IMG/VR virus record: IMGVR_UViG_3300042879_003994 | Span: 1-64,000 of that record | From: a virus | Direction: 5' to 3' (one strand) | Length of the DNA stretch: 64,000 bases | Shown: positions 1 to 64,000 of the stretch, in pieces | How positions within the stretch are numbered: the first letter of the stretch is position 1 | How the letters are laid out: every line of letters starts with the position of its first letter | Notes under the pieces: model-generated | Databases searched by the model: none | What the model saw: the letters and a program-made list of their open reading frames with translations, nothing else | What the model was told of the DNA's origin: nothing | Position numbers and translations under genes: made by a program

Positions 1-103
1 GATAATTTTCATTTTGATTTTCCCAACGAATCACCTTGCCAAAAGGTTCGTAATCTTCTTCTTTTTTTATTACTATTTTAAGTAGATGATCGTGATTATT
101 CAT
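1..103 (-). CDS. 5' fragment of an unidentified gene
   Basis: An ATG at 103 (complement) opens a frame of 34 codons that runs off the window edge. It overlaps the stop codon of the upstream DNA ligase gene by 8 nt, so it is probably translationally coupled to it. The visible N-terminus is polar with a Lys/Glu-rich stretch. I recognise no domain. The gene is broken only by the window boundary. Confidence 0.6.
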   Translation of the reverse strand, partial: MNNHDHLLKIVIKKEEDYEPFGKVIRWENQNENY

Positions 104-1214
104 AGCTATCTCTATCAATAGCAATAACATAAGGAAATCTTGGCACATCATCGGGCGTATAATTAAAGAATTTTATTGTAGCTTTCCTACCCACAAGTTT
201 GTTCTTATCTTTAAGTAGTTGAGCTAGATAAGTGAAATCACCTTTGATATTACTCTTAAATGCTCTGCCGTGTTTATTTTTAAAGACCATATAACCAGCA
301 GTTCCTTTTCTATTGCCTTCGCCTTCAACTACTTCTAGGATCTTAAACTCCTCATCCATAAAGTCTTTACGCTTTAAAAGATTTTTGCTACGCTTATTTT
401 CATAAGGCCGATTCAATCTAACCATTTGACCTTCATAGCCTTGCTCCATATATAATTCGTAGGCTTCATCAAGTTCTTCTTGTTTATTAATTTTTAATGT
501 CGTGACAACTTTAATCTTTTTATATTGATTACTCTTTTTGAGAGCATCCAATACAAGTTCGTATCTCTCATAAAAAGAATCGGTTTGAGAAGCTATGCCA
601 ATTTTAGGTGCATCATAAACCCAATATTCGATGGTTTCTGCACTTTCTTCTAGTTCTTCGTCAGTAGGTTTTGTTCTCTTTACTAGCGAACAAATTTTAT
701 TAAAATCATTTGCTAACTTATCGCAATATAGTTCTCCATCTAGAATAGCGTTAGGATATTTCTTAAAGAATCCTTTTAAATTTTCTCGGATATGGGGAGC
801 AGAGATAATCTTTTTACCATTACGAGAAAACATACCATCTTTAGTTGTGATGCAACGAATACCATCTAATTTGGGTTGAGAATATACAGGAAAATTAATA
901 TCATAATCCTCATACTTATGAGCTAACATTGGTTCAAAGTATTGAGTTTTATTAATGTCTTTGATAGATTCAAAATAACCAGATTCTAATTTCTTTTTAC
1001 GCTTTGCCTCTGCTTCTTTGATAGCTTGTTCTTCTGGAGTAGTAGAGTTAGAGCGACCAGCGTTCTTTACATCACAATCTGTCCACTCATTAACTATTTT
1101 ATTATCACTATCTGTATGACCAGAAATCGTGCGGTATTGATTTCCTTTGACTTCAATAGTCCACTCTTGGACTTTGCCAGTCTTTGTCTTTTTATAAATT
1201 GTAGGTAGCTTCAC
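96..1214 (-). CDS. ATP-dependent DNA ligase
   Basis: Seals nicks in phage DNA during replication and repair. The adenylation motif KLDGIR supplies the nucleotidyl lysine at about residue 115, followed by motif III (LDGELY), motif IV (EGQMVR) and a motif V region around LLKRKDF. A C-terminal OB-like part ends the protein. The first 70 residues resemble the small WGR-like N-terminal domain seen on some phage ligases (family knowledge, not tested). At 372 aa it fits short phage ligases. The start is GTG at 1214; a promoter-like sequence lies just upstream. The downstream gene overlaps its stop. Confidence 0.93.
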   Translation of the reverse strand: MKLPTIYKKTKTGKVQEWTIEVKGNQYRTISGHTDSDNKIVNEWTDCDVKNAGRSNSTTPEEQAIKEAEAKRKKKLESGYFESIKDINKTQYFEPMLAHKYEDYDINFPVYSQPKLDGIRCITTKDGMFSRNGKKIISAPHIRENLKGFFKKYPNAILDGELYCDKLANDFNKICSLVKRTKPTDEELEESAETIEYWVYDAPKIGIASQTDSFYERYELVLDALKKSNQYKKIKVVTTLKINKQEELDEAYELYMEQGYEGQMVRLNRPYENKRSKNLLKRKDFMDEEFKILEVVEGEGNRKGTAGYMVFKNKHGRAFKSNIKGDFTYLAQLLKDKNKLVGRKATIKFFNYTPDDVPRFPYVIAIDRDSYE

Positions 1215-1222
1215 AATTCCAG

Positions 1223-1249
1223 TTTATACTGGATTAGCCACGCTGTCAA
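1223..1249 (-). promoter_or_regulatory. Sigma70-like promoter of the ligase gene
   Basis: On the minus strand, TTGACA (1249-1244) and TATAAA (1228-1223) are separated by 15 bp, shorter than ideal. The -10 box lies 8 nt before the GTG start. It is embedded in a small CCAG/CTGG dyad. The -35 overlaps the last codons of the upstream gene. Confidence 0.45.
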
Positions 1250-1434
1250 ATTTTGTTTTTTTTTGATTTAGAAGGACTTGCAACTCGGAGCAAACTCCAA
1301 GTTCCATTTTTATTATCGTGCCAATCAATCGTATCACCGATTTTCCAACCCATCTTTTTTATTAAAGAATTTGGTAGTTCAATATACTGATAACCATTCT
1401 CCTCTTTTATTTCAAGAGTATGAGAGTTTTTCAT
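1246..1434 (-). CDS. AbrB/MazE-like DNA-binding protein
   Basis: A 62-aa protein whose centre reads ELPNSLIKKMGWKIGDTIDW, the swapped-hairpin pattern of AbrB/SpoVT/MazE proteins (a Leu-Pro turn, then a Gly-Asp-x-Ile strand). Such proteins act as dimeric transcription regulators or antitoxins. The C-terminus is basic. No toxin partner is next to it, so a stand-alone regulator is more likely than an antitoxin. It overlaps the upstream gene by 4 nt. Family assignment is by pattern only. Confidence 0.6.
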   Translation of the reverse strand: MKNSHTLEIKEENGYQYIELPNSLIKKMGWKIGDTIDWHDNKNGTWSLLRVASPSKSKKNKI

Positions 1435-2099
1435 CTAGGAGTTAATACTTTAACAATGAATCTAATACCACGCCAGTTAAGCCAATTAAGAGCATTGATT
1501 AATTTCGTGCAAAGTCTCGTTAGTCTCCATCCAAGATTTTCTACAACACGCACATAATAATTAAAATAAATCCTATAAACTGGATTACGCATCTTTTTTT
1601 CGTGAAGCATAGTCTCTGCTTCCCATTTTAATTGGGATTCAATTCTGTCTTTACTGGAATATTTATTATATTCTGGAAGAATTGTGAGAGTTTTAACTAT
1701 TCCATCTACCACAACGGCTTTCCAATCTGGAAAAAAGTCTGTGCCATCAATAGTATCACCATTTACCACACAACCAAAAGTAAAAGTTCCAGTATAATCA
1801 TCACGAAACTTCTCATACTTTTTATCAACAACCCACTTTTGATTATGAAGCGAAGGAAGCCTAATCCATCCATTGTATTTTTTATTATCTTCTTCAATTT
1901 CTTCTTTGGTCTTATCTTCATAATGGCCTTCAATTACTTCTTCGTATAATTTATTATCTCTTAGAATATAAGTAGAAAGACAATTTTCTTCAATTTCTTT
2001 TGTCTGAAATTCCTCGTCACGCCAATTACGATTTAGCGTTTTTAAAGTAGCGTCAAGAGGAAGCTCTTGTTCTACTCGGACATAATTAAATAATCCCAT
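1431..2099 (-). CDS. Hypothetical protein with amphipathic C-terminus
   Basis: 222 aa, acidic through the middle (runs of Glu and Asp around residues 60-75). The last 35 residues alternate Leu, Trp and Arg and look amphipathic. The N-terminus MGLFNYVRVEQELPL is of a type seen in uncharacterised phage proteins. I assign no function. It heads a cluster with the AbrB-like gene and the ligase. Its own promoter-like sequence lies directly upstream. Confidence 0.7.
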   Translation of the reverse strand: MGLFNYVRVEQELPLDATLKTLNRNWRDEEFQTKEIEENCLSTYILRDNKLYEEVIEGHYEDKTKEEIEEDNKKYNGWIRLPSLHNQKWVVDKKYEKFRDDYTGTFTFGCVVNGDTIDGTDFFPDWKAVVVDGIVKTLTILPEYNKYSSKDRIESQLKWEAETMLHEKKMRNPVYRIYFNYYVRVVENLGWRLTRLCTKLINALNWLNWRGIRFIVKVLTPR

Positions 2100-2106
2100 A
2101 CTACTT

Positions 2107-2134
2107 ATTATAGTTTAAATTTTTATTAAGTCAA
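2107..2134 (-). promoter_or_regulatory. Sigma70-like promoter
   Basis: Minus strand TTGACT (2134-2129), 16 bp, then a perfect TATAAT (2112-2107). The -10 box ends 7 nt before the ATG at 2099, so the transcript would be almost leaderless. Confidence 0.65.
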
Positions 2135-2774
2135 TATTATTTTTATTATCTATGATAACGAAAGAAGCTAATTCCTCACAAAAACTACCAGTATTAATAT
2201 ACTTATCAGAGTATTCGGCTATATGAGAATGACCACAAATTACTTTATCATAGTTATTGTTTTTAATATATTTTAGAGCATTTTTTTTCATATCAGAGCT
2301 TTTTTCTGCGAAACTATTAGTATGATTCCTAAATAATCTAAAAAAATCATCAGCAAATGGCGTATAATGTCGGAATATATAATATAATCTTACAATAAAA
2401 TTTGTTATATATTTAAATCTAGTAAAATAAATATCAAAAATATCGCCGTGAACAACAAGAATCTTTTGATCTTTTAGTTCTAAAATGTATTCGTCTTTGC
2501 AATCAAATCCTAGAAGAATACTCATAAATTCTGCTTTCAGAAAACAATGATTGCCAATAAGATAGATAACCTTTTGTTTCTTTGATAGTTTTCTTAATTT
2601 AGATAACACTTTCCAATGATTGCCTTTTAAACGATTTAAGTTGTGATGGTCAAAAAGATCGCCAGCAATTATAATTGTTTTTGCCTTGTGTTTTTTTAAA
2701 ACCTTTAGTAAGATTTCTGCTTTACAATCTTTATCACCAAGATGAATGTCTGAAACTATCAAATATTTATTCAT
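2115..2774 (-). CDS. Calcineurin-like metallophosphoesterase (LpxH-like)
   Basis: A dimetal phosphoesterase. All signature blocks are present in order: SDIHLGD at the N-terminus, AGDLFDHHN, GNHCF, VHGDIFD and GHSHIAEY. The overall arrangement is closest to UDP-2,3-diacylglucosamine hydrolases, but the substrate cannot be told from sequence. I chose the ATG at 2774 because the longer frame begins at a TTG at 2783. It overlaps the upstream HNH gene by 8 nt. 219 aa is a normal length. Confidence 0.85.
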   Translation of the reverse strand: MNKYLIVSDIHLGDKDCKAEILLKVLKKHKAKTIIIAGDLFDHHNLNRLKGNHWKVLSKLRKLSKKQKVIYLIGNHCFLKAEFMSILLGFDCKDEYILELKDQKILVVHGDIFDIYFTRFKYITNFIVRLYYIFRHYTPFADDFFRLFRNHTNSFAEKSSDMKKNALKYIKNNNYDKVICGHSHIAEYSDKYINTGSFCEELASFVIIDNKNNIDLIKI

Positions 2775-3540
2775 ACTTCCCAATGTGGTCGAATGGGTCG
2801 TTTATGTTATTAATATTATTATTTAATCTTTTATATTTTTCTTTTACTTTGGACTTTCTGTTCTTTATTTTCTTCTGAATCTCCAACTGCTTTATCTGAT
2901 AATCTTCCGTTCTTTCTATCGCTTCTTGAGTCATCTGATCTAAGAATAATTCATTTTCGTCTATCTTATCTAACGCTTTTTCTGGAAAATTATTTAGGTG
3001 TCCATACCTATCCAAGAACATCTGTATTATATACTCATTTCTACAATTTACCGCTAATATTTCTGAAATAAAACCATTTTTGTTAATTCTAATTTTATCT
3101 ACATTTGCCCAATAATAACCATATCTAAACTTAATTCCACGATATTTTCCAGAAGTATTTTCTACATTATATCTATTGTGAAAAGAATCTGATTCTCTTA
3201 AATTACTTAAAGCATTTGGATATTTGATATTACTTTCTATATGATCTACTTTCTCTGGTATTATTCCATAATGTGCATAATAAATTAATCTATGCACAAG
3301 AACATCCGTAAAACCTCTAGACCATATATGCGTATGATCTGGACAAGGAATATCTACTCTAATATAAAACCCTCCTTCGCCTTTTGTTCTTCCTAATGGA
3401 TTTCTTTTACCTTTTTCCCAATCTTGGCGATTATAAACTTCTCCTTTATAAAAATCAATATAGAAATGCTTAAATATATCTTTATGATTATTGTAAATTA
3501 TTTTTAATTTATCTTCGCTTTCTTTAAATTCTTTCTTCAC
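2767..3540 (-). CDS. Free-standing HNH homing-type endonuclease
   Basis: Residues about 80-130 carry an HNH core (HRLIYYAHYG, then VDHIESN, ALSNLRE and HNRYN) followed by a YRGIKFRYGYYWANV segment of the AP2-like kind often fused to phage HNH enzymes. The C-terminal 70 residues are Lys/Asn-rich. Such genes are usually selfish elements that cut related phage genomes. The start is GTG at 3540 with a promoter directly upstream. No interrupted gene or intron is evident beside it. Confidence 0.8.
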   Translation of the reverse strand: MKKEFKESEDKLKIIYNNHKDIFKHFYIDFYKGEVYNRQDWEKGKRNPLGRTKGEGGFYIRVDIPCPDHTHIWSRGFTDVLVHRLIYYAHYGIIPEKVDHIESNIKYPNALSNLRESDSFHNRYNVENTSGKYRGIKFRYGYYWANVDKIRINKNGFISEILAVNCRNEYIIQMFLDRYGHLNNFPEKALDKIDENELFLDQMTQEAIERTEDYQIKQLEIQKKIKNRKSKVKEKYKRLNNNINNINDPFDHIGKYE

Positions 3541-3547
3541 GCTAGGT

Positions 3548-3576
3548 ATTATATCCGTTTATATGTTTAAAGTAAA
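3548..3576 (-). promoter_or_regulatory. Sigma70-like promoter of the HNH gene
   Basis: Minus strand TTTACT (3576-3571), 17 bp, then TATAAT (3553-3548). The -10 box ends 7 nt before the GTG start at 3540. Confidence 0.6.
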
Positions 3577-3582
3577 AAATTT

Positions 3583-4479
3583 TTATAATTTTTCAAAAGA
3601 TTTTTCTTTCATTTTTAATTCAAAATCTACATCTACATTTAATCCGTATGAATCTGGTATGCGAGTCGCATAGTCAGCGTGTTTGCGTGGATTCTTGTGT
3701 CCTTCAATACTTTCTGAATAATGAAACAATGGAGTAGTATTCCAAGTAGAATAAGCTAACTCAAATGCTTGCTTCTCGGTTAATCCATCTGGATGACACT
3801 TGTGATGAAGATAATCAAAAGTAATTGGTATAGCTGTGACAGAATGAAAATGTCTCATAAGTTTCTTAATAGACCAACAACTATCTTTGTCATCGTTTTC
3901 TATAACTAATCTTGTCTTAACATCCTCTGATAGTTTGTCGAAGTTGCTCATAAACTTCTTGACTATATCATTTAGATCGCCCTTGGAATTATGTATGTGC
4001 ATATTCATAGGCGAGTTATAGTTTAGCGGACAACCAATTTGCGTCATAAACCAACCATAGAAATTTAATTCTTTGATTGTTTTATCTACGGCATTTTGAT
4101 TGTCACTAGCAAGAACATTAAATTCAGAGGGATGACAAGAAACTCTAACATCCGTAGATTGAATTAAAGATTTGATCTTATTGAATTGATCTAATATTAG
4201 ATTATAGTCTGGTAAATCTTGTAGTGATACATTTGCCTTATCATAAGTAATAAGAGGAAAGAGATCAGAAGATAATCTATATGTGTGTCCGTTATCCGCA
4301 CAATATTTAATAGCGTGATATGTGACATCCATATTATTCAGAATACGAGACGACAACTCTCTCAACGCTTCTTCTCTAGGAAGTTGAGAGAATCTTTTAT
4401 ATGTCATTGTCTTAAACTTCTTGGGAACATCTTGCTCCTCTAGACTTAAGACGATACAACAAACTCCTTTTCGATTCAT
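3583..4479 (-). CDS. uvsE: UV-damage endonuclease (UvdE/UvsE family)
   Basis: A TIM-barrel repair enzyme that nicks DNA 5' of UV photoproducts. The whole length (298 aa) matches the family pattern: an early segment ending YRLSSDLFPL, then RVSCHPSEF, the H/N-rich metal site around MNMHIHNS, VIENDDK, and ITFDYLHHKCHPDG. It stands in a repair-rich block with ligase. Its own promoter lies 7-35 nt upstream of the ATG. Confidence 0.9.
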   Translation of the reverse strand: MNRKGVCCIVLSLEEQDVPKKFKTMTYKRFSQLPREEALRELSSRILNNMDVTYHAIKYCADNGHTYRLSSDLFPLITYDKANVSLQDLPDYNLILDQFNKIKSLIQSTDVRVSCHPSEFNVLASDNQNAVDKTIKELNFYGWFMTQIGCPLNYNSPMNMHIHNSKGDLNDIVKKFMSNFDKLSEDVKTRLVIENDDKDSCWSIKKLMRHFHSVTAIPITFDYLHHKCHPDGLTEKQAFELAYSTWNTTPLFHYSESIEGHKNPRKHADYATRIPDSYGLNVDVDFELKMKEKSFEKL

Positions 4480-4485
4480 ACTCTG

Positions 4486-4514
4486 ATATTACTCTGTTCT
4501 CTGAATATAGTCAA
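4486..4514 (-). promoter_or_regulatory. Sigma70-like promoter of uvsE
   Basis: Minus strand TTGACT (4514-4509), 17 bp, then TAATAT (4491-4486), six nt before the ATG. It falls between uvsE and the stop codon of the 58-aa gene upstream. Confidence 0.6.
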
Positions 4515-4525
4515 GAGAGTAAAAA

Positions 4526-4702
4526 TTATTTGTAAATATATGTAGATGAGCCGTTTTGTTTTTTTAATTCTTTTTTAATCAACGACTTTTGGGTTTCCTC
4601 TTTCCAGAAAATACTATCATAGTTTTCCTTAAACCTATTAGAGAAACAATTTCTTGGCGAGTCTCCTTTTCCCGCCCCTTTATTTGGCGTTTTTTCGTTC
4701 AC
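4526..4702 (-). CDS. Small phage protein, GKGD-PR-NYD type
   Basis: A 58-aa frame with GTG start at 4702 and TAA at 4526. It contains GAGKGDSPRNCFSNRFKENY followed by DSIFW. A Gly-Lys-Gly-Asp-x-Pro-Arg stretch followed by Phe-x5-Asn-Tyr-Asp-x-Ile is a pattern I know from small conserved phage proteins of unknown function. An in-frame stop just upstream fixes the GTG as the only start. Its first eight codons form copy 1 of the local 29-nt repeat family. Confidence 0.7.
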   Translation of the reverse strand: MNEKTPNKGAGKGDSPRNCFSNRFKENYDSIFWKEETQKSLIKKELKKQNGSSTYIYK

Positions 4703-4814
4703 AAATATGACTCTTTATATTTGGCGTTTTTTCGTTAGCAAATATGGCTTTATTTGCAAAAATCCTGTTAGCAAATATTACTATTATATTTGGGATTTTT
4801 TTGTTAGTAAATAT
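4681..4814 (-). repeat. Four copies of a 29-nt dyad repeat
   Basis: Imperfect copies lie at 4681-4708, 4717-4745, 4751-4778 and 4786-4814, about 35 nt apart. On the minus strand the pattern is ATATTTG, CTAAC, an A-run, GCC, then AAATAT. The ends ATATTTG and CAAATAT are inverted repeats of each other. Copy 1 overlaps the start of the 58-aa gene; copy 4 begins at the stop codon of the next gene. Together with two single copies further right, they look like binding sites or 5' leader duplications. Bases 4703-4813 hold no gene. Confidence 0.75.
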
Positions 4815-5107
4815 TACTTTTTAAAATCACCAAGATCACGATCAAAAGAAAACTTACCCGTCTTTTCTACAAGACCTTCGTAAGTTTCTTCTGTGCGTCC
4901 GGCCATTTCAGTAAATGGAGCTACTACCGCAAAAATTCCAAAAGCACCAACCGTAGCGGCTGATGAAATTGGGCGAACTACAACTAGATCCCCAGCGGCT
5001 AGAAACCCATCTGATACGTCAAGACTATTATTTGGTTCACCAACGTCAGCAAATCCTAGAGAAGCTGTAAAAGCTAAAGATAGTATAATATTCTTAATTT
5101 TGTTCAT
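4814..5107 (-). CDS. Small exported protein
   Basis: 97 aa from the ATG at 5107. Residues 1-20 (MNKIKNIILSLAFTASLGFA) form a clear signal peptide. The mature part has a hydrophobic segment LVVVRPISSAATVG continuing to VVAPF, then an F-x-RDLGDF ending. This resembles a family of small exported proteobacterial proteins with an RPLG...VVxxPF...F-x-RPLGxF layout (from memory). It may therefore be host-derived. The in-frame TTG extension upstream is rejected because a perfect promoter lies in it. Confidence 0.75.
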   Translation of the reverse strand: MNKIKNIILSLAFTASLGFADVGEPNNSLDVSDGFLAAGDLVVVRPISSAATVGAFGIFAVVAPFTEMAGRTEETYEGLVEKTGKFSFDRDLGDFKK

Positions 5108-5113
5108 ACTTTT

Positions 5114-5142
5114 ATTATACATATATATGTTAAAAAAATCAA
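5114..5142 (-). promoter_or_regulatory. Strong sigma70 promoter, leaderless geometry
   Basis: Minus strand TTGATT (5142-5137), exactly 17 bp, perfect TATAAT (5119-5114). The -10 box ends 6 nt before the ATG at 5107, so transcription should begin at or next to the start codon. A dyad repeat copy lies 4 nt upstream of the -35. Confidence 0.75.
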
Positions 5143-5146
5143 GTAT

Positions 5147-5174
5147 TATTTGGCATTTTTTTGTTAGCAAATAT
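5147..5174 (-). repeat. Single copy (5) of the dyad repeat
   Basis: Same ATATTTGCTAAC...GCCAAATA pattern as the 4.7 kb array. It sits between the stop codon of the 70-aa gene and the -35 box of the exported-protein promoter. Confidence 0.7.
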
Positions 5175-5386
5175 TATTGTTTCTTAGGTATAAAATTAAC
5201 TAAAGCTTCATCACCATATACTTTAAATGATTTTAATTTATATTCTTTTCTTTCGAGCATATTCTTTAACTCATTAATATATTCGCTTTTCATATATACA
5301 ACTATGCTTTCGCCATCTTCAATATCTACGCCATATTCATCAGCAAACTCAGAGCAAATAGCAAGGGCTTCATTTTCATTGCTCAT
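5174..5386 (-). CDS. Small acidic protein
   Basis: 70 aa, unrecognised. The N-terminal third is acidic (MSNENEALAICSEFADEYG) and the C-terminal third basic (KSFKVYGDEA...PKKQ). A GTGTAA box lies 14 nt before the ATG, which suggests late expression and possibly a virion or assembly role. The stop codon abuts repeat copy 5. No membrane segment is visible. Confidence 0.65.
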   Translation of the reverse strand: MSNENEALAICSEFADEYGVDIEDGESIVVYMKSEYINELKNMLERKEYKLKSFKVYGDEALVNFIPKKQ

Positions 5387-5394
5387 GTTTTATA

Positions 5395-5402
5395 TTACAC
5401 CT
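5395..5402 (-). promoter_or_regulatory. Putative late promoter box
   Basis: Minus strand AAGGTGTAATAT; the G of GTGTAA is 14 nt upstream of the ATG at 5386. Same box and spacing as at other virion-type genes. Confidence 0.55.
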
Positions 5403-5405
5403 TAT

Positions 5406-5433
5406 ATATTTGGCGTTCTTCTATTAGTAAATT
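5406..5433 (-). repeat. Single copy (6) of the dyad repeat
   Basis: A diverged copy between the two divergent late boxes of the 5386 and 5456 genes: ATATTTGGCG...TTAGTAAATT on the plus strand. Confidence 0.55.
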
Positions 5434-5435
5434 GA

Positions 5436-5448
5436 AAGTGTAAATTAA
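5436..5448 (+). promoter_or_regulatory. Putative late promoter box
   Basis: AAGTGTAAATTAA; the G of GTGTAA is 18 nt upstream of the ATG at 5456. Confidence 0.55.
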
Positions 5449-5455
5449 TTTGTCT

Positions 5456-6244
5456 ATGAACTTAAATTATGAATTAATAAATGGTGGAACGGCTTATCAA
5501 GTTATCGGAGATGTCTATAATATTGAAAATCTCATTGTGCCTGATATTTATAATAATCTTCCTGTTATAGGAATTGGCGGTGACGCATTTTTAGGTAATG
5601 GTTATTTAAAAACTGTTATATTAGGAAATAATATTGAGTTTATTGGTGTCTCCGCTTTTGAAGCTTGTCAATATTTGAATATGGTTACAATAGGAAAAAA
5701 TTTAATTTCTATAGATAATTCTGCATTTAATAGTTCGTCAAATTTAACTAGAGTTTATTTTAATGGAAACGCCCCTACTTTTGGGTCTACGCTATTCGAC
5801 TTGACAAGCCCAAATTTAAAACTATATCGTAAAAAAAACTTTGTAACTGGTTGGCCAAATTCGGTCCAAGGAGTTCCTGTTGTTCTTTGGTCTGATAATG
5901 TAATAAAAAGTGGTGGAACTGGAAAATTAAAAACAAAAAATAAAAAAGCAAGCATACAAATTATTGCTAAAACTACGAATCTGCCACCTCCTCCAATTCC
6001 AAAATACAATCTTGAAGGGGTATATAACTATATTGGTCAATTTAATGGTAAAAATCAATATAGAAGAAGAGCGGAGGATGATCCTGCTTTTCAATACTAT
6101 TTAACTTTTGCTAATGATCGATGGGGAATTGGCTTAACTGTGCCTCCAGAAATACCTCAATTTTTACAAACATCTTCTGCCTTGGGAGACACTTTATATC
6201 CATGGATTCCCTATTGGGTTTTTATTACTGTTATTCAGCTTTAA
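5456..6244 (+). CDS. BspA-type leucine-rich-repeat protein, probable virion adhesin
   Basis: 262 aa from the ATG at 5456. Residues about 10-125 are LRR_5/BspA-like repeats (IPVIGIGGDAFLGNG-style units: GDAFLGNGYLKTVILGNN, VSAFEACQYLNMVTIGKN, NSAFNSSSNLTRVYFNGN). The C-terminal half has GVYNYIGQFNGKNQYRR and YYLTFANDRWGIGL, a Tyr/Trp-rich pattern met in carbohydrate-recognition repeats of phage fibres. BspA repeats mediate binding to surfaces in bacteria. With a late-type box upstream, a receptor-binding or decoration role is likely, though unproven. Confidence 0.7.
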   Translation: MNLNYELINGGTAYQVIGDVYNIENLIVPDIYNNLPVIGIGGDAFLGNGYLKTVILGNNIEFIGVSAFEACQYLNMVTIGKNLISIDNSAFNSSSNLTRVYFNGNAPTFGSTLFDLTSPNLKLYRKKNFVTGWPNSVQGVPVVLWSDNVIKSGGTGKLKTKNKKASIQIIAKTTNLPPPPIPKYNLEGVYNYIGQFNGKNQYRRRAEDDPAFQYYLTFANDRWGIGLTVPPEIPQFLQTSSALGDTLYPWIPYWVFITVIQL

Positions 6245-6249
6245 AATTA

Positions 6250-6337
6250 TGGAACGAGTAGGATTCGAACCTACGGATGATATTAAACCATCGGAAGTTT
6301 AGTAAACTTCTGCTTTAGACCACTCAGCCATCGTTCC
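6250..6337 (-). tRNA. tRNA-Ser with anticodon ACT (class II)
   Basis: Acceptor GGAACGA/TCGTTCC, D-arm GCTGAGTGGTCTAAAGC, anticodon stem GAAGT/ACTTC with loop TTACTAA, a long variable arm (GATG/CATC), T-arm GTAGG-TTCGAAT-CCTAC, discriminator A. CCA is not encoded. The long variable arm and D-arm identify a serine-type tRNA. The anticodon reads ACT, with an unusual A at position 34 (GCT would be expected). It lies directly downstream of the tRNA-Asn and the reductase operon and is probably co-transcribed. Confidence 0.85.
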
Positions 6338-6342
6338 AAAAT

Positions 6343-6414
6343 CTCCAAAACTAGGATTCGAACCTAGAACCCTCTCGTTAACAGCGAGACGCTCTACCGT
6401 TGAGCTATTTGGGA
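6343..6414 (-). tRNA. tRNA-Asn (GTT)
   Basis: Acceptor TCCCAAA/TTTTGGA (one C-U mismatch), D-arm GCTCAACGGTAGAGC, anticodon stem TCTCG/CGAGA with loop CTGTTAA, T-arm CTAGG-TTCGAAT-CCTAG, discriminator G. CCA is not encoded. The AAT/AAC codons it serves are abundant in this AT-rich genome. Confidence 0.9.
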
Positions 6415-6420
6415 ATAAAT

Positions 6421-7035
6421 TCATTTCAACCAAACCGATGTAGGATTATAAGCTTCTGTATCAAGATAATCCCAAACTTTCCAATCTTTTTCTCCTTTAG
6501 AATAAGAGATAATGTTAGAAAGAAATGCTTGTAAATCTTCAATATGCCAAACATCGTCAAGTAATTTTTTACCAAGATATCTAGATTGATGAGCGACATG
6601 ATCTGCGTAGCTGTATGCAAAAGCTGAAAATGGAGGAAGAACGCACCCCATTGAACAAAGGACACCCTGCATGCGAGAAGCTACTTCTTTCCCACCAACG
6701 GAATGCATAGTTACAATTACTCCCGCTGGTTTACCAAGCAAATGCTTTTTGCCTTCGATCTCTGTCATTTTTTCAAAAAGTTGTTGCATATTTGAACCCC
6801 AACTATCCCAATATGTTCCAGTGCAAAAAATAAGGGCATCACTCTCTTTAATAATATGACGAACTTTTGGCCAATAGAAATCTTTATGAAGATGAACAAT
6901 CTTTATCTTTATATTTGAATCAATACGATTAATTTTTTTTCTTATCTTCTTGATAAGAGAACCAGTATTTCCATTTTTACCGCCAATAGCTCCATTAATT
7001 ATGGTAAGAGTTTTTTTCTTTTCTGGCAAGTTCAT
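6421..7035 (-). CDS. NADPH-dependent FMN reductase-like flavoprotein
   Basis: Flavodoxin-like fold. An early glycine-rich phosphate loop (NGAIGGKNGNTGSLIKKI) is followed by SDALIFCTGTYWDSW, the FMN-contacting loop, and a GVIVTMHSVGG strand. 204 aa is normal. It probably transfers electrons from NAD(P)H to FMN or to an unknown acceptor. It is the last protein gene of a minus-strand operon that continues into the two tRNA genes. It overlaps the gene upstream by 41 nt. Confidence 0.75.
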   Translation of the reverse strand: MNLPEKKKTLTIINGAIGGKNGNTGSLIKKIRKKINRIDSNIKIKIVHLHKDFYWPKVRHIIKESDALIFCTGTYWDSWGSNMQQLFEKMTEIEGKKHLLGKPAGVIVTMHSVGGKEVASRMQGVLCSMGCVLPPFSAFAYSYADHVAHQSRYLGKKLLDDVWHIEDLQAFLSNIISYSKGEKDWKVWDYLDTEAYNPTSVWLK

Positions 7036-7288
7036 CTATATAGTCCTTTATTATATTATATAATCTAGATTCTTCTGGATTAGCTTCTCTTTCTATTTCT
7101 TCAAAATTATAGAATATATACTCTTTAAGTTGATGATGTTTGAATCTATGTATTCCTTTTATATCATCTCCGCTAACAAATATATATCTAAATGGAAGTG
7201 GTTCGTTTTTTATTTTATATAACTTTCCATATTTGGGGAAGATTTGTTCGCTTTTATCTAGAAAATTTAGTATCTTCTTAAATATCAT
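6995..7288 (-). CDS. Hypothetical protein
   Basis: 97 aa, no recognised domain. It contains a basic/aromatic segment (KYGKLYKIKNEPLPFRYI) followed by VSGDDIKG and an acidic C-terminal helix. It is tightly coupled: it overlaps the upstream gene by 4 nt and the flavoprotein gene downstream by 41 nt. Its operon position is the only functional hint. Confidence 0.6.
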   Translation of the reverse strand: MIFKKILNFLDKSEQIFPKYGKLYKIKNEPLPFRYIFVSGDDIKGIHRFKHHQLKEYIFYNFEEIEREANPEESRLYNIIKDYIDELARKEKNSYHN

Positions 7289-7488
7289 AAAATTCCAAAA
7301 ACTTTTAACATAACGATTGAAGAAACAATTGCGCCAATCAAACTACTGCAAGTTCTAATTATTTCCAATTTATGATTATGGTGATCTACCCATATCTCAA
7401 AAGGATCTCTTAGCTTGCCTCTAGCAAGCAATTTTTTTCTTTGTTTTTTACTCAACTTTATATTTGATATATCTTTTAAAGTTATCAT
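7285..7488 (-). CDS. Small protein with C-terminal membrane segment
   Basis: 67 aa. The N-terminal 40 residues are basic (LSKKQRKKLLARGKLRD). Residues about 48-66 (SLIGAIVSSIVMLKVFGIL) form one transmembrane helix, giving a probable N-in, tail-anchored topology. Function unknown. The ATG overlaps the TGA of the 57-aa gene upstream. Confidence 0.6.
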   Translation of the reverse strand: MITLKDISNIKLSKKQRKKLLARGKLRDPFEIWVDHHNHKLEIIRTCSSLIGAIVSSIVMLKVFGIL

Positions 7489-7658
7489 CTTTTTCCTTTC
7501 CTAGCTGGCTTCCAAAGAATATCATCCGTGTCTAAATCTGAACTCCAAAGCATTAATTTTGAATATAACCCATATCCAAAACCATTAAACCATTGCATGG
7601 TAGTTTTACTTATGATATCTCCTATATAATAAAATATATAAACTAAAAATAATCTCAT
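7485..7658 (-). CDS. 57-aa small protein, possibly membrane-associated
   Basis: ATG at 7658, TGA at 7485-7487 overlapping the next start (ATGA). It starts MRLFLVYIFYYIGDIISK, a hydrophobic helix, and continues with MQWFNGFGYGLYSKLMLWSS and DLDTD. The aromatic/Gly middle and the perfect coupling to the following gene argue that it is real. No function is known to me. It is the first gene of the operon ending in the tRNAs. Confidence 0.65.
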   Translation of the reverse strand: MRLFLVYIFYYIGDIISKTTMQWFNGFGYGLYSKLMLWSSDLDTDDILWKPARKGKR

Positions 7659-7708
7659 AATATATGATATTTTTTATAATAAAGTATTTCTAATGTTTAT
7701 AATGATAA

Positions 7709-7721
7709 AAGTGTAATATAT
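7709..7721 (+). promoter_or_regulatory. Putative late promoter box
   Basis: AAGTGTAATATAT; the G of GTGTAA is 16 nt before the ATG at 7727. Confidence 0.55.
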
Positions 7722-7726
7722 AAAAT

Positions 7727-8515
7727 ATGAGCTGTAATTCAGATATATCTTTTCCATCTTATCTAGATTCTCTGATAAAAGAGATAAATTATGGAACAAG
7801 CAATGCCAAAAAGAACTGTGTATGTAATTTAAAAATTCCTAAAAAAGAAGATGGATGTCCAGTCTTAGATAGTAATAATAAAGCAGCCGGATTTAATGAA
7901 TGTTTAATTATAGATAATCCTCCATCAACTGGTCCAGATACAAACTTTCCATTCTCCATGAATCTAGCTGATATATCAAAAATCTATTGGCAAGGAAAAA
8001 AATGGAAGATGACATTTTCTGTTAGTTCATGGGATGAGACTGGTGATTGCGGTAGGAAATCTACTTTCTCTCAGGATGGAACAAATAATCCAAAAGATAC
8101 GAATATAATCACTCCAGAAGATTTAAAAGAAAGAATTTGCTCTGCCTCGTTTCAAACTGCATCAACATCTGTTAATGGAAAAGTAAAATTTAAGCCTAAT
8201 GGCACAAACCCATGCGAAGAAGCGTCTGAATCTGAAGCCGATGCTTCATTCTCTGTATCAGTAACAATAGATTTATCATCATCATATCTTCAAGAAGATG
8301 GTACTTTTTGGCCACATATTACATTAGGCGGTGGATTCAGTTTAAGTCCTGCTGGTGCGACTAAAGTAAGAGCTCGACTACCAAATGGAATTAATTTTAA
8401 AATTTTTGGTAAAAAACTACCCAAAGTTTATTATGATTGGTATCCAGACTGGCATGATGACGCTGCTTGGAGTTGGAGTGGCGGAGTCGTAGCGGATTTT
8501 GATGTACAATATTAA
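7727..8515 (+). CDS. Hypothetical cysteine-containing probable virion protein
   Basis: 262 aa, Ser/Thr/Asn/Gly-rich, with scattered cysteines near the N-terminus (MSCNSD, KKNCVCNLKIPKKEDGCP) and a Trp/Tyr-rich end (YYDWYPDWHDDAAWSWSGG). The composition suggests a beta-rich extracellular or virion protein. It has the late-type box. It shares this Cys/Ser-rich style with the 11056 and 53927 genes, but I see no clear sequence homology to them. Confidence 0.6.
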   Translation: MSCNSDISFPSYLDSLIKEINYGTSNAKKNCVCNLKIPKKEDGCPVLDSNNKAAGFNECLIIDNPPSTGPDTNFPFSMNLADISKIYWQGKKWKMTFSVSSWDETGDCGRKSTFSQDGTNNPKDTNIITPEDLKERICSASFQTASTSVNGKVKFKPNGTNPCEEASESEADASFSVSVTIDLSSSYLQEDGTFWPHITLGGGFSLSPAGATKVRARLPNGINFKIFGKKLPKVYYDWYPDWHDDAAWSWSGGVVADFDVQY

Positions 8516-9026
8516 TTTTTTAAATAATGACATTGATGTTTTAAAACTGAAGAACATCTTTGAATCTTTAACTGATCTTGTTGGTTTATTAAATGATAAT
8601 AACATCTCATATGCTATTGGTGGGTATTTGTCTTTAGTTTTTAAATCTGGTAAAATTTATAGGACACCAAAAGATATTGATTTAAGTATTCATACTTGGG
8701 ACGATTATAATAAACTAGAGTCTATACTTATCTTAAGTAATAACTACAAAATTAATCTTTCTAAAAATCAGATTGAAAGGGGTTCTGCGTTTAAATTGAC
8801 TTTCAATTTAAATAGTCTAATTATGAAAATTATAACAACTAAAAATGACATGCCTATAAGAATAGATATATTCTATAATGAGAATAAACAAGACAAGGAG
8901 ATATTCAGGATGAACGATTTAGATATATATTACAATTACAAAACTTGTCTATCTACTAAAAAATATTATATAGAAAATGGCTCATCTATAGATAAACACC
9001 AAAAAGACTTATCTATGTTTGCTTAA
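8502..9026 (+). CDS. Nucleotidyltransferase-superfamily protein
   Basis: 174 aa from the ATG at 8502 (overlapping the previous gene by 14 nt). Around residues 35-60 it has AIGGYLSLVFKSGK, then PKDIDLSI: the glycine loop and D-x-D of the pol-beta/AbiEii/MNT nucleotidyltransferase fold. A later RIDIFY supplies a possible third acidic residue. Relatives modify RNA, proteins or small molecules, including toxin-antitoxin enzymes. No partner is adjacent, so the substrate is open. Confidence 0.6.
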   Translation: MYNINFLNNDIDVLKLKNIFESLTDLVGLLNDNNISYAIGGYLSLVFKSGKIYRTPKDIDLSIHTWDDYNKLESILILSNNYKINLSKNQIERGSAFKLTFNLNSLIMKIITTKNDMPIRIDIFYNENKQDKEIFRMNDLDIYYNYKTCLSTKKYYIENGSSIDKHQKDLSMFA

Positions 9027-9028
9027 TA

Positions 9029-10021
9029 TCAGATTAATTCTTTATTCCCAGAGAAAAGTATTTCGATTGGTTGATCTAAAGCGTGAAGTAGCTGACTTTT
9101 TATAAAAGATTGCATAGCTTGTAGGGTATTAAATTTATAAAGATTATTATTCTGCAAGAGTTTATATGTATGTATCTTTTCTAGAATATCACATTTATTA
9201 ATAATTAGTTTAGTAACACCAGAAATTTTAATTGCATCAATTAGTTTATTTAAATTTAGCCAGTTAGCAATTCTTCTACGACCAGTAGTTGATCCAAATT
9301 CTTGACCAGTTTCTATCAGCATATTCAACTCTGGGTCTTGCCAAAGACTTTCTGGAAATAAAGGATCTACTCCGCTTTTCGTATCATAAATCTTTGCCAC
9401 GCCAATAATATCTTTAATCTTTTTAGGCGAAAAGCCTAGAGAACAAGCAGAATAGGGCAGAGTTTCACTACTTGTAACATATGGATAATCGCCGTAATTT
9501 ATATCCAACCAAAAACTTTGCGCTCCTTCACATAAAATATTACCATAAAGTTCACCATCCCAAAGATATTGTTTATCAATATAATCTCTAGCAAGTTTGC
9601 CTATTCTCAACATCTTATCTCCATACGCAGGAGCAATGCCTTGGCCAGTTGTTCCTAGTTTCTTTTTAAGAACTTGAAGATCATATTGAATGTGCTTTTC
9701 TGTGATAATATGAGCTTTTGGACTTACTTTAATTAATGATGTATCAAAACCTTCTTTCTGAAGATACTCTATTTCATCAAAAAATTTATCAACATTAATA
9801 ACACAATTAGGTCCAATAACGCTAAGTTTATTTTGAAAAACTCCGCATGGGATAATATGAGTTTTATATTTCTTATCTCCTAAGTATACAGTATGCCCTG
9901 CATTTGGTCCACCATTCCAACGGCAAACTATATCGTAATTTCTGCTAATAGCATTACTTATCTTGCCCTTACCTTCATCACCCCAAGCTAGGCCAAATAT
10001 AATATCTACTGAGTTTATCAT
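9029..10021 (-). CDS. purA: Adenylosuccinate synthetase (short, PurA/PurZ superfamily)
   Basis: GTP-dependent ligation of aspartate to IMP, the committed step to AMP. GLAWGDEGKGK carries the catalytic Asp (D15), and GGPNAGHT the catalytic His (H43). GTTGQGIAPAYGDK and EFGSTTGRRRIANW are further signatures. 330 aa is about 100 shorter than the usual bacterial enzyme and near the size of archaeal PurA and phage PurZ. PurZ enzymes that make 2-aminoadenine nucleotides replace this Asp; here it is kept, so PurA chemistry is favoured. Confidence 0.88.
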   Translation of the reverse strand: MINSVDIIFGLAWGDEGKGKISNAISRNYDIVCRWNGGPNAGHTVYLGDKKYKTHIIPCGVFQNKLSVIGPNCVINVDKFFDEIEYLQKEGFDTSLIKVSPKAHIITEKHIQYDLQVLKKKLGTTGQGIAPAYGDKMLRIGKLARDYIDKQYLWDGELYGNILCEGAQSFWLDINYGDYPYVTSSETLPYSACSLGFSPKKIKDIIGVAKIYDTKSGVDPLFPESLWQDPELNMLIETGQEFGSTTGRRRIANWLNLNKLIDAIKISGVTKLIINKCDILEKIHTYKLLQNNNLYKFNTLQAMQSFIKSQLLHALDQPIEILFSGNKELI

Positions 10022-10059
10022 TAATTTATATTATTATAATCAAAGTATAGCTAAAATAC

Positions 10060-10072
10060 AAGTGTAAATTAT
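10060..10072 (+). promoter_or_regulatory. Putative late promoter box
   Basis: AAGTGTAAATTAT; the G of GTGTAA is 15 nt before the ATG at 10077. On the opposite strand a TATAAT (10039-10034) may serve purA. Confidence 0.55.
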
Positions 10073-10076
10073 CAAT

Positions 10077-11042
10077 ATGTTTAAATATATATTAGGATTT
10101 TCAGCATTCATATTAGCGTCTTGTGCGGCTTTCTTTTCTGTGAAAGGAATAGCTCTTCTTTTCGCTGCAAGTTTCTGGAGCGTGGCAGTAATGGCTGGTA
10201 GCCTTGAACTTGCTAAATTAATATCTGCTAGTTATCTTTATCGTTATTGGAAAGATATAAATAAAATTCTTAAAAACTATATGTTAGCCGCGACTATTCT
10301 GCTTATGGGCATTACTAGTCTTGGTATATTCGGTTTTCTTTCGGATGCATTTCAAAGAAATTTCTCGCAATATAGTTTAAACTTATCAAAAATTAATAGT
10401 CTAAAATCTCAACAAACTTTTTTAACTTCTCAAATAGAATTTAATAAAAATAAATTAAAAGACTTAATAGAACTTCAAAAAACATATCAATCATCTTTAG
10501 ACAATGCAGTAAAGCAAGATGTAACAACTACCAAAACTACTAGTGGTGGGTTATTTAGTAGTGGTCAAACTGAAAAAGTCACAGATATAAGATTAGTAGA
10601 AAGTCGAAATAAAATAGTAGAAGGATCTCAGCAAAATATTAATAATCTATTTTCACAAATATCTACTGTTACTACTGATCTTCAAAATCTAGAGAAACAA
10701 TCTTCTGAAAATGCTCAGACCATTATTCAGCTAGAAAGCGATAATACAAAGGGTGAGATAGGTACATTTAAATTTGTGGCAGAGGCTTTTGGTATGAATA
10801 TAGAAACCGCTGTGAGAATATTTATTATATTGATAGTGATTGTGTTTGATCCATTAGCAGTTTGTCTTGTAATAGCTTACAACTCTTTAAATAAAAAAGA
10901 ATATAAAATAGAACCAAAAGAAATAATAAAAGAACAACAAATAGAAAAACCAATAGAAAAATTAAAAATTATATATAGAGACTTTAAAAGAGGAACGAAG
11001 GTAAAACATAATCCAGACTTTGCAGATCCTAATCTAAATTAG
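10077..11042 (+). CDS. Multi-pass membrane protein with coiled coil
   Basis: 321 aa. Hydrophobic segments lie at about 3-22, 26-46, 68-90 and 240-265. Between them is a long Gln/Asn/Lys-rich helical region (about 100-230) that looks like a coiled coil or a large soluble loop. The C-terminus is Lys/Pro-rich. Similar phage membrane proteins are known but uncharacterised. The late box upstream suggests expression with virion or lysis genes. Confidence 0.65.
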   Translation: MFKYILGFSAFILASCAAFFSVKGIALLFAASFWSVAVMAGSLELAKLISASYLYRYWKDINKILKNYMLAATILLMGITSLGIFGFLSDAFQRNFSQYSLNLSKINSLKSQQTFLTSQIEFNKNKLKDLIELQKTYQSSLDNAVKQDVTTTKTTSGGLFSSGQTEKVTDIRLVESRNKIVEGSQQNINNLFSQISTVTTDLQNLEKQSSENAQTIIQLESDNTKGEIGTFKFVAEAFGMNIETAVRIFIILIVIVFDPLAVCLVIAYNSLNKKEYKIEPKEIIKEQQIEKPIEKLKIIYRDFKRGTKVKHNPDFADPNLN

Positions 11043-11050
11043 TGTAATAC
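11040..11050 (+). promoter_or_regulatory. Putative late promoter box
   Basis: TAGTGTAATAC overlapping the TAG stop of the preceding gene; the G of GTGTAA is 14 nt before the ATG at 11056. Confidence 0.5.
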
Positions 11051-11055
11051 TCTCT

Positions 11056-12222
11056 ATGGCTAACTTATGCTCATCAAGTCAACTAAATGGTTGTGCTAAT
11101 TGTGGATCAAATTTATCTTTATTCGCTATAAGTACAAGTGTTTCTCAGGCTAAATTTGGATATGCGTGTTTGGATGAAAGCGCTGGTGGCCCATTTCTTG
11201 CTACTTCTACTAGTTCTAATCTAAACAGCCAAGGTATAGAAACTCTTATCTGTGGCGCAGATAATACACTTTGCTCATACTCCTTCTCATCTCGTTTAAA
11301 TTATGGAGTAGATAGTTATGGTCAAATATTTATAGGAACAAACAGTAGTTTACTTTACTCGTATAATAGTTATTTTAAAGATGGATGTGGTTCTTGTTCT
11401 CCACCAAACGAATCTTTTAGTACAGACAATTACTCTAGCCAGACTATTTCTAAAAGAAATGCCTGTGAAGAAGATAAAACAACGTCTTCAGATCCATTTG
11501 GACCACCCAATCTTTGCATGGTTCCTTGCGATAGCCCAGGATGCTCTAATTCATATTCATGTGAAAAAGTAATCAATACAGACTCTGATAGTACTAATTT
11601 TGATGGCATATTTACACCTACTCCTCCATGTACTGATTGTGATGGCAATCCTATAATATGTCCACCTCCATTTGGTTATTCTGTAACATCTAATTTATCT
11701 GCAAATATTATCCAATCCGTATCAAATATCTGCACCTTATCTCTCGTTTACGGCCTTTGTAAATCTTCAGCAGAAGTAAAAATTTCTCTTCTAGAATCTA
11801 ACGGACCTCAAGATTGTCAAAACGGAAAATGTGGAGATGGAAAAAAAGACGATTGCTGGGGAAGTGCTTCGCCCTTTTCAATAGTTGATAATAATCTTGA
11901 CGATCCTAACGCAAATTCTACGACATCTCAGAAACTAAAGTTTAAAATTGCTGCTCCTAAAGAAGGTTTCGATAAAAAATATAAAAGTATCTCTGGAAGA
12001 GTTATTCTTTATTATGGTGGAACTGAAGGAAAGACTCCTTGCTGTGATGATGATTTTGATGGTACTGTAGTAGGAGAAAATTCATACTCAATTTCAGCTG
12101 GACAAACATTTAAAGATGATTACTTTGCTGCTAATTGCGGAGCCTTTGATAACGATGATCAAAGTTCGGTAGGCGAAACTATAAATATTTGTTATACTAT
12201 TGATAGAATAACATTTATTTAA
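11056..12222 (+). CDS. Cysteine-rich probable virion protein, paralogue A
   Basis: 388 aa, Ser/Asn/Gly-rich with many Cys. The N-terminus MANLCSSSQLNGCANCG and the C-terminal 150 residues (GDGKKDDCWGSASPF, PCCDDDFDG, ETINICYTID) recur in the minus-strand gene at 53927-55063, while the middle is different. Acidic Asp-rich stretches could bind calcium. No known domain is recognised. The late box and beta-type composition suggest a virion surface or fibre component. A 116-nt block (11836-11951) is identical in the paralogue. Confidence 0.7.
   Translation: MANLCSSSQLNGCANCGSNLSLFAISTSVSQAKFGYACLDESAGGPFLATSTSSNLNSQGIETLICGADNTLCSYSFSSRLNYGVDSYGQIFIGTNSSLLYSYNSYFKDGCGSCSPPNESFSTDNYSSQTISKRNACEEDKTTSSDPFGPPNLCMVPCDSPGCSNSYSCEKVINTDSDSTNFDGIFTPTPPCTDCDGNPIICPPPFGYSVTSNLSANIIQSVSNICTLSLVYGLCKSSAEVKISLLESNGPQDCQNGKCGDGKKDDCWGSASPFSIVDNNLDDPNANSTTSQKLKFKIAAPKEGFDKKYKSISGRVILYYGGTEGKTPCCDDDFDGTVVGENSYSISAGQTFKDDYFAANCGAFDNDDQSSVGETINICYTIDRITFI
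11836..11951 (+). repeat. 116-nt identical inverted repeat, copy 1
   Basis: Identical base for base to the reverse complement of 54198-54313, 42 kb away. Sequence on both sides has diverged, including synonymous differences. Confidence 0.9.
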
Positions 12223-12410
12223 TATTTCTTAATTTTATAGTTTTTATTAGAAGGATCTATCTTAAGGATGTGAGCTTTAGCTTTAGATAATCCCTCTTTT
12301 GATGGAGGAAATACTCCATAAAGAAAATTATCATTTTTACTAAAAATAGCGTAGTACTTATGTTTTAGTTTCTTCTGATTCTGATTTTTTGTCTTGGTTT
12401 TCTTTTTCAT
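12219..12410 (-). CDS. Small basic protein
   Basis: 63 aa. The N-terminal 17 residues are Lys/Asn/Gln-rich and overlap the upstream gene by 53 nt. The rest (YYAIFSKNDNFLYGVFPPSK, then SKAKAHILKI) looks like a small folded domain. No other start codon is available. Its stop overlaps the stop of the convergent 11056 gene. Function unknown. Confidence 0.55.
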   Translation of the reverse strand: MKKKTKTKNQNQKKLKHKYYAIFSKNDNFLYGVFPPSKEGLSKAKAHILKIDPSNKNYKIKKY

Positions 12411-12621
12411 TTACTAATTTCATTAGATGTTCTTTTAAAGCGTCTCTAGCTTTATCGCAAAAATCTTGTCCCATTTGACCACAGCAATTTTTAAACTTTT
12501 TACCGGTATATGGACAAACTGTATTCCTTGGTATCTTAGGATATATTCTGACTATAGGACTAAATTCTGTAGCCCTAGCATATTCTATTGAAGTTAGTTT
12601 ATCTACATTTTCTTTATCCAT
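12358..12621 (-). CDS. SEC-C-like zinc-binding protein
   Basis: 87 aa. NTVCPYTGKKFKNCCGQ matches a SEC-C-type motif (C-P-x-G-x-K-x-K-x-CC), the small zinc-binding module found on SecA and many accessory proteins, here with one cysteine position altered. The C-terminus is a highly charged Lys/Glu tail. Its role in the phage is unknown. It has a sigma70-like promoter. Confidence 0.65.
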   Translation of the reverse strand: MDKENVDKLTSIEYARATEFSPIVRIYPKIPRNTVCPYTGKKFKNCCGQMGQDFCDKARDALKEHLMKLVNEKENQDKKSESEETKT

Positions 12622-12626
12622 AATAT

Positions 12627-12654
12627 ATTATATGTTATTTATTGAGTAAATCAA
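12627..12654 (-). promoter_or_regulatory. Sigma70-like promoter
   Basis: Minus strand TTGATT (12654-12649), 16 bp, TATAAT (12632-12627), five nt before the ATG at 12621. Confidence 0.6.
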
Positions 12655-13763
12655 ATTTTTCCATGAGCAAAGCCTTCATACATGCTATTGGGGCTATTCC
12701 TAACGGCTTGAATCTTGTTAAGCCATAAACCGCCCCTCATATCCTTAAGATCTCTAAAACCTAAATAGCTCATTGCGCTTCTTAGTCCATTGGCAAAATC
12801 ATAAACAACGTCTTCTAAAGATTTGTTCTCTATAATAGGAATTAAGGTGTTGTCTCCTTCTACAAATAGATTCTTTTTTGTGCCATCATATAATTCGTAA
12901 TCTTCGACAACATCTCTGCTTGCCATACCTCTGTATTTCGCGAATGTCTTACCATCTTTCTCAATTATGTCTTGATCATCAACAACATCTGATAGTCCGG
13001 CAAATATTCTACCGCATATAACCGCATCACACCCACTAGCTATAGCTTTAACAAGATCCTTTGGATATCTAATTCCACCATCAGTTAGTATACTTGGTCT
13101 ATTTGATGGGTCGGGTTCATTTGAATTAAACAAATCTACTTGAGATAGTTCCCAATTCCTAACGGCTTTCCAAGCGTAATAATTACCAGTTAAACTTGGA
13201 CATCCTATCCCAGTTTTTACTTGAGTTAAACACATTGAACCTGGACCAATTAAGTGTCTAAATCCATCTGCTTTTAATGTAGCTAGTCTATAAACGCTTT
13301 GTTTTGTTAGTGTATTTCCAACGATGATATCTTGCTTAAATCCAGCGGTTTTATACCATCTTAGAAAATCTTCTACATTTTTAGCTAAACCATTTGCTGT
13401 ATCTAGAAAATATATATCTGTATATGTACTGGTTGCTCTAATCCTGTTGTCTGCGTCTTTTAAACCGATAGCTGTAACGCAAAAATCACTTTCATCTTTA
13501 ATAATTTTTGATTTACTAGCTTGATCATCAATAGACATAAATCTATGTATTACGCCCGCTCCACCCAATTTATTAATCTTAATACAAGATTTTACAGATG
13601 AAACTGTATCCATTGGAGATAAGATAATTGGTATTTTTATCTGGTGATTTTTTGAAATCTTAGTCTTTGTGCTTACTTCTTTTCTTGAATTAATATCTGA
13701 AAAGTTTGGTAAAAGGGAAATATCATCATAACTTAAGGCTTCTTTAAATTCTTGTTTTTGCAT
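12651..13763 (-). CDS. IMP dehydrogenase / GMP reductase family enzyme
   Basis: A TIM-barrel purine enzyme without the CBS domains of bacterial GuaB (370 aa). Visible are SYDDISLLP at the start, SPMDTVSS, the catalytic loop GPGSMCLTQVKTGIG with Cys178, ILTDGGIRYPKD and KYRGMASRD. The usual IMPDH flap Arg-Tyr (VEGRVPYKG) is replaced by VEGDNTLIP, so it cannot be decided whether IMP is oxidised or GMP reduced. With PurA nearby it points to phage control of purine pools. Confidence 0.85.
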   Translation of the reverse strand: MQKQEFKEALSYDDISLLPNFSDINSRKEVSTKTKISKNHQIKIPIILSPMDTVSSVKSCIKINKLGGAGVIHRFMSIDDQASKSKIIKDESDFCVTAIGLKDADNRIRATSTYTDIYFLDTANGLAKNVEDFLRWYKTAGFKQDIIVGNTLTKQSVYRLATLKADGFRHLIGPGSMCLTQVKTGIGCPSLTGNYYAWKAVRNWELSQVDLFNSNEPDPSNRPSILTDGGIRYPKDLVKAIASGCDAVICGRIFAGLSDVVDDQDIIEKDGKTFAKYRGMASRDVVEDYELYDGTKKNLFVEGDNTLIPIIENKSLEDVVYDFANGLRSAMSYLGFRDLKDMRGGLWLNKIQAVRNSPNSMYEGFAHGKI

Positions 13764-13769
13764 TTAAGT

Positions 13770-13798
13770 ATAGTATTAAAATTTTTCAAAAAAATCAA
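13770..13798 (-). promoter_or_regulatory. Sigma70-like promoter of the IMPDH/GMPR gene
   Basis: Minus strand TTGATT (13798-13793), 17 bp, TACTAT (13775-13770), six nt before the ATG at 13763. It is back to back with the plus-strand promoter. Confidence 0.6.
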
Positions 13799-13806
13799 GC
13801 CAAATC

Positions 13807-13835
13807 TTGACTCTAGTATAAAAAAGATATATAAT
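13807..13835 (+). promoter_or_regulatory. Strong sigma70 promoter of the nucleotide operon
   Basis: TTGACT (13807-13812), 17 bp, perfect TATAAT (13830-13835), six nt before an ATG at 13842. Confidence 0.75.
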
Positions 13836-13841
13836 ACTTAA

Positions 13842-13916
13842 ATGGTCGAAACATTTATATGTGTTATATTAGGGTTCATGCTTTTAGCGTATTGGCAATA
13901 TAAAGATGCAAAATAA
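13842..13916 (+). CDS. 24-aa membrane micropeptide
   Basis: ATG at 13842, TAA at 13914-13916. The peptide runs MVETFICVILGFMLLAYWQY then KDAK: a single hydrophobic helix with a charged C-terminus. It follows a near-consensus promoter at the same distance as other first genes here. Its stop overlaps the start of the dCMP deaminase by 11 nt. It may be a genuine micropeptide or a coupling leader. Confidence 0.5.
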   Translation: MVETFICVILGFMLLAYWQYKDAK

Positions 13917-14322
13917 TAGAATCTCATTTATCGAAGCAGCAATGCTGACGGCTACTATTTGGTCTAATAGATCAGAAGACTTACATAAAAAAGTAGGAGC
14001 GTGTATCTTAAATGAAGAAGGCAGAGTGTTATCCGTAGGATACAATGGTCTAACTTCAAAATTAAATAAAGATATTTCTTTTTGGGAAAATAGAGATAAT
14101 AGACGCGATTATGTCATTCATGCCGAAGTGAATGCTTTGGCTTTAATAAAAAAACAAGACAATCCATACTTAATTGCCACAACTCTTCTTCCTTGCTCTC
14201 ATTGTGCGACTAATATAGCTTGCTATAATATTAAAAAGGTAGTATATACTGAAGAATATGAAAAAGATCAAAAAGCTAAGGAAATATTTAAATTCTATAA
14301 TATAGAACTAATAAAAATATGA
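13906..14322 (+). CDS. Deoxycytidylate (dCMP) deaminase
   Basis: Converts dCMP to dUMP, feeding ThyX. The zinc site is complete: HAEVNA (H72, catalytic E74) and PCSHC (C97, C100). 138 aa is typical of the zinc-dependent cytidine/dCMP deaminase family. It sits with the dNMP kinase and ribonucleotide reductase genes. dCMP specificity is inferred from context and from the resemblance to ComEB-type enzymes. Confidence 0.88.
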   Translation: MQNNRISFIEAAMLTATIWSNRSEDLHKKVGACILNEEGRVLSVGYNGLTSKLNKDISFWENRDNRRDYVIHAEVNALALIKKQDNPYLIATTLLPCSHCATNIACYNIKKVVYTEEYEKDQKAKEIFKFYNIELIKI

Positions 14323-14807
14323 AATATATTTTCATCTCTATTTTACTTTTAAACGCTAATCTATATTCTCAATCTGGTCAGATATATGAAACATATAAGA
14401 CAAAGGTTGATTCTACTGACGAGTCTCACGGAACTATTTTTCCGAAGCCATTCCAGACTTTCAATTATATAAAAACGCACAGGGGCATTGAGTTGTATGA
14501 GACGTATAAAACCACAACTGGTTCCACAAATGAATCTAAGGGTACTATTTTTTCAAAGCCATTCCCTAAATACATAATAATTGAAAATAAAATATACGAA
14601 ACATATAATAATAAGTCTTACAAGACAAACGAATCTCATGGAACAATATTTACTAAACCATTTGAGTCTAGCCAAATATTAGAAGATGTAGATATATCTA
14701 AGTTTAAAACAAAAAATAAAGAGGATATAAAAATTACTTACCAAGTTAAATTTAAGGAAACACTTCCGAAATATAATGGTGAAGGAGACATAACTTATGG
14801 AGAATAA
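14319..14807 (+). CDS. Exported protein with three 23-residue repeats
   Basis: 162 aa. Residues 1-17 (MKYIFISILLLNANLYS) form a signal peptide. Three repeats follow at about 23-45, 60-82 and 93-115, each with YETY, a Thr/Asn-Glu-Ser turn, (H/K)GTIF and KPF (for example DESHGTIFPKPF, NESKGTIFSKPF, NESHGTIFTKPF). Repeats are joined by variable linkers. The tail is Lys-rich. The family is unrecognised. A periplasmic or surface protein encoded inside a nucleotide-metabolism operon is unexpected. Confidence 0.7.
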   Translation: MKYIFISILLLNANLYSQSGQIYETYKTKVDSTDESHGTIFPKPFQTFNYIKTHRGIELYETYKTTTGSTNESKGTIFSKPFPKYIIIENKIYETYNNKSYKTNESHGTIFTKPFESSQILEDVDISKFKTKNKEDIKITYQVKFKETLPKYNGEGDITYGE

Positions 14808-15396
14808 TATGATTGGATTAACTGGAGTAGCAAGATCTGGAAAAGACACTTTCTACGCCATCTTAAAAAGATACCTAAAAGAGAAGAATATAGATTCTCA
14901 AAGAATAGCCTTAGCTGATAACCTAAAATATGAATTAGGAGATTTTGTTAAAGAAAAATTTAAGATAGATCTAAATAAATGTGATGGGTCTGATAAAGAA
15001 CTAATAAGACCACTAATGGTTGCTTATGGAAAATGCAGGAGAGTTCAAACCGAAGGCAAATATTGGACATCATTAGTTGAAGCGAAAATAAAAGAATTAA
15101 ATAAAAATAATATACTTCCAATTATTACCGACATCAGATATATTGAATACAAAGAAGATGAATATTCTTGGCTTAAAAGCCATAATGGTATCTTGGTGCA
15201 TATATCAAGAAAACTAGATGATGGAAGTTTAATTCCGCCAGCGAATATTGAAGAGAAATCTAATGACAATAAATTAAAAGCTGTTGCAGATTATTCTATA
15301 TCTTGGGAAACTTGTCAAGATGTTAATTTTCTTTACGAGTTGATGCAAAAAAATTTAAAAAATATATACGAGAAATTTCTGGAGAATAAAAAATAA
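14797..15396 (+). CDS. Deoxynucleoside monophosphate kinase
   Basis: Phosphorylates dNMPs to dNDPs. The P-loop GVARSGKDT is at residues 10-18. DSQRIALADNLK and the later LPIITDIRYIEY fit the phage dNMP kinase fold (T4 gene 1 type). 199 aa. A Shine-Dalgarno-like GAAGGAG lies 10 nt before the ATG, one of few clear ones in the window. It overlaps the preceding gene by 11 nt. Confidence 0.8.
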   Translation: MENNMIGLTGVARSGKDTFYAILKRYLKEKNIDSQRIALADNLKYELGDFVKEKFKIDLNKCDGSDKELIRPLMVAYGKCRRVQTEGKYWTSLVEAKIKELNKNNILPIITDIRYIEYKEDEYSWLKSHNGILVHISRKLDDGSLIPPANIEEKSNDNKLKAVADYSISWETCQDVNFLYELMQKNLKNIYEKFLENKK

Positions 15397-15398
15397 TT

Positions 15399-15992
15399 AT
15401 GAATATAACATTAGACGACAATACATTAGTAAAAAATGTTCAAGAGAAAAATGATGAAGAAGCATTAAAAATGCTTATAGACCGTCATTCTGCTCTTTGT
15501 AATTCATTATATAAGAAATATTCTAATTCTATGATTAATTCTGGAGTACATCTTCAAGATGTGGTTGATCAAAAGGATTACATCGTATATAAATCTGCAA
15601 TGTCTTTTGATCCTTGCAAAAACTCAAAGTTTTCAACTTGGCTATATAATCAAGTAAGATATCAGTGTTTAAATTGTATTAATGAAAACTCTCATTATTT
15701 AACCTTAGAGGCAGATAAATTAAACTATCTAGTAGAAAAATATAATTCACCAGAAAAAGAATACAAGAATATTAATGATTATATATTTAATATAATTGAT
15801 TCTTGCTCTGATCAAAGAGTTAAAAATATATTTGAAATGAGATATTCCAATAATTCAAGCAAAAAAATGCCTTGGAATAAGATAGCTAAAAAATTAAAAA
15901 TAAGCACACAAACTGCAATAAATATACACAATAAGGCATTAAAGCTATTAAAGAATAAAATTGAAAGTAAAAATTGTTTTGACAAAATATAA
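15399..15992 (+). CDS. Sigma-70-family-like RNA polymerase sigma factor
   Basis: 197 aa. The N-terminal half resembles sigma region 2: EALKMLIDRHSALCNSLYKK, then YKSAMSFDPCKNSKFSTWLY and QVRYQCLN, the -10 recognition helix pattern. Residues about 140-190 resemble region 4, with a helix-turn-helix (KMPWNKIAKKLKISTQTAIN). It is compact like T4 gp55-type factors. It lies in an early-type operon before the ribonucleotide reductase genes. It is the best candidate to direct host polymerase to the GTGTAA boxes; this link is inference. Confidence 0.75.
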   Translation: MNITLDDNTLVKNVQEKNDEEALKMLIDRHSALCNSLYKKYSNSMINSGVHLQDVVDQKDYIVYKSAMSFDPCKNSKFSTWLYNQVRYQCLNCINENSHYLTLEADKLNYLVEKYNSPEKEYKNINDYIFNIIDSCSDQRVKNIFEMRYSNNSSKKMPWNKIAKKLKISTQTAINIHNKALKLLKNKIESKNCFDKI

Positions 15993-16007
15993 TATAAGTC
16001 ATACAAT
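15979..16007 (+). promoter_or_regulatory. Strong sigma70 promoter
   Basis: TTGACA (15979-15984), 17 bp, TACAAT (16002-16007), nine nt before the ATG at 16017. The -35 lies inside the end of the sigma gene. Confidence 0.7.
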
Positions 16008-16016
16008 ATTAAAATT

Positions 16017-16331
16017 ATGAATAACAACAATCAAAACCAACAAAATAAGAATCAAGAGCTAGGCGCTCTATGGAAGAAAAAAAGCAAAACTGGAATGTCA
16101 TTTCTATCTGGATATATCAACGATAATGATGGTCAAAGAATTGACGTTGTAGTATTTGCTAATGGCAATAAGAAAAATGAAAAGGCTCCAGATTATAGAC
16201 TTTACATTTCTAAACCGTTAGAAAATAGACAGGCTAATTCTACGCCTACTCGTCAATCTGCCACAAAGCAAGTAACCCCACAAAAGAAAGTAGTTCAACA
16301 AGTTCAAGAAGACGAAGACGATATTCTATGA
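16017..16331 (+). CDS. DUF736-like small DNA-metabolism protein
   Basis: 104 aa. The N-terminus is Asn/Gln-rich; the core ELGALWKKKSKTGMSFLSGY followed by QRIDVVVFANGNKKN fits the DUF736 pattern. The tail is acidic and ends EDEDDIL, as in single-strand-binding proteins that recruit partners. A ssDNA-associated accessory role is plausible but unproven. It has its own promoter. Confidence 0.6.
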   Translation: MNNNNQNQQNKNQELGALWKKKSKTGMSFLSGYINDNDGQRIDVVVFANGNKKNEKAPDYRLYISKPLENRQANSTPTRQSATKQVTPQKKVVQQVQEDEDDIL

Positions 16332-17413
16332 GTTTAAGTTTCAATTTGCCCATTAACACTGTAAGTTTTGGACAAATCTCTACTTTAATTCTTAGAGAAT
16401 TATTTGCTTTAGATAAAAATATCAATCTGTTACCGATAGGTAATCCAGATCTATCAACTCAATCTGATATAACTCCCCAATTTGGGGAATGGTTGCAGAA
16501 AAATATCAACCAAGCACTAGTTAATTATTCTAGAGAAGATAAGATATTTAAGCTATGGCATATCAATGGCTCTTTTGAGAGTTACTCAAATAAACAAATT
16601 CTTCTTAGTTTTTACGAACTAGACCAGCCTACTAAGGTTGAATTAAATACAATAAGAAATAATTATAAAGTTCTATTCTCTTGTAAAGAGACTGTTGATC
16701 TATATAATAATCTTGGATGTAAAAATGTAGAGTATATTCCTCTTGCGTTTGATAAATACAATTTTACTAGAATTGATAAGACATATTTTACTGATGATAG
16801 AATAGTGTTTAACCTTGTAGGAAAGTTAGAAAAAAGAAAGCATCATTTGAAAGTTTTACAGCTATGGGCTAATAAGTTTGGTAATAATAGAAAATACGCA
16901 TTACAATGCTCTATCTTTAATCCTTTTATGAAGCCAGAAGATCAAAACTCTTTGGTGTCTCAAGCTTTAAATGGTAAAAGTTATTTTAATATTAATTTTC
17001 TCCCATTCATGGGTCAAAATAAAATTTATAATGATTTTCTCAATAGCAGTCATATTGTTATTGGTATGAGTGGTGGTGAAGGCTGGGGATTACCAGAATT
17101 TCATTCTGTAGCTATGGGTAAACATGCTGTATTAATGAATGCTCATGGATATAAATCTTGGGCTAATAAAGATAATAGCGTATTAATTAATCCAAGTTCT
17201 AAAATTGAAGCTTATGATGGTATCTTTTTTCATAAGGGACTCCCATACAATCAAGGAAATATCTATGATTTTAATCCAGATGACTTTATTTCTGCATGCG
17301 AAGAAGCTATCAAAAGGGTAGAAAATAATAAAGTTAATAAAAATGGTTTAGAATTACAAAATACTTTTTCTTCTGAAAAGTTATTTAAAAATATAATATC
17401 TCATTTAGAATAG
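16328..17413 (+). CDS. Glycosyltransferase, GT-B fold (family 4-like)
   Basis: 361 aa. The donor-binding half has VFNLVGKLEKRKHHLKVL, and later GMSGGEGWGLPEFHSVAMGK, the E-x7-E-type signature of GT4 enzymes. It overlaps the DUF736-like gene by 4 nt. It stands apart from the main glycan operon. It may modify DNA, virion protein or a glycan; the sequence does not say. Confidence 0.75.
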   Translation: MSLSFNLPINTVSFGQISTLILRELFALDKNINLLPIGNPDLSTQSDITPQFGEWLQKNINQALVNYSREDKIFKLWHINGSFESYSNKQILLSFYELDQPTKVELNTIRNNYKVLFSCKETVDLYNNLGCKNVEYIPLAFDKYNFTRIDKTYFTDDRIVFNLVGKLEKRKHHLKVLQLWANKFGNNRKYALQCSIFNPFMKPEDQNSLVSQALNGKSYFNINFLPFMGQNKIYNDFLNSSHIVIGMSGGEGWGLPEFHSVAMGKHAVLMNAHGYKSWANKDNSVLINPSSKIEAYDGIFFHKGLPYNQGNIYDFNPDDFISACEEAIKRVENNKVNKNGLELQNTFSSEKLFKNIISHLE

Positions 17414-17415
17414 AT

Positions 17416-17766
17416 ATGCCTCTGTATACTTATATAAATCCAGAAACAGAAGAAACTATAGATGTAATTCAATCTGTTCATGATCAGCATGTTTATATTG
17501 ATGAAAATGGATTAGAATGGAAAAGAGTTTTTACTGTACCAGAAGTTAATACGCAAGGTTCATTAAAAGCTGATTGTTCTCCTAGAGAGTTTTCTGAATT
17601 TACTAAAAATAAAAAAGGAACTCTTGGAGATATGTTTGATCGTAGCTCAGAGCTTTCTGAAAAAAGAAAGAAGCTTTATGGTAAAGATCCTGTGAAAGAA
17701 AAATATTTTAATGATTGGTCAAAAAAACGCAAAGGAAAGATACACCCAAAAAGTAAGTCGGATTAA
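17416..17766 (+). CDS. FmdB-like protein without zinc cysteines
   Basis: 116 aa. MPLYTYINPETEETIDVIQS resembles the start of FmdB-type zinc-ribbon proteins, but the expected cysteine pairs are missing. The rest is Lys/Glu-rich and probably helical. Similar short proteins occur in many phages without known function. It follows the glycosyltransferase by 2 nt. Confidence 0.55.
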   Translation: MPLYTYINPETEETIDVIQSVHDQHVYIDENGLEWKRVFTVPEVNTQGSLKADCSPREFSEFTKNKKGTLGDMFDRSSELSEKRKKLYGKDPVKEKYFNDWSKKRKGKIHPKSKSD

Positions 17767-17836
17767 TTTGTTTATAACTTCTTGTTTTTTTCTTTTTTAA
17801 TTCTAAAAACTAATGTAATATTATACTCATAGTGTT

Positions 17837-20092
17837 ATGAGTATAAAAGTAAAAAAAAGAAGTGGTTCAACTGAAAATTTTAATATAGAAAAAATTCATA
17901 GAGTAATCAACTGGGCAATTAAAGATTTGTCTAATGTAAGCTTAACCGACGTAGAGATTAACGCAAAGATTAGTATCAATGATGGTGTTACTACTAAAGA
18001 GATTCATAAACTCTTAATTGAATCTGCAGCAAATTTGATATCAATAGAAAAACCTAATTATCAATATGTAGCCGGTAGACTTTTAAATTATCAATTGCGT
18101 AAGGATGTTTGGAAAGGTAAACATGCTCCCAGACTATTAGAATTTATTAATCAAGGTTTAAAAAATAAAATATATGATTCTATTATTCTAGAAAAATATG
18201 ACGAAGATGAATTAAATAAGATGGGAGAATTTATAGATCATGAAAGAGACTATAATTTCACCTATGCTGGTATAAAACAATTATGCGATAAGTATCTTAT
18301 TAAAGATCGCGTCACAGGTAAAATATATGAAACTCCGCAATTCGCTTACATATTAATTTCTGCCTATGCTTTTATAAATTATCCAAAAGAGAATAGATTA
18401 AGTTATGTTCGTAAGTTCTATGACGCAATCAGTAAACATAAAATAAATCTTCCAACTCCTGTAATGGCTGGAGTAAGAACTCCAAGTAAAAATTATGCAA
18501 GTTGCTGTTTAATTGGAGTAGATGATAGTAGGGATAGTATAACTGCTAGTGCTACAGCTGTAAGTATGGCTACTGCTAGTAGATGTGGGATTGGAATTGA
18601 TGTATCAAAGATTAGAGCTATCGGTTCTCCAATTAAGAATGGGGAAGTCGTTCATACTGGTTTGATCCCATTTCTTAAAATTTATGAAAGTAGTGTTAAG
18701 GCGTGGCAACAAAATGGTCTTCGCGGAGGAAGTGCTACTTGCAATATTCAATGGTGGCATTATGAGATCGAAGACATTGTAGTGTTAAAAAATAATGCAG
18801 GTACAGATGATAATCGCGTCCGCAAATTAGATTATACAGTCGGTATGAGTAAACTATTTTATGATAGAGTATTAAAAGATGAAGATGTTACATTATTTAA
18901 TACAGCTGAAGTTCCAGAACTATATGAAGCTTGGGGAACTAAAGACTTCGATAAGTTGTATAAAGAATGCGAATCTAAAAAACTAAAAATCAAGAAAAAA
19001 GTATCTGCTCGTAAATTATTCTCTTTAATTATCAAAGAAAGAGTAGAAACTGGTAGAATTTATATTCTTAACGTAGATCACGCTAATAATCATGGAGCTT
19101 GGTTAGATAAAGTCACAATGAGTAATCTTTGTACTGAAGTTATCCACCCAACTACTCCATTAAATGACTATCACGACAAAAATGGCGAAATTGGTATGTG
19201 CATTCTTTCGGCAGTGAATATGCTAGAAATTAAAAACTGGCAGGATCTTGAAAAGACTTGCGATCTTATCGTAAGATTTCTAGATGAAATCATTGAAATT
19301 CAAGATTACTTCAATATTGCTGCTGAAAATTTTGCAAAAAAACGTCGTAGTCTTGGAATTGGTATAACTAATTTGGCAGCCTATCTTGCTAAAAATGAAT
19401 TAAAATACACCTCAGATAAAACACTTCCAATTCTTGATGAATGGATGGAACATTTTCAATACTACCTTTTAAAGTCAAGTTTAGAACTTGCTAAAGAAAA
19501 AGGTAAATGCGAAAAATTTGACAGGACAAAATACTCGAAAGGAATTCTACCTATTGATACTTACAAAGATAAAGTAGATGAATTATGTAAAAGGAAATTA
19601 TCTCTTGATTGGGAAAAATTAAGAAAAGAAATAAAAGAATTTGGATTAAGACATTCTACATTATCATCTTGTATGCCATGCGAAAGTAGTTCTGTAATTC
19701 AATCTTCAACTAATGGCGTAGAACCAATTCGTAGTTTAATTACTTATAAAATGAGCAAGATGGGTAAGTTACCAGTACTAGTTCCTGGAGTTGGAAAGTA
19801 TGATGAGAATTATGAATTAGCGTATGATTTTAAAGATAACTCAGGTTTATTAAAAATTAACGCTATTATTCAAAAGTATATTGACATGGCGATATCAACT
19901 AATGTATACTATAATTATTCTCATTATGAAAATAATGTTCTTCCAGACGCAAAAGTAATGAAAGAAATTATGCAAGCATATTCTCTTGGTCTAATTAGTC
20001 TTTATTATAATAATACTGACGATGGCGATAAGGAGCAGCTAATGAATCAAAAAGAAGATCGCGATTGTTCTTCTGGAGCGTGTAAATTATAA
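17837..20092 (+). CDS. nrdA: Ribonucleoside-diphosphate reductase, alpha subunit
   Basis: Class I enzyme making dNDPs from NDPs. An N-terminal ATP-cone (IKVKKRSGSTENFNIEKIHR) is followed by the barrel with NYASCCLIGVDDS, RCGIGIDVSKIRAIGS, the radical-site loop SNLCTEV and GMCILSAVNM. The C-terminal tail CSSGACKL provides the redox cysteines. 751 aa is full length. nrdB follows after 3 nt. The upstream 70 nt hold a possible -10 (TATACT at 17822) but no convincing -35. Confidence 0.97.
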   Translation: MSIKVKKRSGSTENFNIEKIHRVINWAIKDLSNVSLTDVEINAKISINDGVTTKEIHKLLIESAANLISIEKPNYQYVAGRLLNYQLRKDVWKGKHAPRLLEFINQGLKNKIYDSIILEKYDEDELNKMGEFIDHERDYNFTYAGIKQLCDKYLIKDRVTGKIYETPQFAYILISAYAFINYPKENRLSYVRKFYDAISKHKINLPTPVMAGVRTPSKNYASCCLIGVDDSRDSITASATAVSMATASRCGIGIDVSKIRAIGSPIKNGEVVHTGLIPFLKIYESSVKAWQQNGLRGGSATCNIQWWHYEIEDIVVLKNNAGTDDNRVRKLDYTVGMSKLFYDRVLKDEDVTLFNTAEVPELYEAWGTKDFDKLYKECESKKLKIKKKVSARKLFSLIIKERVETGRIYILNVDHANNHGAWLDKVTMSNLCTEVIHPTTPLNDYHDKNGEIGMCILSAVNMLEIKNWQDLEKTCDLIVRFLDEIIEIQDYFNIAAENFAKKRRSLGIGITNLAAYLAKNELKYTSDKTLPILDEWMEHFQYYLLKSSLELAKEKGKCEKFDRTKYSKGILPIDTYKDKVDELCKRKLSLDWEKLRKEIKEFGLRHSTLSSCMPCESSSVIQSSTNGVEPIRSLITYKMSKMGKLPVLVPGVGKYDENYELAYDFKDNSGLLKINAIIQKYIDMAISTNVYYNYSHYENNVLPDAKVMKEIMQAYSLGLISLYYNNTDDGDKEQLMNQKEDRDCSSGACKL

Positions 20093-20095
20093 CCT

Positions 20096-21160
20096 ATGAA
20101 AAGTGTTTTAAATCTTAAAAATATAGATTATACAAAGCAACCATTATTCTTTGGAGAAGACCTTAATCTTCAAAGATATGATCGTTTTAAGTATCCTATC
20201 TTTTTTGAGCTTTTTAAAAAACAAGAAGAATTTTTCTGGTGGCCTCACGAGATCGCTCTAAATAAAGATCGAAGCGACTATAAGGACCTAGCTGGTCAAG
20301 AAAGATTTGTATTTGATACTAATCTGAAATTTCAAACCCTTGGAGATAGTATGCTTTCTAGAAGTATTCATTCTCTTAAAGATTATGTAAGTAATCCAGA
20401 GCTTGAAATATGCATGAACACTTGGCAAAGATTTGAAGGAATTCATAGTTATTCTTACTCATATTTACTCAATAATGTTCATCCAGACGCTAGTAAGTTC
20501 TTTGATAGCATTATGGAAGACAAAGAGATTGTATCCCGCGCCGAATTAATAAGAAATAATTTTGATAAAATACTTGGAGATGATGATAAGAAAGATCTAA
20601 AACAGAAAATCTTTGATTGTATTCTTTCCGTTAATGTTATGGAAGGACTTGTGTTTTATGTATCATTTGCCTGTTCTTTTTATTTTGGATATCGTGGAAA
20701 AATGGAAGGAAATGCTAAAATAATTAAATTTATTCAAAGAGATGAAGCGTTACATTTTGCTACAACTCAAAATCTAATTAAAATTCTAAAAGAAGAAGAT
20801 AAGGAAGGTTTTACTTCTATAGTTAAGAAGAGCGAAGATAAAGTATACGCTTTTTATGAACAAGCTGCTAAAAATGAGATCGAATGGGCTGAATATCTAT
20901 TCAGTAAAGGTTCATTATTAGGTTTAAATGCTGAAGTATTAGGTGGTTATTCTAAATGGCTTTGTGATGCTCGTTTACGATCATTAGGATATAAGAAAAT
21001 TTTTAATCAAAAAGATAACCCAATATCTGGCTGGCTAGACAGTTATCTTGATAGTAGTAAAGTTCAAGTGGCTCCACAGGAAACAGAAATCTCAACTTAC
21101 AAGATCGGAGCAAGAAAAACTGATATATCTGATGACGATTTCGGAGATATGAAGCTATAA
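20096..21160 (+). CDS. nrdB: Ribonucleoside-diphosphate reductase, beta subunit
   Basis: Di-iron/tyrosyl-radical subunit. Metal ligands are visible at D84 (TLGDS), E114 and H117 (FEGIHSYSYSY), the Glu of NVMEGLVFY, and RDEALH. The radical tyrosine is present at the expected position four residues after His117. 354 aa. It works with NrdA immediately upstream. Confidence 0.97.
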   Translation: MKSVLNLKNIDYTKQPLFFGEDLNLQRYDRFKYPIFFELFKKQEEFFWWPHEIALNKDRSDYKDLAGQERFVFDTNLKFQTLGDSMLSRSIHSLKDYVSNPELEICMNTWQRFEGIHSYSYSYLLNNVHPDASKFFDSIMEDKEIVSRAELIRNNFDKILGDDDKKDLKQKIFDCILSVNVMEGLVFYVSFACSFYFGYRGKMEGNAKIIKFIQRDEALHFATTQNLIKILKEEDKEGFTSIVKKSEDKVYAFYEQAAKNEIEWAEYLFSKGSLLGLNAEVLGGYSKWLCDARLRSLGYKKIFNQKDNPISGWLDSYLDSSKVQVAPQETEISTYKIGARKTDISDDDFGDMKL

Positions 21161-21170
21161 TATAATACAA

Positions 21171-21183
21171 AAGTGTATTATAT
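21171..21183 (+). promoter_or_regulatory. Putative late promoter box (GTGTAT variant)
   Basis: AAGTGTATTATAT; the G of GTGTAT is 14 nt before the GTG at 21187. Confidence 0.45.
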
Positions 21184-21186
21184 AGT

Positions 21187-21387
21187 GTGAACGAAAATAA
21201 GAAGAAAAAGAAAGTAAATCAACTTACAGTAAAAGAATGTGAAGCTATCCTAAATAGACTAGCTGGACAAGTAGAATGTAAGTACTATCAACATGTTTTA
21301 AATCACTATAGAAAGCTTTTACCTTCTCACGCGATGGCTATTGAATTATCCAATGTCCCAAGTGATAATAATGCAACTTTACCATAA
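21187..21387 (+). CDS. Small basic protein
   Basis: 66 aa, GTG start. A Lys-rich N-terminus (MNENKKKKKVNQ), then a helical part with one Cys pair spaced 18 apart (VKECEAILNRLAGQVECKYY). Unrecognised. The late-type box upstream is the reason to prefer this start. Confidence 0.55.
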   Translation: MNENKKKKKVNQLTVKECEAILNRLAGQVECKYYQHVLNHYRKLLPSHAMAIELSNVPSDNNATLP

Positions 21388-21411
21388 TTTATATAAAAAA
21401 ATATAATCTAT

Positions 21412-21424
21412 AAGTGTAAATATA
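21412..21424 (+). promoter_or_regulatory. Putative late promoter box
   Basis: AAGTGTAAATATA; the G of GTGTAA is 14 nt before the GTG at 21428. Confidence 0.55.
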
Positions 21425-21427
21425 TGT

Positions 21428-21766
21428 GTGAATTTAGATATCACAACAGTATTTAATCTTGTAATAGGAGCGTTATCATTCCTAGGCGGATGGCTTTTTA
21501 CTAGAGTATTTTCTATATCTGATAGGCAAGAGAAGCTCATTAAAGATTTAAATGATAAAACTTTTAGTGATTTTATAGCTTTAAGAAAAGAAGTAGAAAT
21601 TGAAAGTAGAAAACATCAGCAAGAGATAGCAGATTTAGCTCTAAAAGTCAGTACTACATATGTTACTAAAGAATCTTTTGAAGCATATTTTGATAGAATT
21701 GAAGCAAAGCTTGATCGTAATTTTGAGACAATACAGCAATATTTAATGAATAAAAATAAAAATTAA
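21428..21766 (+). CDS. Membrane-anchored coiled-coil protein
   Basis: 112 aa, GTG start. One transmembrane helix at about 8-27 (TVFNLVIGALSFLGGWLFTR), then about 80 residues of charged heptad-like helix. Proteins of this build often occur in phage lysis modules, as holin-like or Rz-like factors. No endolysin is seen nearby, so a lysis role is only a suggestion. Confidence 0.6.
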   Translation: MNLDITTVFNLVIGALSFLGGWLFTRVFSISDRQEKLIKDLNDKTFSDFIALRKEVEIESRKHQQEIADLALKVSTTYVTKESFEAYFDRIEAKLDRNFETIQQYLMNKNKN

Positions 21767-21780
21767 CTGTAATAGTTAAT

Positions 21781-22296
21781 GTGACGGTTTCGGAAAGAGA
21801 TATAGATTTTTTTGCTAAAAAGCTTGGCTTATCACCAGAAAAGACTTTTTTGCTTCTGCAAGATCCAGATTGCTTACCAGAAATACTAGAAAAAGTATCA
21901 GAAGATAATATAGATGGAATCGTAGACATTAGTTTTCCAGTCTTTACAGAATTAACTATAATAAAATATAGCAAAGATTTAGATTACTCATTTGAAGAAA
22001 AGGAATATATATCAGAGACTGTTGGCACAAAATTTTATGATCTTATAGAATATCCACTTCAAAATAAGTATTTTTTTACATTAGAACATAATGAAGATAC
22101 AGCGAGGTCTGTGTTGGTATTTCTTGGATTCTTTTATAAGAGTTTACATAAAACTAGAAGATGTTATCCTTCTGAAAGTATATACTTTAATATAGCAAAA
22201 AATGGATTTATAAATTCAGATAAAGAAGAGATATCTTATCATCTAAAAGATTGGATTAAAGTATTAAGAATCATACATAATGAAGTTTGGTTTTAA
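21781..22296 (+). CDS. Hypothetical protein
   Basis: 171 aa, GTG start shortly after a TGTAATAG sequence that may be a weak late box. No domain is recognised. It looks soluble and helical, with an acidic first half and an aromatic-rich second half (VLVFLGFFYKSLHK). Probably third gene of the small late cluster that starts at 21187. Confidence 0.6.
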   Translation: MTVSERDIDFFAKKLGLSPEKTFLLLQDPDCLPEILEKVSEDNIDGIVDISFPVFTELTIIKYSKDLDYSFEEKEYISETVGTKFYDLIEYPLQNKYFFTLEHNEDTARSVLVFLGFFYKSLHKTRRCYPSESIYFNIAKNGFINSDKEEISYHLKDWIKVLRIIHNEVWF

Positions 22297-22309
22297 TACG
22301 AAATCCTCA

Positions 22310-22628
22310 AATTATTTAACTTTTCTTTGATATCCAAAAGGGCTTTACCTCCAGATTTTATATATCTGAAGTTGGGTATTATCAATCCAACTTTTCTTTT
22401 GACTCCAAATTTACCGCAATCTCAGCGATAAACGGGCCATCGCACTTATGGGTCAGAGGTAGCTTCGACCACTACATTCTGCGATGCCTATAGCTACATT
22501 CCCTTCAAAAGCCATATTATGTACAAAAGAAGGTTTTAATAGTTGTCAGCCCTTTAGACATTGCTATCTCAAGGATTGATAGTTGATTATTTGACATCAA
22601 CAAACTGCTCTAATTGGAAGCTATGTTA
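22310..22628 (-). ncRNA. Structured RNA of unknown family
   Basis: This stretch between two plus-strand genes is richer in G+C than its surroundings. It has many nested helices (plus coordinates): 22337-22344 with 22548-22555 (8 bp, closing), 22352-22356/22364-22368, 22369-22375/22387-22393 (7 bp), 22438-22444/22480-22486 (7 bp), 22502-22506/22529-22533, 22564-22568/22578-22582 and 22582-22587/22596-22601. Inside the 22438 stem, 22451-22454/22467-22470 and 22459-22462/22472-22475 cross as an H-type pseudoknot. A minus-strand promoter at 22635-22663 decides the orientation. Ends are estimates. I cannot match it to a known family. Confidence 0.6.
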
Positions 22629-22634
22629 ATTTAT

Positions 22635-22663
22635 ATACTATTATTTTTTTATTTTTTTGTCAA
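22635..22663 (-). promoter_or_regulatory. Sigma70-like promoter of the structured RNA
   Basis: Minus strand TTGACA (22663-22658), 17 bp, TAGTAT (22640-22635). It points into the structured region, with transcription expected to start near 22628. Confidence 0.65.
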
Positions 22664-22682
22664 ATCTTTTTATAATATATAA

Positions 22683-22892
22683 ATGGAAATAATTAAAAGT
22701 AAAGCCAAATGGTCGGTTTATTCTCAAAAGTGCGTAAAGCATTATAATATAAACAATGAGAATATTTATGATGAACCTACTGAATATCCATGTATTGCTA
22801 TTCCTCAATTAATATCAGATATAAATGGTTCAAGAGTTAAATTCAGTTTTGTTTATAAAAAAGATTGCCAAAAACTTTTAAAAGCTTTATAA
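22683..22892 (+). CDS. Hypothetical small protein
   Basis: 69 aa, unrecognised. A mixed-charge protein with YPCIAIPQLISDINGSRVKF in the middle. TATAAT at 22671-22676 lies 6 nt before the ATG, like other promoters here, but no good -35 is present. It is flanked by the two RNA loci. Confidence 0.6.
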   Translation: MEIIKSKAKWSVYSQKCVKHYNINNENIYDEPTEYPCIAIPQLISDINGSRVKFSFVYKKDCQKLLKAL

Positions 22893-22905
22893 TGTGTAAA
22901 ATATA
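22892..22905 (+). promoter_or_regulatory. Putative late promoter box upstream of tmRNA
   Basis: ATGTGTAAAATATA overlapping the stop of the 69-aa gene; the G of GTGTAA is 28 nt before the mature tmRNA 5' end, leaving room for a short processed leader. Confidence 0.4.
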
Positions 22906-22921
22906 TAAGTTCTTTCTCATT

Positions 22922-23311
22922 GGGCCTGAATTTGGTTTCGATTTTAGTAATAGGAATTAGAATGCAAGTAGAGGTTTAGGTGGGTCTCTTTAAAAAACCT
23001 TAAAAGTATTAACTGCCAAAACAGCCAAATACAAAGGTCATATCTCTGCTAGAGTTTCTCTAGTCGAGGAGACCGTTTCTGTAGCTTAAGTTCTACAGCG
23101 TGATTACCATGACACATCTATTGGATAATTGCGTATTTAGATGTCTCTGATTATAAAGTTTTTTTATTCTTTATTGTCATTGTATTCAAAATAAACTCGC
23201 TTAGTATGTTTGTTCTTTTCCCTATACAAAGCTAAAAATAAAAAGAAATAAACTTGTAGTATTTTAATTTAAATTATCTAAAAGACCTCGGTTCAACTCC
23301 GAGCAGGTCCA
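22922..23311 (+). ncRNA. ssrA: Transfer-messenger RNA (tmRNA)
   Basis: Rescues stalled ribosomes and tags the nascent protein. The acceptor stem pairs GGGCCTG (22922) with CAGGTCC (23304-23310). The T-arm is CTCGG-TTCAACT-CCGAG. The 5' part GGGCCTGAATTTGGTTTCGA matches the tmRNA D-region pattern. Helix 2 pairs TGCAAGT near 22960 with ACTTGTA near 23255. A resume GCC codon at 23015 opens a 24-residue tag, AKTAKYKGHISARVSLVEET then VSVA, with TAA at 23087-23089 inside a CTGTAG/CTACAG hairpin, as in helix 5. CCA is not encoded. About 390 nt, one piece. Confidence 0.92.
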
Positions 23312-23341
23312 AGTAAACTTATGATAAATTCACATAATAAT

Positions 23342-23358
23342 ATGTGTATATATATTAT
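23342..23358 (+). promoter_or_regulatory. Possible promoter of the 23364 gene
   Basis: GTGTATATATATTAT: a GTGTAT box 20 nt before the ATG, with TATTAT 5 nt before it. Class uncertain. Confidence 0.35.
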
Positions 23359-23363
23359 AGATT

Positions 23364-24665
23364 ATGATCATAGAAAATGATAAAGTAGTATTAGTAGATT
23401 TAGATGATGTATCTAGCGCTACTTTTGCCGGTACATGTACTTCATGCGGTGGAGAAAATAGTTATTTCTCAAGAAAAATGGGAGATTTATATTATATAAA
23501 TGTATCAGCAAATAATTCGGGACCATTTACATCAAATGCAAAGGCATCTTTTGATCCAAAAGGTAAAATATTGCCAGGAACTGTAAAAGTATATACATGC
23601 AGAAAAGATGAAAAACCTCCAGTATTTGTTTCAAATACCTTATCTGAAGTTGAACAAAATATTACATTTTTCTATAACGCTTTTAGAACAACAGATACAG
23701 CGCTAGATGCAGATTTAGTCTCAAAAATGGCTTTAGCAATGAAAGAGTATTATGTATTTGGAGATACTAAGAAAAAATGCGAAGAACAAATGTATAAAGA
23801 TTTTCCAACCAAAATCTATCAATCAAAAGCATTTGGACCATTATTAGAAAAATGGACGAATCTTAGATTTCCAGTTTCATTTTATAAGCAAGCAATTAAA
23901 GATATTAGAACTGTTTATACTCCAGATATAAACATTACATGTAAGCCAATGATTTCAATGTGCCCAGATGGTTCAAATGCAACGATAACAGTAGTTAAAA
24001 AAGATGGAACAACTGAGACTTATTGTAAATCTGCACTTATAGTAATTAATAGAAGTTCAGATTTTGGTTATCGTATTAATAAAATTGTAACAGGTGACGA
24101 TTTAGAAAATACCGCTTTATCAAACTGGTCTGAGTATCTATCAGCAAATAGTTCAGCGTATCAACAAGGCATTTTAACTAGGGCGGAGGCAGCACTTAAT
24201 AGTACGCTTCCAAATAGAGTAATTACTTATAAACCAGCCGGTGAAAATGGAGCAATATTTAGATTTAGACTCTCAAATAGTTTAAGTAATGTATTTAGTA
24301 TACAAGTTGCAATTCCAATTGGTTCTGGTCCAGAATTTGGTCAAAATTGGTTTTATACACCAGTTACAACATTTGCTGTTAGCATACCTGCCATCGCTCG
24401 AATGTATAATCAATATCAAAATTTATTAGCCAATCAAAGAGCTTTAGCTGAAGCACGAAGAACGGCGAATAATGCAGCAATTATAAATCCAGATCCACAA
24501 GTTACAACGCCCCCAACAACGATAGATTACAACGTGGATAATCCAGTAAATACTCCCCCAGAGTTTCCAGTAAATCCAAATATAACAGATCCTATAAATA
24601 ATGCAACCCCAGATGGAACTTACGGCGGAAATTCTGGAGCTTTTGATATAGGCGCTGACCAATAA
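23364..24665 (+). CDS. Hypothetical probable structural protein
   Basis: 433 aa. The N-terminal region has CTSCGG and a beta-type Gly/Ser/Asn-rich composition. Residues about 240-350 are regular (GILTRAEAALNSTLPNRV, PIGSGPEFGQNWFYTPVTTF). The last 70 residues are Pro/Asn/Thr-rich low complexity. No domain is recognised. A virion surface or fibre role fits the composition and the possible late promoter but is not shown. Confidence 0.6.
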   Translation: MIIENDKVVLVDLDDVSSATFAGTCTSCGGENSYFSRKMGDLYYINVSANNSGPFTSNAKASFDPKGKILPGTVKVYTCRKDEKPPVFVSNTLSEVEQNITFFYNAFRTTDTALDADLVSKMALAMKEYYVFGDTKKKCEEQMYKDFPTKIYQSKAFGPLLEKWTNLRFPVSFYKQAIKDIRTVYTPDINITCKPMISMCPDGSNATITVVKKDGTTETYCKSALIVINRSSDFGYRINKIVTGDDLENTALSNWSEYLSANSSAYQQGILTRAEAALNSTLPNRVITYKPAGENGAIFRFRLSNSLSNVFSIQVAIPIGSGPEFGQNWFYTPVTTFAVSIPAIARMYNQYQNLLANQRALAEARRTANNAAIINPDPQVTTPPTTIDYNVDNPVNTPPEFPVNPNITDPINNATPDGTYGGNSGAFDIGADQ

Positions 24666-24699
24666 TAAATATTATTTAATTTAGATTATATATTTATTA

Positions 24700-24721
24700 G
24701 TTCAATAATACATTATTGAAC
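24700..24721. repeat. Perfect 10-bp inverted repeat over a start codon
   Basis: GTTCAATAAT-AC-ATTATTGAAC. It covers the TTG start codon (24716) of the first glycan-operon gene. It is AT-rich with no T-tract, so it is not a typical terminator. It could be an operator or an mRNA hairpin masking the start. Confidence 0.7.
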
Positions 24722-25681
24722 ATACTTTGGCCAGATATTCATAAAAATCTCACAAGAAATATAGCAAAAGCATTCTCCTTGCTTGGACATAATCTCATTT
24801 TACCAAGCGATGAATATATACCAACAAATTTACCACCAAAACAATTTAATCAATGGGTTTGGAATACTTCTTGGACTCAAGAAAAAATAAACCTAGAATT
24901 CTCCACTAATAATATTAAAGTATTAAATAAAGAACAAATCCTTGATCTTAAACCAGAAGTAGTATTTATTACAAGTTTTGAGAGCCAGTTCGAAATTCTA
25001 AATGAGATTTGGCCGCACCTTAAAGATAAAAGTAAACTAGCTTGCTATAGCGGAAATGATTATTGGGATGGAGCGTACCCATTTTATATTATTAAAAATT
25101 ATTTATGTGCAGATTATGTTGGTTATATACTAGCCAACAAATATAAAGTAAATCATCTTTATTACAAACCTTGGATAGATTATGATAGATGTACTTTTGA
25201 TGGACCAACGGATGGCAATATAATTGGGGTCTATATCTCAGAATATGAAAAGAACTTTAATCAAGAATATAATATGAGTCGCGAATTACAGAAAATAACA
25301 CCATATATAGATTATCATTATCATACGAATAGTTCTCAAGAAGAGCTTACTAAAACTTTAAAATCAAGTATAGCTACCCAACATATCAAACATCTCGAAG
25401 GATATGGGATAGCAATTATTGAAAGTATGGCTTGTGGAAAACCAGTATTTATGCATCGTAAAATGGCGCAAAATAAAAGTCTTATGCAGTGGAGCATAGA
25501 GAATGTAACAGCCTTATTTTTTGAAAGTGAAATTGAATATATCGCTAAATTAAAAGCTCTATACGAAAGCAAAGACTATAGATATTTTCTACAGAATACC
25601 ACGGCTTATGTAATTCGTCAAATTATAGATAACCAAAGAGAAACGGAAAAGCTTGGACATTTTCTTAATAATCTAGTATAA
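24716..25681 (+). CDS. Glycosyltransferase, GT-B fold
   Basis: 321 aa. HLEGYGIAIIESMACGKPVF is the donor-site signature of family 4-like transferases. The N-terminal half is the acceptor domain. TTG start inside a perfect dyad; no ATG is available nearby. It is the first gene of the long glycan operon running to about 39.4 kb. Donor sugar unknown. Confidence 0.75.
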   Translation: MNILWPDIHKNLTRNIAKAFSLLGHNLILPSDEYIPTNLPPKQFNQWVWNTSWTQEKINLEFSTNNIKVLNKEQILDLKPEVVFITSFESQFEILNEIWPHLKDKSKLACYSGNDYWDGAYPFYIIKNYLCADYVGYILANKYKVNHLYYKPWIDYDRCTFDGPTDGNIIGVYISEYEKNFNQEYNMSRELQKITPYIDYHYHTNSSQEELTKTLKSSIATQHIKHLEGYGIAIIESMACGKPVFMHRKMAQNKSLMQWSIENVTALFFESEIEYIAKLKALYESKDYRYFLQNTTAYVIRQIIDNQRETEKLGHFLNNLV

Positions 25682-25689
25682 TTTTCATA

Positions 25690-26526
25690 GTGAAAATTTG
25701 GCTCTGCGGTATCACTCAAGATGAAAAGCAGAATATTGATGATATGACTAAAGATATATATCAATATTTTGATGGTCTTATTTTTGTAGATGGAGGATCA
25801 AAAGACGGGACGTTGGAAGTATTAAATGCAAGAAAAGGACAAGGAAAGATCATAAATAGAGAATGGTCAAATGACCACGATCTTCAAATGAATGGCTTCT
25901 TAAGATCAAATGTAATGCAAAATGGTGATTGGTTTATTATTCGCGATAGTTGTGAAAGATTGAATATTGATTGGACTAAAAATTTACGTAATTTTATAGA
26001 AAATTTCTTGGATAAAAATAAAATAAATAGCTGCGTTGATAGACAAAAAGCTTTTCTTGTTAAGTATTTTGATGATATGATATTCCAAGGTAGCCCACAT
26101 TGGGGATTGCAAGGTATGCGGCCAGGTTACATTGATCTTTATGAATATTATGGTAAAAATCAGCAGTTATTTGCATGGGAAGAAAGACCATCTCAAAGAA
26201 AACACTATATTGATAGCGATATGAAGTATTACTTTGTTTATGGAAGATCAAATCATTGCGTACTTCATTATTATGACAATGGCAAAACTCCAGAAAAATA
26301 TCAACAGCAAGAAGAAATTAGACAAACATTTAGAAGATATTGTGAAAGTTTAAATATTAAATTTAGCCTAGAGTCATTAAAAAATTTTTGGAGAAAGAAT
26401 TCAATTGATGAAAAAATGAAGTTCTTTATCAATAACGAAAGGCTTATTAGAAGATTCTATAGATTAAATATTTTAAACCATTCGCTAGATCTAATTGATT
26501 CATCAGAAGAATGGAAGCTACAATGA
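25690..26526 (+). CDS. Glycosyltransferase, family 2-like
   Basis: 278 aa, GTG start. FDGLIFVDGGSKDGTLEVL is the GT-A nucleotide-binding pattern of family 2, followed by GDWFIIRDSCERL in place of a classic D-x-D. The C-terminal part is basic and aromatic. It overlaps the next gene by 4 nt. Confidence 0.75.
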   Translation: MKIWLCGITQDEKQNIDDMTKDIYQYFDGLIFVDGGSKDGTLEVLNARKGQGKIINREWSNDHDLQMNGFLRSNVMQNGDWFIIRDSCERLNIDWTKNLRNFIENFLDKNKINSCVDRQKAFLVKYFDDMIFQGSPHWGLQGMRPGYIDLYEYYGKNQQLFAWEERPSQRKHYIDSDMKYYFVYGRSNHCVLHYYDNGKTPEKYQQQEEIRQTFRRYCESLNIKFSLESLKNFWRKNSIDEKMKFFINNERLIRRFYRLNILNHSLDLIDSSEEWKLQ

Positions 26527-27422
26527 AGCTTATAGATTGTTTTATGTATTTTAATGAAAAGGATATAGCCTATCTTAGAATTAAGGAATTATATGATGTT
26601 GTAGACTATTTTATAATTAACGAAGCCACAAGAACTCATCAAGGGCAAGATAAACAGATATCTTTTTGGAAAGACGACAGACTCCAAGAATTCAAAGATA
26701 AGATAATTTATTCATCAATAGAGCTGGACGGAAGATTTGATGATTTTATGCCTAAATTTTTCCCAGACGCAAAGATTGGCGCAAAAGAACACGAGCAGAG
26801 AATAAGGCTTTTTGAGCAAATTGAAAAATTAAATTTATCAAATCTAGACACAATAATGATATCAGACTGCGATGAAATACCTAATAAAAATGTATTTCAA
26901 GAAATGATTAATTACCCAATAGTAGCATTGAATCAAATGTTTTTTGTTCACTACATTGATGTCTATACAAATAAAAATGTAACTGGAACAGTAGCATGTA
27001 AATACGAAGGACTAAAACATCTTAATAGTTTATCTAATAATATGGGTCTTCAAATATTAAGAAGAGATAAAGATTTTATGCCAAGGATAGAGAATGGAGG
27101 CTGGCACTATTCTTACATGGGAGGAGCCAAATCAGTTAGTCAAAAAGTAGTATCAACATACGATGGTAATTTAAATTCTCAATGGAAAACGGAAGAAGCA
27201 TCTCAAAAATTAATCGATGATAGCATTAAGAATAAACAAAGCCCATTCTCTCAAGAACCAATTAGTATCTTAGATTTTAAGTACGCAACATTTGCCGAGT
27301 TAAACTTTATAACAGCAAAACAAGGAGGATGGCAAAAAGCTTCAGCAAGATGTCAGTTACATCCTAAAGTTTTAGAGTTAGATTTTAATGGAGATTTTGA
27401 GCATCTAAGATATAAAAAATAA
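26523..27422 (+). CDS. Glycosyltransferase, family 17-like
   Basis: 299 aa from the ATG at 26523, which overlaps the upstream TGA (a longer ATG at 26511 is possible). MKLIDCFMYFNEKDIAYLRI, then DYFIINEATRTHQG, IMISDCDEIPN and NGGWHYSYMGG reproduce the family 17 (N-acetylglucosaminyltransferase-type) pattern. The Asp-Cys-Asp is the likely metal site. Confidence 0.78.
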   Translation: MKLIDCFMYFNEKDIAYLRIKELYDVVDYFIINEATRTHQGQDKQISFWKDDRLQEFKDKIIYSSIELDGRFDDFMPKFFPDAKIGAKEHEQRIRLFEQIEKLNLSNLDTIMISDCDEIPNKNVFQEMINYPIVALNQMFFVHYIDVYTNKNVTGTVACKYEGLKHLNSLSNNMGLQILRRDKDFMPRIENGGWHYSYMGGAKSVSQKVVSTYDGNLNSQWKTEEASQKLIDDSIKNKQSPFSQEPISILDFKYATFAELNFITAKQGGWQKASARCQLHPKVLELDFNGDFEHLRYKK

Positions 27423-27423
27423 A

Positions 27424-28128
27424 ATGAATAATCCTTTTGATTTTTTTGAAGAAATTTATTGTATCAATCTTTCATATAGAACCGATAAATGGAAATCTTG
27501 TTTAGCGCAATTTGAAAAATTAGGCATACATAATAGAGTTGAAAGATTTAATGCTATAAAATTTGAAGGCGCACACCCAAATGTTAATATACGTTCAGCA
27601 GGATGTTTTGCTTCTCATAGAGCCGCAATTAATTTAATTAAAGAACGTAATTTAAATAATGCTTTAATTTTTGAAGATGATGTTGAATTTGTAAATGATG
27701 TAAATAAATATTTACCATTATCGATAGAAGAATTAAAGAAACAAAGCTCATGGGATATATTTTATTTAGGCATGCATGTCGGATATGGATTTGATATCTC
27801 TAGGCCAAATGATATTCCATTACAAAGAGTTAGTCAAAATCTATTACAAGTAAATGTAGCTTTATGCGCTCATGCTCAAGCCTATAGTAGAGAAGCCGCG
27901 GAGATTATTAGTTCAAATATTCCAGAAGGACAGGAGATTATACCTTGGCTTCAAAAAAATGAAAGCGTAGATGGATGGCTAATGAGAAATATCTTGCCTA
28001 GGAAAAAATCATTTTCTACAAATGAAATACTCGCGACTCAAAAAGAATGTTTTTCAGATAATAACCTAGTGGTTACGAGATTAGACAAACATTTTATTAA
28101 TGAGTTTAATAAGCTTAGACCGCTATGA
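27424..28128 (+). CDS. Glycosyltransferase, family 25 (LPS type)
   Basis: 234 aa. IYCINLSYRTDKWKSC at the start, GCFASHRAAINLI and NALIFEDDVEFV (metal site E-D-D) are hallmarks of family 25, the beta-galactosyltransferase-type enzymes of LPS synthesis. It overlaps the fucosyltransferase-like gene downstream by 4 nt. Confidence 0.82.
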   Translation: MNNPFDFFEEIYCINLSYRTDKWKSCLAQFEKLGIHNRVERFNAIKFEGAHPNVNIRSAGCFASHRAAINLIKERNLNNALIFEDDVEFVNDVNKYLPLSIEELKKQSSWDIFYLGMHVGYGFDISRPNDIPLQRVSQNLLQVNVALCAHAQAYSREAAEIISSNIPEGQEIIPWLQKNESVDGWLMRNILPRKKSFSTNEILATQKECFSDNNLVVTRLDKHFINEFNKLRPL

Positions 28129-28937
28129 TTACTTTTTCTAAATTAGGTTATTACGGAGCCATTGGAAATCAATTGTTTCAATATTCTACATTATATTCAA
28201 TAAGTAAATTAAATGGTTATGATATAAAAATTCCAAACACACAAGAACATTTTGAAGAAGCCACTCGAAGAGTTCAACACTATTTCTTAAATTGTTTTAA
28301 GAATATATATGCCGAAATTTTAAATGAAAGCGATTTGAGCCTGATTAAGCATAAGGCCCATTGGGGATATCCAGCCCTTTTTAATCCAGAAGTACTTAGG
28401 ATACCAGATTATACGGATTTAGAGGGTTATTTCCAATCTTATAAATTTTTTGAGGACTTTAAAAGTGATTTACTAGATCAATTTCAGTTTAAAGATTCCA
28501 TAGTAGATTCAGTTTCTAATAAATATAATTTTAATTTTGATAACCTTTCTTCAGTTCATCTTAGATGTGGAGATTATATAGGAAGAGATAATCATCATCC
28601 AATAATGAATAAAGCTTATTACGAGAAAGCTTTTGAAATAGTGAATGTAGAAAATTATTTAGTATTTTCAGATACAATTGATTACGCAAAACAAATCTTT
28701 AGTAAATTTAAAGATATTAATTTTACATACATAGAGAATAATCATGCATTCGAGGATATGTACATTATGTCTAATTGCCAAAATAATATCTTAGCAAATA
28801 GTAGTTTTGCTTGGTGGTCGGCGTATATAAATAAAAATAATAAAAAAGTAATAGCTCCATCTAATTGGTTTGGACCAGCTTATAATGGTCAATGGAAACT
28901 CGATGACCTCATTCCCCAAAATTGGACAATATTGTGA
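28125..28937 (+). CDS. Alpha-1,2-fucosyltransferase-like, family 11
   Basis: 270 aa. GAIGNQLFQYSTLYSISK at the N-terminus, SVHLRCGDYIGRDNHHP (the GDP-fucose motif with H-x-R-x-x-D) and ILANSSFAWWSAY are the three family 11 blocks. It would transfer fucose or a related 6-deoxyhexose from a GDP-linked donor. The presence of Gmd in the same operon supports a GDP donor. Confidence 0.82.
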   Translation: MITFSKLGYYGAIGNQLFQYSTLYSISKLNGYDIKIPNTQEHFEEATRRVQHYFLNCFKNIYAEILNESDLSLIKHKAHWGYPALFNPEVLRIPDYTDLEGYFQSYKFFEDFKSDLLDQFQFKDSIVDSVSNKYNFNFDNLSSVHLRCGDYIGRDNHHPIMNKAYYEKAFEIVNVENYLVFSDTIDYAKQIFSKFKDINFTYIENNHAFEDMYIMSNCQNNILANSSFAWWSAYINKNNKKVIAPSNWFGPAYNGQWKLDDLIPQNWTIL

Positions 28938-29803
28938 ATAAAAAAATATGGAACATACTTGATGGTCATTTTGCTCATGAAAAATATTCTGTAGCTGGAA
29001 GAGATTCAGAATATATAATTTGGGATAGGAATCTAACTAATTTAAATAATCCAACGTTTTATTCTCATATGGAGATGTTTAAAATAGACAGCCTTAATAC
29101 ATTAAGAGACAATTCATATGGTTTAATTTTTGAATCAAGAGGGATTGATCTACAAACATATAATTCTGTAGAACAGTTGATATCAAAGTTTAATAAAGTC
29201 TTTACTCATAATTCGGAGTTTCTTAAAAAATATCCAAATTGCAAATGGATTCCAGGCGGGGGTATTTGGGTCGGAGGAAGAAAAGACACACCTCACGCAG
29301 AAGGCGAAATAGCCATACAAGAAAAAAGCAAACTCTGCTCAATGGTTTCATCTAACAAACAAATGTGCCAAGGACATATGACAAGATTAGTAATCATGTC
29401 AGTCTTGAAAGATAATCCCAAGGTTGATAAATTTTTTGGTATAGGTAGTCATCAAGATAATAAAGGATGGATACCTATATTTAGGTCATTAAAGGATTAT
29501 ATGTATTCTATAGTAGTTGAAAATTTTGTTGATGAACTATACATAACAGAAAGAATATTAAATTGCTTTGCCACGGGTACAATTCCAATATATCTAGGAG
29601 CATCAAATATAGGCGAAATATTTAATATAGATGGAATTATCCATTTGAATTCATTAAGAAGTGTAGAAGAACTTAATAATTTAATTGATAATTTAACTCC
29701 AGAATATTATTATAATAGAATGGATGCAATTAAAGACAACTTTGAAAGATGCCTAAAATATAAATCTATAGAAGATTATATATATTCAAACTATTTAAAA
29801 TGA
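28934..29803 (+). CDS. Family 10 (alpha-1,3-fucosyltransferase)-like transferase
   Basis: 289 aa from a GTG at 28934 that overlaps the previous TGA (GTGA). Residues about 195-225 read YSIVVENFVDELYITERILN followed by CFATGTIPIYLGA, the conserved donor-binding motif of family 10. Earlier FNKVFTHNSEFLKKYPN also fits. It adjoins a family 11 enzyme, so two fucosyltransferase types lie side by side. Confidence 0.75.
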   Translation: MNKKIWNILDGHFAHEKYSVAGRDSEYIIWDRNLTNLNNPTFYSHMEMFKIDSLNTLRDNSYGLIFESRGIDLQTYNSVEQLISKFNKVFTHNSEFLKKYPNCKWIPGGGIWVGGRKDTPHAEGEIAIQEKSKLCSMVSSNKQMCQGHMTRLVIMSVLKDNPKVDKFFGIGSHQDNKGWIPIFRSLKDYMYSIVVENFVDELYITERILNCFATGTIPIYLGASNIGEIFNIDGIIHLNSLRSVEELNNLIDNLTPEYYYNRMDAIKDNFERCLKYKSIEDYIYSNYLK

Positions 29804-30567
29804 GCAAGACAAGCATTAGCGATACTCAGAAATATAAAAATGCATGTAAAATGGCAACGATAAGTGATTTTCATTTTGATTTCTTTAAAAAAGATCAAGC
29901 TTATACAGAAATATTAGAGCATGTAAATCAAGAGCAAGGACAGATGTATAAAGATTATTTAGATATACATTTTTCTGACTATAAAACCAAGCTAGATAAA
30001 TTTAAAGAAAACGATATACATGGTAGTCCAGCGGTTTTTAATTATAATGATATAGGATTAATATCGCCAACAACACTAAGATACATTAAGGTATTATCAG
30101 ATCTAAAGAATTTATATGGATCTCTAGATAATTTTAATATCGTAGAGATAGGAGTTGGTTATGGTGGACAATGTAAAATTATAACTGACTTCTTTAATAT
30201 TAGCAAATATTATCTAATTGATCTTGATGAGGCGACAGATTTAGCTTTAAAATATCTTAATAAACTTAATGTTAGTAAAGCAGAGGCAATGAGATTTGAT
30301 GAAATAGACACAGTAAATTTAAAGTTTGATCTAGTTATAAGTAATTATGCATTTACAGAATTAAATAGAGATATACAAGATATATATTTAAAAAATATAG
30401 TCACACAATCTAGTAGAGGTTATATAACTTGTAATTTCATTAGTCAATATTGCAATATAAATTCTTATTCATTACAAGAGCTAGAACTAAAATTAAATCA
30501 ATTTAATCTTAAAAAGTTTCAAGAATTTCCTTTAACACACAAAGATAATCTTATACTTTGTTGGTAA
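29800..30567 (+). CDS. Putative sugar O-methyltransferase
   Basis: 255 aa. IVEIGVGYGGQCKIITDFF is the SAM-binding motif I; YLIDLDEA and DLVISNYAFTELN follow as motifs II and IV. The upstream block SPAVFNYNDIGLISPTTLRY is typical of the putative sugar O-methyltransferases of surface-glycan clusters. It would cap or decorate a glycan residue. It overlaps its upstream neighbour by 4 nt. Confidence 0.75.
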   Translation: MSKTSISDTQKYKNACKMATISDFHFDFFKKDQAYTEILEHVNQEQGQMYKDYLDIHFSDYKTKLDKFKENDIHGSPAVFNYNDIGLISPTTLRYIKVLSDLKNLYGSLDNFNIVEIGVGYGGQCKIITDFFNISKYYLIDLDEATDLALKYLNKLNVSKAEAMRFDEIDTVNLKFDLVISNYAFTELNRDIQDIYLKNIVTQSSRGYITCNFISQYCNINSYSLQELELKLNQFNLKKFQEFPLTHKDNLILCW

Positions 30568-30569
30568 AT

Positions 30570-31271
30570 ATGAATTTTACTTTTGGTATTATAACGACCA
30601 AACAAAATCCAGAATTAGAATTGGAGTCAATTATTAATTCTATTAAAGACTTATCCATACCAAATTATGAAATTATAATAATAGGTGGAAATATTAGTAA
30701 GGAATCAGAAAACTTGCAGATTTTTGCGTTCCAAGAGAGCGCAAGCGGAGCATGGATTACAAAGAAAAAAAACTTAATAACAGAAAAAGCTAAATACGAG
30801 AATGTTGTCTATATGCATGATTACATTTTATTTGATAAGGATTGGTATTCAAATTTTATAAAATTTGGAAATGACTTCAACTTATGCATGAATCAAATCT
30901 TAAATGAAGATGGAAGGAGATATAGAGATTGGACTTTATGGGCAGAATCAGCAGATCAGATTGGAGTACAGAATCCATACTACTTATTACCTTATGAGAT
31001 AAAATATCTTTCAAAATTAATGTATTTTTCTGGGGCATATTGGGTAGCTAAAAGAGATGTCATGAAAGAGTTTCCCTTAAATGAAAATTTATTTTGGGGG
31101 CAAGGCGAAGACGTTGAATGGTCAAAAAGAATCAGAGAAAAATATAATTTTAGTATAAATAAAGATTCGATTGTTAAATTAAATAGATATAAAGATCCAG
31201 CCTTTTTAGCCTGCAATAGACTCGACCACATTAATCAGCTTGATGCCTCAAGAAAATTTCATAATCTATGA
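30570..31271 (+). CDS. Glycosyltransferase, GT-A fold
   Basis: 233 aa from the ATG at 30570. MNFTFGIITTKQNPELELES starts a GT-A domain. VVYMHDYILFDKDWY supplies the acidic metal-site region and FWGQGEDVEWSKRI is the acceptor-base motif of galactosyltransferase-type family 2/27 enzymes. Donor unknown. Confidence 0.7.
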   Translation: MNFTFGIITTKQNPELELESIINSIKDLSIPNYEIIIIGGNISKESENLQIFAFQESASGAWITKKKNLITEKAKYENVVYMHDYILFDKDWYSNFIKFGNDFNLCMNQILNEDGRRYRDWTLWAESADQIGVQNPYYLLPYEIKYLSKLMYFSGAYWVAKRDVMKEFPLNENLFWGQGEDVEWSKRIREKYNFSINKDSIVKLNRYKDPAFLACNRLDHINQLDASRKFHNL

Positions 31272-32209
31272 ATAAGAAAATAACTATAAATTATTTTCCG
31301 CATTCTAGATTTTACTATGTATTTAGTCTAATTAAAGAACTAGCAAAATTAAGAGATGAAACAAAGTCAATCATCAAAATAAACCTTTTATTTTCTCATA
31401 TAGATAATGAAGTAATGCGTATTAGAGACTTGTTTCAAGAGCGTAACATAGAAGCGGAATTATTCGGTATAAATGGTGGAGATTATATGGCAAAAGTAAA
31501 TACCGCAATAACTAATACGCAGACTGATTTCTTTGTCAAATTAGATGAAGATGTTTTTCTTTCTAGCGACGTATGGGAATATTTCTTTAATAATTATGAG
31601 AAATTAAATGATAGTAACGTAGCTTTTATGACTCCTATTTTAAGTACTGGAATACCAACCACAGATAGTTTTATAGAACAATTCTTCAAAGAAGAAGATA
31701 AAAAGAAAATATATGATATTTTTTTAAAAGTTACTTTTGGAGAAATATGGGGAGTAGACTATTCTATATTAAATAAATTTACCATACAAGCCTCTAAATG
31801 GGATTCAAAAGCCTTCTATAAAGAGGTAGCGAATATAAATCATTTCTATAAAGGAATTCATCCAGTAAGATTATCTTCTGAAGCTCAAATCTTTATAACA
31901 GATTATATAATCAATAATATACATAAACTTTTTGAAAATAAAGATTTATCTATATCAAAAGAAAAATTTCCATATCTTTGCAATAATATAGTCATGCTCA
32001 AGACAGATACATTTAAAAAAATCGTAGATGATAAGTCTTTATTTAAAGATGGATTTGATGAAGTGCCAATTAATCTCTATATGCAAAATAATAATTTAAA
32101 TATGTTAATAATTAATAATGGATTTGGAGTACACCCTTCCTATAATACAATAGGCCATCATTATAAACTGATATCAGATAGATTTTTTGAACGAATAAAT
32201 ACCCTATGA
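31268..32209 (+). CDS. Probable glycosyltransferase, GT-A fold
   Basis: 313 aa. TDFFVKLDEDVFLSSDVW carries a D-E-D metal site typical of GT-A enzymes, preceded by an NTAITNTQ helix. The rest is not assignable to a family by eye. It overlaps both neighbours by 4 nt, inside the glycan operon. Confidence 0.6.
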   Translation: MNKKITINYFPHSRFYYVFSLIKELAKLRDETKSIIKINLLFSHIDNEVMRIRDLFQERNIEAELFGINGGDYMAKVNTAITNTQTDFFVKLDEDVFLSSDVWEYFFNNYEKLNDSNVAFMTPILSTGIPTTDSFIEQFFKEEDKKKIYDIFLKVTFGEIWGVDYSILNKFTIQASKWDSKAFYKEVANINHFYKGIHPVRLSSEAQIFITDYIINNIHKLFENKDLSISKEKFPYLCNNIVMLKTDTFKKIVDDKSLFKDGFDEVPINLYMQNNNLNMLIINNGFGVHPSYNTIGHHYKLISDRFFERINTL

Positions 32210-33582
32210 TAAAATTAATTATATTTGATTTAGATGGAGTTTTAATAGACGCAAGAGAAATTCATTACGAAGCTTTAAATAGAGCTATAGCTTTAGTTGG
32301 CAGCGAATTTATTATAAATAAGAAAGAACACTTGTCTACATATGATGGATTGCCAACAAAGAAAAAGCTAGAACTATTAACAAAAAATAAACAATTACCA
32401 CTAGAAAAACATCAGATAATTTGGGACAATAAACAAAAATTTACCATTCAAGTAATAAATGAAACAGTTTCATTTGATACTAGAATTCAAGATATATTAA
32501 GAAAGTTAAAAGATAAAGGCTACAAAATATATGTTGCATCAAATTCAATAAAAGAAACAATTAAGACAATTCTTCTTAAAAAAGGATTTATGGAATATAT
32601 TGATAACTATTATTCCAATGAAGATGTGAAGAATCCAAAACCTAAAGCTGAAATATATCTAAAGTGCATGATAGACGCTGGAGTAGATCCAGATGAATGT
32701 CTAATAGTCGAAGATTCAATAGTTGGCAGGAAAGCGGCTTTAAAATCTGGAGGAAATCTGCATCCAGTATTAAATACAAGCGATATAGATTTTGACAAAA
32801 TAGTAGATAATATTGATAAAATTAACAATAATAAAGTAATGAAGCCTAAATGGAAAGACGATAAAATGAAAGTATTAATTCCAATGGCTGGAGCAGGAAC
32901 TAGGTTTGAGAAGGCGGGCTATACATTCCCTAAACCTCTTATAGAAGTAAGAGGAAAGCCTATGATTCAAGTAGTTATTGATTGCATTGGTATTGACGCA
33001 AAACATGTATTTATTGCTCAAAAAAGTCATTATGAAAAATATAATTTAAAGGATACATTAAATTTAATTAGTCCAAATTGTGAGATAGCATTAACAGATG
33101 GATTAACTGAAGGTGCAGCCTGTACAACTTTATTAGCTAAACAATACATTAACAATGATCAGCCATTACTTATCGCGAACTCAGATCAATATGTGGACTG
33201 GGATAGTAATGAATTCATGTACTCTATGATGGCAGATAATATTGACGCTGGTATTCTCGTATTTGAATCAACTCATCCTAAATGGAGTTTTGCTAAATTA
33301 GACGAAAATGGATTTGTGTCCAAAGTCGCAGAAAAAAAACCAATAAGTAATTTAGCCACAGTTGGAATCTATTTTTGGAGAAAAGGCTCTGATTATGTAA
33401 AGTACGCAGAACAAATGATACGTAACAATATTAGAGTAAATAATGAATTTTATGTATGTCCTGTATTTAATGAAGCCATCGCAGACGGCAAAAAAATAAA
33501 AATATTTAAGATAGAAAATGATAAGATGTGGGGTATAGGCACTCCAGAAGATTTAAACTACTTCCTAGAAAATCATAAATAG
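32206..33582 (+). CDS. HAD phosphatase fused to a sugar-nucleotidyltransferase
   Basis: 458 aa, two enzymes in one. Residues 1-215 are a HAD/beta-phosphoglucomutase-like phosphatase (IIFDLDGVLIDA with D8 and D10, VASNS, NPKPKAEIY, IVEDSIVGRKAA). From M221 a nucleotidyltransferase begins (MKVLIPMAGAGTRF, FPKPLIEVRGKPMI, ANSDQYVDW, WGIGTPEDL). It could make a sugar 1-phosphate and activate it as an NDP-sugar; which sugar and nucleotide are unknown. Confidence 0.85.
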   Translation: MIKLIIFDLDGVLIDAREIHYEALNRAIALVGSEFIINKKEHLSTYDGLPTKKKLELLTKNKQLPLEKHQIIWDNKQKFTIQVINETVSFDTRIQDILRKLKDKGYKIYVASNSIKETIKTILLKKGFMEYIDNYYSNEDVKNPKPKAEIYLKCMIDAGVDPDECLIVEDSIVGRKAALKSGGNLHPVLNTSDIDFDKIVDNIDKINNNKVMKPKWKDDKMKVLIPMAGAGTRFEKAGYTFPKPLIEVRGKPMIQVVIDCIGIDAKHVFIAQKSHYEKYNLKDTLNLISPNCEIALTDGLTEGAACTTLLAKQYINNDQPLLIANSDQYVDWDSNEFMYSMMADNIDAGILVFESTHPKWSFAKLDENGFVSKVAEKKPISNLATVGIYFWRKGSDYVKYAEQMIRNNIRVNNEFYVCPVFNEAIADGKKIKIFKIENDKMWGIGTPEDLNYFLENHK

Positions 33583-34406
33583 TGAAAGAGTCTTGTATTA
33601 TTGCGCCTATTCATGCGCCACATTTCATACCATATGGTATAGACTTTGTACAAAGCTATAATAAATATTACGATGACGGAGATGTATTCTTAATATTCTC
33701 ATCAGAACAAGAAGCTAATATATTTAAAACCATCGCTGGTAATTTAAAATACCAATCTATTATATGTAATGAGGAAATTGGGCCAAGTCCAATAACTCAA
33801 AAGAAAATCTTTGGATTAAAGTATATATTTAATAATACCAACTTTACTAAAGTTGGAGTTATAGATGTAGACACGGCTTTTATTAAAACAATTGATTATG
33901 ATAGATGCTTTGATGATTTTATAAACAATAAAAAAATATATGCATGTTATTCAACAAAACATCCACATGTTAATTCAATTATAAAAAGCCCTCTTAAATT
34001 TTTTAATCAACAAGATAGTTTACTATTGTCAGAGTTAACTCACAACTTTAAAGGGTATTTCTGGTTTAATGACGTACCAGTTTACAGCAAAGAATATTTC
34101 TTAAATTTTATAGAATATATAAATTATGAAGAAAATAAAAGCAAGCTCGAATATATTGATTTTGATTTTATTATCTATGGATATTATTTATTAATTAATA
34201 ATTTAGCTCAGATAGAGTATTTAAAAATTAATGATCAGATCATTGATCTTCCATATGGTTTTTTAGAGCAACAACATCTGGTAAATAATATTGAATTTGA
34301 AAAAATAATTGAGACCTATAAACCCATGTGGCTAAAAATAGACACTCGCCCAGAAACAATGGAAAATGTCTTTATTAGGCTTCATATACATTCACCATAC
34401 AAATGA
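33582..34406 (+). CDS. Possible glycosyltransferase
   Basis: 274 aa, GTG start overlapping the previous stop. FTKVGVIDVDTAFIK gives a D-V-D motif flanked by hydrophobic strands, and FSSEQEANIFKTI precedes it. This fits a GT-A fold but no family is clear. Position in the operon supports a role in glycan building. Confidence 0.5.
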   Translation: MKESCIIAPIHAPHFIPYGIDFVQSYNKYYDDGDVFLIFSSEQEANIFKTIAGNLKYQSIICNEEIGPSPITQKKIFGLKYIFNNTNFTKVGVIDVDTAFIKTIDYDRCFDDFINNKKIYACYSTKHPHVNSIIKSPLKFFNQQDSLLLSELTHNFKGYFWFNDVPVYSKEYFLNFIEYINYEENKSKLEYIDFDFIIYGYYLLINNLAQIEYLKINDQIIDLPYGFLEQQHLVNNIEFEKIIETYKPMWLKIDTRPETMENVFIRLHIHSPYK

Positions 34407-34837
34407 AAATTATTTCTCATCGAGGCAATTTAAATGGCCCAGATAACAACAAAGAAAATTCAAAAGAAGCAATAATTGATGCAATGAATCATGGTTTTGA
34501 TGTAGAGATAGACGTATGGAATAAAAATAATAATTGGTATCTAGGTCACGATGAACCTACCTATAAAATAGATCAAAAATTTTTAGAAAATAAGAAATTA
34601 TGGTGTCATGCTAAAAATCTAAACGCATTAAATTTAATGTTAAAAAATAAAAAGATACATTGTTTTTGGCATCAAAATGATGATTATACGATCACCTCTA
34701 AAGGATACATCTGGACATATCCCAAGAAGAATGTCACAGATAGATCGGTAATTGTGTTAATAAGTAAAAACAATAAATTACCAAAATCTTTTGGTATATG
34801 CACGGACTTCCCTTTATTATATCTTAAGTTGATATGA
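34403..34837 (+). CDS. Short glycerophosphodiester phosphodiesterase-like protein
   Basis: 144 aa. MKIISHRGNLNGPD, then ENSKEAIIDAMNHGFDVEID and LGHDEPTYKID follow the GDPD pattern (H-R-G, E-N, E-x-D, G-H-D). Normal GDPD enzymes are about 250 aa, so this is a compact or reduced form. Such reduced forms occur in surface-polysaccharide clusters. Activity uncertain. Confidence 0.65.
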   Translation: MKIISHRGNLNGPDNNKENSKEAIIDAMNHGFDVEIDVWNKNNNWYLGHDEPTYKIDQKFLENKKLWCHAKNLNALNLMLKNKKIHCFWHQNDDYTITSKGYIWTYPKKNVTDRSVIVLISKNNKLPKSFGICTDFPLLYLKLI

Positions 34838-35808
34838 ATATCCTTTTAACTGGTGGACATGGCTTTATTGGTTCTAATTTTATTGAATTAATAATTAATT
34901 TACCACAAGTTAAAAATATAGTTAATATAGATTGTCCCAGCAGATATAACAGCGCAGCAAATAGAAGAAATGTTGAGCCATTTGATAATAATCCTAAGTA
35001 CCATTTTTATGACATGTGGCTTGAGATGCTTAACACACCGGATGATACTAAGAAATTCATTCAAATATTAAAGCAATTTGATATAACTCATATTATACAT
35101 TTCGCTGCAGAAACACATGTAGATACTTCTATAGATGATCCTATGAGATTTATAAAATCAAATATATTAGGGACTTTTAATCTATTAGAGGTTTGTAAAA
35201 TATTTCCACACATAAGATTTCATCATATTTCTACAGATGAAGTCTATGGAAGCTTGGGTTTAAATGGCAAATTTACAGAAAAAACTCCATACGCACCAAA
35301 TTCACCCTATTCAGCTTCTAAAGCTTCTAGTGATATGCTTGTCAGAGCTTACTATCATACATATAAAATTCCTATAACAATATCTAATTGCTCTAACAAT
35401 TATGGTCCAAATCAAAATTATGAAAAATTCATTCCAGTTGTCATAAGCTCAATTTTGAATAATAAGAAAATACCAGTATATGGAAATGGCAAGAATATAA
35501 GGGATTGGATATATGTCAAAGATCACTGCGAGGCTATTTGGGAAATAGTTATTAGAGGTAAGATTGGAGAAACATACAATGTTGGAGGAGAATGCGAAAA
35601 GGACAACTTACAGATAATTGATGATATCTGTAAAGTCATGAAAGTAAATCCAAAGGACTATATATCTTTTGTAGAAGATAGGAAAGGTCATGATTTTAGA
35701 TATGCTATAGATAATACCAAGATAAATAAAGAGTTAAGTTGGTATCCTACAACTAAATTTGAGGATGGGCTAAAACAAACTATTGATTTTTATAAAAGAA
35801 TATACTAA
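34834..35808 (+). CDS. rmlB: dTDP-glucose 4,6-dehydratase-like (RmlB)
   Basis: 324 aa extended short-chain dehydrogenase. GGHGFIGSNF binds NAD; FAAETHVDTSIDDP, STDEVYGS, and YSASKASSD (catalytic Tyr-x3-Lys) match RmlB. GKNIRDWIYVKDHCEA is the C-terminal block. It converts an NDP-glucose to the 4-keto-6-deoxy sugar. The nucleotide is inferred from the family. Confidence 0.88.
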   Translation: MNILLTGGHGFIGSNFIELIINLPQVKNIVNIDCPSRYNSAANRRNVEPFDNNPKYHFYDMWLEMLNTPDDTKKFIQILKQFDITHIIHFAAETHVDTSIDDPMRFIKSNILGTFNLLEVCKIFPHIRFHHISTDEVYGSLGLNGKFTEKTPYAPNSPYSASKASSDMLVRAYYHTYKIPITISNCSNNYGPNQNYEKFIPVVISSILNNKKIPVYGNGKNIRDWIYVKDHCEAIWEIVIRGKIGETYNVGGECEKDNLQIIDDICKVMKVNPKDYISFVEDRKGHDFRYAIDNTKINKELSWYPTTKFEDGLKQTIDFYKRIY

Positions 35809-35816
35809 AATAACTT

Positions 35817-36956
35817 ATGAGCATCAATATTCAAGAGACCTATTATGGTAAAAAAATAGATACTTGTAATATATTAAATATCGAAGATGCAAGTAAATTA
35901 ATTAAAAACAAGAATGTAATTGTTATAACTGGTGTTACTGGGCAAGATGGAAGCCATATGGTAGATTTTCTACTTAAGAATACTGATTATCTCATATTTG
36001 GTGGAGTTCGAAGATTAAGCGTATATAATCACGAAAACATTAGACACATTAAATCTGATAGATTTCATTTAATAAATTTTGATTTAACAGATTCTCACGC
36101 CATAGCTAGAACAGTAGAAAAATTAAAACCAGATTACTTTATTAATTTTGCTGCACAAAGTTTTGTAGCTAGTAGTTGGGACTTTGCTCGTCAGACTTGG
36201 GCAACAAATTCAACCGCTGTTTTAGATATCTTAGAAGCGATTAGATTATATAAACCTTCTTGTAGACTTTATCAGGCTGGATCAAGTGAGGAATTTGGAA
36301 ATGTTCAATATACTCCTCAAGACGAAAATCATCCACTTAAACCAAGAAGTCCATATGGAGCAAGTAAAGCTGCCTCTAGACAATTAGTTAAAGTATATAG
36401 AGAGTCTTATAATATCTATGCAATTCAAGGTTGGCTTTTTAATCACGAAGGTATTAGAAGGGGCGAGGAATTTGTAACAAGAAAAATAACAAAAAATGTA
36501 GCTAGAATCTACCACGCAATAAAAAGTAATAAACAATTCGAACCATTAGAACTTGGAAATATAGAAGCTAAAAGAGATTGGAGCGATGCGGAGGATTTTG
36601 TAGAGGGAGTATGGATGATGTTAAACCAAGATAAATATAATTCAAATTATGATGGTATACCAAAAGAATATATATTCTCATCAAATGAAACACATACGAT
36701 TAAAGAATTTGCAGAAAAAGCATTTAAATTTGCAGGAATAGAAGGCGAATGGATTGGTAAAGATGAACATACTGTATTCGTAGATCGCAGCAAGAGAATA
36801 TTAATACAAATAAATCCTAAATTCTACAGGCCAGCAGAAGTAGATATTCTATTAGGAAATTCTGATAAAGCAAGACAAGAGTTAAATTGGAAGCCAAAGA
36901 TTTCATTTGACAAACTAATCAAAAAGATGGTAGAATGGGATATATCTAATGTCTAG
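35817..36956 (+). CDS. gmd: GDP-mannose 4,6-dehydratase
   Basis: 379 aa. ITGVTGQDGSHMVDFLLK (NADP loop with the Gmd-specific GQDG), NFAAQSFVASSWD, GSSEEFGNVQ, PYGASKAASRQLVK and FNHEGIRRGEEFVTRKIT are characteristic. It makes GDP-4-keto-6-deoxymannose, precursor of GDP-fucose, GDP-colitose and GDP-perosamine. It starts with an extra 35 residues before the NADP loop. Confidence 0.92.
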   Translation: MSINIQETYYGKKIDTCNILNIEDASKLIKNKNVIVITGVTGQDGSHMVDFLLKNTDYLIFGGVRRLSVYNHENIRHIKSDRFHLINFDLTDSHAIARTVEKLKPDYFINFAAQSFVASSWDFARQTWATNSTAVLDILEAIRLYKPSCRLYQAGSSEEFGNVQYTPQDENHPLKPRSPYGASKAASRQLVKVYRESYNIYAIQGWLFNHEGIRRGEEFVTRKITKNVARIYHAIKSNKQFEPLELGNIEAKRDWSDAEDFVEGVWMMLNQDKYNSNYDGIPKEYIFSSNETHTIKEFAEKAFKFAGIEGEWIGKDEHTVFVDRSKRILIQINPKFYRPAEVDILLGNSDKARQELNWKPKISFDKLIKKMVEWDISNV

Positions 36957-38253
36957 AAAAGAAAAAATACTAAATTTCTTGCTTTCTCTTGAGAATGAGG
37001 AGAATCTATTCATACCTCAATTCTGTCATAATTTAAAAGATGTTAAAAATAAAGTATACTATGGTGGACCATCATATACAAAAGAAGAAATTGTAGAAGC
37101 AATAGACACATTGTTATTTGGAAAATGGCTTGCTAGTGGCGAAAATGTAGCCAAATTTGAAAAAGAATTCTCTAAAAAAATTAATCAAAAATATTCTGTA
37201 ATGGTAAATTCTGGAAGCTCTGCCAATTTAGTTATGATCGCAGCACTTAAGAAGCATCTCAATTGGAAAGACGAGGATGAAATATTAATATCTGTAGTCG
37301 GTTTTCCTACAACACTAAATCCAGTTATTCAGAATAATTTAAAGCCAGTATTTGTAGATATTGAATTTGAAACGTTAAATTTTGATCTAAATCAATTAGA
37401 AGCAAAAATTACAAAAAACACTAAAGCAATATTTATATCGCCAGTATTAGGAAATCCGCCAGATTTTGATAAACTAATTGAAATTTCAAAAAAGCATAAT
37501 ATACATTTAATACTTGATGGATGCGATAGTTTTGGAAGTAAATGGGATGGTAAACATTTAAATGAATATTGTATAGCTTCAAGTTGTTCTTTTTATCCAG
37601 CGCATCATCTTACTACTGGAGAAGGTGGCATGGTCTCTTCTGATATAGAAGAAGTAGTAAATCTAGCGAGGAGTTTTGCGTGGTGGGGCAGAGACTGTTA
37701 TTGTATAGGTAGTTGCAATTTATTAAAGAATGGAAGCTGTAATCAAAGATTTTCGAATTGGATTAAGGAAATTCCATATAACATTGACCATAAATACTTC
37801 TTTACGCAAATTGGCTACAATCTAAAACCTCTTGATTTACAAGGAGCTATAGGTCTAGTTCAATTAAAAAAGATGCAAGAATTTCATCTAAAAAGAGTCT
37901 CCAATAAAGATAAAATTCAAAATATTCTTAGTAGATTAGATGGACTTAAGTTTCCCTCTTTTTTTCCTAAAGCAGACATATCTTGGTTTGGAGTCCCAAT
38001 TATTTGTAGCGATTATCTATCAAAAAATAAACTAGTTAATTACTTGGAAGAAAATGGTATACAAACAAGAAATTACTTCGCTGGAAATATCTTGGTGCAT
38101 CCAGCATATAAGCATCTAGAAAATTGGGAAAGCTATACGAATGCAAATGCGGTGCTAGAAAAAGTATTTTTTGTTGGATGCTCTCCAACTATAAGCGAAA
38201 GCAATATAGAGTATTTGGCAAGTGTTATTGATAGATATGATACCAAAGATTGA
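36949..38253 (+). CDS. PLP/[2Fe-2S] sugar 3-dehydratase, RfbH/E1-like
   Basis: 434 aa DegT/AHBA-type fold. The usual PLP-binding Lys is replaced by His220 in SFYPAHHLTTGEGG, as in 3-dehydratases that remove the C3 hydroxyl. Cys192, Cys250 and Cys252 repeat the C-x57-C-x-C spacing known from the [2Fe-2S] enzyme E1/RfbH. The fourth ligand (Cys256 or Cys264) is differently spaced. It therefore probably makes a 3,6-dideoxy sugar. Whether it takes CDP- or GDP-linked substrate is unclear. Overlaps gmd by 8 nt. Confidence 0.85.
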   Translation: MSRKEKILNFLLSLENEENLFIPQFCHNLKDVKNKVYYGGPSYTKEEIVEAIDTLLFGKWLASGENVAKFEKEFSKKINQKYSVMVNSGSSANLVMIAALKKHLNWKDEDEILISVVGFPTTLNPVIQNNLKPVFVDIEFETLNFDLNQLEAKITKNTKAIFISPVLGNPPDFDKLIEISKKHNIHLILDGCDSFGSKWDGKHLNEYCIASSCSFYPAHHLTTGEGGMVSSDIEEVVNLARSFAWWGRDCYCIGSCNLLKNGSCNQRFSNWIKEIPYNIDHKYFFTQIGYNLKPLDLQGAIGLVQLKKMQEFHLKRVSNKDKIQNILSRLDGLKFPSFFPKADISWFGVPIICSDYLSKNKLVNYLEENGIQTRNYFAGNILVHPAYKHLENWESYTNANAVLEKVFFVGCSPTISESNIEYLASVIDRYDTKD

Positions 38254-39058
38254 TCTTTTTGGTGGAACAGGTTTTGTAGGTAGTAATTTTTATAGTCTAT
38301 ATAAATCAGATACATATATTCATCCTAGAGAACATAACGTTCCTTTCTATAAGAATATATTATATATGATTAGCACAACTGATAACTATAATGTTCTTGA
38401 AGATCCATATAAAGATATAAATGTTAATTTAACTAAACTGATTAATGTATTAGAAAATTGTAAAAATAAGGATATTGTTTTTAATTTTGTGAGTTCTTGG
38501 TTTGTTTATGGAGATGTAGAGCTTCCGGCTAAAGAAAGTTATTGCTGCAATCCCAAGGGCTTCTATTCAATTACAAAAAAATGTGCAGAAGATTTACTTA
38601 TAAGTTATTGTAAAACATTTAATATAAGATATAGAATACTACGGCTGGCAAATGTATACGGAAACAAAGACTGCGGTGTCTCAAAAAAAAAGAATGCTCT
38701 AACATATTTAATTAATCAGATAAAAGATAATCAAAATATTAATTTATATTTTAATGGAAAATTTATAAGAGATTACATTCATGTCGAAGATGCCTGTAGA
38801 GCTATAAAGCTTTGTATTGATAAAGGAAGTCTAGATGAAATATATAATATTGGAAATGGCGAACCTTTAATATTTAAAGATATTATAGACTATACTATTA
38901 AACAAACTAATTCAAAATCAACAATAACTGCCATAGATCAACCAGAATTTCATAAGATTGTACAGGTTAAAGACATGTATTTAGACAATGAAAAGATTAA
39001 AAAATTAGGATTTAAAAAAGAGATTGACATTTATCAAGGAGTTGATAGACTTATATAA
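38237..39058 (+). CDS. NAD-dependent epimerase/reductase (SDR), 3,6-dideoxy-sugar type
   Basis: 273 aa from the ATG at 38237. DLFGGTGFVGSNF binds the cofactor; NFVSSWFVYGD, FYSITKKCAEDLL (Tyr-x3-Lys) and LRLANVYG follow. Its place directly after an RfbH-like gene parallels rfbH-rfbJ, where the SDR reduces the 3-deoxy-4-keto sugar. GDP-fucose synthase or a plain epimerase are alternatives. Confidence 0.75.
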   Translation: MIPKIDLFGGTGFVGSNFYSLYKSDTYIHPREHNVPFYKNILYMISTTDNYNVLEDPYKDINVNLTKLINVLENCKNKDIVFNFVSSWFVYGDVELPAKESYCCNPKGFYSITKKCAEDLLISYCKTFNIRYRILRLANVYGNKDCGVSKKKNALTYLINQIKDNQNINLYFNGKFIRDYIHVEDACRAIKLCIDKGSLDEIYNIGNGEPLIFKDIIDYTIKQTNSKSTITAIDQPEFHKIVQVKDMYLDNEKIKKLGFKKEIDIYQGVDRLI

Positions 39059-39396
39059 TGTCCAAACATAAGCTTTGTCAGTTGATAGTAAAAAAATTTA
39101 TAAGAGGTAATATTAATTGGGCAAGAGAAATAAAAATTGCACAGAAATTAATTAAAAAGTTTAATTGTTTTGAATTCTGGAATAATTTAAAAGAATTAGG
39201 TAGTCCGCCTCCTTCATTAGCTTGGTTTCTTAAACCAGAAGGCAAAGCATTTCTTTTAAAAGAATATGAAGCATTTAAATTAAATTTAAATAAAGAAGAA
39301 GTTATATTAAGCAAAAATAAAATCGGAGAAGATAAAAATGTTTGTCAAAAGCCTAAAACTTTGGTACAATTTATAAGATATGGGAAGAAAACCTAA
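39058..39396 (+). CDS. Hypothetical basic protein
   Basis: 112 aa, Lys-rich, helical; FWNNLKELGSPPPSLAWFLK marks a Pro turn in the centre. It overlaps the recombinase gene by 17 nt, so it links the glycan and replication blocks. Family unrecognised. Confidence 0.6.
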   Translation: MSKHKLCQLIVKKFIRGNINWAREIKIAQKLIKKFNCFEFWNNLKELGSPPPSLAWFLKPEGKAFLLKEYEAFKLNLNKEEVILSKNKIGEDKNVCQKPKTLVQFIRYGKKT

Positions 39397-40522
39397 AGAA
39401 GAAGCCGTCCAATCTACTGGTCCATCTGCATCAGATAGATTATTATCCTTTTTAAAAGACAATAAAGAAGATCATTATAATTTTGAAGACGAGATTTATT
39501 ATAAAGTATCTACAGGCAGTTTAAACCTTGATATTGCTACTAGCGGAGGACTATGTCCTGGATTACATAGATTTATTGGTATGAATGAAGGTGGTAAAAC
39601 TTCTGAAGCATTAGAAGTTGCTAAAAATTTTCTAAAAACAGTAGAAAGTTCTAGAGCGTTGCTTTTTAAAGCAGAAGGCCGACTCAGTAAAGAAATAAAA
39701 GAAAGGTCTGGAATTAAATTTGTAACTGACCCTAAAGAATGGGTTGATGGGACCTGTTTCGTTTTTGAATGTAATGTATTTGAGACAGTATCGGAATTGA
39801 TGAAAGACTTGATTCAATCCAATGATGAAAGTAAAAGATATATTTTTATACTTGATTCAGTTGATGGTCTTATCACCAAAGGCGATAAGGAAAAAACTTT
39901 AAGTGAAGCAACAAAAGTAGCTGGTGGAGCAGTTATATCTTCTATGCTTATGAAAAAAATCTCACTTGCATTGTCCAAACGTGGTCATATGGCAATCTTT
40001 ATTAGTCAAGTTCGCTCCGACATTAAACTTGACCCATATGCAGCTAACAAAGAAGTTAGGCAGACCACGGCAACAGGCGGTAATGCTTTATTGCATTTTG
40101 CGAACTGGATTCTTGAATTTGAACCAAGATATAATAAAGACCTTATTCTTGAGAAGCCAAATGAAAAGTACGATCCAGTAAAGAATAAAATTATCGGTCA
40201 TAATGTAAAGATCGCTATTAAAAAATCCACAAATGAATCAACAAATTCAAAGATTCAGTATCCCATAAAATATGGTCGTAAAGAAGGTTCTTCAGTATGG
40301 AAAGAATACGAAATAATAGATCAAATTTTGGCTTGGGAATTTGCTACAGCAAAAGGAGCTTGGGTAACCTTTTCTGATGAGATCATAGAAGAACTTAAGA
40401 AATCCAATATAGAATTAAAGAAGCAACATCAAGGGATAGATAATCTCAGATTGTATCTGGAAGAAAATAAACCAATTACAGACTATTTCTATACTAAATT
40501 TATTAATACTCTTGCATCATGA
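39380..40522 (+). CDS. RecA/UvsX-like recombinase
   Basis: 380 aa. Walker A GMNEGGKTS (67-75), Walker B RYIFILDSVDGL, and the MAIFISQVRS block with the ATATGGNALLHFA loop fit RecA-family strand-exchange proteins. The N-terminus is phage-like and short. It should drive recombination-dependent replication and repair together with the nucleases and annealing protein nearby. Confidence 0.85.
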   Translation: MGRKPKEEAVQSTGPSASDRLLSFLKDNKEDHYNFEDEIYYKVSTGSLNLDIATSGGLCPGLHRFIGMNEGGKTSEALEVAKNFLKTVESSRALLFKAEGRLSKEIKERSGIKFVTDPKEWVDGTCFVFECNVFETVSELMKDLIQSNDESKRYIFILDSVDGLITKGDKEKTLSEATKVAGGAVISSMLMKKISLALSKRGHMAIFISQVRSDIKLDPYAANKEVRQTTATGGNALLHFANWILEFEPRYNKDLILEKPNEKYDPVKNKIIGHNVKIAIKKSTNESTNSKIQYPIKYGRKEGSSVWKEYEIIDQILAWEFATAKGAWVTFSDEIIEELKKSNIELKKQHQGIDNLRLYLEENKPITDYFYTKFINTLAS

Positions 40523-40938
40523 GATTGTTAAATATTAACGGCAAACTCGTTAATAAAAATGTAAGAAATTATCTTGTAGATTGGGAAGGTAAAAGTCGCA
40601 GTAAACTACAATTTAAATTTAAACAATTCTTCTATCCATATTGGAAAAATCATATTGTTTATGAAGAATTTCCAGTTTACGGAACAATGCTTAAGGTTGA
40701 TATATTAAATGCAACAAAAAGAATAGCAGTTGAGATACAAGGAAATCAACACGAATCATTTAATCAATTTTTTCACGATAATTCTAGACTTAAATATCTT
40801 CAAAGTATAAAAAGAGATGTAAAGAAAGAAAAATGGCTAGAAATGAATAATTTTAAGTTTTTAGAATTGTATGAAAATGATTTAAAAAATTTATCACCAC
40901 AATATATAGAAGAAAAGTGCGGAATTTTAATTATTTAA
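40519..40938 (+). CDS. VSR/PD-(D/E)XK-fold nuclease-like protein
   Basis: 139 aa. KVDILNATKRIAVEIQGNQH gives the D...E-x-Q core of very-short-patch/DUF559-type nucleases, with an upstream E in YEEFPVYG. It could be a Holliday-junction or repair nuclease. It overlaps the recombinase gene by 4 nt, which supports a recombination role. Confidence 0.65.
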   Translation: MRLLNINGKLVNKNVRNYLVDWEGKSRSKLQFKFKQFFYPYWKNHIVYEEFPVYGTMLKVDILNATKRIAVEIQGNQHESFNQFFHDNSRLKYLQSIKRDVKKEKWLEMNNFKFLELYENDLKNLSPQYIEEKCGILII

Positions 40939-40949
40939 GTGTAAAAGTT
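40937..40949 (+). promoter_or_regulatory. Putative late promoter box
   Basis: AAGTGTAAAAGTT overlapping the previous stop; the G of GTGTAA is 15 nt before the GTG at 40954. A late box inside the replication block is unusual. Confidence 0.45.
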
Positions 40950-40953
40950 TTTG

Positions 40954-41229
40954 GTGACAAATAAAAGAAAAAGTTTTAAAATACCAGATTCTCTCTTAAA
41001 ACAAATTGACGAATGCAGTTTTGGTGGATATATACTTTTTAACTTTTCTAGTAAAGGTGAGCCTCAAGTCTTTACAAAATTTGATAATCAAATAAATGCT
41101 ATGGCACTTTTATACTATGTAAATACTTGGAGTCAAAGCGTAGATCAACTAAATCTAGAAGCTACCACAGATCAGATAGCAAGAACCAATCAAGAAGACG
41201 ATTTTGATAATCCAGAAGACAAAGATTAA
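40954..41229 (+). CDS. Small acidic hypothetical protein
   Basis: 91 aa from the GTG at 40954 (a TTG lies one codon earlier). The first 15 residues are basic, the end strongly acidic (QEDDFDNPEDKD). No domain is recognised. The acidic tail could mimic an SSB-type interaction tail. Confidence 0.55.
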   Translation: MTNKRKSFKIPDSLLKQIDECSFGGYILFNFSSKGEPQVFTKFDNQINAMALLYYVNTWSQSVDQLNLEATTDQIARTNQEDDFDNPEDKD

Positions 41230-41232
41230 AAC

Positions 41233-41261
41233 TTGACTTTTATTTTTTGTTTTGGTATTAT
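41233..41261 (+). promoter_or_regulatory. Strong sigma70 promoter of dnaB
   Basis: TTGACT (41233-41238), 17 bp, TATTAT (41256-41261), nine nt before the ATG at 41271. It fixes that ATG over an upstream in-frame TTG at 41247. Confidence 0.7.
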
Positions 41262-41270
41262 ATATATTGG

Positions 41271-42755
41271 ATGATTTACTCCTTACAAGTAGAAAGACAC
41301 GTATTAAGCGGCTTACTTAAACATCAAGATCTTTTCGCAGATATTGATGTATTTTTAACCGAGAATGACTTCTATAATGATGTTCATTCTTCTATATATA
41401 CCGTCTTTAAAAATATTAAACATAAAGGTGAAAACGTAGACAAAGTATTGTTAGCAGAAAAGATTAAAAACCTTGGAATTACATTTAAGGATGAAATTAA
41501 TATTTTTGATTATATTGATAATTTAAGCTTCTCTCAAATTACGGAGGAAGCCACAGTAAATGCTTGTAAGGAATTAATTAAATTAAGGATTCGTAGAGAA
41601 ATATCTCAAACAGCAGATAAATTAAAAGATTATGTTAATAAAAACTCAGAGGACTCTGTAGATCAGATTATTGGTAAAATAGATCAAATCTATAATAAAA
41701 AAATATCGGCATATTCAGAAAATGATATGCCTATTAATATTTTTGCCGAGGTCGAAGATCTTGTAGAAGAGATAGGAAATGCACCAAAGGATGATACAGG
41801 ATTAATAACTCCCTATTCTGAATTTAACAGAATGTATGGTGGACTAAAGAATGGAAATATTTACGCTATTGCAAGTCGTCCAGGCCAAGGAAAATCTACG
41901 TGGCTAAATGATATATGTTTTAAAACTTCTATTAACCCTAAGAACAAAACCAAAACTTTAATTCTCGATACTGAAATGCAAACAGTAGATATTCAATTAA
42001 GAATGGTTGCATCATTAACTGATGTACCCGTTTGGTATCTTGAAACTGGTAATTGGCGTAAAAATGAAGAGATGACAAAGAAGGTTAGAGCTGCTTGGGC
42101 AAAAGTCAAAACGTATGAGTATTTTCATTATCATGTAGGTAATAAAAATATTGACCAAGTATGTTCTATCATTCGTAGATGGTATCTTTCTAAAGTCGGT
42201 CGTGGAAATCAAGCGATGATAGCATATGATTATATTAAATTAACTGGGGAAAAAGTTAGCCAAAATTGGGCAGAGCATCAAGCGATTGGTGAAAAAATTG
42301 ATAAACTTAAAAGAATCTCAGAGGAAATTCATTGTCCAATTATTACAGCGATGCAGTTGAATAGAACAGGAGAAAATTTTAATCGTAATTCAAATAATGT
42401 AGTTGATGATAGTTCAGTTATTTCACTATCCGATAGACTACAATGGTTTGCATCGTTTGTTGCAATATTTAGAAGAAAAACTCTTGATGAGGTCACTTTA
42501 GACGGACAAGCATTTGGAACTCATAAATTAATTCCAACTAAGACTAGGTTTCAAGGAAAGGATGCTGCTGGTCATCAAGACTTGGTAAGAAGATTAGACT
42601 CTGCTGGCAAAGAGATCTGGGCTCAAAATTATCTTAATTATCAAGTAACAAATTTTAATATTGAGGAACGAGGCTCCTTAAGAGATGTCGCTGAAAGGCA
42701 AAGAGAACAGTACGAACTCACCGATCAAAATGCAAACGATGGAGAACTATTATGA
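41271..42755 (+). CDS. dnaB: Replicative DNA helicase, DnaB type
   Basis: 494 aa hexameric helicase. Residues 1-105 are the DnaB N-terminal domain (SLQVERHVLSGLLKH). The RecA-like motor has Walker A ASRPGQGKST (201-210), LILDTEMQ, AMIAYDYIKLTG (Walker B) and the DSSVISLSDRLQW region. It unwinds the fork and loads the primase encoded two genes on. Confidence 0.92.
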   Translation: MIYSLQVERHVLSGLLKHQDLFADIDVFLTENDFYNDVHSSIYTVFKNIKHKGENVDKVLLAEKIKNLGITFKDEINIFDYIDNLSFSQITEEATVNACKELIKLRIRREISQTADKLKDYVNKNSEDSVDQIIGKIDQIYNKKISAYSENDMPINIFAEVEDLVEEIGNAPKDDTGLITPYSEFNRMYGGLKNGNIYAIASRPGQGKSTWLNDICFKTSINPKNKTKTLILDTEMQTVDIQLRMVASLTDVPVWYLETGNWRKNEEMTKKVRAAWAKVKTYEYFHYHVGNKNIDQVCSIIRRWYLSKVGRGNQAMIAYDYIKLTGEKVSQNWAEHQAIGEKIDKLKRISEEIHCPIITAMQLNRTGENFNRNSNNVVDDSSVISLSDRLQWFASFVAIFRRKTLDEVTLDGQAFGTHKLIPTKTRFQGKDAAGHQDLVRRLDSAGKEIWAQNYLNYQVTNFNIEERGSLRDVAERQREQYELTDQNANDGELL

Positions 42756-43408
42756 ATGTAGAATTAATATCAATTACAAAACCAGAGATTAAAGGAATAA
42801 AAAATGCAGAAGATCTAGTAGCTTATTGCGCTAGAGTAAGTAATCCCTCTAATCAAATGAATATAGAGACTGCACCAAAATTATTAAGATTCCTAATAAA
42901 ACACAAACATTGGAGTCCATTTGAACTAGTAGACATGTGCGTAGAAATAAAAACTAGTAGAGCTATCGCAGCTCAGATCTTACGTCACAGATCTTTCTCA
43001 TTTCAAGAATTTAGTCAAAGGTATAGTCTTGCTAATGAATACGAAGATGTTGAATTAAGATTACAAGGAGATAAAAATAGACAAGTTGGAGAAAAATTAT
43101 TGCCAACAGGTACAGAAGCTTATGATAAGATTAATGAACTCTTAATAGAATCTTTATCAATATCACAACATTGTTATGAAACCATGATAGAAAATGGCGT
43201 AGCAAAAGAAGTCGCTAGAATGATACTACCTTTAACTACCCAAACCACAATGTATATGAAAGGATCTCTAAGAAGTTGGATTCATTATATCGAATTAAGA
43301 ACCGAACAAAATACTCAGAAAGAACACAGAGAAATTGCCGAAAGATGCAAGAAAATATTTGTGAAAGAGTTCCCTACTATAAGTGAGGCTTTGGAATGGA
43401 ACAAGTAA
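42752..43408 (+). CDS. thyX: Flavin-dependent thymidylate synthase
   Basis: Makes dTMP from dUMP using FAD and folate. The ThyX motif RHR-x7-S is complete at residues 78-88 (RHRSFSFQEFS), followed by QRYS. 218 aa is typical. It overlaps dnaB by 4 nt. Together with dCMP deaminase it provides thymidylate independent of a host ThyA. Confidence 0.95.
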   Translation: MNVELISITKPEIKGIKNAEDLVAYCARVSNPSNQMNIETAPKLLRFLIKHKHWSPFELVDMCVEIKTSRAIAAQILRHRSFSFQEFSQRYSLANEYEDVELRLQGDKNRQVGEKLLPTGTEAYDKINELLIESLSISQHCYETMIENGVAKEVARMILPLTTQTTMYMKGSLRSWIHYIELRTEQNTQKEHREIAERCKKIFVKEFPTISEALEWNK

Positions 43409-44301
43409 ATGTTTATCAAATCTTGACTGATCTTGGCTATAAGCTAAAAGACTATGGCAAGGAGTTTAGAGCGAAACCACTATATAGAGATAGTGATAAT
43501 GATACAGTTCTAAAAATCTACAAAGATACAGGTCATTGGTTTGACTTTAAGGAAAATATAAGTGGAGACTTTAGCTCGCTTGTTGGAATGACTTTAAAGA
43601 TAGAAGACCCAGATAAGGCAAAAGAATGGCTTAAGAATAAAAATTTTACGTTTCATCAGCCTCAAGAACATTTAAAACCACTTTTAAAATCATCAAAGAA
43701 ATTTGATTTGAATTTATTATCTAATCTAGAGAAGAATCATTCATATTGGAATAGTAGGGGCATAGACACAGACACCTTAATAAGGTTTAAAGGCGGAATA
43801 GGTAAAGCTGGAAAGATGAAAAATAGATATGTATTCCCAATATTTGATATTAAAAATAATATTATAGGATTTTCTGGTAGAGATATCACTAATCTTTCTA
43901 AGATAAAATGGAAACATCTAGGAGAAAAGAATGACTTTCTTTATCCTTTATTCTTAAACTCCAAGGCGATAGAATATCAGAAAGAAGTCATCCTTGTGGA
44001 GAGTATTGGTGACATGCTAAACCTATATCAATCTGGCGTTGAAAATACTCTAGTAACATTTGGAACAACAATTAGTTTATCAATTTTAAATTATTGCTTA
44101 AAGATTGATCCTAAGAAAATATATATTAGCCTAAATAATGATTCGAATAAAAACAATGCCGGTAATATTGGGGCAGAAAAAGGTTATGCAAAATTAAAAA
44201 GATATTTTGATGATAAACAATTACAAATATCTTTGCCAACAAAAAAAGACTTTGGTGAAATGACTAAAGAAGAAATATTACAATGGAAAGCAAATCTTTA
44301 A
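43396..44301 (+). CDS. DNA primase, DnaG-like with Toprim domain
   Basis: 301 aa. The N-terminal part reads like the polymerase-domain start of small phage primases (FDFKENISGDFSSLVG, HSYWNSRGIDTDTLIRF). GRDITNLSKIKWKHLG precedes the Toprim domain with VILVESIGDMLNLY (catalytic Glu) and YISLNNDSNKN (the usual D-x-D appears as N-x-D). No zinc finger is present, so the enzyme is reduced compared with DnaG. Confidence 0.8.
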   Translation: MEQVNVYQILTDLGYKLKDYGKEFRAKPLYRDSDNDTVLKIYKDTGHWFDFKENISGDFSSLVGMTLKIEDPDKAKEWLKNKNFTFHQPQEHLKPLLKSSKKFDLNLLSNLEKNHSYWNSRGIDTDTLIRFKGGIGKAGKMKNRYVFPIFDIKNNIIGFSGRDITNLSKIKWKHLGEKNDFLYPLFLNSKAIEYQKEVILVESIGDMLNLYQSGVENTLVTFGTTISLSILNYCLKIDPKKIYISLNNDSNKNNAGNIGAEKGYAKLKRYFDDKQLQISLPTKKDFGEMTKEEILQWKANL

Positions 44302-45227
44302 AAGTATTATCTGCATCTAGAATTAAGACTTTAGAGACTTGCTCTTGGGTTTATTGGAATAATTACCATGCCAAAATACCCCAGAGTCAAAATGATGGAG
44401 CCTTAAGAGGAACTATTTGTCATACTATATTTGAGCTACTTTTAAATCCAAGACATAAAGCTCACTATGATCAAATTATAAAAAGTAATTCAATTAGTGG
44501 CAGTAAAGCTATAACAAGATTAGTAAAAAAATTAAAATCTAAGGTTGGTTTAGATGCTTCTAATTTTGAGATTTTAGATCAGATGATTATGGTAGGTTTA
44601 AAACATGATTTTTTTGGTGAAAAAGATGGTAAAATTGTATCTCCCGAATACGCCTTTGAAATTAAGAATGATGAGCCAAAATATCATATCAAGGGCTTTA
44701 TTGATAAGCCTATTAAATCAAAGAATAAAATGGTTATAATTGACTATAAAAGCTCTAAAGCTAAGTTTAGGGGAGATGACTTAGAAGCAAATATTCAGGC
44801 TATGATGTATAGTTTAGCAAGTAAAAAACTCTGGCCTAAATTGAAACCTATTATAAGATTTTTATTCTTGAGGTTCCCAAAACAACCCATACAAGAACTC
44901 GAATTTACAGATGATCAAATCAAGGGGTTTGAATATTATCTTGAACATATTAATGATTATATTAATAAATTTGATGAAGACTCAGCTAAAGCAAATTTTG
45001 CGATAGATAATGATAAAAACAAGTGGATGTGTGGGATAGGCAACTGGAGATGTCCATATAGAGATTCTTATGAATATTATGTAAAATTAAATGAAAAGGG
45101 TGAAGCTATAGAATCTAGTCTGACTAGTGATTTTAAAAATACCGAAGGATACACGATAGAGAAAAGAAAATATTATGGTTGTCCCAAATTTAATACTCAA
45201 AAAACTAAAGATGACTTTTTAGATTGA
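44283..45227 (+). CDS. RecB/Cas4-type nuclease with likely Fe-S cluster
   Basis: 314 aa. LRGTICHTIFELLL, GFIDKPI, VIIDYKSSKAKF (D154, K156) and QAMMY (QxxxY, from Q172) are the PD-(D/E)XK RecB motifs. Cys20 near the N-terminus plus Cys250, Cys257 and Cys300 near the C-terminus give the 1+3 pattern of iron-sulfur AddB/Cas4-type nucleases. Probably an exonuclease in recombination. No cas genes or CRISPR are present. Confidence 0.8.
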   Translation: MESKSLKVLSASRIKTLETCSWVYWNNYHAKIPQSQNDGALRGTICHTIFELLLNPRHKAHYDQIIKSNSISGSKAITRLVKKLKSKVGLDASNFEILDQMIMVGLKHDFFGEKDGKIVSPEYAFEIKNDEPKYHIKGFIDKPIKSKNKMVIIDYKSSKAKFRGDDLEANIQAMMYSLASKKLWPKLKPIIRFLFLRFPKQPIQELEFTDDQIKGFEYYLEHINDYINKFDEDSAKANFAIDNDKNKWMCGIGNWRCPYRDSYEYYVKLNEKGEAIESSLTSDFKNTEGYTIEKRKYYGCPKFNTQKTKDDFLD

Positions 45228-45252
45228 TTCTTGAAGATAAGTGTGTTATACT
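45224..45252 (+). promoter_or_regulatory. Sigma70 promoter of the polymerase block
   Basis: TTGATT (45224-45229), 17 bp, TATACT (45247-45252), seven nt before the ATG at 45260. It overlaps the end of the nuclease gene. Confidence 0.65.
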
Positions 45253-45259
45253 TAAGAAA

Positions 45260-46006
45260 ATGATACCTTTATTTAAATCTCACTATTCTCTAGGAAGATC
45301 AATTTTGACTTTAGAAGATAAGAGTGAAGTAGATGACTACCCAGACTCAATAATTCAAATAGCTAAAGAGAATAAATTAAAAGAGATATATTTAGTAGAG
45401 GATAACATGTCTTCTTTCTTAGAAGCTTATACCAATACAAAATCTAACAATATTAAGTTAAATTATGGATTAAGACTTTCAGTTACCGAATCAATGAATG
45501 ATAAGACAGATGAATCTAGACAAAAAACATCTAAAATTGTAATATTTTTTAAGAATAAAAAAGGTCATGAGTCCTTGACTAAACTATTTAGTATAGCAGC
45601 GAAAACTGGATTCTATTATGAACCAAGACTAGATTACGAGACTATTCAGAAGAATTGGTCTGATAATTTAATATTATGTATACCTTTCTACGATTCTTTT
45701 ATATTTAATAATACTTTAAGAAATTCTATATGCATTCCACAGTTTAATTTTACTAAACCAGTAGCTTTTGTAGAAGAAAATGATTTGCCATTTGATTCTA
45801 TCGTTCATAATAAAATGCAGAAATATGCCGAACAAAATAATCTAGAGATCTATAAGACTAAAAGTATTTACTATAAGAAAAAGAAAGATTTTAAAACATA
45901 TTTAACATTTCGTTGTATTAATAATAGAAGCATACTAAATAAGCCAGAACTTGAGCACATGTCTAGTAATGATTTCTGTTTTGAAAGTTACTTGGAGAAA
46001 AAATAA
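45260..46006 (+). CDS. DNA polymerase III alpha, PHP-domain subunit
   Basis: 248 aa from the ATG at 45260. MIPLFKSHYSLGRSILTLE aligns with the start of the DnaE PHP domain, followed by SIIQIAKENKLKEIYLVED and KLNYGLRLSVTE. The H-x-H metal site of active PHP domains is not kept (K-S-H instead). The polymerase core is encoded separately at 46842. This piece ends about where DnaE's PHP domain ends. Confidence 0.75.
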   Translation: MIPLFKSHYSLGRSILTLEDKSEVDDYPDSIIQIAKENKLKEIYLVEDNMSSFLEAYTNTKSNNIKLNYGLRLSVTESMNDKTDESRQKTSKIVIFFKNKKGHESLTKLFSIAAKTGFYYEPRLDYETIQKNWSDNLILCIPFYDSFIFNNTLRNSICIPQFNFTKPVAFVEENDLPFDSIVHNKMQKYAEQNNLEIYKTKSIYYKKKKDFKTYLTFRCINNRSILNKPELEHMSSNDFCFESYLEKK

Positions 46007-46644
46007 TGGACGAACACCTTTTAAGATATGATAAGAAAAAGAATCTCGTATTTATTGATTGCGAGACATTTAATCTCTGTTTAAACTTTTGCCATAATTT
46101 ACCTTGGCAAATTGCTATGATAAAAGTTAAGGGCGATCAAAAGATTGATGAAAAGAATTTTTATCTTAAATGGCAAACTGATTTAAAAATTAGCCAAGAC
46201 GCAGCAAGAATTACTAGATACGATCATAAGAAAGTTCAAAAAGAAGGACATGATCCAAAAGAAATATTTCCAACTATTAAAGATTGGTTAGACCATGCAG
46301 ACTATATTATAGGTCACAATACTATTGGATTTGATATTTACTTAATAAAAGAGTATTATAAATTTATGGGATGCAACTGGAGTCATTTAGTCAGTAAATT
46401 TATTGATACAAATACAATAGCTAGGGGTATAAAATACGGAATACCTTATAGCCCAAAAGAAAGTTTAATTGAGTATCAATATAAAATATACCATACAAAA
46501 AGAAAAAATGTAAAGAGTTCTCTAACTACTCTAGGTAAAGAGAATGGAATCGATCATGATTACGATAGACTTCATGATGCAATAAACGATCTTGACTTAA
46601 ATATAAAAGTATGGAATAAATTGAAATGGCAAATAGAGGTATAA
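46006..46644 (+). CDS. DnaQ-like 3'-5' proofreading exonuclease
   Basis: 212 aa, DEDDh family: VFIDCETFN (D18, E20), IIGHNTIGFD (D110), and H190-x4-D195 in LHDAINDLD. It sits between the PHP and polymerase genes, overlapping the former by one base, so it almost surely proofreads for this polymerase. Confidence 0.85.
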   Translation: MDEHLLRYDKKKNLVFIDCETFNLCLNFCHNLPWQIAMIKVKGDQKIDEKNFYLKWQTDLKISQDAARITRYDHKKVQKEGHDPKEIFPTIKDWLDHADYIIGHNTIGFDIYLIKEYYKFMGCNWSHLVSKFIDTNTIARGIKYGIPYSPKESLIEYQYKIYHTKRKNVKSSLTTLGKENGIDHDYDRLHDAINDLDLNIKVWNKLKWQIEV

Positions 46645-46645
46645 C

Positions 46646-46861
46646 ATGGCTTCATTAGACGATATTTATGATATGATTCAAAAATTAGACGACTCTAATA
46701 TTGAGTATCTTTTGATTACAGTACAGAAAGGTAAAAAGATCGGTAAAGCTGATGTATTTTATTCTTTAAAAGATAGAAATTCTATGAAAATCTTAACAGA
46801 AGGACTAAATAGATTTACAAAAGAAGTTGATAGACTAGACGATGAAGGCAAATTTGAATAA
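46646..46861 (+). CDS. Small protein within the polymerase block
   Basis: 71 aa, helical; ends in a charged segment (EVDRLDDEGKFE). GAGGT lies six nt before the ATG. It overlaps the polymerase gene by 20 nt. Possibly a small subunit or linker between exonuclease and polymerase; no family is known to me. Confidence 0.65.
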   Translation: MASLDDIYDMIQKLDDSNIEYLLITVQKGKKIGKADVFYSLKDRNSMKILTEGLNRFTKEVDRLDDEGKFE

Positions 46862-49436
46862 TTTCTTAGAAGACAAAAATTTTTCTTCTAAATTTGAAGA
46901 TGTAGATTTAGGCCTACATGGAGTAAGGCTTCCAGAATTTACTATCGAATCTTCATCTAAAAGACATCTTAATCTTAGTGAAGATGTTACAAATTACGAC
47001 TTTCTTAGAGCCTTGTCATTAAATGGGTTTAAAGAACTAAAAATAGATAAATCTTTACCAGAATATAAAAAATATGTAGATCGCGCAAAGTACGAGTTGG
47101 AAACTCTAAGAGAGCTAGGCTTTATTGATTATATCCTTTTAGTTTGGGACGTAATTAATTTTTGTAAAACTAATAATATACCAATTGGATTAGGTAGAGG
47201 TTCTGCCGCTGGTTCATTAATTTTATATCTCATTGGCGTGACAAGAATTGATCCAGTTAAATATAACCTTTATTTTGAAAGATTTATATCTAAGATTCGT
47301 GCTAAAAAGCAGGTTATTGATGGAATAACCTATCTAGATGGCAGTTTAATGTGTGACGTAGATCTTGATATTTGTTATTATAATCGCCACAAAGTATTAG
47401 AATATCTTGAGAATAAATTCAGAGGTAAAACAAGTAAAATTCTTACTCTGAATACTTTAAGTGGAAAACTATTAATTAAAGAGTGTGGAAAAATTATTGG
47501 TGAAAAAACCGAAGAAGAAATGACAATGATCTCCTCTTTAATTCCAAAAATATTCGGCCAAGTTAAAGATATTACAACTGCCTATGAGGAAGTACCAAAA
47601 TTTAAAGAATGGTGCGATGAAAATAAAGAGGTATATGAAATTGCTTTAAAGCTAAGAGATCTAATTAAAAATAAAGGCGTACATCCATCTGGAGTTTTGC
47701 TATCATATGATGATTTAGAAAAAGTCTGCCCTACAGAATTTTCCTCAGATAAAGAACCAGTATCAAGTTTTGATATGAATTGGGTTAGTGTTTTTAATAT
47801 TAAGCTTGATATTTTAGGTTTAAGAAGTGTGTCGGTAGTTCATGACGTATGCAAAAATATTGGAATAAAAATTCAAGACATTGATCTAAATCATGAATCA
47901 ATTTATAGAAATCTTCAAGACTTGAAATCTCCTCATGGACTTTTTCAAATCGAAGCAGATACAAATTTTAAAGTCTGTCAAAAAGTAAAACCAAAGAACT
48001 TAGAAGAACTAAGTGGAGTTCTTGCTCTTGCGAGACCTGGAGCTTTACAATTCGTAGATAAATATGCAAAATACACAAATACTGGAGATTACGAAGGAAT
48101 TCATCCTTTCTTTGATGACACCTTAAAACATACTGGTGGAGTTGCACTTTATCAAGAGCAATTAATGCAAATGGCTCATAAGATCGGATTTACTCTTGAT
48201 GAAGCAGAAATTTTAAGGAGAATCGTTGGAAAGAAAAAGATTGATGAAATTAAAGCTTGGCAAAAGAAAATTGAGTCCAAGATTAAGCAGAATAAATTAC
48301 CAAAAGAAGTCGGAGAAATTCTATGGAAAATTATGGAAGATTCTGCGAACTACTCATTTAATAAGTCTCATTCTCTTGCCTACGCAGCTTTAGCAGCAGT
48401 AACAATCTATCTTAAATTTAACTATCCCCAACAATTTTTCTTATCTTTACTCAAGATGAGTAGAAATGAACCTGATCCAATTGGAGAAATTTCCAAGATT
48501 CAGAAAGAAATGCATGAGTTTGGTATAGAATTATTACCACCTCATATCATTAAATCGGATATGGATTTCTCTATCGAAGATAAAGACATAAGATTTGGAC
48601 TTCTATCAATTAAAGGTATTTCGGATAAGTCTATAGAAAAACTAAATAGTTTTCGTAATAAATATTCTAATAAATTTGAAATTTTTCAAGCAGCAGAAGA
48701 GGCTGATCTTAATATTGGAGTATTATCAGCTTTAATTCAAGCTGGCGCTTTAAGTGGATTTAATCAATCTAGAAGTAAAATAGTATTGGAAGCTCAACTT
48801 TGGAATGTCTTAACCTCAAAAGAAAAGAAATACGTAATCTCTTTCGCTGAGAAATTTGATTATGACTTAATTAAGATAATTAAACATTTAAATAAATTTA
48901 CTGACGAAAAGAATCATATAGTAATTAAAGATACTAGATTAAATACAATTAAAAATAAGTATGACCCATATCTAAAAATCTATAATCAAAATAGTAAAAG
49001 TGAAAGTTTCGCTAATTGGTATTACGAGAAAAAGCTACTAGGTTATACTTATAATAAAAATCTAAAAGAGATATTTTCTGAGAAAAGAGAGAATTTAAAA
49101 TATATTTATGATTTAGCTGAAGAACCTATTAATTCTAAGATTGCTTTTGTAGGTCAAATAGAAGAAGTTTACTCTGGCGTATCTAAAAACGAAAAGAAGA
49201 CTAGGTATGTTAGGTTAAAGATATCCGATGAAACTTCATCAATCAATGCTCTTATATTTAATGATAATATTGAAAATAATAAACTATTAAATAATAAAGC
49301 TTTCGAAGAAGGTAATATTGTAATAGTTAAAGGATTAAAGAAAAATGATTGTATATTTGCAGACTTAGTAGCCATTCAAGATCACGAAATATACATGAAG
49401 TTAAATGATTTAAAGAAAATAGATAAAAATAATTGA
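46842..49436 (+). CDS. dnaE: DNA polymerase III alpha, catalytic core
   Basis: 864 aa lacking the PHP domain. GLGRGSAAGSLILYLIGVTR and the Asp-rich CDVDLDICY form the palm active site. GALQFVDKYA, LYQEQLMQMAHKIG and ANYSFNKSHSLAYA are fingers and helix-hairpin regions. A C-terminal OB-fold is visible (IAFVGQIEEVYSG, RLKISDETSSINALIF). The beta-clamp or tau-binding end is not evident. Confidence 0.92.
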   Translation: MKANLNNFLEDKNFSSKFEDVDLGLHGVRLPEFTIESSSKRHLNLSEDVTNYDFLRALSLNGFKELKIDKSLPEYKKYVDRAKYELETLRELGFIDYILLVWDVINFCKTNNIPIGLGRGSAAGSLILYLIGVTRIDPVKYNLYFERFISKIRAKKQVIDGITYLDGSLMCDVDLDICYYNRHKVLEYLENKFRGKTSKILTLNTLSGKLLIKECGKIIGEKTEEEMTMISSLIPKIFGQVKDITTAYEEVPKFKEWCDENKEVYEIALKLRDLIKNKGVHPSGVLLSYDDLEKVCPTEFSSDKEPVSSFDMNWVSVFNIKLDILGLRSVSVVHDVCKNIGIKIQDIDLNHESIYRNLQDLKSPHGLFQIEADTNFKVCQKVKPKNLEELSGVLALARPGALQFVDKYAKYTNTGDYEGIHPFFDDTLKHTGGVALYQEQLMQMAHKIGFTLDEAEILRRIVGKKKIDEIKAWQKKIESKIKQNKLPKEVGEILWKIMEDSANYSFNKSHSLAYAALAAVTIYLKFNYPQQFFLSLLKMSRNEPDPIGEISKIQKEMHEFGIELLPPHIIKSDMDFSIEDKDIRFGLLSIKGISDKSIEKLNSFRNKYSNKFEIFQAAEEADLNIGVLSALIQAGALSGFNQSRSKIVLEAQLWNVLTSKEKKYVISFAEKFDYDLIKIIKHLNKFTDEKNHIVIKDTRLNTIKNKYDPYLKIYNQNSKSESFANWYYEKKLLGYTYNKNLKEIFSEKRENLKYIYDLAEEPINSKIAFVGQIEEVYSGVSKNEKKTRYVRLKISDETSSINALIFNDNIENNKLLNNKAFEEGNIVIVKGLKKNDCIFADLVAIQDHEIYMKLNDLKKIDKNN

Positions 49437-49461
49437 CTTTTTTAAAAGTATCTGCTAACAT
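49433..49461 (+). promoter_or_regulatory. Sigma70-like promoter
   Basis: TTGACT (49433-49438), 17 bp, TAACAT (49456-49461), eight nt before the ATG at 49470. It begins in the polymerase stop codon. Confidence 0.6.
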
Positions 49462-49469
49462 TAGATAAT

Positions 49470-50012
49470 ATGATATCATTTTATAAACCAAATAGTAAAA
49501 ATACAGGCACAGCTTGTAGTTTCAGCGTAAATTCAAAAGATGGCTCCGTCTGGAGTTCATTAATTAAACAAAGCTCTTGGAATGAAGCAACAAAAACTGG
49601 TTCGTTCTCAGATAATAAAGATAATCCACAAAAGAGCGCAAGAGTAAAATTCTCAATGACAGAAGTAGCTGGCCTTTTAGAAGCGCTAGATAAAAATGTA
49701 GAGTTTTCAGCTTATCATTCTTCTGATAAACAAATAACAAAAATTAAATTCTCTCCATATATTAAAGACGATAAACAAGTCGGATTTTCTTATAGCGTAA
49801 ATAAAGAAAGCAAAGATAATATAGAGAATAAACAATCATTTTTACTTGGCTTTTATTTTAATGAAGCTCGTTTATTGAAAGAATTTCTTACCCACGCACT
49901 AAACTCTATTTTTAAGGCTCAAGAGGTTGAAGCGATTAAGAAAATAAAAAATTCAAAATCAGCCCAAAATTCAGATAAATCAGATTCACAAGAAGATAGC
50001 GAACTTTGGTAA
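49470..50012 (+). CDS. Candidate single-stranded DNA-binding protein
   Basis: 180 aa. The N-terminal 120 residues are beta-rich (MISFYKPNSKNTGTACSFSV, then VKFSMTEVAGLLEALDK and KQITKIKFSPY). The C-terminus is acidic and ends DSQEDSELW, an aromatic-terminated tail like those of SSBs. Its own promoter and place after the polymerase support a replication role. Not a classical OB-fold SSB by eye. Confidence 0.55.
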   Translation: MISFYKPNSKNTGTACSFSVNSKDGSVWSSLIKQSSWNEATKTGSFSDNKDNPQKSARVKFSMTEVAGLLEALDKNVEFSAYHSSDKQITKIKFSPYIKDDKQVGFSYSVNKESKDNIENKQSFLLGFYFNEARLLKEFLTHALNSIFKAQEVEAIKKIKNSKSAQNSDKSDSQEDSELW

Positions 50013-50014
50013 TT

Positions 50015-51928
50015 GTGAGAAAAAAGAAAATATTATTTCAAAGTGATTTTTCTTTAGCCAAGACAGGCTTTGGTAGAAATGCCAAAGCTTTGTTAAAATA
50101 TCTATATTCTACCAATAAATATGATATAGTTCAATATTCATGCGGAATGACTTATGATCATCCAGAATTTAGAAAAACTCCTTGGAGATCGGTTGGATCT
50201 TTACCAAATACTCAGCAAGAATTAGAACAAATTAATAGAGATCCAAATTTAGCTCGCATGGCAAGTTATGGAGCGCATCTTATAGACAGAGTAATAAATG
50301 AAGAAAAGCCAGACATTTATTTTGCAGTCCAAGACATATGGGGCGTAGATTTTGCTATCGAGAAGAATTGGTTTAATAAAATAACATCAGTTATTTGGAC
50401 GACTCTAGATTCTTTGCCTATTCTAGAGTCGGCTATTAAAAATGCCTCAAAAATAAAAAATTATTGGATATGGAGTAATTTTGCTACAAAAGCGCTCCAT
50501 AAACTTGGGTATAGTCATGTTAAAACTGTTCATGGCGTACTAGAAGATAAGGATTTCTATAGGCTATCTGATTTCGAAAGGAATCAACTTAGAAAAAAAC
50601 ATAATATCCCTCAAGATGCATTTGTAATAGGGTTTGTATTTAGAAACCAGTTAAGGAAAAGCGTCCCTAATCTTTTGCAGGGCTATGCACTCTGGAAAAA
50701 GCAAAATCCAGAGATTAAAAACTCATACCTTTTATTTCATACGCATTGGGGAGAAGGCTGGAATATACATAAGCTTGCAGCAGAGATAGGCGTTAATCCT
50801 CAAGAGATATTAACAACTTATGTATGTAAAAATTGTGGTGAATATGAAATTAAACCATTTAATGGTCAAGATTTAAATTGTAAATATTGTGGAGCAGAGA
50901 AAAGTCAAACAACTACTAATGTTGGACTAGGAGTTACAGAAAATCAATTAAATGAAGTATATAATCTTATGGATGTCTACTGTCATCCTTTCACTAGCGG
51001 TGGACAAGAAATACCAATTCAAGAAGCAAAATTAACAGAATTAATTACTTTAGTTACAAATTATTCATGCGGAGAAGAAATGTGTGAACCAGAGGCAAAT
51101 TCGCTTACATTAGATTGGTCAGAATATAGAGAGCATGGGACTGAATTCATTAAGGCTTCTACTTCTCCAGAGTCTATAGCAAAACAAATAAATATTGTAT
51201 ATAAGATGCCAGAACATAAAAGACTTGAGCTGGGCAAAAAGGCTAGAGAATGGACTATTAAAAATTTTGGAGTAAAGAATATAGGTAAGATTATAGAAGA
51301 TTTTATAGATGCGCAACCATTTGTAGATTGGGATAAAATAAAAGAGAACCCAGAAGATAAGAAAGATCCTTATTTTCAAATACCAAATATTATTGATGAT
51401 TCTGAATGGCTAACATGTATGTATCATAATATTCTAAAAATGAAGAATATTGACTCAAATGACGCTGGACATAAATACTGGATGTCAGAATTATCTAAAG
51501 GAACAAAAAGACAAGATATAGAAAATTATTTTAGAAATGTAGCTTTAAAAGAAAACGAAAATAAAAAACAAATAAAGTTCGAAGATCTTCTTGATAAAAA
51601 CGATAAGGGTAGAATCGTATATGTAATGCCAGAGAGCGCGGGTGATATATTTCTAAGTACCGCTTTATTTAAATCTATAAAAAATAGATATCCAGATTAT
51701 AGCTTATATGTAGCTACAAAACCTCAATATAAAGATATACTAGAAGGTAATCCTTACGTCCATAAATGGATTGAATATAATCCTATAATGGATAATCTAA
51801 TTTGGCTAGAGGGAAATAATCAACACAATGGATATTTTGATATAGCTTATTTGCCTTATACATGTACTCAAAGAAATTTAAATTATTTGCATAATGGATT
51901 AGATAAAATAGATTTTAATTTAGTATAA
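50015..51928 (+). CDS. Large glycosyltransferase (GT4-like) with zinc ribbon and GT9-like end
   Basis: 637 aa from the GTG at 50015. Residues 1-420 form a GT-B enzyme (HPFTSGGQEIPIQEAKLTEL as donor site). A zinc ribbon YVCKNCGEYEI...NCKYCGAEK interrupts it. The last 110 residues (RIVYVMPESAGDIFLSTALF, DYSLYVATKPQYKD) look like the N-terminal half of a heptosyltransferase-type GT9, whose C-terminal half is the next gene. Confidence 0.7.
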   Translation: MRKKKILFQSDFSLAKTGFGRNAKALLKYLYSTNKYDIVQYSCGMTYDHPEFRKTPWRSVGSLPNTQQELEQINRDPNLARMASYGAHLIDRVINEEKPDIYFAVQDIWGVDFAIEKNWFNKITSVIWTTLDSLPILESAIKNASKIKNYWIWSNFATKALHKLGYSHVKTVHGVLEDKDFYRLSDFERNQLRKKHNIPQDAFVIGFVFRNQLRKSVPNLLQGYALWKKQNPEIKNSYLLFHTHWGEGWNIHKLAAEIGVNPQEILTTYVCKNCGEYEIKPFNGQDLNCKYCGAEKSQTTTNVGLGVTENQLNEVYNLMDVYCHPFTSGGQEIPIQEAKLTELITLVTNYSCGEEMCEPEANSLTLDWSEYREHGTEFIKASTSPESIAKQINIVYKMPEHKRLELGKKAREWTIKNFGVKNIGKIIEDFIDAQPFVDWDKIKENPEDKKDPYFQIPNIIDDSEWLTCMYHNILKMKNIDSNDAGHKYWMSELSKGTKRQDIENYFRNVALKENENKKQIKFEDLLDKNDKGRIVYVMPESAGDIFLSTALFKSIKNRYPDYSLYVATKPQYKDILEGNPYVHKWIEYNPIMDNLIWLEGNNQHNGYFDIAYLPYTCTQRNLNYLHNGLDKIDFNLV

Positions 51929-51942
51929 TATAAAATATTTAA

Positions 51943-53094
51943 ATGAGACTTCTAGACACATATGCTACTAATACAGGATCAAAGATTGACAAGCCATTTA
52001 TATATACAAAATTCTTTCCTTTACCAAAAGAAAGCTACATAACTTTCCAAGCACAAACGCCTTATGATTCTAGAAATTATTCTTACTGGCAAGAAGTAAT
52101 AGCTATTATACATCCATATTTATTGAAAGAAAATATACATATTTTACAAGTTGGCACGAAAGAAGAGAAAGCCGTAAATGGCACAATGAGTATTTTAGGT
52201 CAAACTACTTTAAATCAATTAGCATATGTCATAGAGAATGGTATTTTACATTTTGGAGCGGATAGCCTCTCAGTGCATCTAGCTTCTCATTTCAATAAAC
52301 CCATAGTCTCACTTTACAGTATAAGTAATCCAAATGTAGCCGGACCACATTTTGGTGATAAAAATAAGCATGTACTTTTAAAAGGCTATGAAAGAGTTGG
52401 TAATAAAAAACCCTCCTATTCTCAAGTAGAATCTCCTAAATCAATAGATACAATAAAACCAGAAGAGATTGCAGAATCAATTTTAAAATTATTAAATATA
52501 AAACATTCAAAATTACCTACGACAATATATTTTGGTTTAGATTATAATGTTAAAAGTTTTGAAATTATACCTGATGAAAATATTAATATAAATACTATAC
52601 CAATCGAAAATCCAATCATCAGAATGGATTATTTTTTTAATGAAAAGTCTTTTGAGAGTATTGTGTCTTTAAGAAAATCAATTGTCTTTACGAATAAACC
52701 AATTAAAAAAGATCTTATACAAAAATATCGCAAAAATATCAATCAATTAATCTATATTATTGATGAAAATAATGATGTTAATTTTGTTAAAACTTTAAAA
52801 AATAATTCAATAAATTATGTCCTACTTTCTTTCCTAGAAGATAATATATTAAATAAATATAAATTAGATTACATGGACTATAATTTAATAGTAAATAAAA
52901 AGCATAAAACAAAAAAAGATACAAATATTGAAACCGTAGATAATCTTTATTATAAATCTTCAAGAGTACTACACTCTTCAGAAGGTCAATTTATATCAAG
53001 ATATGATTGGCTAAATAGAACTGGAAATAAAGTGGTCGATGATCCAGAGTTTTGGAAAGAAAGTGATAATTTCTATATTTTTAAGTTGACTTGA
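51943..53094 (+). CDS. GT9-like C-terminal half plus extra domain
   Basis: 383 aa. HILQVGTKEEKAVNG, then LAYVIENGILHFGADSLSVH and FNKPIVSLYS correspond to the C-terminal nucleotide-sugar domain of heptosyltransferase-like family 9. An N-terminal GT9 half is lacking here but present at the end of the upstream gene, 14 nt away. The last 180 residues are unassigned. The two genes probably form one functional enzyme. Confidence 0.6.
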   Translation: MRLLDTYATNTGSKIDKPFIYTKFFPLPKESYITFQAQTPYDSRNYSYWQEVIAIIHPYLLKENIHILQVGTKEEKAVNGTMSILGQTTLNQLAYVIENGILHFGADSLSVHLASHFNKPIVSLYSISNPNVAGPHFGDKNKHVLLKGYERVGNKKPSYSQVESPKSIDTIKPEEIAESILKLLNIKHSKLPTTIYFGLDYNVKSFEIIPDENININTIPIENPIIRMDYFFNEKSFESIVSLRKSIVFTNKPIKKDLIQKYRKNINQLIYIIDENNDVNFVKTLKNNSINYVLLSFLEDNILNKYKLDYMDYNLIVNKKHKTKKDTNIETVDNLYYKSSRVLHSSEGQFISRYDWLNRTGNKVVDDPEFWKESDNFYIFKLT

Positions 53095-53114
53095 AATATA
53101 AAGCATGCTATCAT
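53086..53114 (+). promoter_or_regulatory. Sigma70-like promoter
   Basis: TTGACT (53086-53091), 17 bp, TATCAT (53109-53114), six nt before the ATG at 53121. It argues against the upstream TTG start at 53091. Confidence 0.65.
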
Positions 53115-53120
53115 CATAAA

Positions 53121-53930
53121 ATGAGCCCAAAAATTAAAGATAACGAAGAGACAATTTCAATTGGTAGTTCTGAATTAATTAATCATGTATCTCAGACTTT
53201 TGAATTGACTAGTAAACCAGTCACTCAAACACCTCCTAATATTATCACAAGAAATCAATACGGTCTATTAGAGAATAATAATATTACTTATATATATAAC
53301 GAAGATGGTACGATTAATTGGAGAAAGATGGTTAAAACAGAGTACCTTGTTCCAAATCGTCAAAAGACTCAAGAGACAGATGTTTCAAAATTAGAAGATA
53401 AAGATCTTCTCATACTCCTTGGTGGAATTAAAGAATTAGCTCAAATTAGAGGCTATACAACTGTAGAATACAAAGTTGTTGCTGCAACAGAAAATTATTT
53501 TGCTACAAGCTGCAGAATTATATGGATTCCTAATTACGAGACCGGTGGCAGAGAGATAGCATTTGAAGCTCTTGCCGATGCCACTTCTAATAACACTAAA
53601 TCTTTCGCCAGATTCTTTCTAGCTGCAATCGCGGAGAATCGAGCATTTGTTCGTTGTGTCCGTAATTTTCTTAAAATTAATATCGTCTCTCAGGAAGAGC
53701 TTGGTGATGCTAAATTACTGGATGATTCTAGTACTACGATAGAAAATCCAACATCTCCACAAAATCTTTTAGAAAAGACAATGAAAGATAAAGGGATTAC
53801 ATTTGATATTCTTAAAAAGAAATTGATCAAAGAAAAGTTTGATGGAGCAGAAAACTTTAATGTTATTACCGATATCCCAAAAGTAAAAATATTCGAACTA
53901 ATTGATAGAATTAAAAAAATTAAAGATTAA
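53121..53930 (+). CDS. Putative Rad52/ERF-like ssDNA-annealing protein
   Basis: 269 aa. DKDLLILLGGIKELAQIRGY, then TSCRIIWIPNYETGG and FFLAAIAENRAFVRCVRNFL resemble the core of phage single-strand annealing proteins, in which an A-E-N-R-A-x-x-R helix follows a beta-sheet. The C-terminal 60 residues are Lys-rich. Function is inferred from pattern and from the recombinase/nuclease context. Confidence 0.5.
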   Translation: MSPKIKDNEETISIGSSELINHVSQTFELTSKPVTQTPPNIITRNQYGLLENNNITYIYNEDGTINWRKMVKTEYLVPNRQKTQETDVSKLEDKDLLILLGGIKELAQIRGYTTVEYKVVAATENYFATSCRIIWIPNYETGGREIAFEALADATSNNTKSFARFFLAAIAENRAFVRCVRNFLKINIVSQEELGDAKLLDDSSTTIENPTSPQNLLEKTMKDKGITFDILKKKLIKEKFDGAENFNVITDIPKVKIFELIDRIKKIKD

Positions 53931-55063
53931 ATAAAATATATATTATCAATAGTGTAGCAGATATTTATAGTTTCGCCTACCAAACTTTGGTCATCATTAT
54001 CAAAACCGCCACACTCTACGGCAAAATAATCGTCTTTAAAAGTTGGCCCAGATGAGATAGAATATGATCTTTCCTCTACTATCGTACCATCAAAATCATC
54101 ATCGCAACAAGGCGTTTTTCCTTCAGTTCCACCATAATAAAAAATGACTCTTCCAGAGATACTCTTGTATTTTTTGCCGAATTCCTCTTTGGGCGCGGCA
54201 ATTTTAAACTTTAGTTTCTGAGATGTCGTAGAATTTGCGTTAGGATCGTCAAGATTATTATCAACTATTGAAAAGGGCGAAGCACTTCCCCAGCAATCGT
54301 CTTTTTTTCCATCGCCGCATCTTTCATTTTGACAGTTTTGTGGACCATTAGACTCTAGAAGAGACATTTTCTTTTCAACAGAAGATTTGCAAAGATTATA
54401 AAAAAAAGATAAATTTTTATTTTCGTTTAAAGAAAATCGAATATATTCACTTAAGCTACTATTAGCCCAATATGTAAATCCACTTACATCTGTTGAAGCA
54501 TCGCATTGATTTGTATATTGAGAACTTGAAATTGTGCAAGTATCTATATTATTACAACTTTCACTACAATCTGGCGAAACAGGACCAGGATTAGGAGTGC
54601 AATATAAATTACCAGGCACACTACCTAAATTCCCGTCCTGAGTTATTCTATCTTCTTCGCATGAATTTTTTTTAGCTACACTTTGATAAAAATAAGAACC
54701 AACAGCTGTTCCGTCAATATATATATCACAACCATCCCCTGCGTAATCTGAAAAATTCATACTAATTACAGCATTTAATCCTATAGCAATTATTCCAAAT
54801 TCATCAATAGCATAAGAATATTTTTCATTATGCGAATAATTTAGACTTGTATTCGATGAATAACATATAACATTATCGGCTGCATTACGACTTTTCCCAC
54901 CTGAACCAATTTTTGATCCAAATGGATCATTAGAAAAATCTCCATTTAAACATCCAAAACCAACTTTTTCTTGAGAAGTACTAGCATTTAAAACAAATAA
55001 ATTTAAATTTGGTCCGCAAGACGCGCAACCATTTAACTCACTTGATGAACACGATCCTGGCAT
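53927..55063 (-). CDS. Cysteine-rich probable virion protein, paralogue B
   Basis: 378 aa, starting MPGSCSSSELNGCASCGPNL. N-terminal about 50 and C-terminal about 150 residues match the 11056-12222 protein; the centre differs (VSPDCSESCNNIDTCTISSS and others). It has the late box and, like its paralogue, ends tail-to-tail with a convergent gene. Probably a virion surface protein of the same family, used together or alternatively. Confidence 0.7.
   Translation of the reverse strand: MPGSCSSSELNGCASCGPNLNLFVLNASTSQEKVGFGCLNGDFSNDPFGSKIGSGGKSRNAADNVICYSSNTSLNYSHNEKYSYAIDEFGIIAIGLNAVISMNFSDYAGDGCDIYIDGTAVGSYFYQSVAKKNSCEEDRITQDGNLGSVPGNLYCTPNPGPVSPDCSESCNNIDTCTISSSQYTNQCDASTDVSGFTYWANSSLSEYIRFSLNENKNLSFFYNLCKSSVEKKMSLLESNGPQNCQNERCGDGKKDDCWGSASPFSIVDNNLDDPNANSTTSQKLKFKIAAPKEEFGKKYKSISGRVIFYYGGTEGKTPCCDDDFDGTIVEERSYSISSGPTFKDDYFAVECGGFDNDDQSLVGETINICYTIDNIYFI
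54198..54313 (-). repeat. 116-nt identical inverted repeat, copy 2
   Basis: Reverse complement identical to 11836-11951; flanks diverged. Confidence 0.9.
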
Positions 55064-55070
55064 ATAAGGA

Positions 55071-55080
55071 TATTACACAA
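55071..55080 (-). promoter_or_regulatory. Putative late promoter box
   Basis: Minus strand TTGTGTAATA; the G of GTGTAA is 15 nt before the ATG at 55063. Confidence 0.55.
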
Positions 55081-55095
55081 TTATAATAACAATAA

Positions 55096-55392
55096 TTAAA
55101 GATCTTTATATTTAATTAAACCATTTCTTACAAAATATAAATTGATAAAAAATCCGCAAAACGCACTTAAAATATTACTTAAAAATCCATAAGTTAATCC
55201 AGATAATGGATTAATAAAAGAACTAATAGCTAAAGAGATCCAAAAGCTAGAGCACTCATGGCAAAGAAGCGGTTTATGAATATATGGAATCTTTGCTATA
55301 AAATTACGAAAAGGCCTTGCAACTTCAGTGTCACTCCAAGCATAAGTAATTCCTAGACAAAGAAAAAGATAAACTAGAAATCCGTAAAACAT
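55096..55392 (-). CDS. DUF1360-like small membrane protein
   Basis: 98 aa. Two hydrophobic parts: residues 2-18 and a C-terminal region with WISLAISSFINPLSGLTYGF. The C-x2-C-x2-FW element (LLCHECSSFW) is typical of DUF1360-type phage membrane proteins. Role unknown. It overlaps the preceding gene's stop by one base. Confidence 0.6.
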   Translation of the reverse strand: MFYGFLVYLFLCLGITYAWSDTEVARPFRNFIAKIPYIHKPLLCHECSSFWISLAISSFINPLSGLTYGFLSNILSAFCGFFINLYFVRNGLIKYKDL

Positions 55393-55862
55393 TATACAAA
55401 GTAAACTATTAACTTATCTTCTTTTTCTACTACAGAGAAAGACTTAAACACTATCTTCTCTAGCTCAAGTTTTTTACAGAGACTCTTCCAATCTTCTTCG
55501 GTTTTACCAATTTCAAAAACTCTACCGCCACTATTCTTAAACATATTTTCGCGCATCATTCTCATATGTTCTTCCATTGGATCTTTAAATTGAGTAGCTT
55601 GGATCTCTTGGTTTTTCTCTTGAATGATTTTTTTAACCTCTTCATTATTTAAGAGATTATTAAAATATTCTGTTTCTGTTTGTAATTTGGATTGAAGATG
55701 AGCCTTAACTCTATTTTTACAAGAACAGTTTGGATTATTTCTTGAGCTAGTTAAATCTGCTAAAATTTCTGGAAACTTCTCTTTTAAAGAGTTAAATACT
55801 GTATCATTCTTTATAAAAATGCTAAAAAATAATGGGGTATTAAGTAATTCTTGAAATGTCAT
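55392..55862 (-). CDS. Hypothetical protein
   Basis: 156 aa, helical, charged. NPNCSCKNRVKAHLQSKL gives a C-x-C pair. EEHMRMMRENMFKNSGGRVF is Met-rich. No family is recognised; it may be a tail-assembly or chaperone factor given the neighbouring tail genes. A TAATAT with an upstream TTGAAA may be its promoter. Confidence 0.6.
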   Translation of the reverse strand: MTFQELLNTPLFFSIFIKNDTVFNSLKEKFPEILADLTSSRNNPNCSCKNRVKAHLQSKLQTETEYFNNLLNNEEVKKIIQEKNQEIQATQFKDPMEEHMRMMRENMFKNSGGRVFEIGKTEEDWKSLCKKLELEKIVFKSFSVVEKEDKLIVYFV

Positions 55863-55905
55863 ATATTTATATTATATATAATAGATTATATATTTCAAAT
55901 ATTTA

Positions 55906-56712
55906 TTATACCCCACTTAGTATATATGTATTAAAATTAAGTGTTAATTTTGCGTCATCATTGACGCTATAGTTTAATTGTGTTTGAGAATTTACCAAAT
56001 TAGATAGATTAAAAGTCAATAATTTTTGATCTGTATCATATTTTTTAAAAGATAAAGCTAGATTTTTATTAAGAATACCTGTAAATATATTTGTTACTTT
56101 TTGTTGATTGTACTCACTCATAGAAAATTCAAAATTTAAATTTATATTAATTGGATACTTTATAATAACATTATCTGGTAAATAATTTCCGATAGTATAG
56201 ACTGTTTCTCTTGGAACATCTATATTTATACCAAAAGACTCTAGTCTATTAAAGTTTGCTTCATCTAAGTTTAAATCTACATAGCAATTATCAGTAATTT
56301 GAAAATCATTTAATAATTTTGGTTGGTAAGAAAATGTACCAGATGTATTTCCTAATTCTCCTAATATTAGACTTCTAATACTAACTTGTGGATATTCTCC
56401 AAACCTATAACTTAAAGAATAGTTAGTTAAGTATCCACTAGAAAATGTAAAATAATTACTTCCATATTCTAATTTTCCAGAAAAAGAGCTAGATCCAGTA
56501 TAGTTTATAAACTGATCACTTGTGCTTAGAAGATAATTTAAATCTAAATTTGCTACAACTGGTCTTGATACAAAGTAATTAATATTTGGATCAGATATAG
56601 CTAAAGATGGGTCAATGTTATTATCGTAAGATATGCCAACGGTTTGCACTCCAGAAATAATAGAATTATTTAGATAAAAATTTTGATTTTCTATAGAATA
56701 TACATTAAACAT
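55906..56712 (-). CDS. Probable tail structural protein
   Basis: 268 aa, beta-rich, full of Ser, Asn, Tyr and Leu, with no Cys except one. Alternating strands such as SGKLEYGSNYFTFSSGYLTN and NINLNFEFSMSEYNQQ resemble tail-tube or tail-associated folds. It is driven from the divergent late-promoter palindrome shared with the tail-tip operon. The exact role is not decidable. Confidence 0.6.
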   Translation of the reverse strand: MFNVYSIENQNFYLNNSIISGVQTVGISYDNNIDPSLAISDPNINYFVSRPVVANLDLNYLLSTSDQFINYTGSSSFSGKLEYGSNYFTFSSGYLTNYSLSYRFGEYPQVSIRSLILGELGNTSGTFSYQPKLLNDFQITDNCYVDLNLDEANFNRLESFGINIDVPRETVYTIGNYLPDNVIIKYPININLNFEFSMSEYNQQKVTNIFTGILNKNLALSFKKYDTDQKLLTFNLSNLVNSQTQLNYSVNDDAKLTLNFNTYILSGV

Positions 56713-56721
56713 TAAATATAA

Positions 56722-56742
56722 TTACACTTCTTTTAAGTGTAA
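56722..56742. promoter_or_regulatory. Back-to-back late promoter boxes
   Basis: TTACACTT-CTTTT-AAGTGTAA: two GTGTAA boxes facing outward, forming an 8-bp dyad. The minus box is 15 nt before the ATG at 56712. The plus box is 27 nt before the ATG at 56764, whose leader has a Shine-Dalgarno-like GAGG. Confidence 0.65.
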
Positions 56743-56763
56743 ATTATACGAGGTAAAAGGTAT

Positions 56764-57312
56764 ATGGCTAGTATTTATGATACGATTCTATCTTGGAATC
56801 AAAGTAGTACTTATAATAAGTACGATATAGTCTTAGGTAGTGATAATAGATATTATTATTCAATTATAGATTCTAATACAGGAGCAGGAAATAATCCAGT
56901 GACTCCCGCAAATCTTCAAGTTGACTGGGATGGTTATATTTCTTTAAATGGCAACTTAATACCAAACTTTTGGTGGAAATCCTCTTATAATGCAAATATC
57001 ACTAATAAACCAAGAGTTAAAATTAATCAATTTGGAAATGGTTATCAACAAAGAATAAACGATGGAATAAATAATAATTTAATTGAATTTTCTTTAAATT
57101 TTGAAAATAGAAACGAAAAAGAAACAGTATCAATTCTTCATTTCTTAAGACAAAGAAATGGTCAAGAAAGTTTTATATACAATGTACCAACAATCTACTC
57201 AAAGTCGAATAATAGTTTATCTACTAGATATGTTTGCCCAGAATGGACTTCTAATTATATTTCTTACAATAACTATTCAATAGAAGCAAAATTTATAGAA
57301 GTGCCTGTATAA
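56764..57312 (+). CDS. M: Minor tail protein M-like, with carbohydrate-binding-like N-terminus
   Basis: 182 aa. Residues about 80-182 match lambda gpM (PRVKINQFGNGYQQRINDG, then FENRNEKETVSILHFLRQRN, ESFIYNVP), a tail-tip complex component. The first 65 residues (ILSWNQSSTYNKYDIVLGSD, RYYYSIID) resemble a small chitin/carbohydrate-binding module, an addition absent from lambda. First gene of the tail-tip operon. Confidence 0.8.
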   Translation: MASIYDTILSWNQSSTYNKYDIVLGSDNRYYYSIIDSNTGAGNNPVTPANLQVDWDGYISLNGNLIPNFWWKSSYNANITNKPRVKINQFGNGYQQRINDGINNNLIEFSLNFENRNEKETVSILHFLRQRNGQESFIYNVPTIYSKSNNSLSTRYVCPEWTSNYISYNNYSIEAKFIEVPV

Positions 57313-57316
57313 GATT

Positions 57317-58687
57317 ATGCCAACATCAAGAGAGATTTATGATTTAATTGTAAGCGGTAATCAATCTTTAAATACCGAATTAAGTTCTTTAACGCCCTCT
57401 ACTCAAGTCTTACTTTACGAAATAGATTTGTCCGAGATTGCGCCAACTATGATTAATTATAATTATAACGGCGAGCAACCTATAAATAATGGAATCTTCA
57501 GAATATATAATGATTATAATATATATAAATTATCCACAAATCCATATGGTACAATAAAATGGCAGCAAAATTATTATTATCCATTTCCAATTTTTGCAGA
57601 GGGATTTGAATATTCATCCGCTGGAAGTTTGCCAACTCCAAGAGTTGCTATATCTAATTTATCTCCAGATTATTCCTCTAATTCTTTCTATAGATACATT
57701 AGAATGCAGATGCAAAGTCTAGGTGATATTGTTGGCGCAAAATTTAGTAGAATTAAAACCTTTTTAAAATATCTAGATGGTGCAAATTTTTCTGGAAACG
57801 TAAATCCATTTAATCCAAATACAGGTCTATATGAAATAGAATTACCAAGGGATATATATTATATTGATAGAAAAACTGTAGAAAACAAAAATATTATTGA
57901 ATATCAATTAAACACAATACTTGATGTCGAAAATTTAACTCTCCCAGCTAGAACGCTTTATGCTCAAAAATGTCCATTTCAATATAGAGGTGAAGGATGT
58001 GTTTACGAATATAATAGTAGATTAACAGACATACATAGTGGAGTTTATGCTTATACAGTTAATCCAGGATATACAGTTAGTGGGTTACAGACTGCTCCAC
58101 CAGTTGCCACAGATAATGATCAATTATTTATTGGAGGCGTATTTGCCACAGGCGCTGCTGGAACAGCAACAAATACTGCTATCTTTAGGATCACTGGTGG
58201 ATTAGGAAATTCGGGACTTTGGAGAGAAACTTCTCAATACGTATCTGGAGATTTTATATTTTTACAAAATAGAGGTTTAAAATATTATTACGTTTGTATA
58301 AATAACCACACGGCAGACGTATTTAATGCTCCACCAAATATAAATTATTGGGCTTCTGATTCATGTGCGAAAAGTATTAATTCTTGCAGGCTAAGATGGC
58401 TTAAGAACCCAGCCTTCAGACCAGTTATTTGGCCAGCTAATAGGAACGGAGAAAATTTTGTTCAGACAAGAAATCGAATTGAATCTCTTTATGGTACAGG
58501 AGAAAGATTAAATCTTTGGGTTACTGGTATAAATGGAGTAGCAGTAAATTTCCCAAGAAGACCAGGATGCGAAGATCCTTCTTCTACTAGAGCGCACGGA
58601 CTACCAAAAGATGCTTTTGGCAACTATCTAAATGGATTTTTACCATTTGGAGGATTTCCAGGAACAAACCAACCAGCTTCTCAATAA
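57317..58687 (+). CDS. L: Minor tail protein L-like, Fe-S site with large insertion
   Basis: 456 aa. Cys219-x8-Cys228 and Cys350-x6-Cys357 reproduce the spacing within each cysteine pair of the [4Fe-4S] site of lambda gpL. Between the pairs lie 121 residues instead of about 22. The insertion ends with a Trp/Tyr/Cys-rich segment (SQYVSGDFIFLQNRGLKYYY, then HTADVFNAPP) of carbohydrate-binding-module type. The protein forms part of the tail tip with J. Confidence 0.82.
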   Translation: MPTSREIYDLIVSGNQSLNTELSSLTPSTQVLLYEIDLSEIAPTMINYNYNGEQPINNGIFRIYNDYNIYKLSTNPYGTIKWQQNYYYPFPIFAEGFEYSSAGSLPTPRVAISNLSPDYSSNSFYRYIRMQMQSLGDIVGAKFSRIKTFLKYLDGANFSGNVNPFNPNTGLYEIELPRDIYYIDRKTVENKNIIEYQLNTILDVENLTLPARTLYAQKCPFQYRGEGCVYEYNSRLTDIHSGVYAYTVNPGYTVSGLQTAPPVATDNDQLFIGGVFATGAAGTATNTAIFRITGGLGNSGLWRETSQYVSGDFIFLQNRGLKYYYVCINNHTADVFNAPPNINYWASDSCAKSINSCRLRWLKNPAFRPVIWPANRNGENFVQTRNRIESLYGTGERLNLWVTGINGVAVNFPRRPGCEDPSSTRAHGLPKDAFGNYLNGFLPFGGFPGTNQPASQ

Positions 58688-58688
58688 A

Positions 58689-59414
58689 ATGATCGATAAG
58701 AAAAATAAAAATTTTATAAGAAATAAATCATTAGAAGATTTTCCTAATGAGACTTGCGGGTTTATAGTAAAAAATGAAAATAGATTTGAATGTATTCCAT
58801 GCAACAACATAGCGGAAAATCCAAAAGAAAATTTTAAAATTTGTTCTAAAGAATATTTACAAATTAAAAATAGATATAAGAATATATTATACCTATATCA
58901 TAGTCATACAAATGGAAATGATAATTTTTCAGAAATGGATAAGAATTGTGCAGAAAATCTATGTTTACCTATCATATTATATAATACAGAAAGAGATAGT
59001 ATTAAAATATATGAACCATCAAATATTAAGAAAGAATATATAGGAAGATTTTATCAGCACGGAAAATATGATTGCTTTAAATTAATAGAAGAATTTTATA
59101 AAAAGGAAAAATCTATAGAATTTAAATATAATAAAGAATTCTATACAAAGACTTTAAAAGAGATGGATATAAAAAGTGAGGTTATTAAATTTTACGAACA
59201 TAATAATTTTGTAATTATTAATAAAAACGAAGAATTAGAATTGCACGATATTTTATTAATTGATGCTTTTGGAGAAAACAAACCAAAGCATTTTGCGCTT
59301 TACATAGGAGATGGAAGAATTTTACATCAGCCCATGTTTGGTTTCTCAAAAATTGAAAATTATTGTAATTTTTATAGAAGGCGTACTGATTCAGTATTTA
59401 GGTTAAAGGTATGA
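58689..59414 (+). CDS. K: Tail assembly protein K-like (JAMM plus NlpC/P60)
   Basis: 241 aa from the ATG at 58689, one base after L. The JAMM metalloprotease motif is complete: Glu21, His71-x-His73-x7-Ser81-x2-Asp84. From about residue 120 an NlpC/P60 domain follows (KYDCFKLIEEFY with Cys129; KHFALYIGDGRILHQ with the His). In lambda-like phages this protein joins tail-tip assembly and may cleave peptidoglycan. Confidence 0.87.
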   Translation: MIDKKNKNFIRNKSLEDFPNETCGFIVKNENRFECIPCNNIAENPKENFKICSKEYLQIKNRYKNILYLYHSHTNGNDNFSEMDKNCAENLCLPIILYNTERDSIKIYEPSNIKKEYIGRFYQHGKYDCFKLIEEFYKKEKSIEFKYNKEFYTKTLKEMDIKSEVIKFYEHNNFVIINKNEELELHDILLIDAFGENKPKHFALYIGDGRILHQPMFGFSKIENYCNFYRRRTDSVFRLKV

Positions 59415-60175
59415 TAAGAGTAAATTTACATGGTAAATTGGGTGAAGATTTAGGAGAATCTTGGGACCTTGATGTATCAAGCGTCGCAGAAGCTTTAAGA
59501 GCTATAGACGCTAATACCAGAAGACTAAGGCAATGGCTAATAAACTATAAAGATCAGTATGAATATGAAATTTTAGTAGATAACCAAGAACTTTTTACTG
59601 AAAAACCAGAATACAAAAATATAGAAGAAATAAAAAATTCAGAATTTTGTTTAAACTTAAAAGATAAAATAAAAACAATAGATATTGTTCCATCGATTAT
59701 AGGATCTGGCGCAGTTGCAAAAATTTTTGTTGGTGCAGCAGTAATTATTGGCGCTGTAGCTTTAGCAGTATTTACTCCGTTTATTTTACCTGCTATAGCA
59801 TTAGGTTTTGCAGGTTTAGGATTAATCGCAGCAGGAACCAGCGAATTACTTTCAAAGCCCCCACCATCTGTTCCATTTACAGCACAGCAAGTAAATCCAA
59901 TTGATGGAGAAGGAGAATCTGGAGGACCTACTTCGTATTTATTCAATGGTCCTGTAAATACAGTTGGAGAAGGCGGACCTGTTCCAGTTGGATATGGACA
60001 ATTAATAATTGGTGGTAATAATGTATTTAGTAATTATGAAATTATTTATAGAGCTTATAAATCAGATTTCAGTGATACAACTTTACAAATTGATTATCAA
60101 GGAGATACTCAATATCTATTTAATTCTAAATGTTACCTTATTAATCAACAATCATTACAGTCCTCACCTTTTTAA
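59411..60175 (+). CDS. I: Tail assembly protein I-like
   Basis: 254 aa. The N-terminal 90 residues form a ubiquitin-like beta-grasp (MIRVNLHGKLGEDLGESWDL, VAEALRAIDAN). A long hydrophobic region (KIFVGAAVIIGAVALAVF to LGLIAAGTSELL) is followed by VPFTAQQVNPIDGEG and PVPVGYGQLIIGG, typical of gpI. It overlaps K by 4 nt and precedes J. Confidence 0.8.
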   Translation: MIRVNLHGKLGEDLGESWDLDVSSVAEALRAIDANTRRLRQWLINYKDQYEYEILVDNQELFTEKPEYKNIEEIKNSEFCLNLKDKIKTIDIVPSIIGSGAVAKIFVGAAVIIGAVALAVFTPFILPAIALGFAGLGLIAAGTSELLSKPPPSVPFTAQQVNPIDGEGESGGPTSYLFNGPVNTVGEGGPVPVGYGQLIIGGNNVFSNYEIIYRAYKSDFSDTTLQIDYQGDTQYLFNSKCYLINQQSLQSSPF

Positions 60176-60178
60176 TTT

Positions 60179-63100
60179 ATGGGTAATGCAAATAAATATG
60201 CAGATGGTTTGAGTTTTGTCCTGTTTCCAGGAAATATAGCTTATGGAACAGTTGGATATAACTTTCCAGAAAGTACAGCTCAAGATGATGGCGGTGGAGC
60301 AGGTGGAAACATATCGTTAAGTTTTAGTGGATCAAGAATACCTTTTACTAATAGTCCAACGTTTCTTTATTATAGAGGACCAAGCGGTTATGCGGCAAAT
60401 TATACTCCACTAGCAGTAATGACCGGTGGTTTAATACAAAGATTCTTTGAACGAGGCCCATCATTTCCTGGTTCTACATTCACTGGAAATGTGTTCGGTG
60501 CACCAGATTTAAGAACAATATTTGGAGTTAGTCCTAATACAGGCGTAGAAGGCGGTGTATTTCCACAAACAAATGGAGTCTTCATAAATGAAAGAACGAG
60601 AAATGGTCGAGCTTTTAATTCTATATCTCAGGTTAATATATTAGATTTAATTTGTGAAGGACCAATAGAAGGTTTTGTGACTGGAATATATGTGCCTAAT
60701 TTGAGTGGTAAAACTACTGGTGACATTGGATATACAAGTGTTACTTTTCAACCATACGAACAAACTTATAGCAATCCAGAAACAAGATCTATATTCTGGG
60801 ACGATGTACCAATAACAGATTTACAAGGTTTTTTTAATTTCCAATTTGCAGATTATAAATATACATATGGAGAAAAAACAAATGATCATACTATCTATAA
60901 TCCATATTTAAATCTTTACGAAGATAGAAGAGATTATTTTGGTAGACAAGTAGATAGAAATAAAATACCACTACAAACATCTGTTACTAAAGCAGTTGGA
61001 GATACTTTGTATGGATTTTATTTAATTAGTGGAAATAATCAAGTAATTTCACCAAAAACATATTACATATATAATACAGATGTGTCTTCAATAAGAATTA
61101 ATTTTAAGATAAATAGTCTTTATGAACAAATATTAACTGGAATAAATGCTGGTGACGTAGAGAAACATCTACAAATATTTAGGATCATAGTGTCTAGACT
61201 ATTAAAAAATGGAGAGACTGTTCTATTGGATACTTCTAAATACTCTCCTTATATTAAGGACTATTATTCTAGGGATGAATTTGGCGCTCAAGGAAAAATC
61301 GCAAATAGCCCAGTAATTGTTCCATACGAAATTACATTAAGACCATATGCTGAAAATTCTCCTTGGTTTGAACTTTTCCCAAATCAAATAGGATGGGCAA
61401 TAGACGTAGTAAAAATGAGTAGAGAAGGCGTTGGTGGAGGATTTTCAACATCTACAACTGTAGATAGCATAACAGAAATTTATTCAGACAGATTTACATA
61501 TCCAGATGCAGCTTTAGTTTATTCAAAATTTGATGCAAGATATTTTAATCAAATACCCACAAGAACATACAAGGTAAGACTACTTAAGGTAAAAATACCA
61601 ATTAATTATGATCCAATAACAAGAAATTATAATGGTCCGTGGAATGGACAATTTAAAGTTGCGTGGACAGATAATCCAGCTTGGTGCTTCTATGATCTTA
61701 TAACTAACAATAGATTTGGATTGGGGAAATATATAGATTCAAGTCTGACAGATAAATGGACGCTATATGAGATTGCTCAGTATTGTGATGAACTTGTTTC
61801 TGACGGAACAGGTGGACTAGAGCCAAGATTTAGATGCAATGTTTATATTGCAAATAAAGAAGAAGCTTACAAAGTATTAAATGATATGGCAAGTATATTT
61901 AGAGCAATTATTTATTACTCAGCAGGACAAATTACTGTTTCTCAAGATTCATTAAAGCAACCTATCTATTTATTTAATAATAGCAATGTAATTGAAGGAA
62001 CGTTTAATTATTCTGACGCTTCAAAGAAATCAAGAAAAACTGTTGCATCAGTTAGATTTAATGATGAAAATGATAATTTTAAACCAGCTATAGAATATAT
62101 TGAGGATAAAAATTCAATATTAAAATACGGCATAAGAGAAACAGATATTGTTGCATTTGGTTGCACAAATAAAAATCAAGCTAGAAGAGTCGGTAAATGG
62201 TTATTAACCACACAAAATACTGAAACTGAATTGGTAGATTTCCAAGTCGGTCTAGAAGGTAACTATATAAGACCAGGCGATGTAATATTAATTCATGATC
62301 AGTATAGAAAAAATGCAGCCTACGCAGGTCGAACTGTAGAACTAACTACTGGCTACGCAGTTTTAGATCTGCCATATAATTTTACTAATACCTATGCAAT
62401 AACTGGAGTCAACGCAAATAATTCATTTGTATTTAATATATTAACTCCTACTTATAATTTGAATTTAGGTACAACTTTAGGAGATCTTTATAGTACCGGA
62501 TTTGTTGATATAACTTCATCTGGGGTCACAGGATTAAATAGCTCCTTCTTCAGAAGAGGTCAGATTCAAACTATAACAATTAATAATCCTCAAAATTATT
62601 TAACTAGTGGATCTGGTATATATACAAATAATATAAGAATAAATTTCCCATCAAGATTGTCTAATTCTGGGTATAGCTTACCTCAAAATACAGTCTGGGC
62701 AATAGATATTAATCCATCTGGTTATCTGGCAGCTGGCATTGATACAAGATCTCCTATCAATAATCCTTCAAATGCCTTATATCCAGGATATTATTTAGAG
62801 CCATATCTAAATGAACCTAAAAAATATAGAGTCCTAACAATCTCAGAAAAAGAGCCAGAACTTTTTAACATTAATGCTCTAGAATATAATGATCAAAAAT
62901 ATTATGACATAGATAATGTTGCAACTCTAGTCAATGTTCCTGTCAAACCAGGTTTACCAGTTGCGCCAAGTCTTTTCTTGAGCGGAATATTTAGAAGTCC
63001 AACTACAAATTCTTATTTAAGTAACCCAGCTGGAGCGCATTTTGTTACAAATCAAGGTGGAATAAATAGCATAATGTACAACATACAGCCACCAAACAAT

Positions 63101-63409
63101 AATGCTAATAATAGTTTATATTATGTCTATGTAAAGCCAACTTCTAATTTTACAAATTCAACAACTCCAGAGATCTATCTTGCAGATGTTGTTTCTCCTT
63201 TACTAATAAGAACTGGCCTAACCCCATTCAATTGGGCAAGTAATTTGATTCCTCCATTCTTGACACCAACAGGTTCGGGTTTTTACTACTTTAGGGTATT
63301 CGCTGAAAATGCCCTTGGCGAAAGAAGTTCTCCAGCTACAGGCCTATACGTCTTAACTGCCCAAGCTTCTGTTTTTAGCGTTATAGCTTCTGGATACAAT
63401 ATATATTGA
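60179..63409 (+). CDS. J: Tail tip attachment protein J-like (central fibre)
   Basis: 1076 aa, near the 1132 of lambda gpJ. FNSISQVNILDLICEGPIEG, then WCFYDLITNNRFGLGKYIDS, CNVYIANKEEAYKVLNDMAS and PGDVILIHDQYR follow the J scaffold. The C-terminal 180 residues, beginning near PVKPGLPVAPSLFLSG and ending YYFRVFAENALGERS, are a fibronectin-III-like domain. It forms the tail tip and contacts the receptor. Confidence 0.9.
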   Translation: MGNANKYADGLSFVLFPGNIAYGTVGYNFPESTAQDDGGGAGGNISLSFSGSRIPFTNSPTFLYYRGPSGYAANYTPLAVMTGGLIQRFFERGPSFPGSTFTGNVFGAPDLRTIFGVSPNTGVEGGVFPQTNGVFINERTRNGRAFNSISQVNILDLICEGPIEGFVTGIYVPNLSGKTTGDIGYTSVTFQPYEQTYSNPETRSIFWDDVPITDLQGFFNFQFADYKYTYGEKTNDHTIYNPYLNLYEDRRDYFGRQVDRNKIPLQTSVTKAVGDTLYGFYLISGNNQVISPKTYYIYNTDVSSIRINFKINSLYEQILTGINAGDVEKHLQIFRIIVSRLLKNGETVLLDTSKYSPYIKDYYSRDEFGAQGKIANSPVIVPYEITLRPYAENSPWFELFPNQIGWAIDVVKMSREGVGGGFSTSTTVDSITEIYSDRFTYPDAALVYSKFDARYFNQIPTRTYKVRLLKVKIPINYDPITRNYNGPWNGQFKVAWTDNPAWCFYDLITNNRFGLGKYIDSSLTDKWTLYEIAQYCDELVSDGTGGLEPRFRCNVYIANKEEAYKVLNDMASIFRAIIYYSAGQITVSQDSLKQPIYLFNNSNVIEGTFNYSDASKKSRKTVASVRFNDENDNFKPAIEYIEDKNSILKYGIRETDIVAFGCTNKNQARRVGKWLLTTQNTETELVDFQVGLEGNYIRPGDVILIHDQYRKNAAYAGRTVELTTGYAVLDLPYNFTNTYAITGVNANNSFVFNILTPTYNLNLGTTLGDLYSTGFVDITSSGVTGLNSSFFRRGQIQTITINNPQNYLTSGSGIYTNNIRINFPSRLSNSGYSLPQNTVWAIDINPSGYLAAGIDTRSPINNPSNALYPGYYLEPYLNEPKKYRVLTISEKEPELFNINALEYNDQKYYDIDNVATLVNVPVKPGLPVAPSLFLSGIFRSPTTNSYLSNPAGAHFVTNQGGINSIMYNIQPPNNNANNSLYYVYVKPTSNFTNSTTPEIYLADVVSPLLIRTGLTPFNWASNLIPPFLTPTGSGFYYFRVFAENALGERSSPATGLYVLTAQASVFSVIASGYNIY

Positions 63410-63411
63410 TT

Positions 63412-64000
63412 ATGAAAGTAAAAAATTTAAATTTAACCTTAGAGTGGCATACAGTTAGAAATATACCAAACTTTATAGACGTTAGTTCTAATTTTCCTTC
63501 TTATAACGTAAAAGTTAAAAACAAAGAAGGAACTTTAATACATCAAAATCTAAATGTAGAAGATTATGAACCATTAATCGAATTACAATGTGATCATTAT
63601 GAATTTGCAAAGAAACCAAAGTTTCATATGGAACTTTTAAAAAATAAAGCTAAGAATACATTTAAATATAATTTTGAAAACAACTATTTAAAATATAAAG
63701 AATTAAATAACAAACTAGGATTTTTTAAAACCCTAATATTTGAAGTAGATTACAATAATGATGGTAAAGGAGACTTTCAATTAGAAGCGGAATATTCTGC
63801 TTTAGAGAATATAAATAAAGATCTATTATTCAATAAAATATATAGAAGTAGCGATTACTTAACTGTAAAATTTTTAATAAACAAAGAGTATTTCAAGCAA
63901 AATGAAATATATTCTTTATTAATTATAAGTGAAGCTTCTAATAAATTAATTAAAAATAAAAAACTAAATAATTTATTCACAGAAAATGTACAAGAAAAGT
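63412..64000 (+). CDS. Truncated hypothetical tail-associated protein
   Basis: ATG at 63412, two bases after J; 196 codons are visible before the window ends. Lys/Asn-rich, beta-type (LEWHTVRNIPNFIDVSSNF). No domain is recognised. Its place after J suggests a tail fibre or tip accessory. Confidence 0.65.
   Translation, partial: MKVKNLNLTLEWHTVRNIPNFIDVSSNFPSYNVKVKNKEGTLIHQNLNVEDYEPLIELQCDHYEFAKKPKFHMELLKNKAKNTFKYNFENNYLKYKELNNKLGFFKTLIFEVDYNNDGKGDFQLEAEYSALENINKDLLFNKIYRSSDYLTVKFLINKEYFKQNEIYSLLIISEASNKLIKNKKLNNLFTENVQEK

Follow-up and report, generated by a model that had tools for sequence, protein, structure and literature searches.

The locus analyzed here raises the question of whether a virus genome encodes a functional tmRNA of its own and, if so, why the tag that it specifies is so long. 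The window, a stretch of 64,000 nucleotides, belongs to a 73,792-base IMG/VR record (IMGVR_UViG_3300042879_003994) classed as linear, and it comes from a large aquatic virus that infects bacteria and has not been cultured. tmRNA genes are present in 402 of 18,146 phage genomes (2.3%; PMC9004378), which agrees with the statement of an earlier, sequence-only reading of this DNA that phage tmRNAs are known but rare.

ARAGORN and the Rfam family RF00023 independently place a complete one-piece tmRNA at 22922-23311 on the plus strand of the window. The ARAGORN call covers exactly these 390 nt, which lack an encoded CCA, and assigns gene positions 94-168 (23015-23089) to a coding part with the tag AKTAKYKGHISARVSLVEETVSVA*. 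The RF00023 match extends over 22922-23312 and model positions 1-374 with a score of 106 bits against a gathering cut-off of 47 (E 2e-40), the alignment to the model being poor in the pseudoknot stretch of the mRNA-like domain. The claim of a phage-encoded tmRNA thus passes the check by a tmRNA-specific covariance model that had been proposed for it. Furthermore, the acceptor, T-arm, resume codon, and hairpin around the tag stop that had been named in that claim can each be located by inspection of the sequence. The 5' strand of the acceptor stem, GGGCCUG (22922-22928, with G3 at 22924), pairs with CAGGUCC, whose U70 lies at 23308, giving a G3-U70 wobble; the 3' strand together with discriminator A73 (23311) occupies 23304-23311. 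The T-arm, CUCGG-UUCAACU-CCGAG, lies at 23287-23303. Translation of the tag would resume at the GCC codon at 23015 and the frame runs without interruption for 24 residues to a UAA codon at 23087-23089. This stop codon is enclosed by a 6-bp hairpin (23079-23098) in which CTGTAG at 23079-23084 pairs with CTACAG at 23093-23098 around the loop CTTAAGTT. The minimum-energy structure of the tmRNA includes the hairpin, and its fold has a z-score of -3.5 relative to shuffled sequences.

Given the standard gene order and the full-length match to RF00023, this is not a two-piece (permuted) tmRNA. It shares the whole-model match, G3-U70, T-arm, resume codon, stop hairpin, and non-permuted order with bacterial one-piece tmRNA, such as the Bacteroidota ssrA that encodes the tag GENNYALAA. 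It differs from Bacteroidota ssrA in its location in a phage genome, in the lack of an encoded CCA, and in a tag of 24 (or, in some relatives, 33) residues ending in SVA, IAA, or LELV rather than a tag of 9-10 residues ending in LAA or MAA. Complete ssrA genes have been described in the literature for phages of the mycobacteriophage Bxz1 group, Bacillus phage G, Stenotrophomonas phage Marzo, and Bradyrhizobium elkanii phages, and a database of tmRNAs holds 79 unique phage sequences (PMC11915505); our tmRNA differs from these, as a nucleotide search of 50,697 phage records found nothing similar to it at E 1e-5. Methylophilales phage Melnitz is likewise an aquatic T4-like phage, belonging to the wider group that includes the pelagiphages to which the ribonucleotide reductase of the window is closest, but its tmRNA is a two-piece, permuted RNA with a glutamine riboswitch (PMC9004378), whereas the tmRNA described here is in one piece and no other Rfam family, hence no riboswitch of the Melnitz kind, lies within 21900-24000.

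Relatives of this tmRNA were gathered from viral contigs by sequence patterns and by reductase similarity, yielding 62 distinct tmRNA sequences with tags of two classes, A and B, plus a group with tags of a third class, C. One of the pattern searches fixed the first eight tag residues, and the unbiased set therefore consists of 26 records picked only by reductase similarity (NrdB identity of at least 82%). A tmRNA scoring above the cut-off is present in 20 of these 26 records (14 of class A, three of class B, and three of class C), indicating that the tmRNA family is not a product of how the patterns were chosen; all six records without a tmRNA may be fragments. The G3-U70 pair, which specifies alanine identity, and A73 are invariant in all 64 distinct phage tmRNAs. 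Across the same 64 sequences, the T-stem is 98.4% paired, compared with 61% after shuffling (shuffle maximum 69%), and the acceptor stem is 99.8% paired, compared with 90% after shuffling. Since the T-stem remains paired in the face of 15 different stem sequences and the identity elements do not vary, we conclude from covariation and invariance that the RNA is functional. CCA follows the tmRNA 3' end in none of the 64 sequences, that of the window included, so a host CCA-adding enzyme would be needed.

The ends of these RNAs turn over far faster than the tmRNA core, almost always remaining paired. A tree built from 61 core sequences requires a minimum of 37 changes of T-stem type and 21 of 5' acceptor type, even though only about 15 T-stems exist, and cores can be nearly identical despite the turnover (L134, L139, L146, and L187). 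Identical end modules also occur in tag classes A and B (L010 and L072). This turnover of the acceptor/T-arm minihelix would fit either recurrent exchange or strong diversifying pressure.

Could the gene be a non-functional copy of a host ssrA, captured for example by imprecise prophage excision? ssrA genes often serve as integration sites, and in many relatives the tmRNA is closely followed by a stretch, known in 18 variants, that resembles the 3' end of Bacteroidota ssrA. We nevertheless regard this explanation, already disfavoured, as extremely improbable, given the covariation, the invariant identity elements, and the peptide selection described below over the 62 class A and B sequences. 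In addition, no tyrosine integrase was found in 21 records, and the tmRNA DNA gave just short matches of a few dozen bases, and no close homologue, in 296 Bacteroidota genomes. A bacterial source was also sought among genome contigs, where 62 stretches matched the tag pattern AK[TS]AK[YL]KG; the sole tmRNA among them was from Sphingomonas, was flagged as permuted, and had a short tag, so that no tmRNA with this tag was present among the pattern matches.

The tag of the window, AKTAKYKGHISARVSLVEETVSVA, is in keeping with the earlier description of it as unusually long and as ending other than in ALAA. An ordinary ssrA degradation tag has about 10 residues and an LAA-type end, and 10 residues is the commonest tag length in a database of 97,179 tmRNAs (PMC11915505). 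Among 36 Bacteroidota tmRNAs sampled, 35 have tags of 9-10 residues and 34 have tags that end in LAA or MAA, a comparison with the host tag that is indirect in that the host is itself inferred; the tag of the window has 24 residues and ends in SVA. Length alone is not unprecedented, as mycoplasma tags have about 27 residues. All tags of the relatives are either 24 or 33 residues long, with stop codons that sit in a hairpin, and they fall into three classes: 24 residues ending in SVA (class A, with the pattern AKTAKYKGH[ILV]S[AT]R..LVE....SVA), 24 residues ending in IAA (class B, AK[TS]AKLKGSFSLRVSHNKKHLIAA), and 33 acidic residues ending in LELV (class C, AED.FDMAMSLEEADAILA......ATLELV). The final residue of class A and class B tags is always Ala. 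The class C tag (AEDNFDMAMSLEEADAILAAAGFVDTEATLELV) is found in the related phages L269/L319, L274, L275, L335, L338, L330, and L348. A short tag, AEAKLELV, that ARAGORN proposed for L348 was rejected, as the frame conserved among its relatives has 33 residues. A nucleotide search with a class C tmRNA likewise found no similar tmRNA among phage records, and searches of the tag peptides against PDB and Pfam returned nothing credible.

If the additional residues matter as a peptide, then substitutions that alter them should be rare relative to silent ones in the tag frame. For class A (44 haplotypes), the in-frame pN/pS is 0.19 over all codons of the tag. Because the search pattern fixes the first eight tag codons, codons 9-24 were computed separately, and the in-frame pN/pS of 0.28 for these codons compares with 1.63 and 0.73 for the two alternative frames. 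The constraint is strongest in codons 9-18, for which pN/pS is 0.09, with out-of-frame values of 1.6-2.1 and 0.7-1.3 across the regions compared; for the last six codons (19-24), pN/pS is approximately 1.1. All class A tags share the final SVA, but these residues are encoded inside the stop hairpin, and their conservation could serve the RNA instead of the peptide. Class C (six haplotypes) gives an in-frame pN/pS of 0.32 compared with 1.02 and 2.58 out of frame, or 0.46 compared with 0.67 and 2.31 once the first 14 codons, partly fixed by the search, are excluded. The class B value of 0.7 comes from four tag haplotypes, too few to be informative. Low in-frame values over codons 9-24 together with high values out of frame indicate that the tag is a real, selected peptide and that its extra length is itself under selection, with the strongest constraint in the tag body (KYKGHISARVSLVE), a portion that ordinary tags do not have. 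Taken with the conservation of the RNA, this makes it very probable, on sequence evidence, that the locus is a functional one-piece tmRNA with a selected long tag. Phage tmRNAs are already known, and long, peptide-selected tags are the new part; our literature search, mostly outside subscription journals, found no published phage tag that is long or peptide-selected.

Given that the phage appears to lack its own SmpB, which was not found in 12 phage records in searches with positive controls, the tmRNA presumably uses host factors. A phage that must draw on the host pool of SmpB could use its tmRNA chiefly to compete with or inhibit the tmRNA of the host, by titrating SmpB, as has been proposed for the tag-less tmRNA of mycobacteriophage DS6A. 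A tRNA-like-domain RNA is reported to inhibit tmRNA (PMC4131195 and PMC11915505, both citing Mao et al. 2009). The DS6A RNA and the tmRNA described here are both encoded by phages and have a tRNA-like domain through which host SmpB could be bound. However, the DS6A RNA has no tag frame, whereas the frame here is present and selected, and a competitor would have no need of an intact resume codon, an open frame, or a hairpin at the stop, nor of a tag under strong selection as a peptide. We therefore consider the competitor explanation improbable.

The sequence-only reading had placed a late-type box upstream of the tmRNA and had taken it to suggest phage-timed expression. Neither this box as the promoter nor late timing is supported by our analysis. 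The best promoter candidate is of the sigma70 type, TTGCCA-17-TATAAT (22865-22893, plus strand), which matches 11 of 12 consensus bases and leaves 28 nt between its end and the mature 5' end. A sigma70-type pair (TTG...TA...T) is present 19-32 nt upstream of the tmRNA in 60 of 61 relatives, compared with 5.7 expected from shuffles, a contrast that overstates independence because the regions are related by descent. Downstream of the promoter pair, a conserved leader, AGTTCTTTCTCATT (22908-22921), directly precedes the mature 5' end, and its AGTTC-TT element, as GTTC[ACT]TT, occurs in 61 of 61 relatives. A GTGTAA box (22894-22899) abuts the -10 element. This box occurs 13 times in the window, in most cases a short distance ahead of a start codon (e.g., 5438, 7711, 10062, 11042, 22894, and 56737), and it may be a promoter element of a sigma-70-family protein that the phage encodes at 15399-15992 on the plus strand (NCBIfam TIGR02937, 46.1 bits, cut-off 42.9). 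Since the box follows the -10 element and the phage encodes such a protein, phage control of tmRNA expression is still conceivable.

These features suggest a pathway in which expression, alanine charging, use of host SmpB, and action of the tag are all inferred. The tmRNA would be transcribed from the sigma70-type promoter, its ends trimmed and CCA added by host enzymes, and host alanyl-tRNA synthetase would charge it by way of the G3-U70 wobble. Host SmpB and EF-Tu would then deliver it to ribosomes that have stalled on broken messages, presumably a frequent event as the phage degrades host transcripts. Translation would restart at the GCC codon, append the phage-specific 24-residue tag, and stop at the UAA in the hairpin loop, such that rescued proteins would carry the tag GHISARVSLVEETVSVA.

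The fate of proteins tagged in this way could be the usual one. If the tmRNA is an ordinary one, with a long tag that is a quirk of the lineage and simply a degradation signal, host proteases would degrade tagged proteins as usual. Class B tags end in IAA, close to the LAA type, tags of classes A and B always end in Ala, and tag length need not imply a new function. On the other hand, the strongest peptide constraint falls on the tag body and not on its end, and the LELV end of class C is unlike the ends of all 36 Bacteroidota tags sampled. We find this explanation plausible enough to take seriously, while leaning against it. A phage might carry a tmRNA either to raise the capacity for rescue or to change the tag, and tags of two to three times the usual length, with a body under peptide selection, argue for the second purpose. 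Because the tag body is selected as a peptide, the phage tag most likely gives rescued proteins a fate other than the one that the host tag confers, perhaps by weaker or different protease recognition through an SVA rather than an LAA end, or through another binder; we give such a change about an even chance, and the sequence does not decide which fate it would be. The earlier suggestion that a different tag redirects or spares proteins is consistent with selection on the peptide and with the existence of three different tag ends, its proteolysis part being conjecture. More tentatively, and on balance unlikely, the tag may be no degron at all but a functional peptide, a domain of 24 or 33 residues that protects rescued proteins or routes them to another partner, with three separate solutions (basic-SVA, basic-IAA, and acidic-LELV) in related phages. 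This natural family makes the idea of a changed tag testable, and its three tag classes are a ready set for comparing protease recognition.

Upstream of the tmRNA lie genes for a phage ribonucleotide reductase (17837-21160, plus strand), nrdA at 17837-20092 and nrdB at 20096-21160 (PHROGs phrog_84 and phrog_86), which is nearest to those of pelagiphage HTVC008M (54%) and T4-like cyanophages. The genome also carries a dCMP deaminase, a UvsX-like recombinase, a DnaB-like helicase, a UvdE-type repair enzyme, glycosyltransferases, and a lambda-J-like tail protein; a search with a 433-aa neighbour protein found no homologues. Terminase was not found in the window's own record, and the terminase from two reductase relatives is T4-like, with 34-38% identity to the terminases of Caulobacter phage Cr30 and Sinorhizobium phages. 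On this mixed evidence, the record is probably that of a phage in the T4 superfamily that has no close relative in culture. Any of three Shine-Dalgarno 4-mers is present in 11 of 53 start regions of the window, compared with approximately 9 expected by chance on our own estimate, and there is thus no Shine-Dalgarno signal. This, together with the Bacteroidota-ssrA-like 3' ends downstream of the tmRNA in relatives, points to Bacteroidota as the likely, though not proven, host phylum.

These downstream ends are an 18-nt stretch, CGAWTC...CTCCA, that lies 2-10 nt past the tmRNA 3' end (e.g., L127, L134, L145, L155, L164, and L187) and often precedes a small ORF that contains Cys-x-x-Cys motifs. 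Three other interpretations of the stretch were rejected: an integration site (no PF00589 tyrosine integrase in the 21 records), a permuted or split tRNA (a complementary acceptor strand nearby in three of 18 cases compared with 1.35 expected, no clear enrichment), and a tRNA relic, a reading abandoned once this pattern proved to match the 3' ends of Bacteroidota ssrA as well. The window also encodes a tRNA-Ser with the anticodon ACT (6249-6338, minus strand), unusual in bacteria, which lies beside a tRNA-Asn(GTT) and is present in relatives L012 and L036.

Follow-up and report, generated by a model that had tools for sequence, protein, structure and literature searches.

The locus studied here raises the question of which molecule a phage would decorate with the products of a 14-kb block of sugar genes: a protein of its own virion, the lipopolysaccharide (LPS) of its host or its own DNA. 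The window is a stretch of 64,000 nucleotides taken from an IMG/VR record of an uncultured phage, the record being itself a fragment.

Gene content of the glycan locus

Between positions 24716 and 39058, the window carries 16 co-directional genes on the + strand (Table 1), and neighbouring genes are spaced by -32 to +8 bp. These results are in agreement with the original prediction of about sixteen tightly packed genes, and its description as a phage glycan operon is borne out by Pfam and NCBIfam matches over the curated cut-offs.

Table 1. Features of the glycan locus, of its flanks and of the glycosyltransferase (GT) pair near the tail module.
Feature	Position	Strand	Basis
Phage tmRNA, landmark 5' of the locus, outside the glycan pathway	22922..23311	+	ARAGORN; Rfam RF00023, 106 bits
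433-aa fast-evolving protein before the first GT; operon membership uncertain	23364..24665	+	Position, remote relatives
GT4-like GT, conserved	24716..25681	+	Pfam Glycos_transf_1 (GT group 1/GT4), 29.7 bits, over curated cut-off
GT2-type GT, candidate initiating protein GT	25690..26526	+	Orthologue profile
GT17-like GT, conserved 5' module	26511..27422	+	PF04724, 60.8 bits
GT25-like GT, two allele classes	27424..28128	+	PF01755, 39.7 bits
GT11-like GT (fucosyltransferase family)	28125..28937	+	PF01531, 71.4 bits; phrog_2644
GT10-like GT (fucosyltransferase family), variable cassette	28922..29803	+	PF00852, 46.3 bits
Putative sugar O-methyltransferase, variable cassette	29800..30567	+	NCBIfam TIGR04371, 89.7 bits (cut-off 44)
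Cassette gene, possible GT-A enzyme	30558..31271	+	No Pfam match; in 3/28 relatives
Cassette gene, no relevant profile match	31268..32209	+	In 1/28 relatives
Beta-phosphoglucomutase-type HAD + sugar-1-phosphate nucleotidyltransferase fusion	32206..33582	+	Pfam HAD_2 + NTP_transferase
Cassette gene private to the record, no profile match	33582..34406	+	0/28 relatives
Small phrog_34507 protein	34403..34837	+	Sole database match phrog_34507, a family without assigned function
dTDP-glucose 4,6-dehydratase (RmlB)	34834..35808	+	TIGR01181, 405.9 bits (cut-off 365.1); PDB 6bi4
GDP-mannose 4,6-dehydratase (GMD), conserved 3' anchor	35817..36956	+	PF16363, 350.9 bits
E1/RfbH-type PMP-dependent 3-dehydratase, 3,6-dideoxyhexose synthesis	36949..38253	+	Pfam DegT; PDB 3bcx, E=3.1e-79
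SDR sugar epimerase/reductase	38237..39058	+	PF01370, 103.8 bits; Rossmann motif GGTGFVG
Conserved 112-aa protein between operon and recA	39058..39396	+	27/28 relatives, median 75%
RecA-like recombinase, fixed 3' flank, anchor	39380..40522	+	Identified from sequence; median 90% in relatives
GT4 + DUF4214, lineage-core; C-terminal end resembles the GT9 N-terminal part	50006..51928	+	Pfam; present in relatives with the site covered
GT9-like C-terminal part, lineage-core	51943..53094	+	PF01075, 30.7 bits; present in relatives with the site covered

The GT4, GT17, GT25, GT11 and GT10 families named beforehand were recovered over the Pfam cut-offs. The GT2 label of gene 25690 is not backed by Pfam, in which the match stays below the cut-off (E 0.004), but a profile of its orthologues matches GT2-type protein glycosyltransferases. 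The sole PDB matches of this profile are GmaR, ThuS and SunS, weak ones with E values of 9.5e-8 to 7.6e-5 over 70-105 residues (26-35 bits), in a database apparently devoid of an LPS-core WaaE-type enzyme that could compete with them. GmaR is a flagellin glycosyltransferase, ThuS and SunS being peptide S-glycosyltransferases. A Foldseek search with the AF2 model of 25690 (pLDDT 61) also ranked ThuS/SunS on top, a low-confidence fold match (TM ~0.39) with GtrB and dolichyl-phosphate mannose synthase close behind. Profile and model would thus indicate a weak likeness of 25690 to protein glycosyltransferases. The orthologue profiles of 24716 and 26511 found nothing in the PDB. No match of 24716 was obtained among 50,697 phage records, and relatives of 24716 or 25690 were not detectable in the phage collection, cyanomyophages S-B05 and S-H68 included. 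Cellular relatives of 25690 were sought in genome contigs by two short peptide patterns, and none of the 52 pattern matches was a true relative; since the scan relied on these two patterns alone, distant cellular relatives may have escaped.

In the cassette, the predicted sugar methyltransferase (29800) and NDP-sugar synthesising fusion enzyme (32206) were both recovered by their profiles. The further GT-A enzymes could not be verified as such, since 30558, 31268 and 33582 lack a usable profile match. By eye only, a GDPD-like motif is seen at the N-terminus of 34403.

The four nucleotide-sugar converting enzymes (34834, 35817, 36949 and 38222) are supported by profiles, GDP_Man_Dehyd/Epimerase Pfam matches over the curated cut-off being found for 34834, 35817 and 38222. 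The latter ORF, the SDR, opens at the GTG 38222, the ATG 38237 being the likelier start. For 35817, the top PDB matches are GMDs, and GSSEE and YxxxK are retained in an alignment of 19 sequences, with a TIGR01472 score (332.9 bits) under the cut-off of 415. The designation of 36949 as an aminotransferase has to be rejected: in the alignment with 3bcx, the motif SFYPAHH places a histidine instead of the PLP lysine, and the [2Fe-2S] cysteines (GCD, GRDCYC and a downstream Cys) are conserved, as in an E1/RfbH-type dehydratase. Its NF011936 (RfbH) score of 381.6 bits is under the cut-off of 423, so that it is classed as a relative of RfbH rather than as a confident equivalog. The CDP-glucose 4,6-dehydratase expected as partner of this family was not found, 34834 being a dTDP-glucose 4,6-dehydratase; the substrate of 36949 may be dTDP- or GDP-linked. 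To call the operon complete was too strong. The SDRs match GDP-fucose synthase weakly and none exceeds the cut-off, so that fucose is not established as the GMD-derived sugar; among the annotated proteins, neither an E1 reductase nor an enzyme supplying GDP-mannose was seen.

Conserved ends, variable middle and flanks in relatives

Relatives were anchored on RecA, and the identity table covers 28 of them. A glycan locus is found at the same site in RecA-anchored relatives. Along the locus, the median identities are 88% for GT4 (present in 18/28 relatives), 88% for GT2, 83% for GT17 (18/28; 55-89%), 52% for GT25, whose values lie at 48-62% or at 81-89%, and 68% for GT11 (17/28; 55-84%); private genes follow, and then GMD (86%; 26/28) and RecA (90%). 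Among the GTs of the locus, 25690 has the widest conservation (22/28 relatives at 40% identity or more; 85-92% in near relatives). The 376 genes of 26 operons fall into 120 families, among which 59 are singletons. Conserved flanks around a variable GT/NDP-sugar middle, a trait of O-antigen and capsule loci, are thus present in architecture only. In a distant relative (RecA 42% identical), only GT2, a GT90 and GMD are retained in the locus, and a GT4/GT9 pair is located just upstream. The Pfam GT90 family takes in protein O-glucosyltransferases.

The operon adjoins recA and replication genes and not the capsid genes. Beyond it, GTs were detected at 16328, 50006 and 51943, the last two forming the GT4/GT9 pair which adjoins the tail module. 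The tmRNA is present in 12 of the 13 scanned recA-anchored relatives; its tag, used as a route to the host, gave 63 matches in viral contigs and none in genome contigs. In several relatives, the place of 23364 is occupied by remote homologues (16-22% identity in alignment), on the opposite strand in one of them (L180), and its AF2 model (pLDDT 39) was unusable.

The Ser/Thr/Asn-rich acceptors put forward by the original prediction are poor candidates in this comparison. Unlike the first GTs and GMD, which are retained, gene 53927 is absent from its site in most relatives and 23364 has very divergent replacements; 11056 and 53927 are paralogues of each other (54% identical). Elsewhere in the window, 9029 had been considered as PurZ (2-aminoadenine) and was dropped, PurA models scoring 262 bits and PurZ 100.

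Lipid-carrier and DNA-modification genes, and the target of the glycan

None of the 376 proteins from the 26 operons has at least two hydrophobic segments, and by this count the membrane GtrA and polyprenyl-phosphate GtrB of a gtrABC cassette are missing from the operon proteins. Family searches were extended to 18 records (up to 133.6 kb) and 14 control genomes, in 9-13 of which the four lipid-carrier families were detected. Phosphoglycosyltransferases (WbaP, PF02397 Bac_transf; WecA, PF00953 Glycos_transf_4) were found in 0/18 records, the controls giving 9/14 and 12/14, and the flippase PF01943 (Polysacc_synt) and the polymerase/ligase PF04932 (Wzy_C) were likewise found in none of the 18. 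These results speak against Wzx/Wzy-type O-antigen synthesis. No dCMP/dUMP hydroxymethylase (thymidylate synthase family PF00303) exceeded the cut-off in the 18 records (controls 9/14), which disfavours DNA glycosylation via a hydroxymethylpyrimidine. At the level of sequence, then, one can take as established which genes the locus contains, that its site is fixed, that its ends are conserved around a variable middle and that lipid-carrier machinery is missing.

The three targets previously left open can now be ranked. A virion protein appears favoured on gene-level evidence, LPS is the main rival and DNA is disfavoured. The reading of the locus as a cytoplasmic system for the glycosylation of a virion protein, in which the inner glycan is conserved and the outer one can be swapped, is in our opinion evenly poised. 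It draws on the lack of a membrane or lipid-carrier step in the operons and in the 18 records, on GmaR, ThuS and SunS as sole PDB matches of the 25690 profile, on the conserved ends and swapped middle, on the retention of only GT2, a GT90 and GMD in the distant relative, on the lineage-core GT4/GT9 pair beside the tail module and on the chlorovirus precedent (PMC7826918). Against it stand the weakness of the link between the GT2 and protein glycosyltransferases, the position of the operon by recA and replication genes, the published readings of similar clusters, which favour LPS (PMC7029224, PMC7824862), and the ability of soluble cytoplasmic enzymes to build an LPS core too.

In the main rival explanation, which we regard as doubtful, soluble GTs would extend or cap the host LPS core at the inner leaflet, and the host MsbA would flip it afterwards. 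The infected cell would then stop binding competing phages or released progeny, and the cassette would track host surface types. LPS loci typically contain GT25, GT11, GT10, GT9 and RfbH-type 3,6-dideoxyhexose enzymes, the locus is built like an O-antigen locus, and the pelagimyophage (PMC7029224) and jumbo phage (PMC7824862) clusters have been read in this way; however, the 18 records lack the phosphoglycosyltransferase, flippase and polymerase/ligase families searched, the operons lack a GtrA/B-like membrane protein, and protein-modifying enzymes come out, at low confidence, as the nearest structural relatives of the best-conserved GT. A pile-up of horizontally acquired host-type sugar genes, altering host carbohydrate metabolism or cytoplasmic proteins with no coherent glycan, would account for the high turnover, the many private genes and the missing nucleotide-sugar steps. 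We consider it improbable, since the fixed site, the overlapping order on one strand and the first and last genes, which in near relatives are as conserved as the core genome, speak for a coherent pathway under selection. To our knowledge, methylated, 6-deoxy and 3,6-dideoxy sugars handled by at least five GTs exceed the known decorations of DNA, which counts, together with the missing PF00303 gene, against a glycan on phage DNA bases conferring restriction resistance. The location beside recA and replication genes would suit that role, and phages do glycosylate their DNA with several GTs according to PMC12619734, which cites Pyle et al. 2024; we hold it to be highly improbable here.

Under the virion-protein reading, we infer the acceptor, the order of the sugars, their identities and the benefit as follows. 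The conserved GT2 25690 would initiate the glycan on an amino-acid side chain of a virion protein that is produced late in infection, perhaps assisted in this step by GT4 24716 and the pair 50006/51943. GT17, GT25 and GT11 would extend the chain, and the cassette GTs (GT10 and others) and the methyltransferase would finish it. The phage would draw its donors from host sugar pools that it modifies: almost all versions of the locus encode GMD, which would provide GDP-4-keto-6-deoxymannose, and a 3,6-dideoxyhexose could be a further product, in this record, of RmlB, the E1-type dehydratase and the SDR. Otherwise similar phages that exchange middle genes would acquire different outer sugars, much as bacteria switch serotype, and the phage could benefit by evading host surface recognition or through adhesion. 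More tentatively, the locus may represent a phage "serotype" system, in which a lineage-specific initiating protein glycosyltransferase, a conserved inner virion glycan and outer sugars set by the cassette, 3,6-dideoxyhexoses included, are combined; cassette recombination would then re-type the virion with its proteins unchanged. The 3,6-dideoxyhexoses are otherwise known from bacterial LPS.

Comparison with known viral systems

Phage sugar-gene clusters have so far been read by default as tools altering host LPS. Public viral metagenomes contain numerous members of the present lineage; for the genes tested, the annotated phage collection offered no close relatives. The notable part of the locus is its design: the ends are conserved and the middles swapped, genes for a lipid carrier or for export are lacking, and one conserved GT is specific to the lineage. 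Sugars on the virion itself, their outer part differing between close relatives, would be predicted from this design. If this is true, virions would vary in glycan type, with consequences for host recognition, for grazing and for the way antibodies recognise phages.

The glyco-genes of the chlorovirus PBCV-1 are not known to be gathered in one operon. The proposed model resembles the capsid glycosylation of PBCV-1, which has virus-encoded GTs and a core glycan that is conserved in all members and sits on the capsid protein (PMC7826918). PBCV-1 is an unrelated eukaryotic virus whose target and structure are proven, whereas here they are inferred; the pattern is similar at the gene level and no homology is claimed. 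The fibril clusters of Megavirinae also combine 6 to 33 glyco-genes, rare bacterial-type sugars and clade-specific content (PMC10117803). They belong to giant amoebal viruses, with other genes and with sugars shown experimentally. We know of no mycobacteriophage operon that handles several sugars and has an exchangeable middle. The GTs of mycobacteriophages glycosylate capsid and tail proteins, as reported in PMC12619734 from Freeman et al. 2023.

The locus had been called exceptional, a view that finds no support, given the presence of a locus at the same site in relatives and the clusters of other phages. Variable GT/deoxysugar islands make up the pelagimyophage host recognition cluster (PMC7029224) and the jumbo phage polysaccharide clusters (PMC7824862). 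In the T4-like pelagimyophages, the island is surrounded by tail-fibre genes, whereas the present locus lies between the tmRNA/variable gene and recA of a phage with a lambda-type tail tip, and keeps its 5' GTs and 3' GMD. The cyanomyophages S-B05/S-H68, T4-like Synechococcus myophages, differ by an extra RmlC-type epimerase, a transaldolase-like gene and a nucleotidyltransferase. Their one-strand cluster of ~17 kb is similar in its dTDP-glucose 4,6-dehydratase, SDRs, two GT11 and one GT25, and its E1 dehydratase is 55% identical to 36949.

Operon content and its variation among relatives

The original prediction of a phage glycan operon was upheld: sixteen tightly spaced ORFs of the + strand fill the interval (gaps of -32 to +8 bp), and most of their glycosyltransferase (GT) and sugar-nucleotide families are backed by Pfam and NCBIfam. 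Pfam supported GT4, GT17, GT25, GT11, GT10, the HAD/nucleotidyltransferase fusion, three SDRs and a DegT-fold enzyme (E1), and the sugar O-methyltransferase and the dTDP-glucose 4,6-dehydratase scored over their NCBIfam cut-offs. The GMD call is backed by Pfam and PDB relatives, with a score under the NCBIfam equivalog cut-off. The profile search gave no match for 30558, 31268 and 33582, whose GT-A label is putative. The virus record is 73.8 kb long, and the window covers 64 kb of it; the record looks like a fragment when set beside a relative of 133.6 kb whose gene content matches.

Relatives, most of them fragments, were chosen by similarity to the window record (retrieved via the tail-tip protein, E1 and GT2) and their loci were aligned on the RecA-like flank. 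In 28 relatives, identity to the window drops from the 5' end and recovers at the 3' end. Presence (some records being partial) and median identity were 18/28 and 88% for GT4, 22/28 and 88% for GT2, 18/28 and 83% for GT17, 17/28 and 52% for GT25 (two classes, 48-62 and 81-89%), 17/28 and 68% for GT11 and 26/28 and 86% for GMD; the medians of 39058 and RecA were 75% and 90%. Other genes are rare (33582 in 0/28, 31268 in 1/28, E1 in 3/28), and a few relatives (L170, L181, L182) lack the 5' module. As E1 and an SDR come after GMD in the window record, the 3' anchor consists of GMD and 39058, not strictly the last operon gene. The 376 genes of 26 operons fall into 120 families, 59 of them singletons. 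Bacterial O-antigen and capsule loci share this layout of kept ends around a variable middle.

In a distant relative (RecA 42%; 39.8-kb record G040, 7016-13158), a GT4/GT9 pair is followed only by GT2, GT90 and GMD, after which comes the RecA flank. This compact, ancestral-looking arrangement suggests that GT2 and GMD form the old core, between which the other genes were inserted later.

The DegT-fold enzyme

The best-defined surprise of the pathway is the DegT-fold enzyme. Among solved structures it is closest to the E1 dehydratases 3bcx/3bb8 (E 3e-79), with ColD ranking lower; like 3bcx, it has SFYPAHH in place of the PLP-holding lysine, and in the alignment with 3bcx the cysteines around GRDCYC are retained. 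These features mark the protein as a predicted 3-dehydratase of 3,6-dideoxyhexose synthesis rather than a transaminase, with an NCBIfam RfbH score of 381.6, short of the cut-off of 423. No CDP-glucose dehydratase is present, and the predicted partner is the dTDP-glucose 4,6-dehydratase or GMD. Among 80 E1-bearing loci from viral contigs, the E1 neighbours include an RmlB-like gene in 32 and a GMD-like gene in 8. Cyanomyophages carry E1 relatives (55% identity) in a similar 17-kb sugar cluster.

Assembly and destination of the glycan

None of the 376 operon proteins had at least two hydrophobic segments in a simple hydropathy scan; L170 encodes two HTTM membrane proteins. Phosphoglycosyltransferase, flippase, polymerase and ligase families were found in 0/18 records, the positive controls being matched, and no thymidylate synthase/hydroxymethylase exceeded its family cut-off. 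Assembly is thus likely cytoplasmic and direct.

The reading that we favour on the sequence evidence, with about an even chance of being correct, is that a virion protein would be glycosylated sequentially with a glycan whose inner part is conserved and whose outer part can be swapped. The GT2 orthologue profile matched only GmaR, ThuS and SunS in the PDB, all modifying proteins or peptides, and the structures nearest to its moderate AF2 model (pLDDT 61) were ThuS/SunS, at low TM-scores; this kinship is suggestive. To our knowledge, WaaE-type LPS enzymes, a fair competitor in this comparison, are absent from the PDB. The chief rival, that soluble enzymes cap the LPS core, seems less likely to us, and has in its favour that the literature reads similar sugar-gene clusters as LPS-directed (PMC7029224; PMC7824862). 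For virion glycosylation, the Ser/Thr/Asn-rich acceptors proposed earlier (7727, 11056, 23364, 53927) fared poorly, being variable accessory genes, in contrast to the conserved first GTs and GMD; conserved virion proteins are thus a better place to look. Two of them, 11056 and 53927, are Cys/Ser/Asn-rich paralogues (54% identical) in separate places, and most relatives have nothing, or something else, where 53927 lies.

Sugar clusters in phages are already known. As far as tools and literature show, the fixed-flank, swapped-middle design, the absence of export machinery across the lineage and the lineage-specific conserved GT2 (no match among 50,697 phage records) are new; no paper on the lineage was found among open-licence papers.

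Other genes of the phage

Features of the window
Feature	Position	Remark
LRR protein	5450-6244	BspA-type (LRR_5)
tRNA-Ser(act), tRNA-Asn(gtt)	6249-6415	side by side; same pair in relative G032
Adenylosuccinate synthase	9029-10021	PurA-like rather than PurZ; homologues in relatives
Paralogue	11056-12222	
IMP dehydrogenase/GMP reductase-like	12651-13763	homologues in relatives
tmRNA	22922-23311	phage-encoded
Glycan operon	24716-39058	+ strand
GT4/DUF4214 gene and GT9 part	50006-53094	
Paralogue	53927-55063	

The C-terminal end of the GT4/DUF4214 gene resembles the N-terminal part of GT9 and the next gene is the GT9 C-terminal part; this split pair is retained wherever the relatives' fragments reach the site. 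In most of the relatives scanned, the tmRNA likewise precedes the glycan locus. Its basic tag of 24 residues, AKTAKYKGHISARVSLVEETVSVA, ends in SVA, not LAA; this tmRNA may tag host proteins differently. When a degenerate pattern covering part of this tag was searched, matches came from 63 viral contigs but from no genome contig in a set of 84,980 species with one genome each. Proteins related to the LRR protein, of varied lengths, occur in the tmRNA-anchored contigs.

Follow-up and report, generated by a model that had tools for sequence, protein, structure and literature searches.

Separate PHP and DnaE-type polymerase core genes, with an exonuclease gene between them, in a widespread group of uncultivated phages

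The stretch of viral DNA analysed here, hereafter the window, comprises positions 1 to 64,000 of the IMG/VR virus record IMGVR_UViG_3300042879_003994, a record of 73.8 kb. Its replication region encodes a DnaB-like helicase, ThyX, a Toprim primase and a PD-(D/E)XK nuclease, followed by four tightly packed genes, among them those for the parts of a DNA polymerase III alpha subunit and for a probable proofreading exonuclease, and by a fifth gene that is given for context:

45260..46006, + strand: PHP, a stand-alone PHP domain of a C-family (DnaE-type) polymerase, 248 aa, with a degenerate metal site (Pfam, phrog_405, structural model, relatives)
46006..46644, + strand: EXO, a DEDDh 3'-5' exonuclease, 212 aa, the probable proofreader (Pfam RNase_T, phrog_192, active-site residues)
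46646..46861, + strand: a conserved 71-aa protein, predicted alpha-beta-beta-alpha, an optional component (no Pfam family, structural model, locus counts)
46842..49436, + strand: POL, a PHP-less DnaE-type core with palm, thumb, fingers, tandem HhH and C-terminal OB, 864 aa (Pfam, Thermus DnaE match)
49470..50012, + strand: a 180-aa protein, candidate phage SSB, outside the split (acidic C-terminal tip ending in W)

The four reading frames lie at the coordinates given by the first-pass annotation of this DNA. The PHP stop and the EXO ATG have one base in common, EXO and the 71-aa gene are separated by 1 nt, and the 71-aa gene overlaps POL by 20 nt; such overlapping or near-abutting stops and starts suggest coupled translation. 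An in-frame TTG at 45224 is an alternative start for PHP. The 180-aa gene adjoins POL downstream in most relatives, and the acidic tip with its tryptophan was seen in 12 of them; no Pfam or PHROG family matched its product.

The first-pass annotation had taken the protein starting at 45260 to be a PHP domain, and modelling bears this out, albeit with moderate model confidence (AlphaFold pLDDT 71, pTM 0.73). VIA-align places the PHP domain of Taq DnaE first (Z 16.9), with model residues 1-235 aligned to residues 7-242 of the Taq enzyme, and the 18 best rows are all PHP domains of C-family polymerases (Z 13.8-16.9); weaker fold matches are to metal-dependent phosphoesterases. At the level of sequence, the protein matches the Pfam PHP family (6e-12) and, by profile, residues 96-251 of Thermus (Taq) DnaE (E 4e-9). 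The model thus indicates the distorted beta/alpha barrel of the C-family PHP domain.

The POL product is assigned to the DnaE type by its sequence. It matches the Pfam families DNA_pol3_alpha (2.4e-56), fingers (9e-32) and HHH_6 (HhH, 4e-18), with a weak match for the C-terminal OB fold (0.002, below the Pfam cut-off); its palm carries the GRGS motif as GRGSAAGS, and the catalytic residues Asp174, Asp176 and Asp323 are kept in 142/142 relatives. The core profile matches DnaE of Thermus with an E-value of 7e-91 (309 bits), versus 0.033 (16 bits) for PolC. In a phylogenetic tree the cores of this clade are monophyletic (support 1.0) on a long stem, with neighbours that the tree does not resolve. 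The nearest cellular DnaE proteins are 27-34% identical, and a recent cellular source of the core was rejected, as a search of genome contigs gave nothing close.

The order of PHP, exonuclease and polymerase had originally been likened to that of PolC, a comparison that fails in view of the DnaE-type core. A PolC-like enzyme was rejected on the domain layout as well: the OB fold lies at the C terminus, as it does in DnaE, PHP is uninterrupted over the alignment with Taq DnaE, and EXO is a whole separate gene placed after PHP, not inserted within it. PolC does bring PHP, DEDDh exonuclease and polymerase functions together, but in one chain, whose OB fold is N-terminal and whose PHP domain has the exonuclease inserted within it (for the domain layouts of DnaE and PolC, see PMC3919608).

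Mapping onto phrog_405, a PHROG DNA-polymerase profile of 1190 positions, locates the break between the chains. The PHP protein covers positions 62-289 and the core positions 321-1090, so that the break falls at the junction of PHP and palm; in profile mapping onto fused phage and E. coli enzymes, PHP corresponds to the first ~250 residues and POL to the region from ~250-310 onward. The last helix of the PHP domain, which accounts for ~20-30 residues in DnaE, was not recognisable by profile mapping or alignment in either the PHP chain or the core chain.

Seven sequence or profile scans of IMG/VR returned at least 461 loci, 149 of them with distinct core sequences. In every one of the 140 distinct loci with readable upstream DNA, the genes are separate and in the order PHP-EXO-(71 aa)-POL, with no fused case and no PHP domain in the core chain; the cores of loci with this fixed arrangement span identities of ~63-100%. 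In each of ten large records (100-178 kb) there is a single PHP and a single core (10/10). The PHP genes have dN/dS values of ~0.04-0.08, with dS near saturation, and are thus under purifying selection; PHP diverges faster than the core. No close fused relative occurred among the best 80 matches of each of three core-profile scans of IMG/VR made with different first sequences; given that scope, IMG/VR may hold a remote fused relative of the clade.

These data uphold the first-pass proposal of a natural split at the PHP/palm boundary, against which a sequencing break would have counted. That the arrangement stems from a normal fused gene broken by an assembly or sequencing error has a negligible probability: we found nothing in its favour, and 140 distinct loci share the arrangement, their ORFs being intact and under purifying selection. 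It is also highly improbable that a split intein, trans-splicing or recoding unites the halves in one chain after transcription. There is a precedent in cyanobacteria, where an intein joins the halves of a split DnaE (as noted in PMC3919608), but none of the four proteins matches an intein family, the PHP frame closes with its own stop and carries no additional domain, and a complete EXO gene lies between PHP and POL. The split is genuine and old, and it occurs in a widespread group of uncultivated phages.

The metal-binding motif of an active polymerase PHP domain is HHDHEH[C/H]DH (PMC12926913). Alignment with intact phage PHP domains shows all nine of these ligand positions to be substituted in the window protein, in agreement with the degenerate site described initially, and by this sequence criterion the metal site appears dead. 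The replacement residues are themselves kept across 148 distinct relatives (K6 in 147/148, K92 in 147/148, R72 in 140/148 and D48 in 144/148), and such strong conservation implies that the site is not drifting but is kept as something else. Such a pattern makes it very unlikely that the PHP protein is an active stand-alone phosphoesterase or pyrophosphatase that aids replication: PHP folds are often metal-dependent phosphoesterases, and the weaker fold matches of the model are to such enzymes, but the window protein keeps none of the nine canonical ligands, and the 148 relatives have a near-invariant basic residue at three of these positions.

The C terminus of the PHP protein is conserved, with 20 of 41 residues invariant over positions 202-242, and the model has low confidence there (pLDDT <50 for residues 218-248) when the protein is modelled alone, as would be expected of a segment that folds on the core. 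In DnaE this end of the PHP domain leads into the palm.

The exonuclease that the first-pass annotation had recognised between PHP and core has the active-site residues of a DEDDh enzyme intact: D18, E20, D110 and H190 are kept in 147/147 relatives and D195 in 146/147. EXO matches Pfam RNase_T (6.9e-12), and its best PHROG is phrog_192, 'DNA polymerase exonuclease subunit' (1.6e-24); it has no obvious long C-terminal PHP-binding tail of the kind found in E. coli epsilon, which counts against the assembly proposed below. The 71-aa protein is modelled as alpha-beta-beta-alpha at low confidence (pLDDT 71, pTM 0.43). It has no Pfam or PHROG family and no relatives of known function, and it gave no fold match in the PDB, a result of little weight with a low-confidence model as the query. 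Its gene lies between EXO and POL in 104 of the 140 complete loci and was not found beside POL in the other 36 (about a quarter), so it is probably an accessory part.

Taken together, the results make it likely that PHP, core and EXO form a multi-subunit replicase in which PHP is structural; this is our best inference from the data. We give a probability of roughly three in four to the full proposal, i.e. a split replicase of the DnaE kind in which PHP and core reassemble, PHP with its dead site acts as a scaffold, the split arose once and the host clamp and clamp loader are probably used. The PHP protein would bind the core non-covalently where the fused PHP domain sits in DnaE and so restore alpha. 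Loss of the metal site points to a scaffolding role, in which the inactive PHP would stabilise the polymerase and keep the separate DEDDh enzyme close to the primer end, a role that the likewise inactive PHP of E. coli alpha plays for epsilon, with the adjacent EXO probably doing the proofreading. Reassembly and the docking of EXO on PHP are proposed on the basis of the C-terminal pattern described above and of precedents: in bacteria, a proofreading exonuclease on a separate chain accompanies the loss of metal ligands from PHP, and even when inactive the domain continues to stabilise Pol III (PMC3666897); among phage enzymes, the split NrdA of Aeh1 and split gene 43 products reassemble (PMC2988022).

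The separate chain, the dead metal site and the faster divergence of PHP relative to the core would also suit a free regulator or decoy, for instance one that draws off the host replisome by binding its exonuclease or polymerase. We regard this as unlikely, because the core has no other PHP domain, a PHP domain is reported to be universal in C-family polymerases (PMC12926913), and the PHP gene always lies by EXO and the core, one per record. A more far-reaching version of the split-replicase proposal is, in our view, doubtful: that PHP, EXO and POL are obligate separate subunits throughout the clade, that the basic cluster of K6, R72 and K92 in the former metal site either takes over the structural role of the metal or serves as a binding site for DNA or the exonuclease, and that the 71-aa protein is a new accessory subunit in most members.

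With respect to the rest of the replisome, the ten large records, which are fragments, gave no match for a clamp (PF00712), a clamp loader (PF13177) or a bacterial SSB (PF00436), and the host clamp and loader are therefore probably used. A search for a gp45-type clamp gave no match, but its control gave no match anywhere either, so that this negative carries no weight. On the other side, no canonical clamp-binding pentapeptide was found in the core, and no conserved Q..[LMI][FL] lies between HhH and OB in 15 sequences; it may carry a divergent clamp-binding motif.

The split would have arisen a single time, ahead of the divergence of the clade, perhaps when a mobile nuclease gene entered the linker between PHP and palm, with EXO ending up between the halves. 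The PHP-EXO junction is itself a site of insertion: 59 loci have no insert, 65 have inserts of 300-700 bp and 13 have more, and among the inserted genes are those for phrog_18407 proteins, members of a second small family, and glycosyltransferase plus cupin genes. This makes a mobile-gene origin of the split plausible. The junction in the window holds no homing endonuclease of known family. By eye, some of the inserts (phrog_18407) resemble PD-(D/E)XK nucleases.

The PHP domain of polymerases is frequently inactive, and what it does is a matter of debate, with structural, proofreading and pyrophosphatase functions under consideration. Phages that have retained a dead PHP as a gene of its own over a long time offer a natural experiment, in which PHP can be omitted, titrated or swapped; how much it contributes structurally and how far it helps to recruit the exonuclease are both directly measurable in such a split system. 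There is also a practical consequence, in that gene-finding pipelines that seek full-length DnaE will label this core as truncated and the PHP protein as unknown.

To our knowledge, PHP and core form one chain in nearly all known relatives. The closest parallels are Krampusvirus phages of Microbacterium (Hager gp57/gp58, TinyMiny gp61/gp63) and the Arthrobacter phage Wollypog (gp56/gp59), in which neighbouring genes encode PHP and a PHP-less core, the division again falling between PHP and palm; cluster EF phages have been described as having two genes related to Pol III alpha where one is typical (PMC7302621). These phages differ from the present clade in several respects. Their cores belong to another clade of phage DnaE and group with actinophage DnaE in the tree, apart from the cores studied here, which makes the present family an independent case. 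They have a fused sister (Gibson, 1065 aa), the last PHP helix remains on the PHP protein, and the metal ligands of the Hager PHP are intact by inspection; an HNH gene (Wollypog) or a small ORF (TinyMiny), not an exonuclease, lies between the halves.

Other systems share single elements of the arrangement. E. coli Pol III likewise combines a DnaE-type core, an inactive PHP and a separate DEDDh exonuclease (PMC3666897), but its PHP is fused to alpha and more of the metal ligands survive. In Pbunavirus and relatives (phiKTN6, Bas101, Karil-Mokiny-1) an exonuclease gene lies directly upstream of the DnaE gene, whereas their polymerase, 965-1035 aa long, is a single chain that retains the N-terminal region; EXO beside POL is thus ordinary, and what is unusual is the separate PHP upstream of EXO. 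The C-family polymerases of KLEB27-3 (with an HNH gene), phiT1 and KKP_3916 are also in pieces, but there the breaks interrupt the polymerase domain itself, in the palm or fingers, instead of separating it from PHP. The split gp43 and NrdA of T4-like phages are replication enzymes made as two reassembling chains (PMC2988022); they belong to other enzyme families, and their splits are linked to homing endonucleases or an untranslated insert. The kind of split described here is therefore already known; new are its independent, clade-wide fixation, the exonuclease between the halves and the inactivated PHP.

The interval between the PHP-domain and DEDDh-exonuclease genes holds variable inserted genes in related IMG/VR loci, namely those with the order PHP, exonuclease, in most of them a 71-aa protein, and DnaE-type polymerase core (6702-7163 in locus L003, 6681-7160 in L037, 6568-7146 in L015 and 6047-7358 in L080). 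The inserts in these relatives encode phrog_18407 proteins, members of another small family unrelated to them, or a GT17 glycosyltransferase together with a cupin. On the other side of the PHP gene, a PD-(D/E)XK nuclease gene, which usually adjoins it, lies several kb upstream in some relatives (1034-1972 in both L025 and L026).

Further features of the window are as follows.

6249-6415, minus strand: two neighbouring tRNA genes, one for Ser with predicted anticodon act and one for Asn with gtt
22922-23312: complete tmRNA gene (RF00023, 106 bits)
49470-50012: 180-aa protein downstream of the polymerase core, no family matches
57317-63409: tail tip genes resembling those of Lambda, for tail protein L, an NlpC/P60-JAB protein and a J-like protein

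The predicted tag of the tmRNA, AKTAKYKGHISARVSLVEETVSVA, is unusual. The Lambda-like tail tip genes suggest that the phage is a siphovirus with a Gram-negative host.

Relatives of the 180-aa protein share an acidic C-terminal tip with a final W (EDSELW, EDDLW, DMEW), which resembles the tips of SSB, and PF00436 SSB was not found in the ten large relatives' records (100-178 kb). The 180-aa protein is a candidate phage single-strand binding protein.

Separate PHP and DnaE core genes also occur in cultured actinophages (loci L569, 2312-5687, and L572, 1332-5208); in one of them, Arthrobacter phage Wollypog, the break between PHP and core holds an HNH endonuclease gene.
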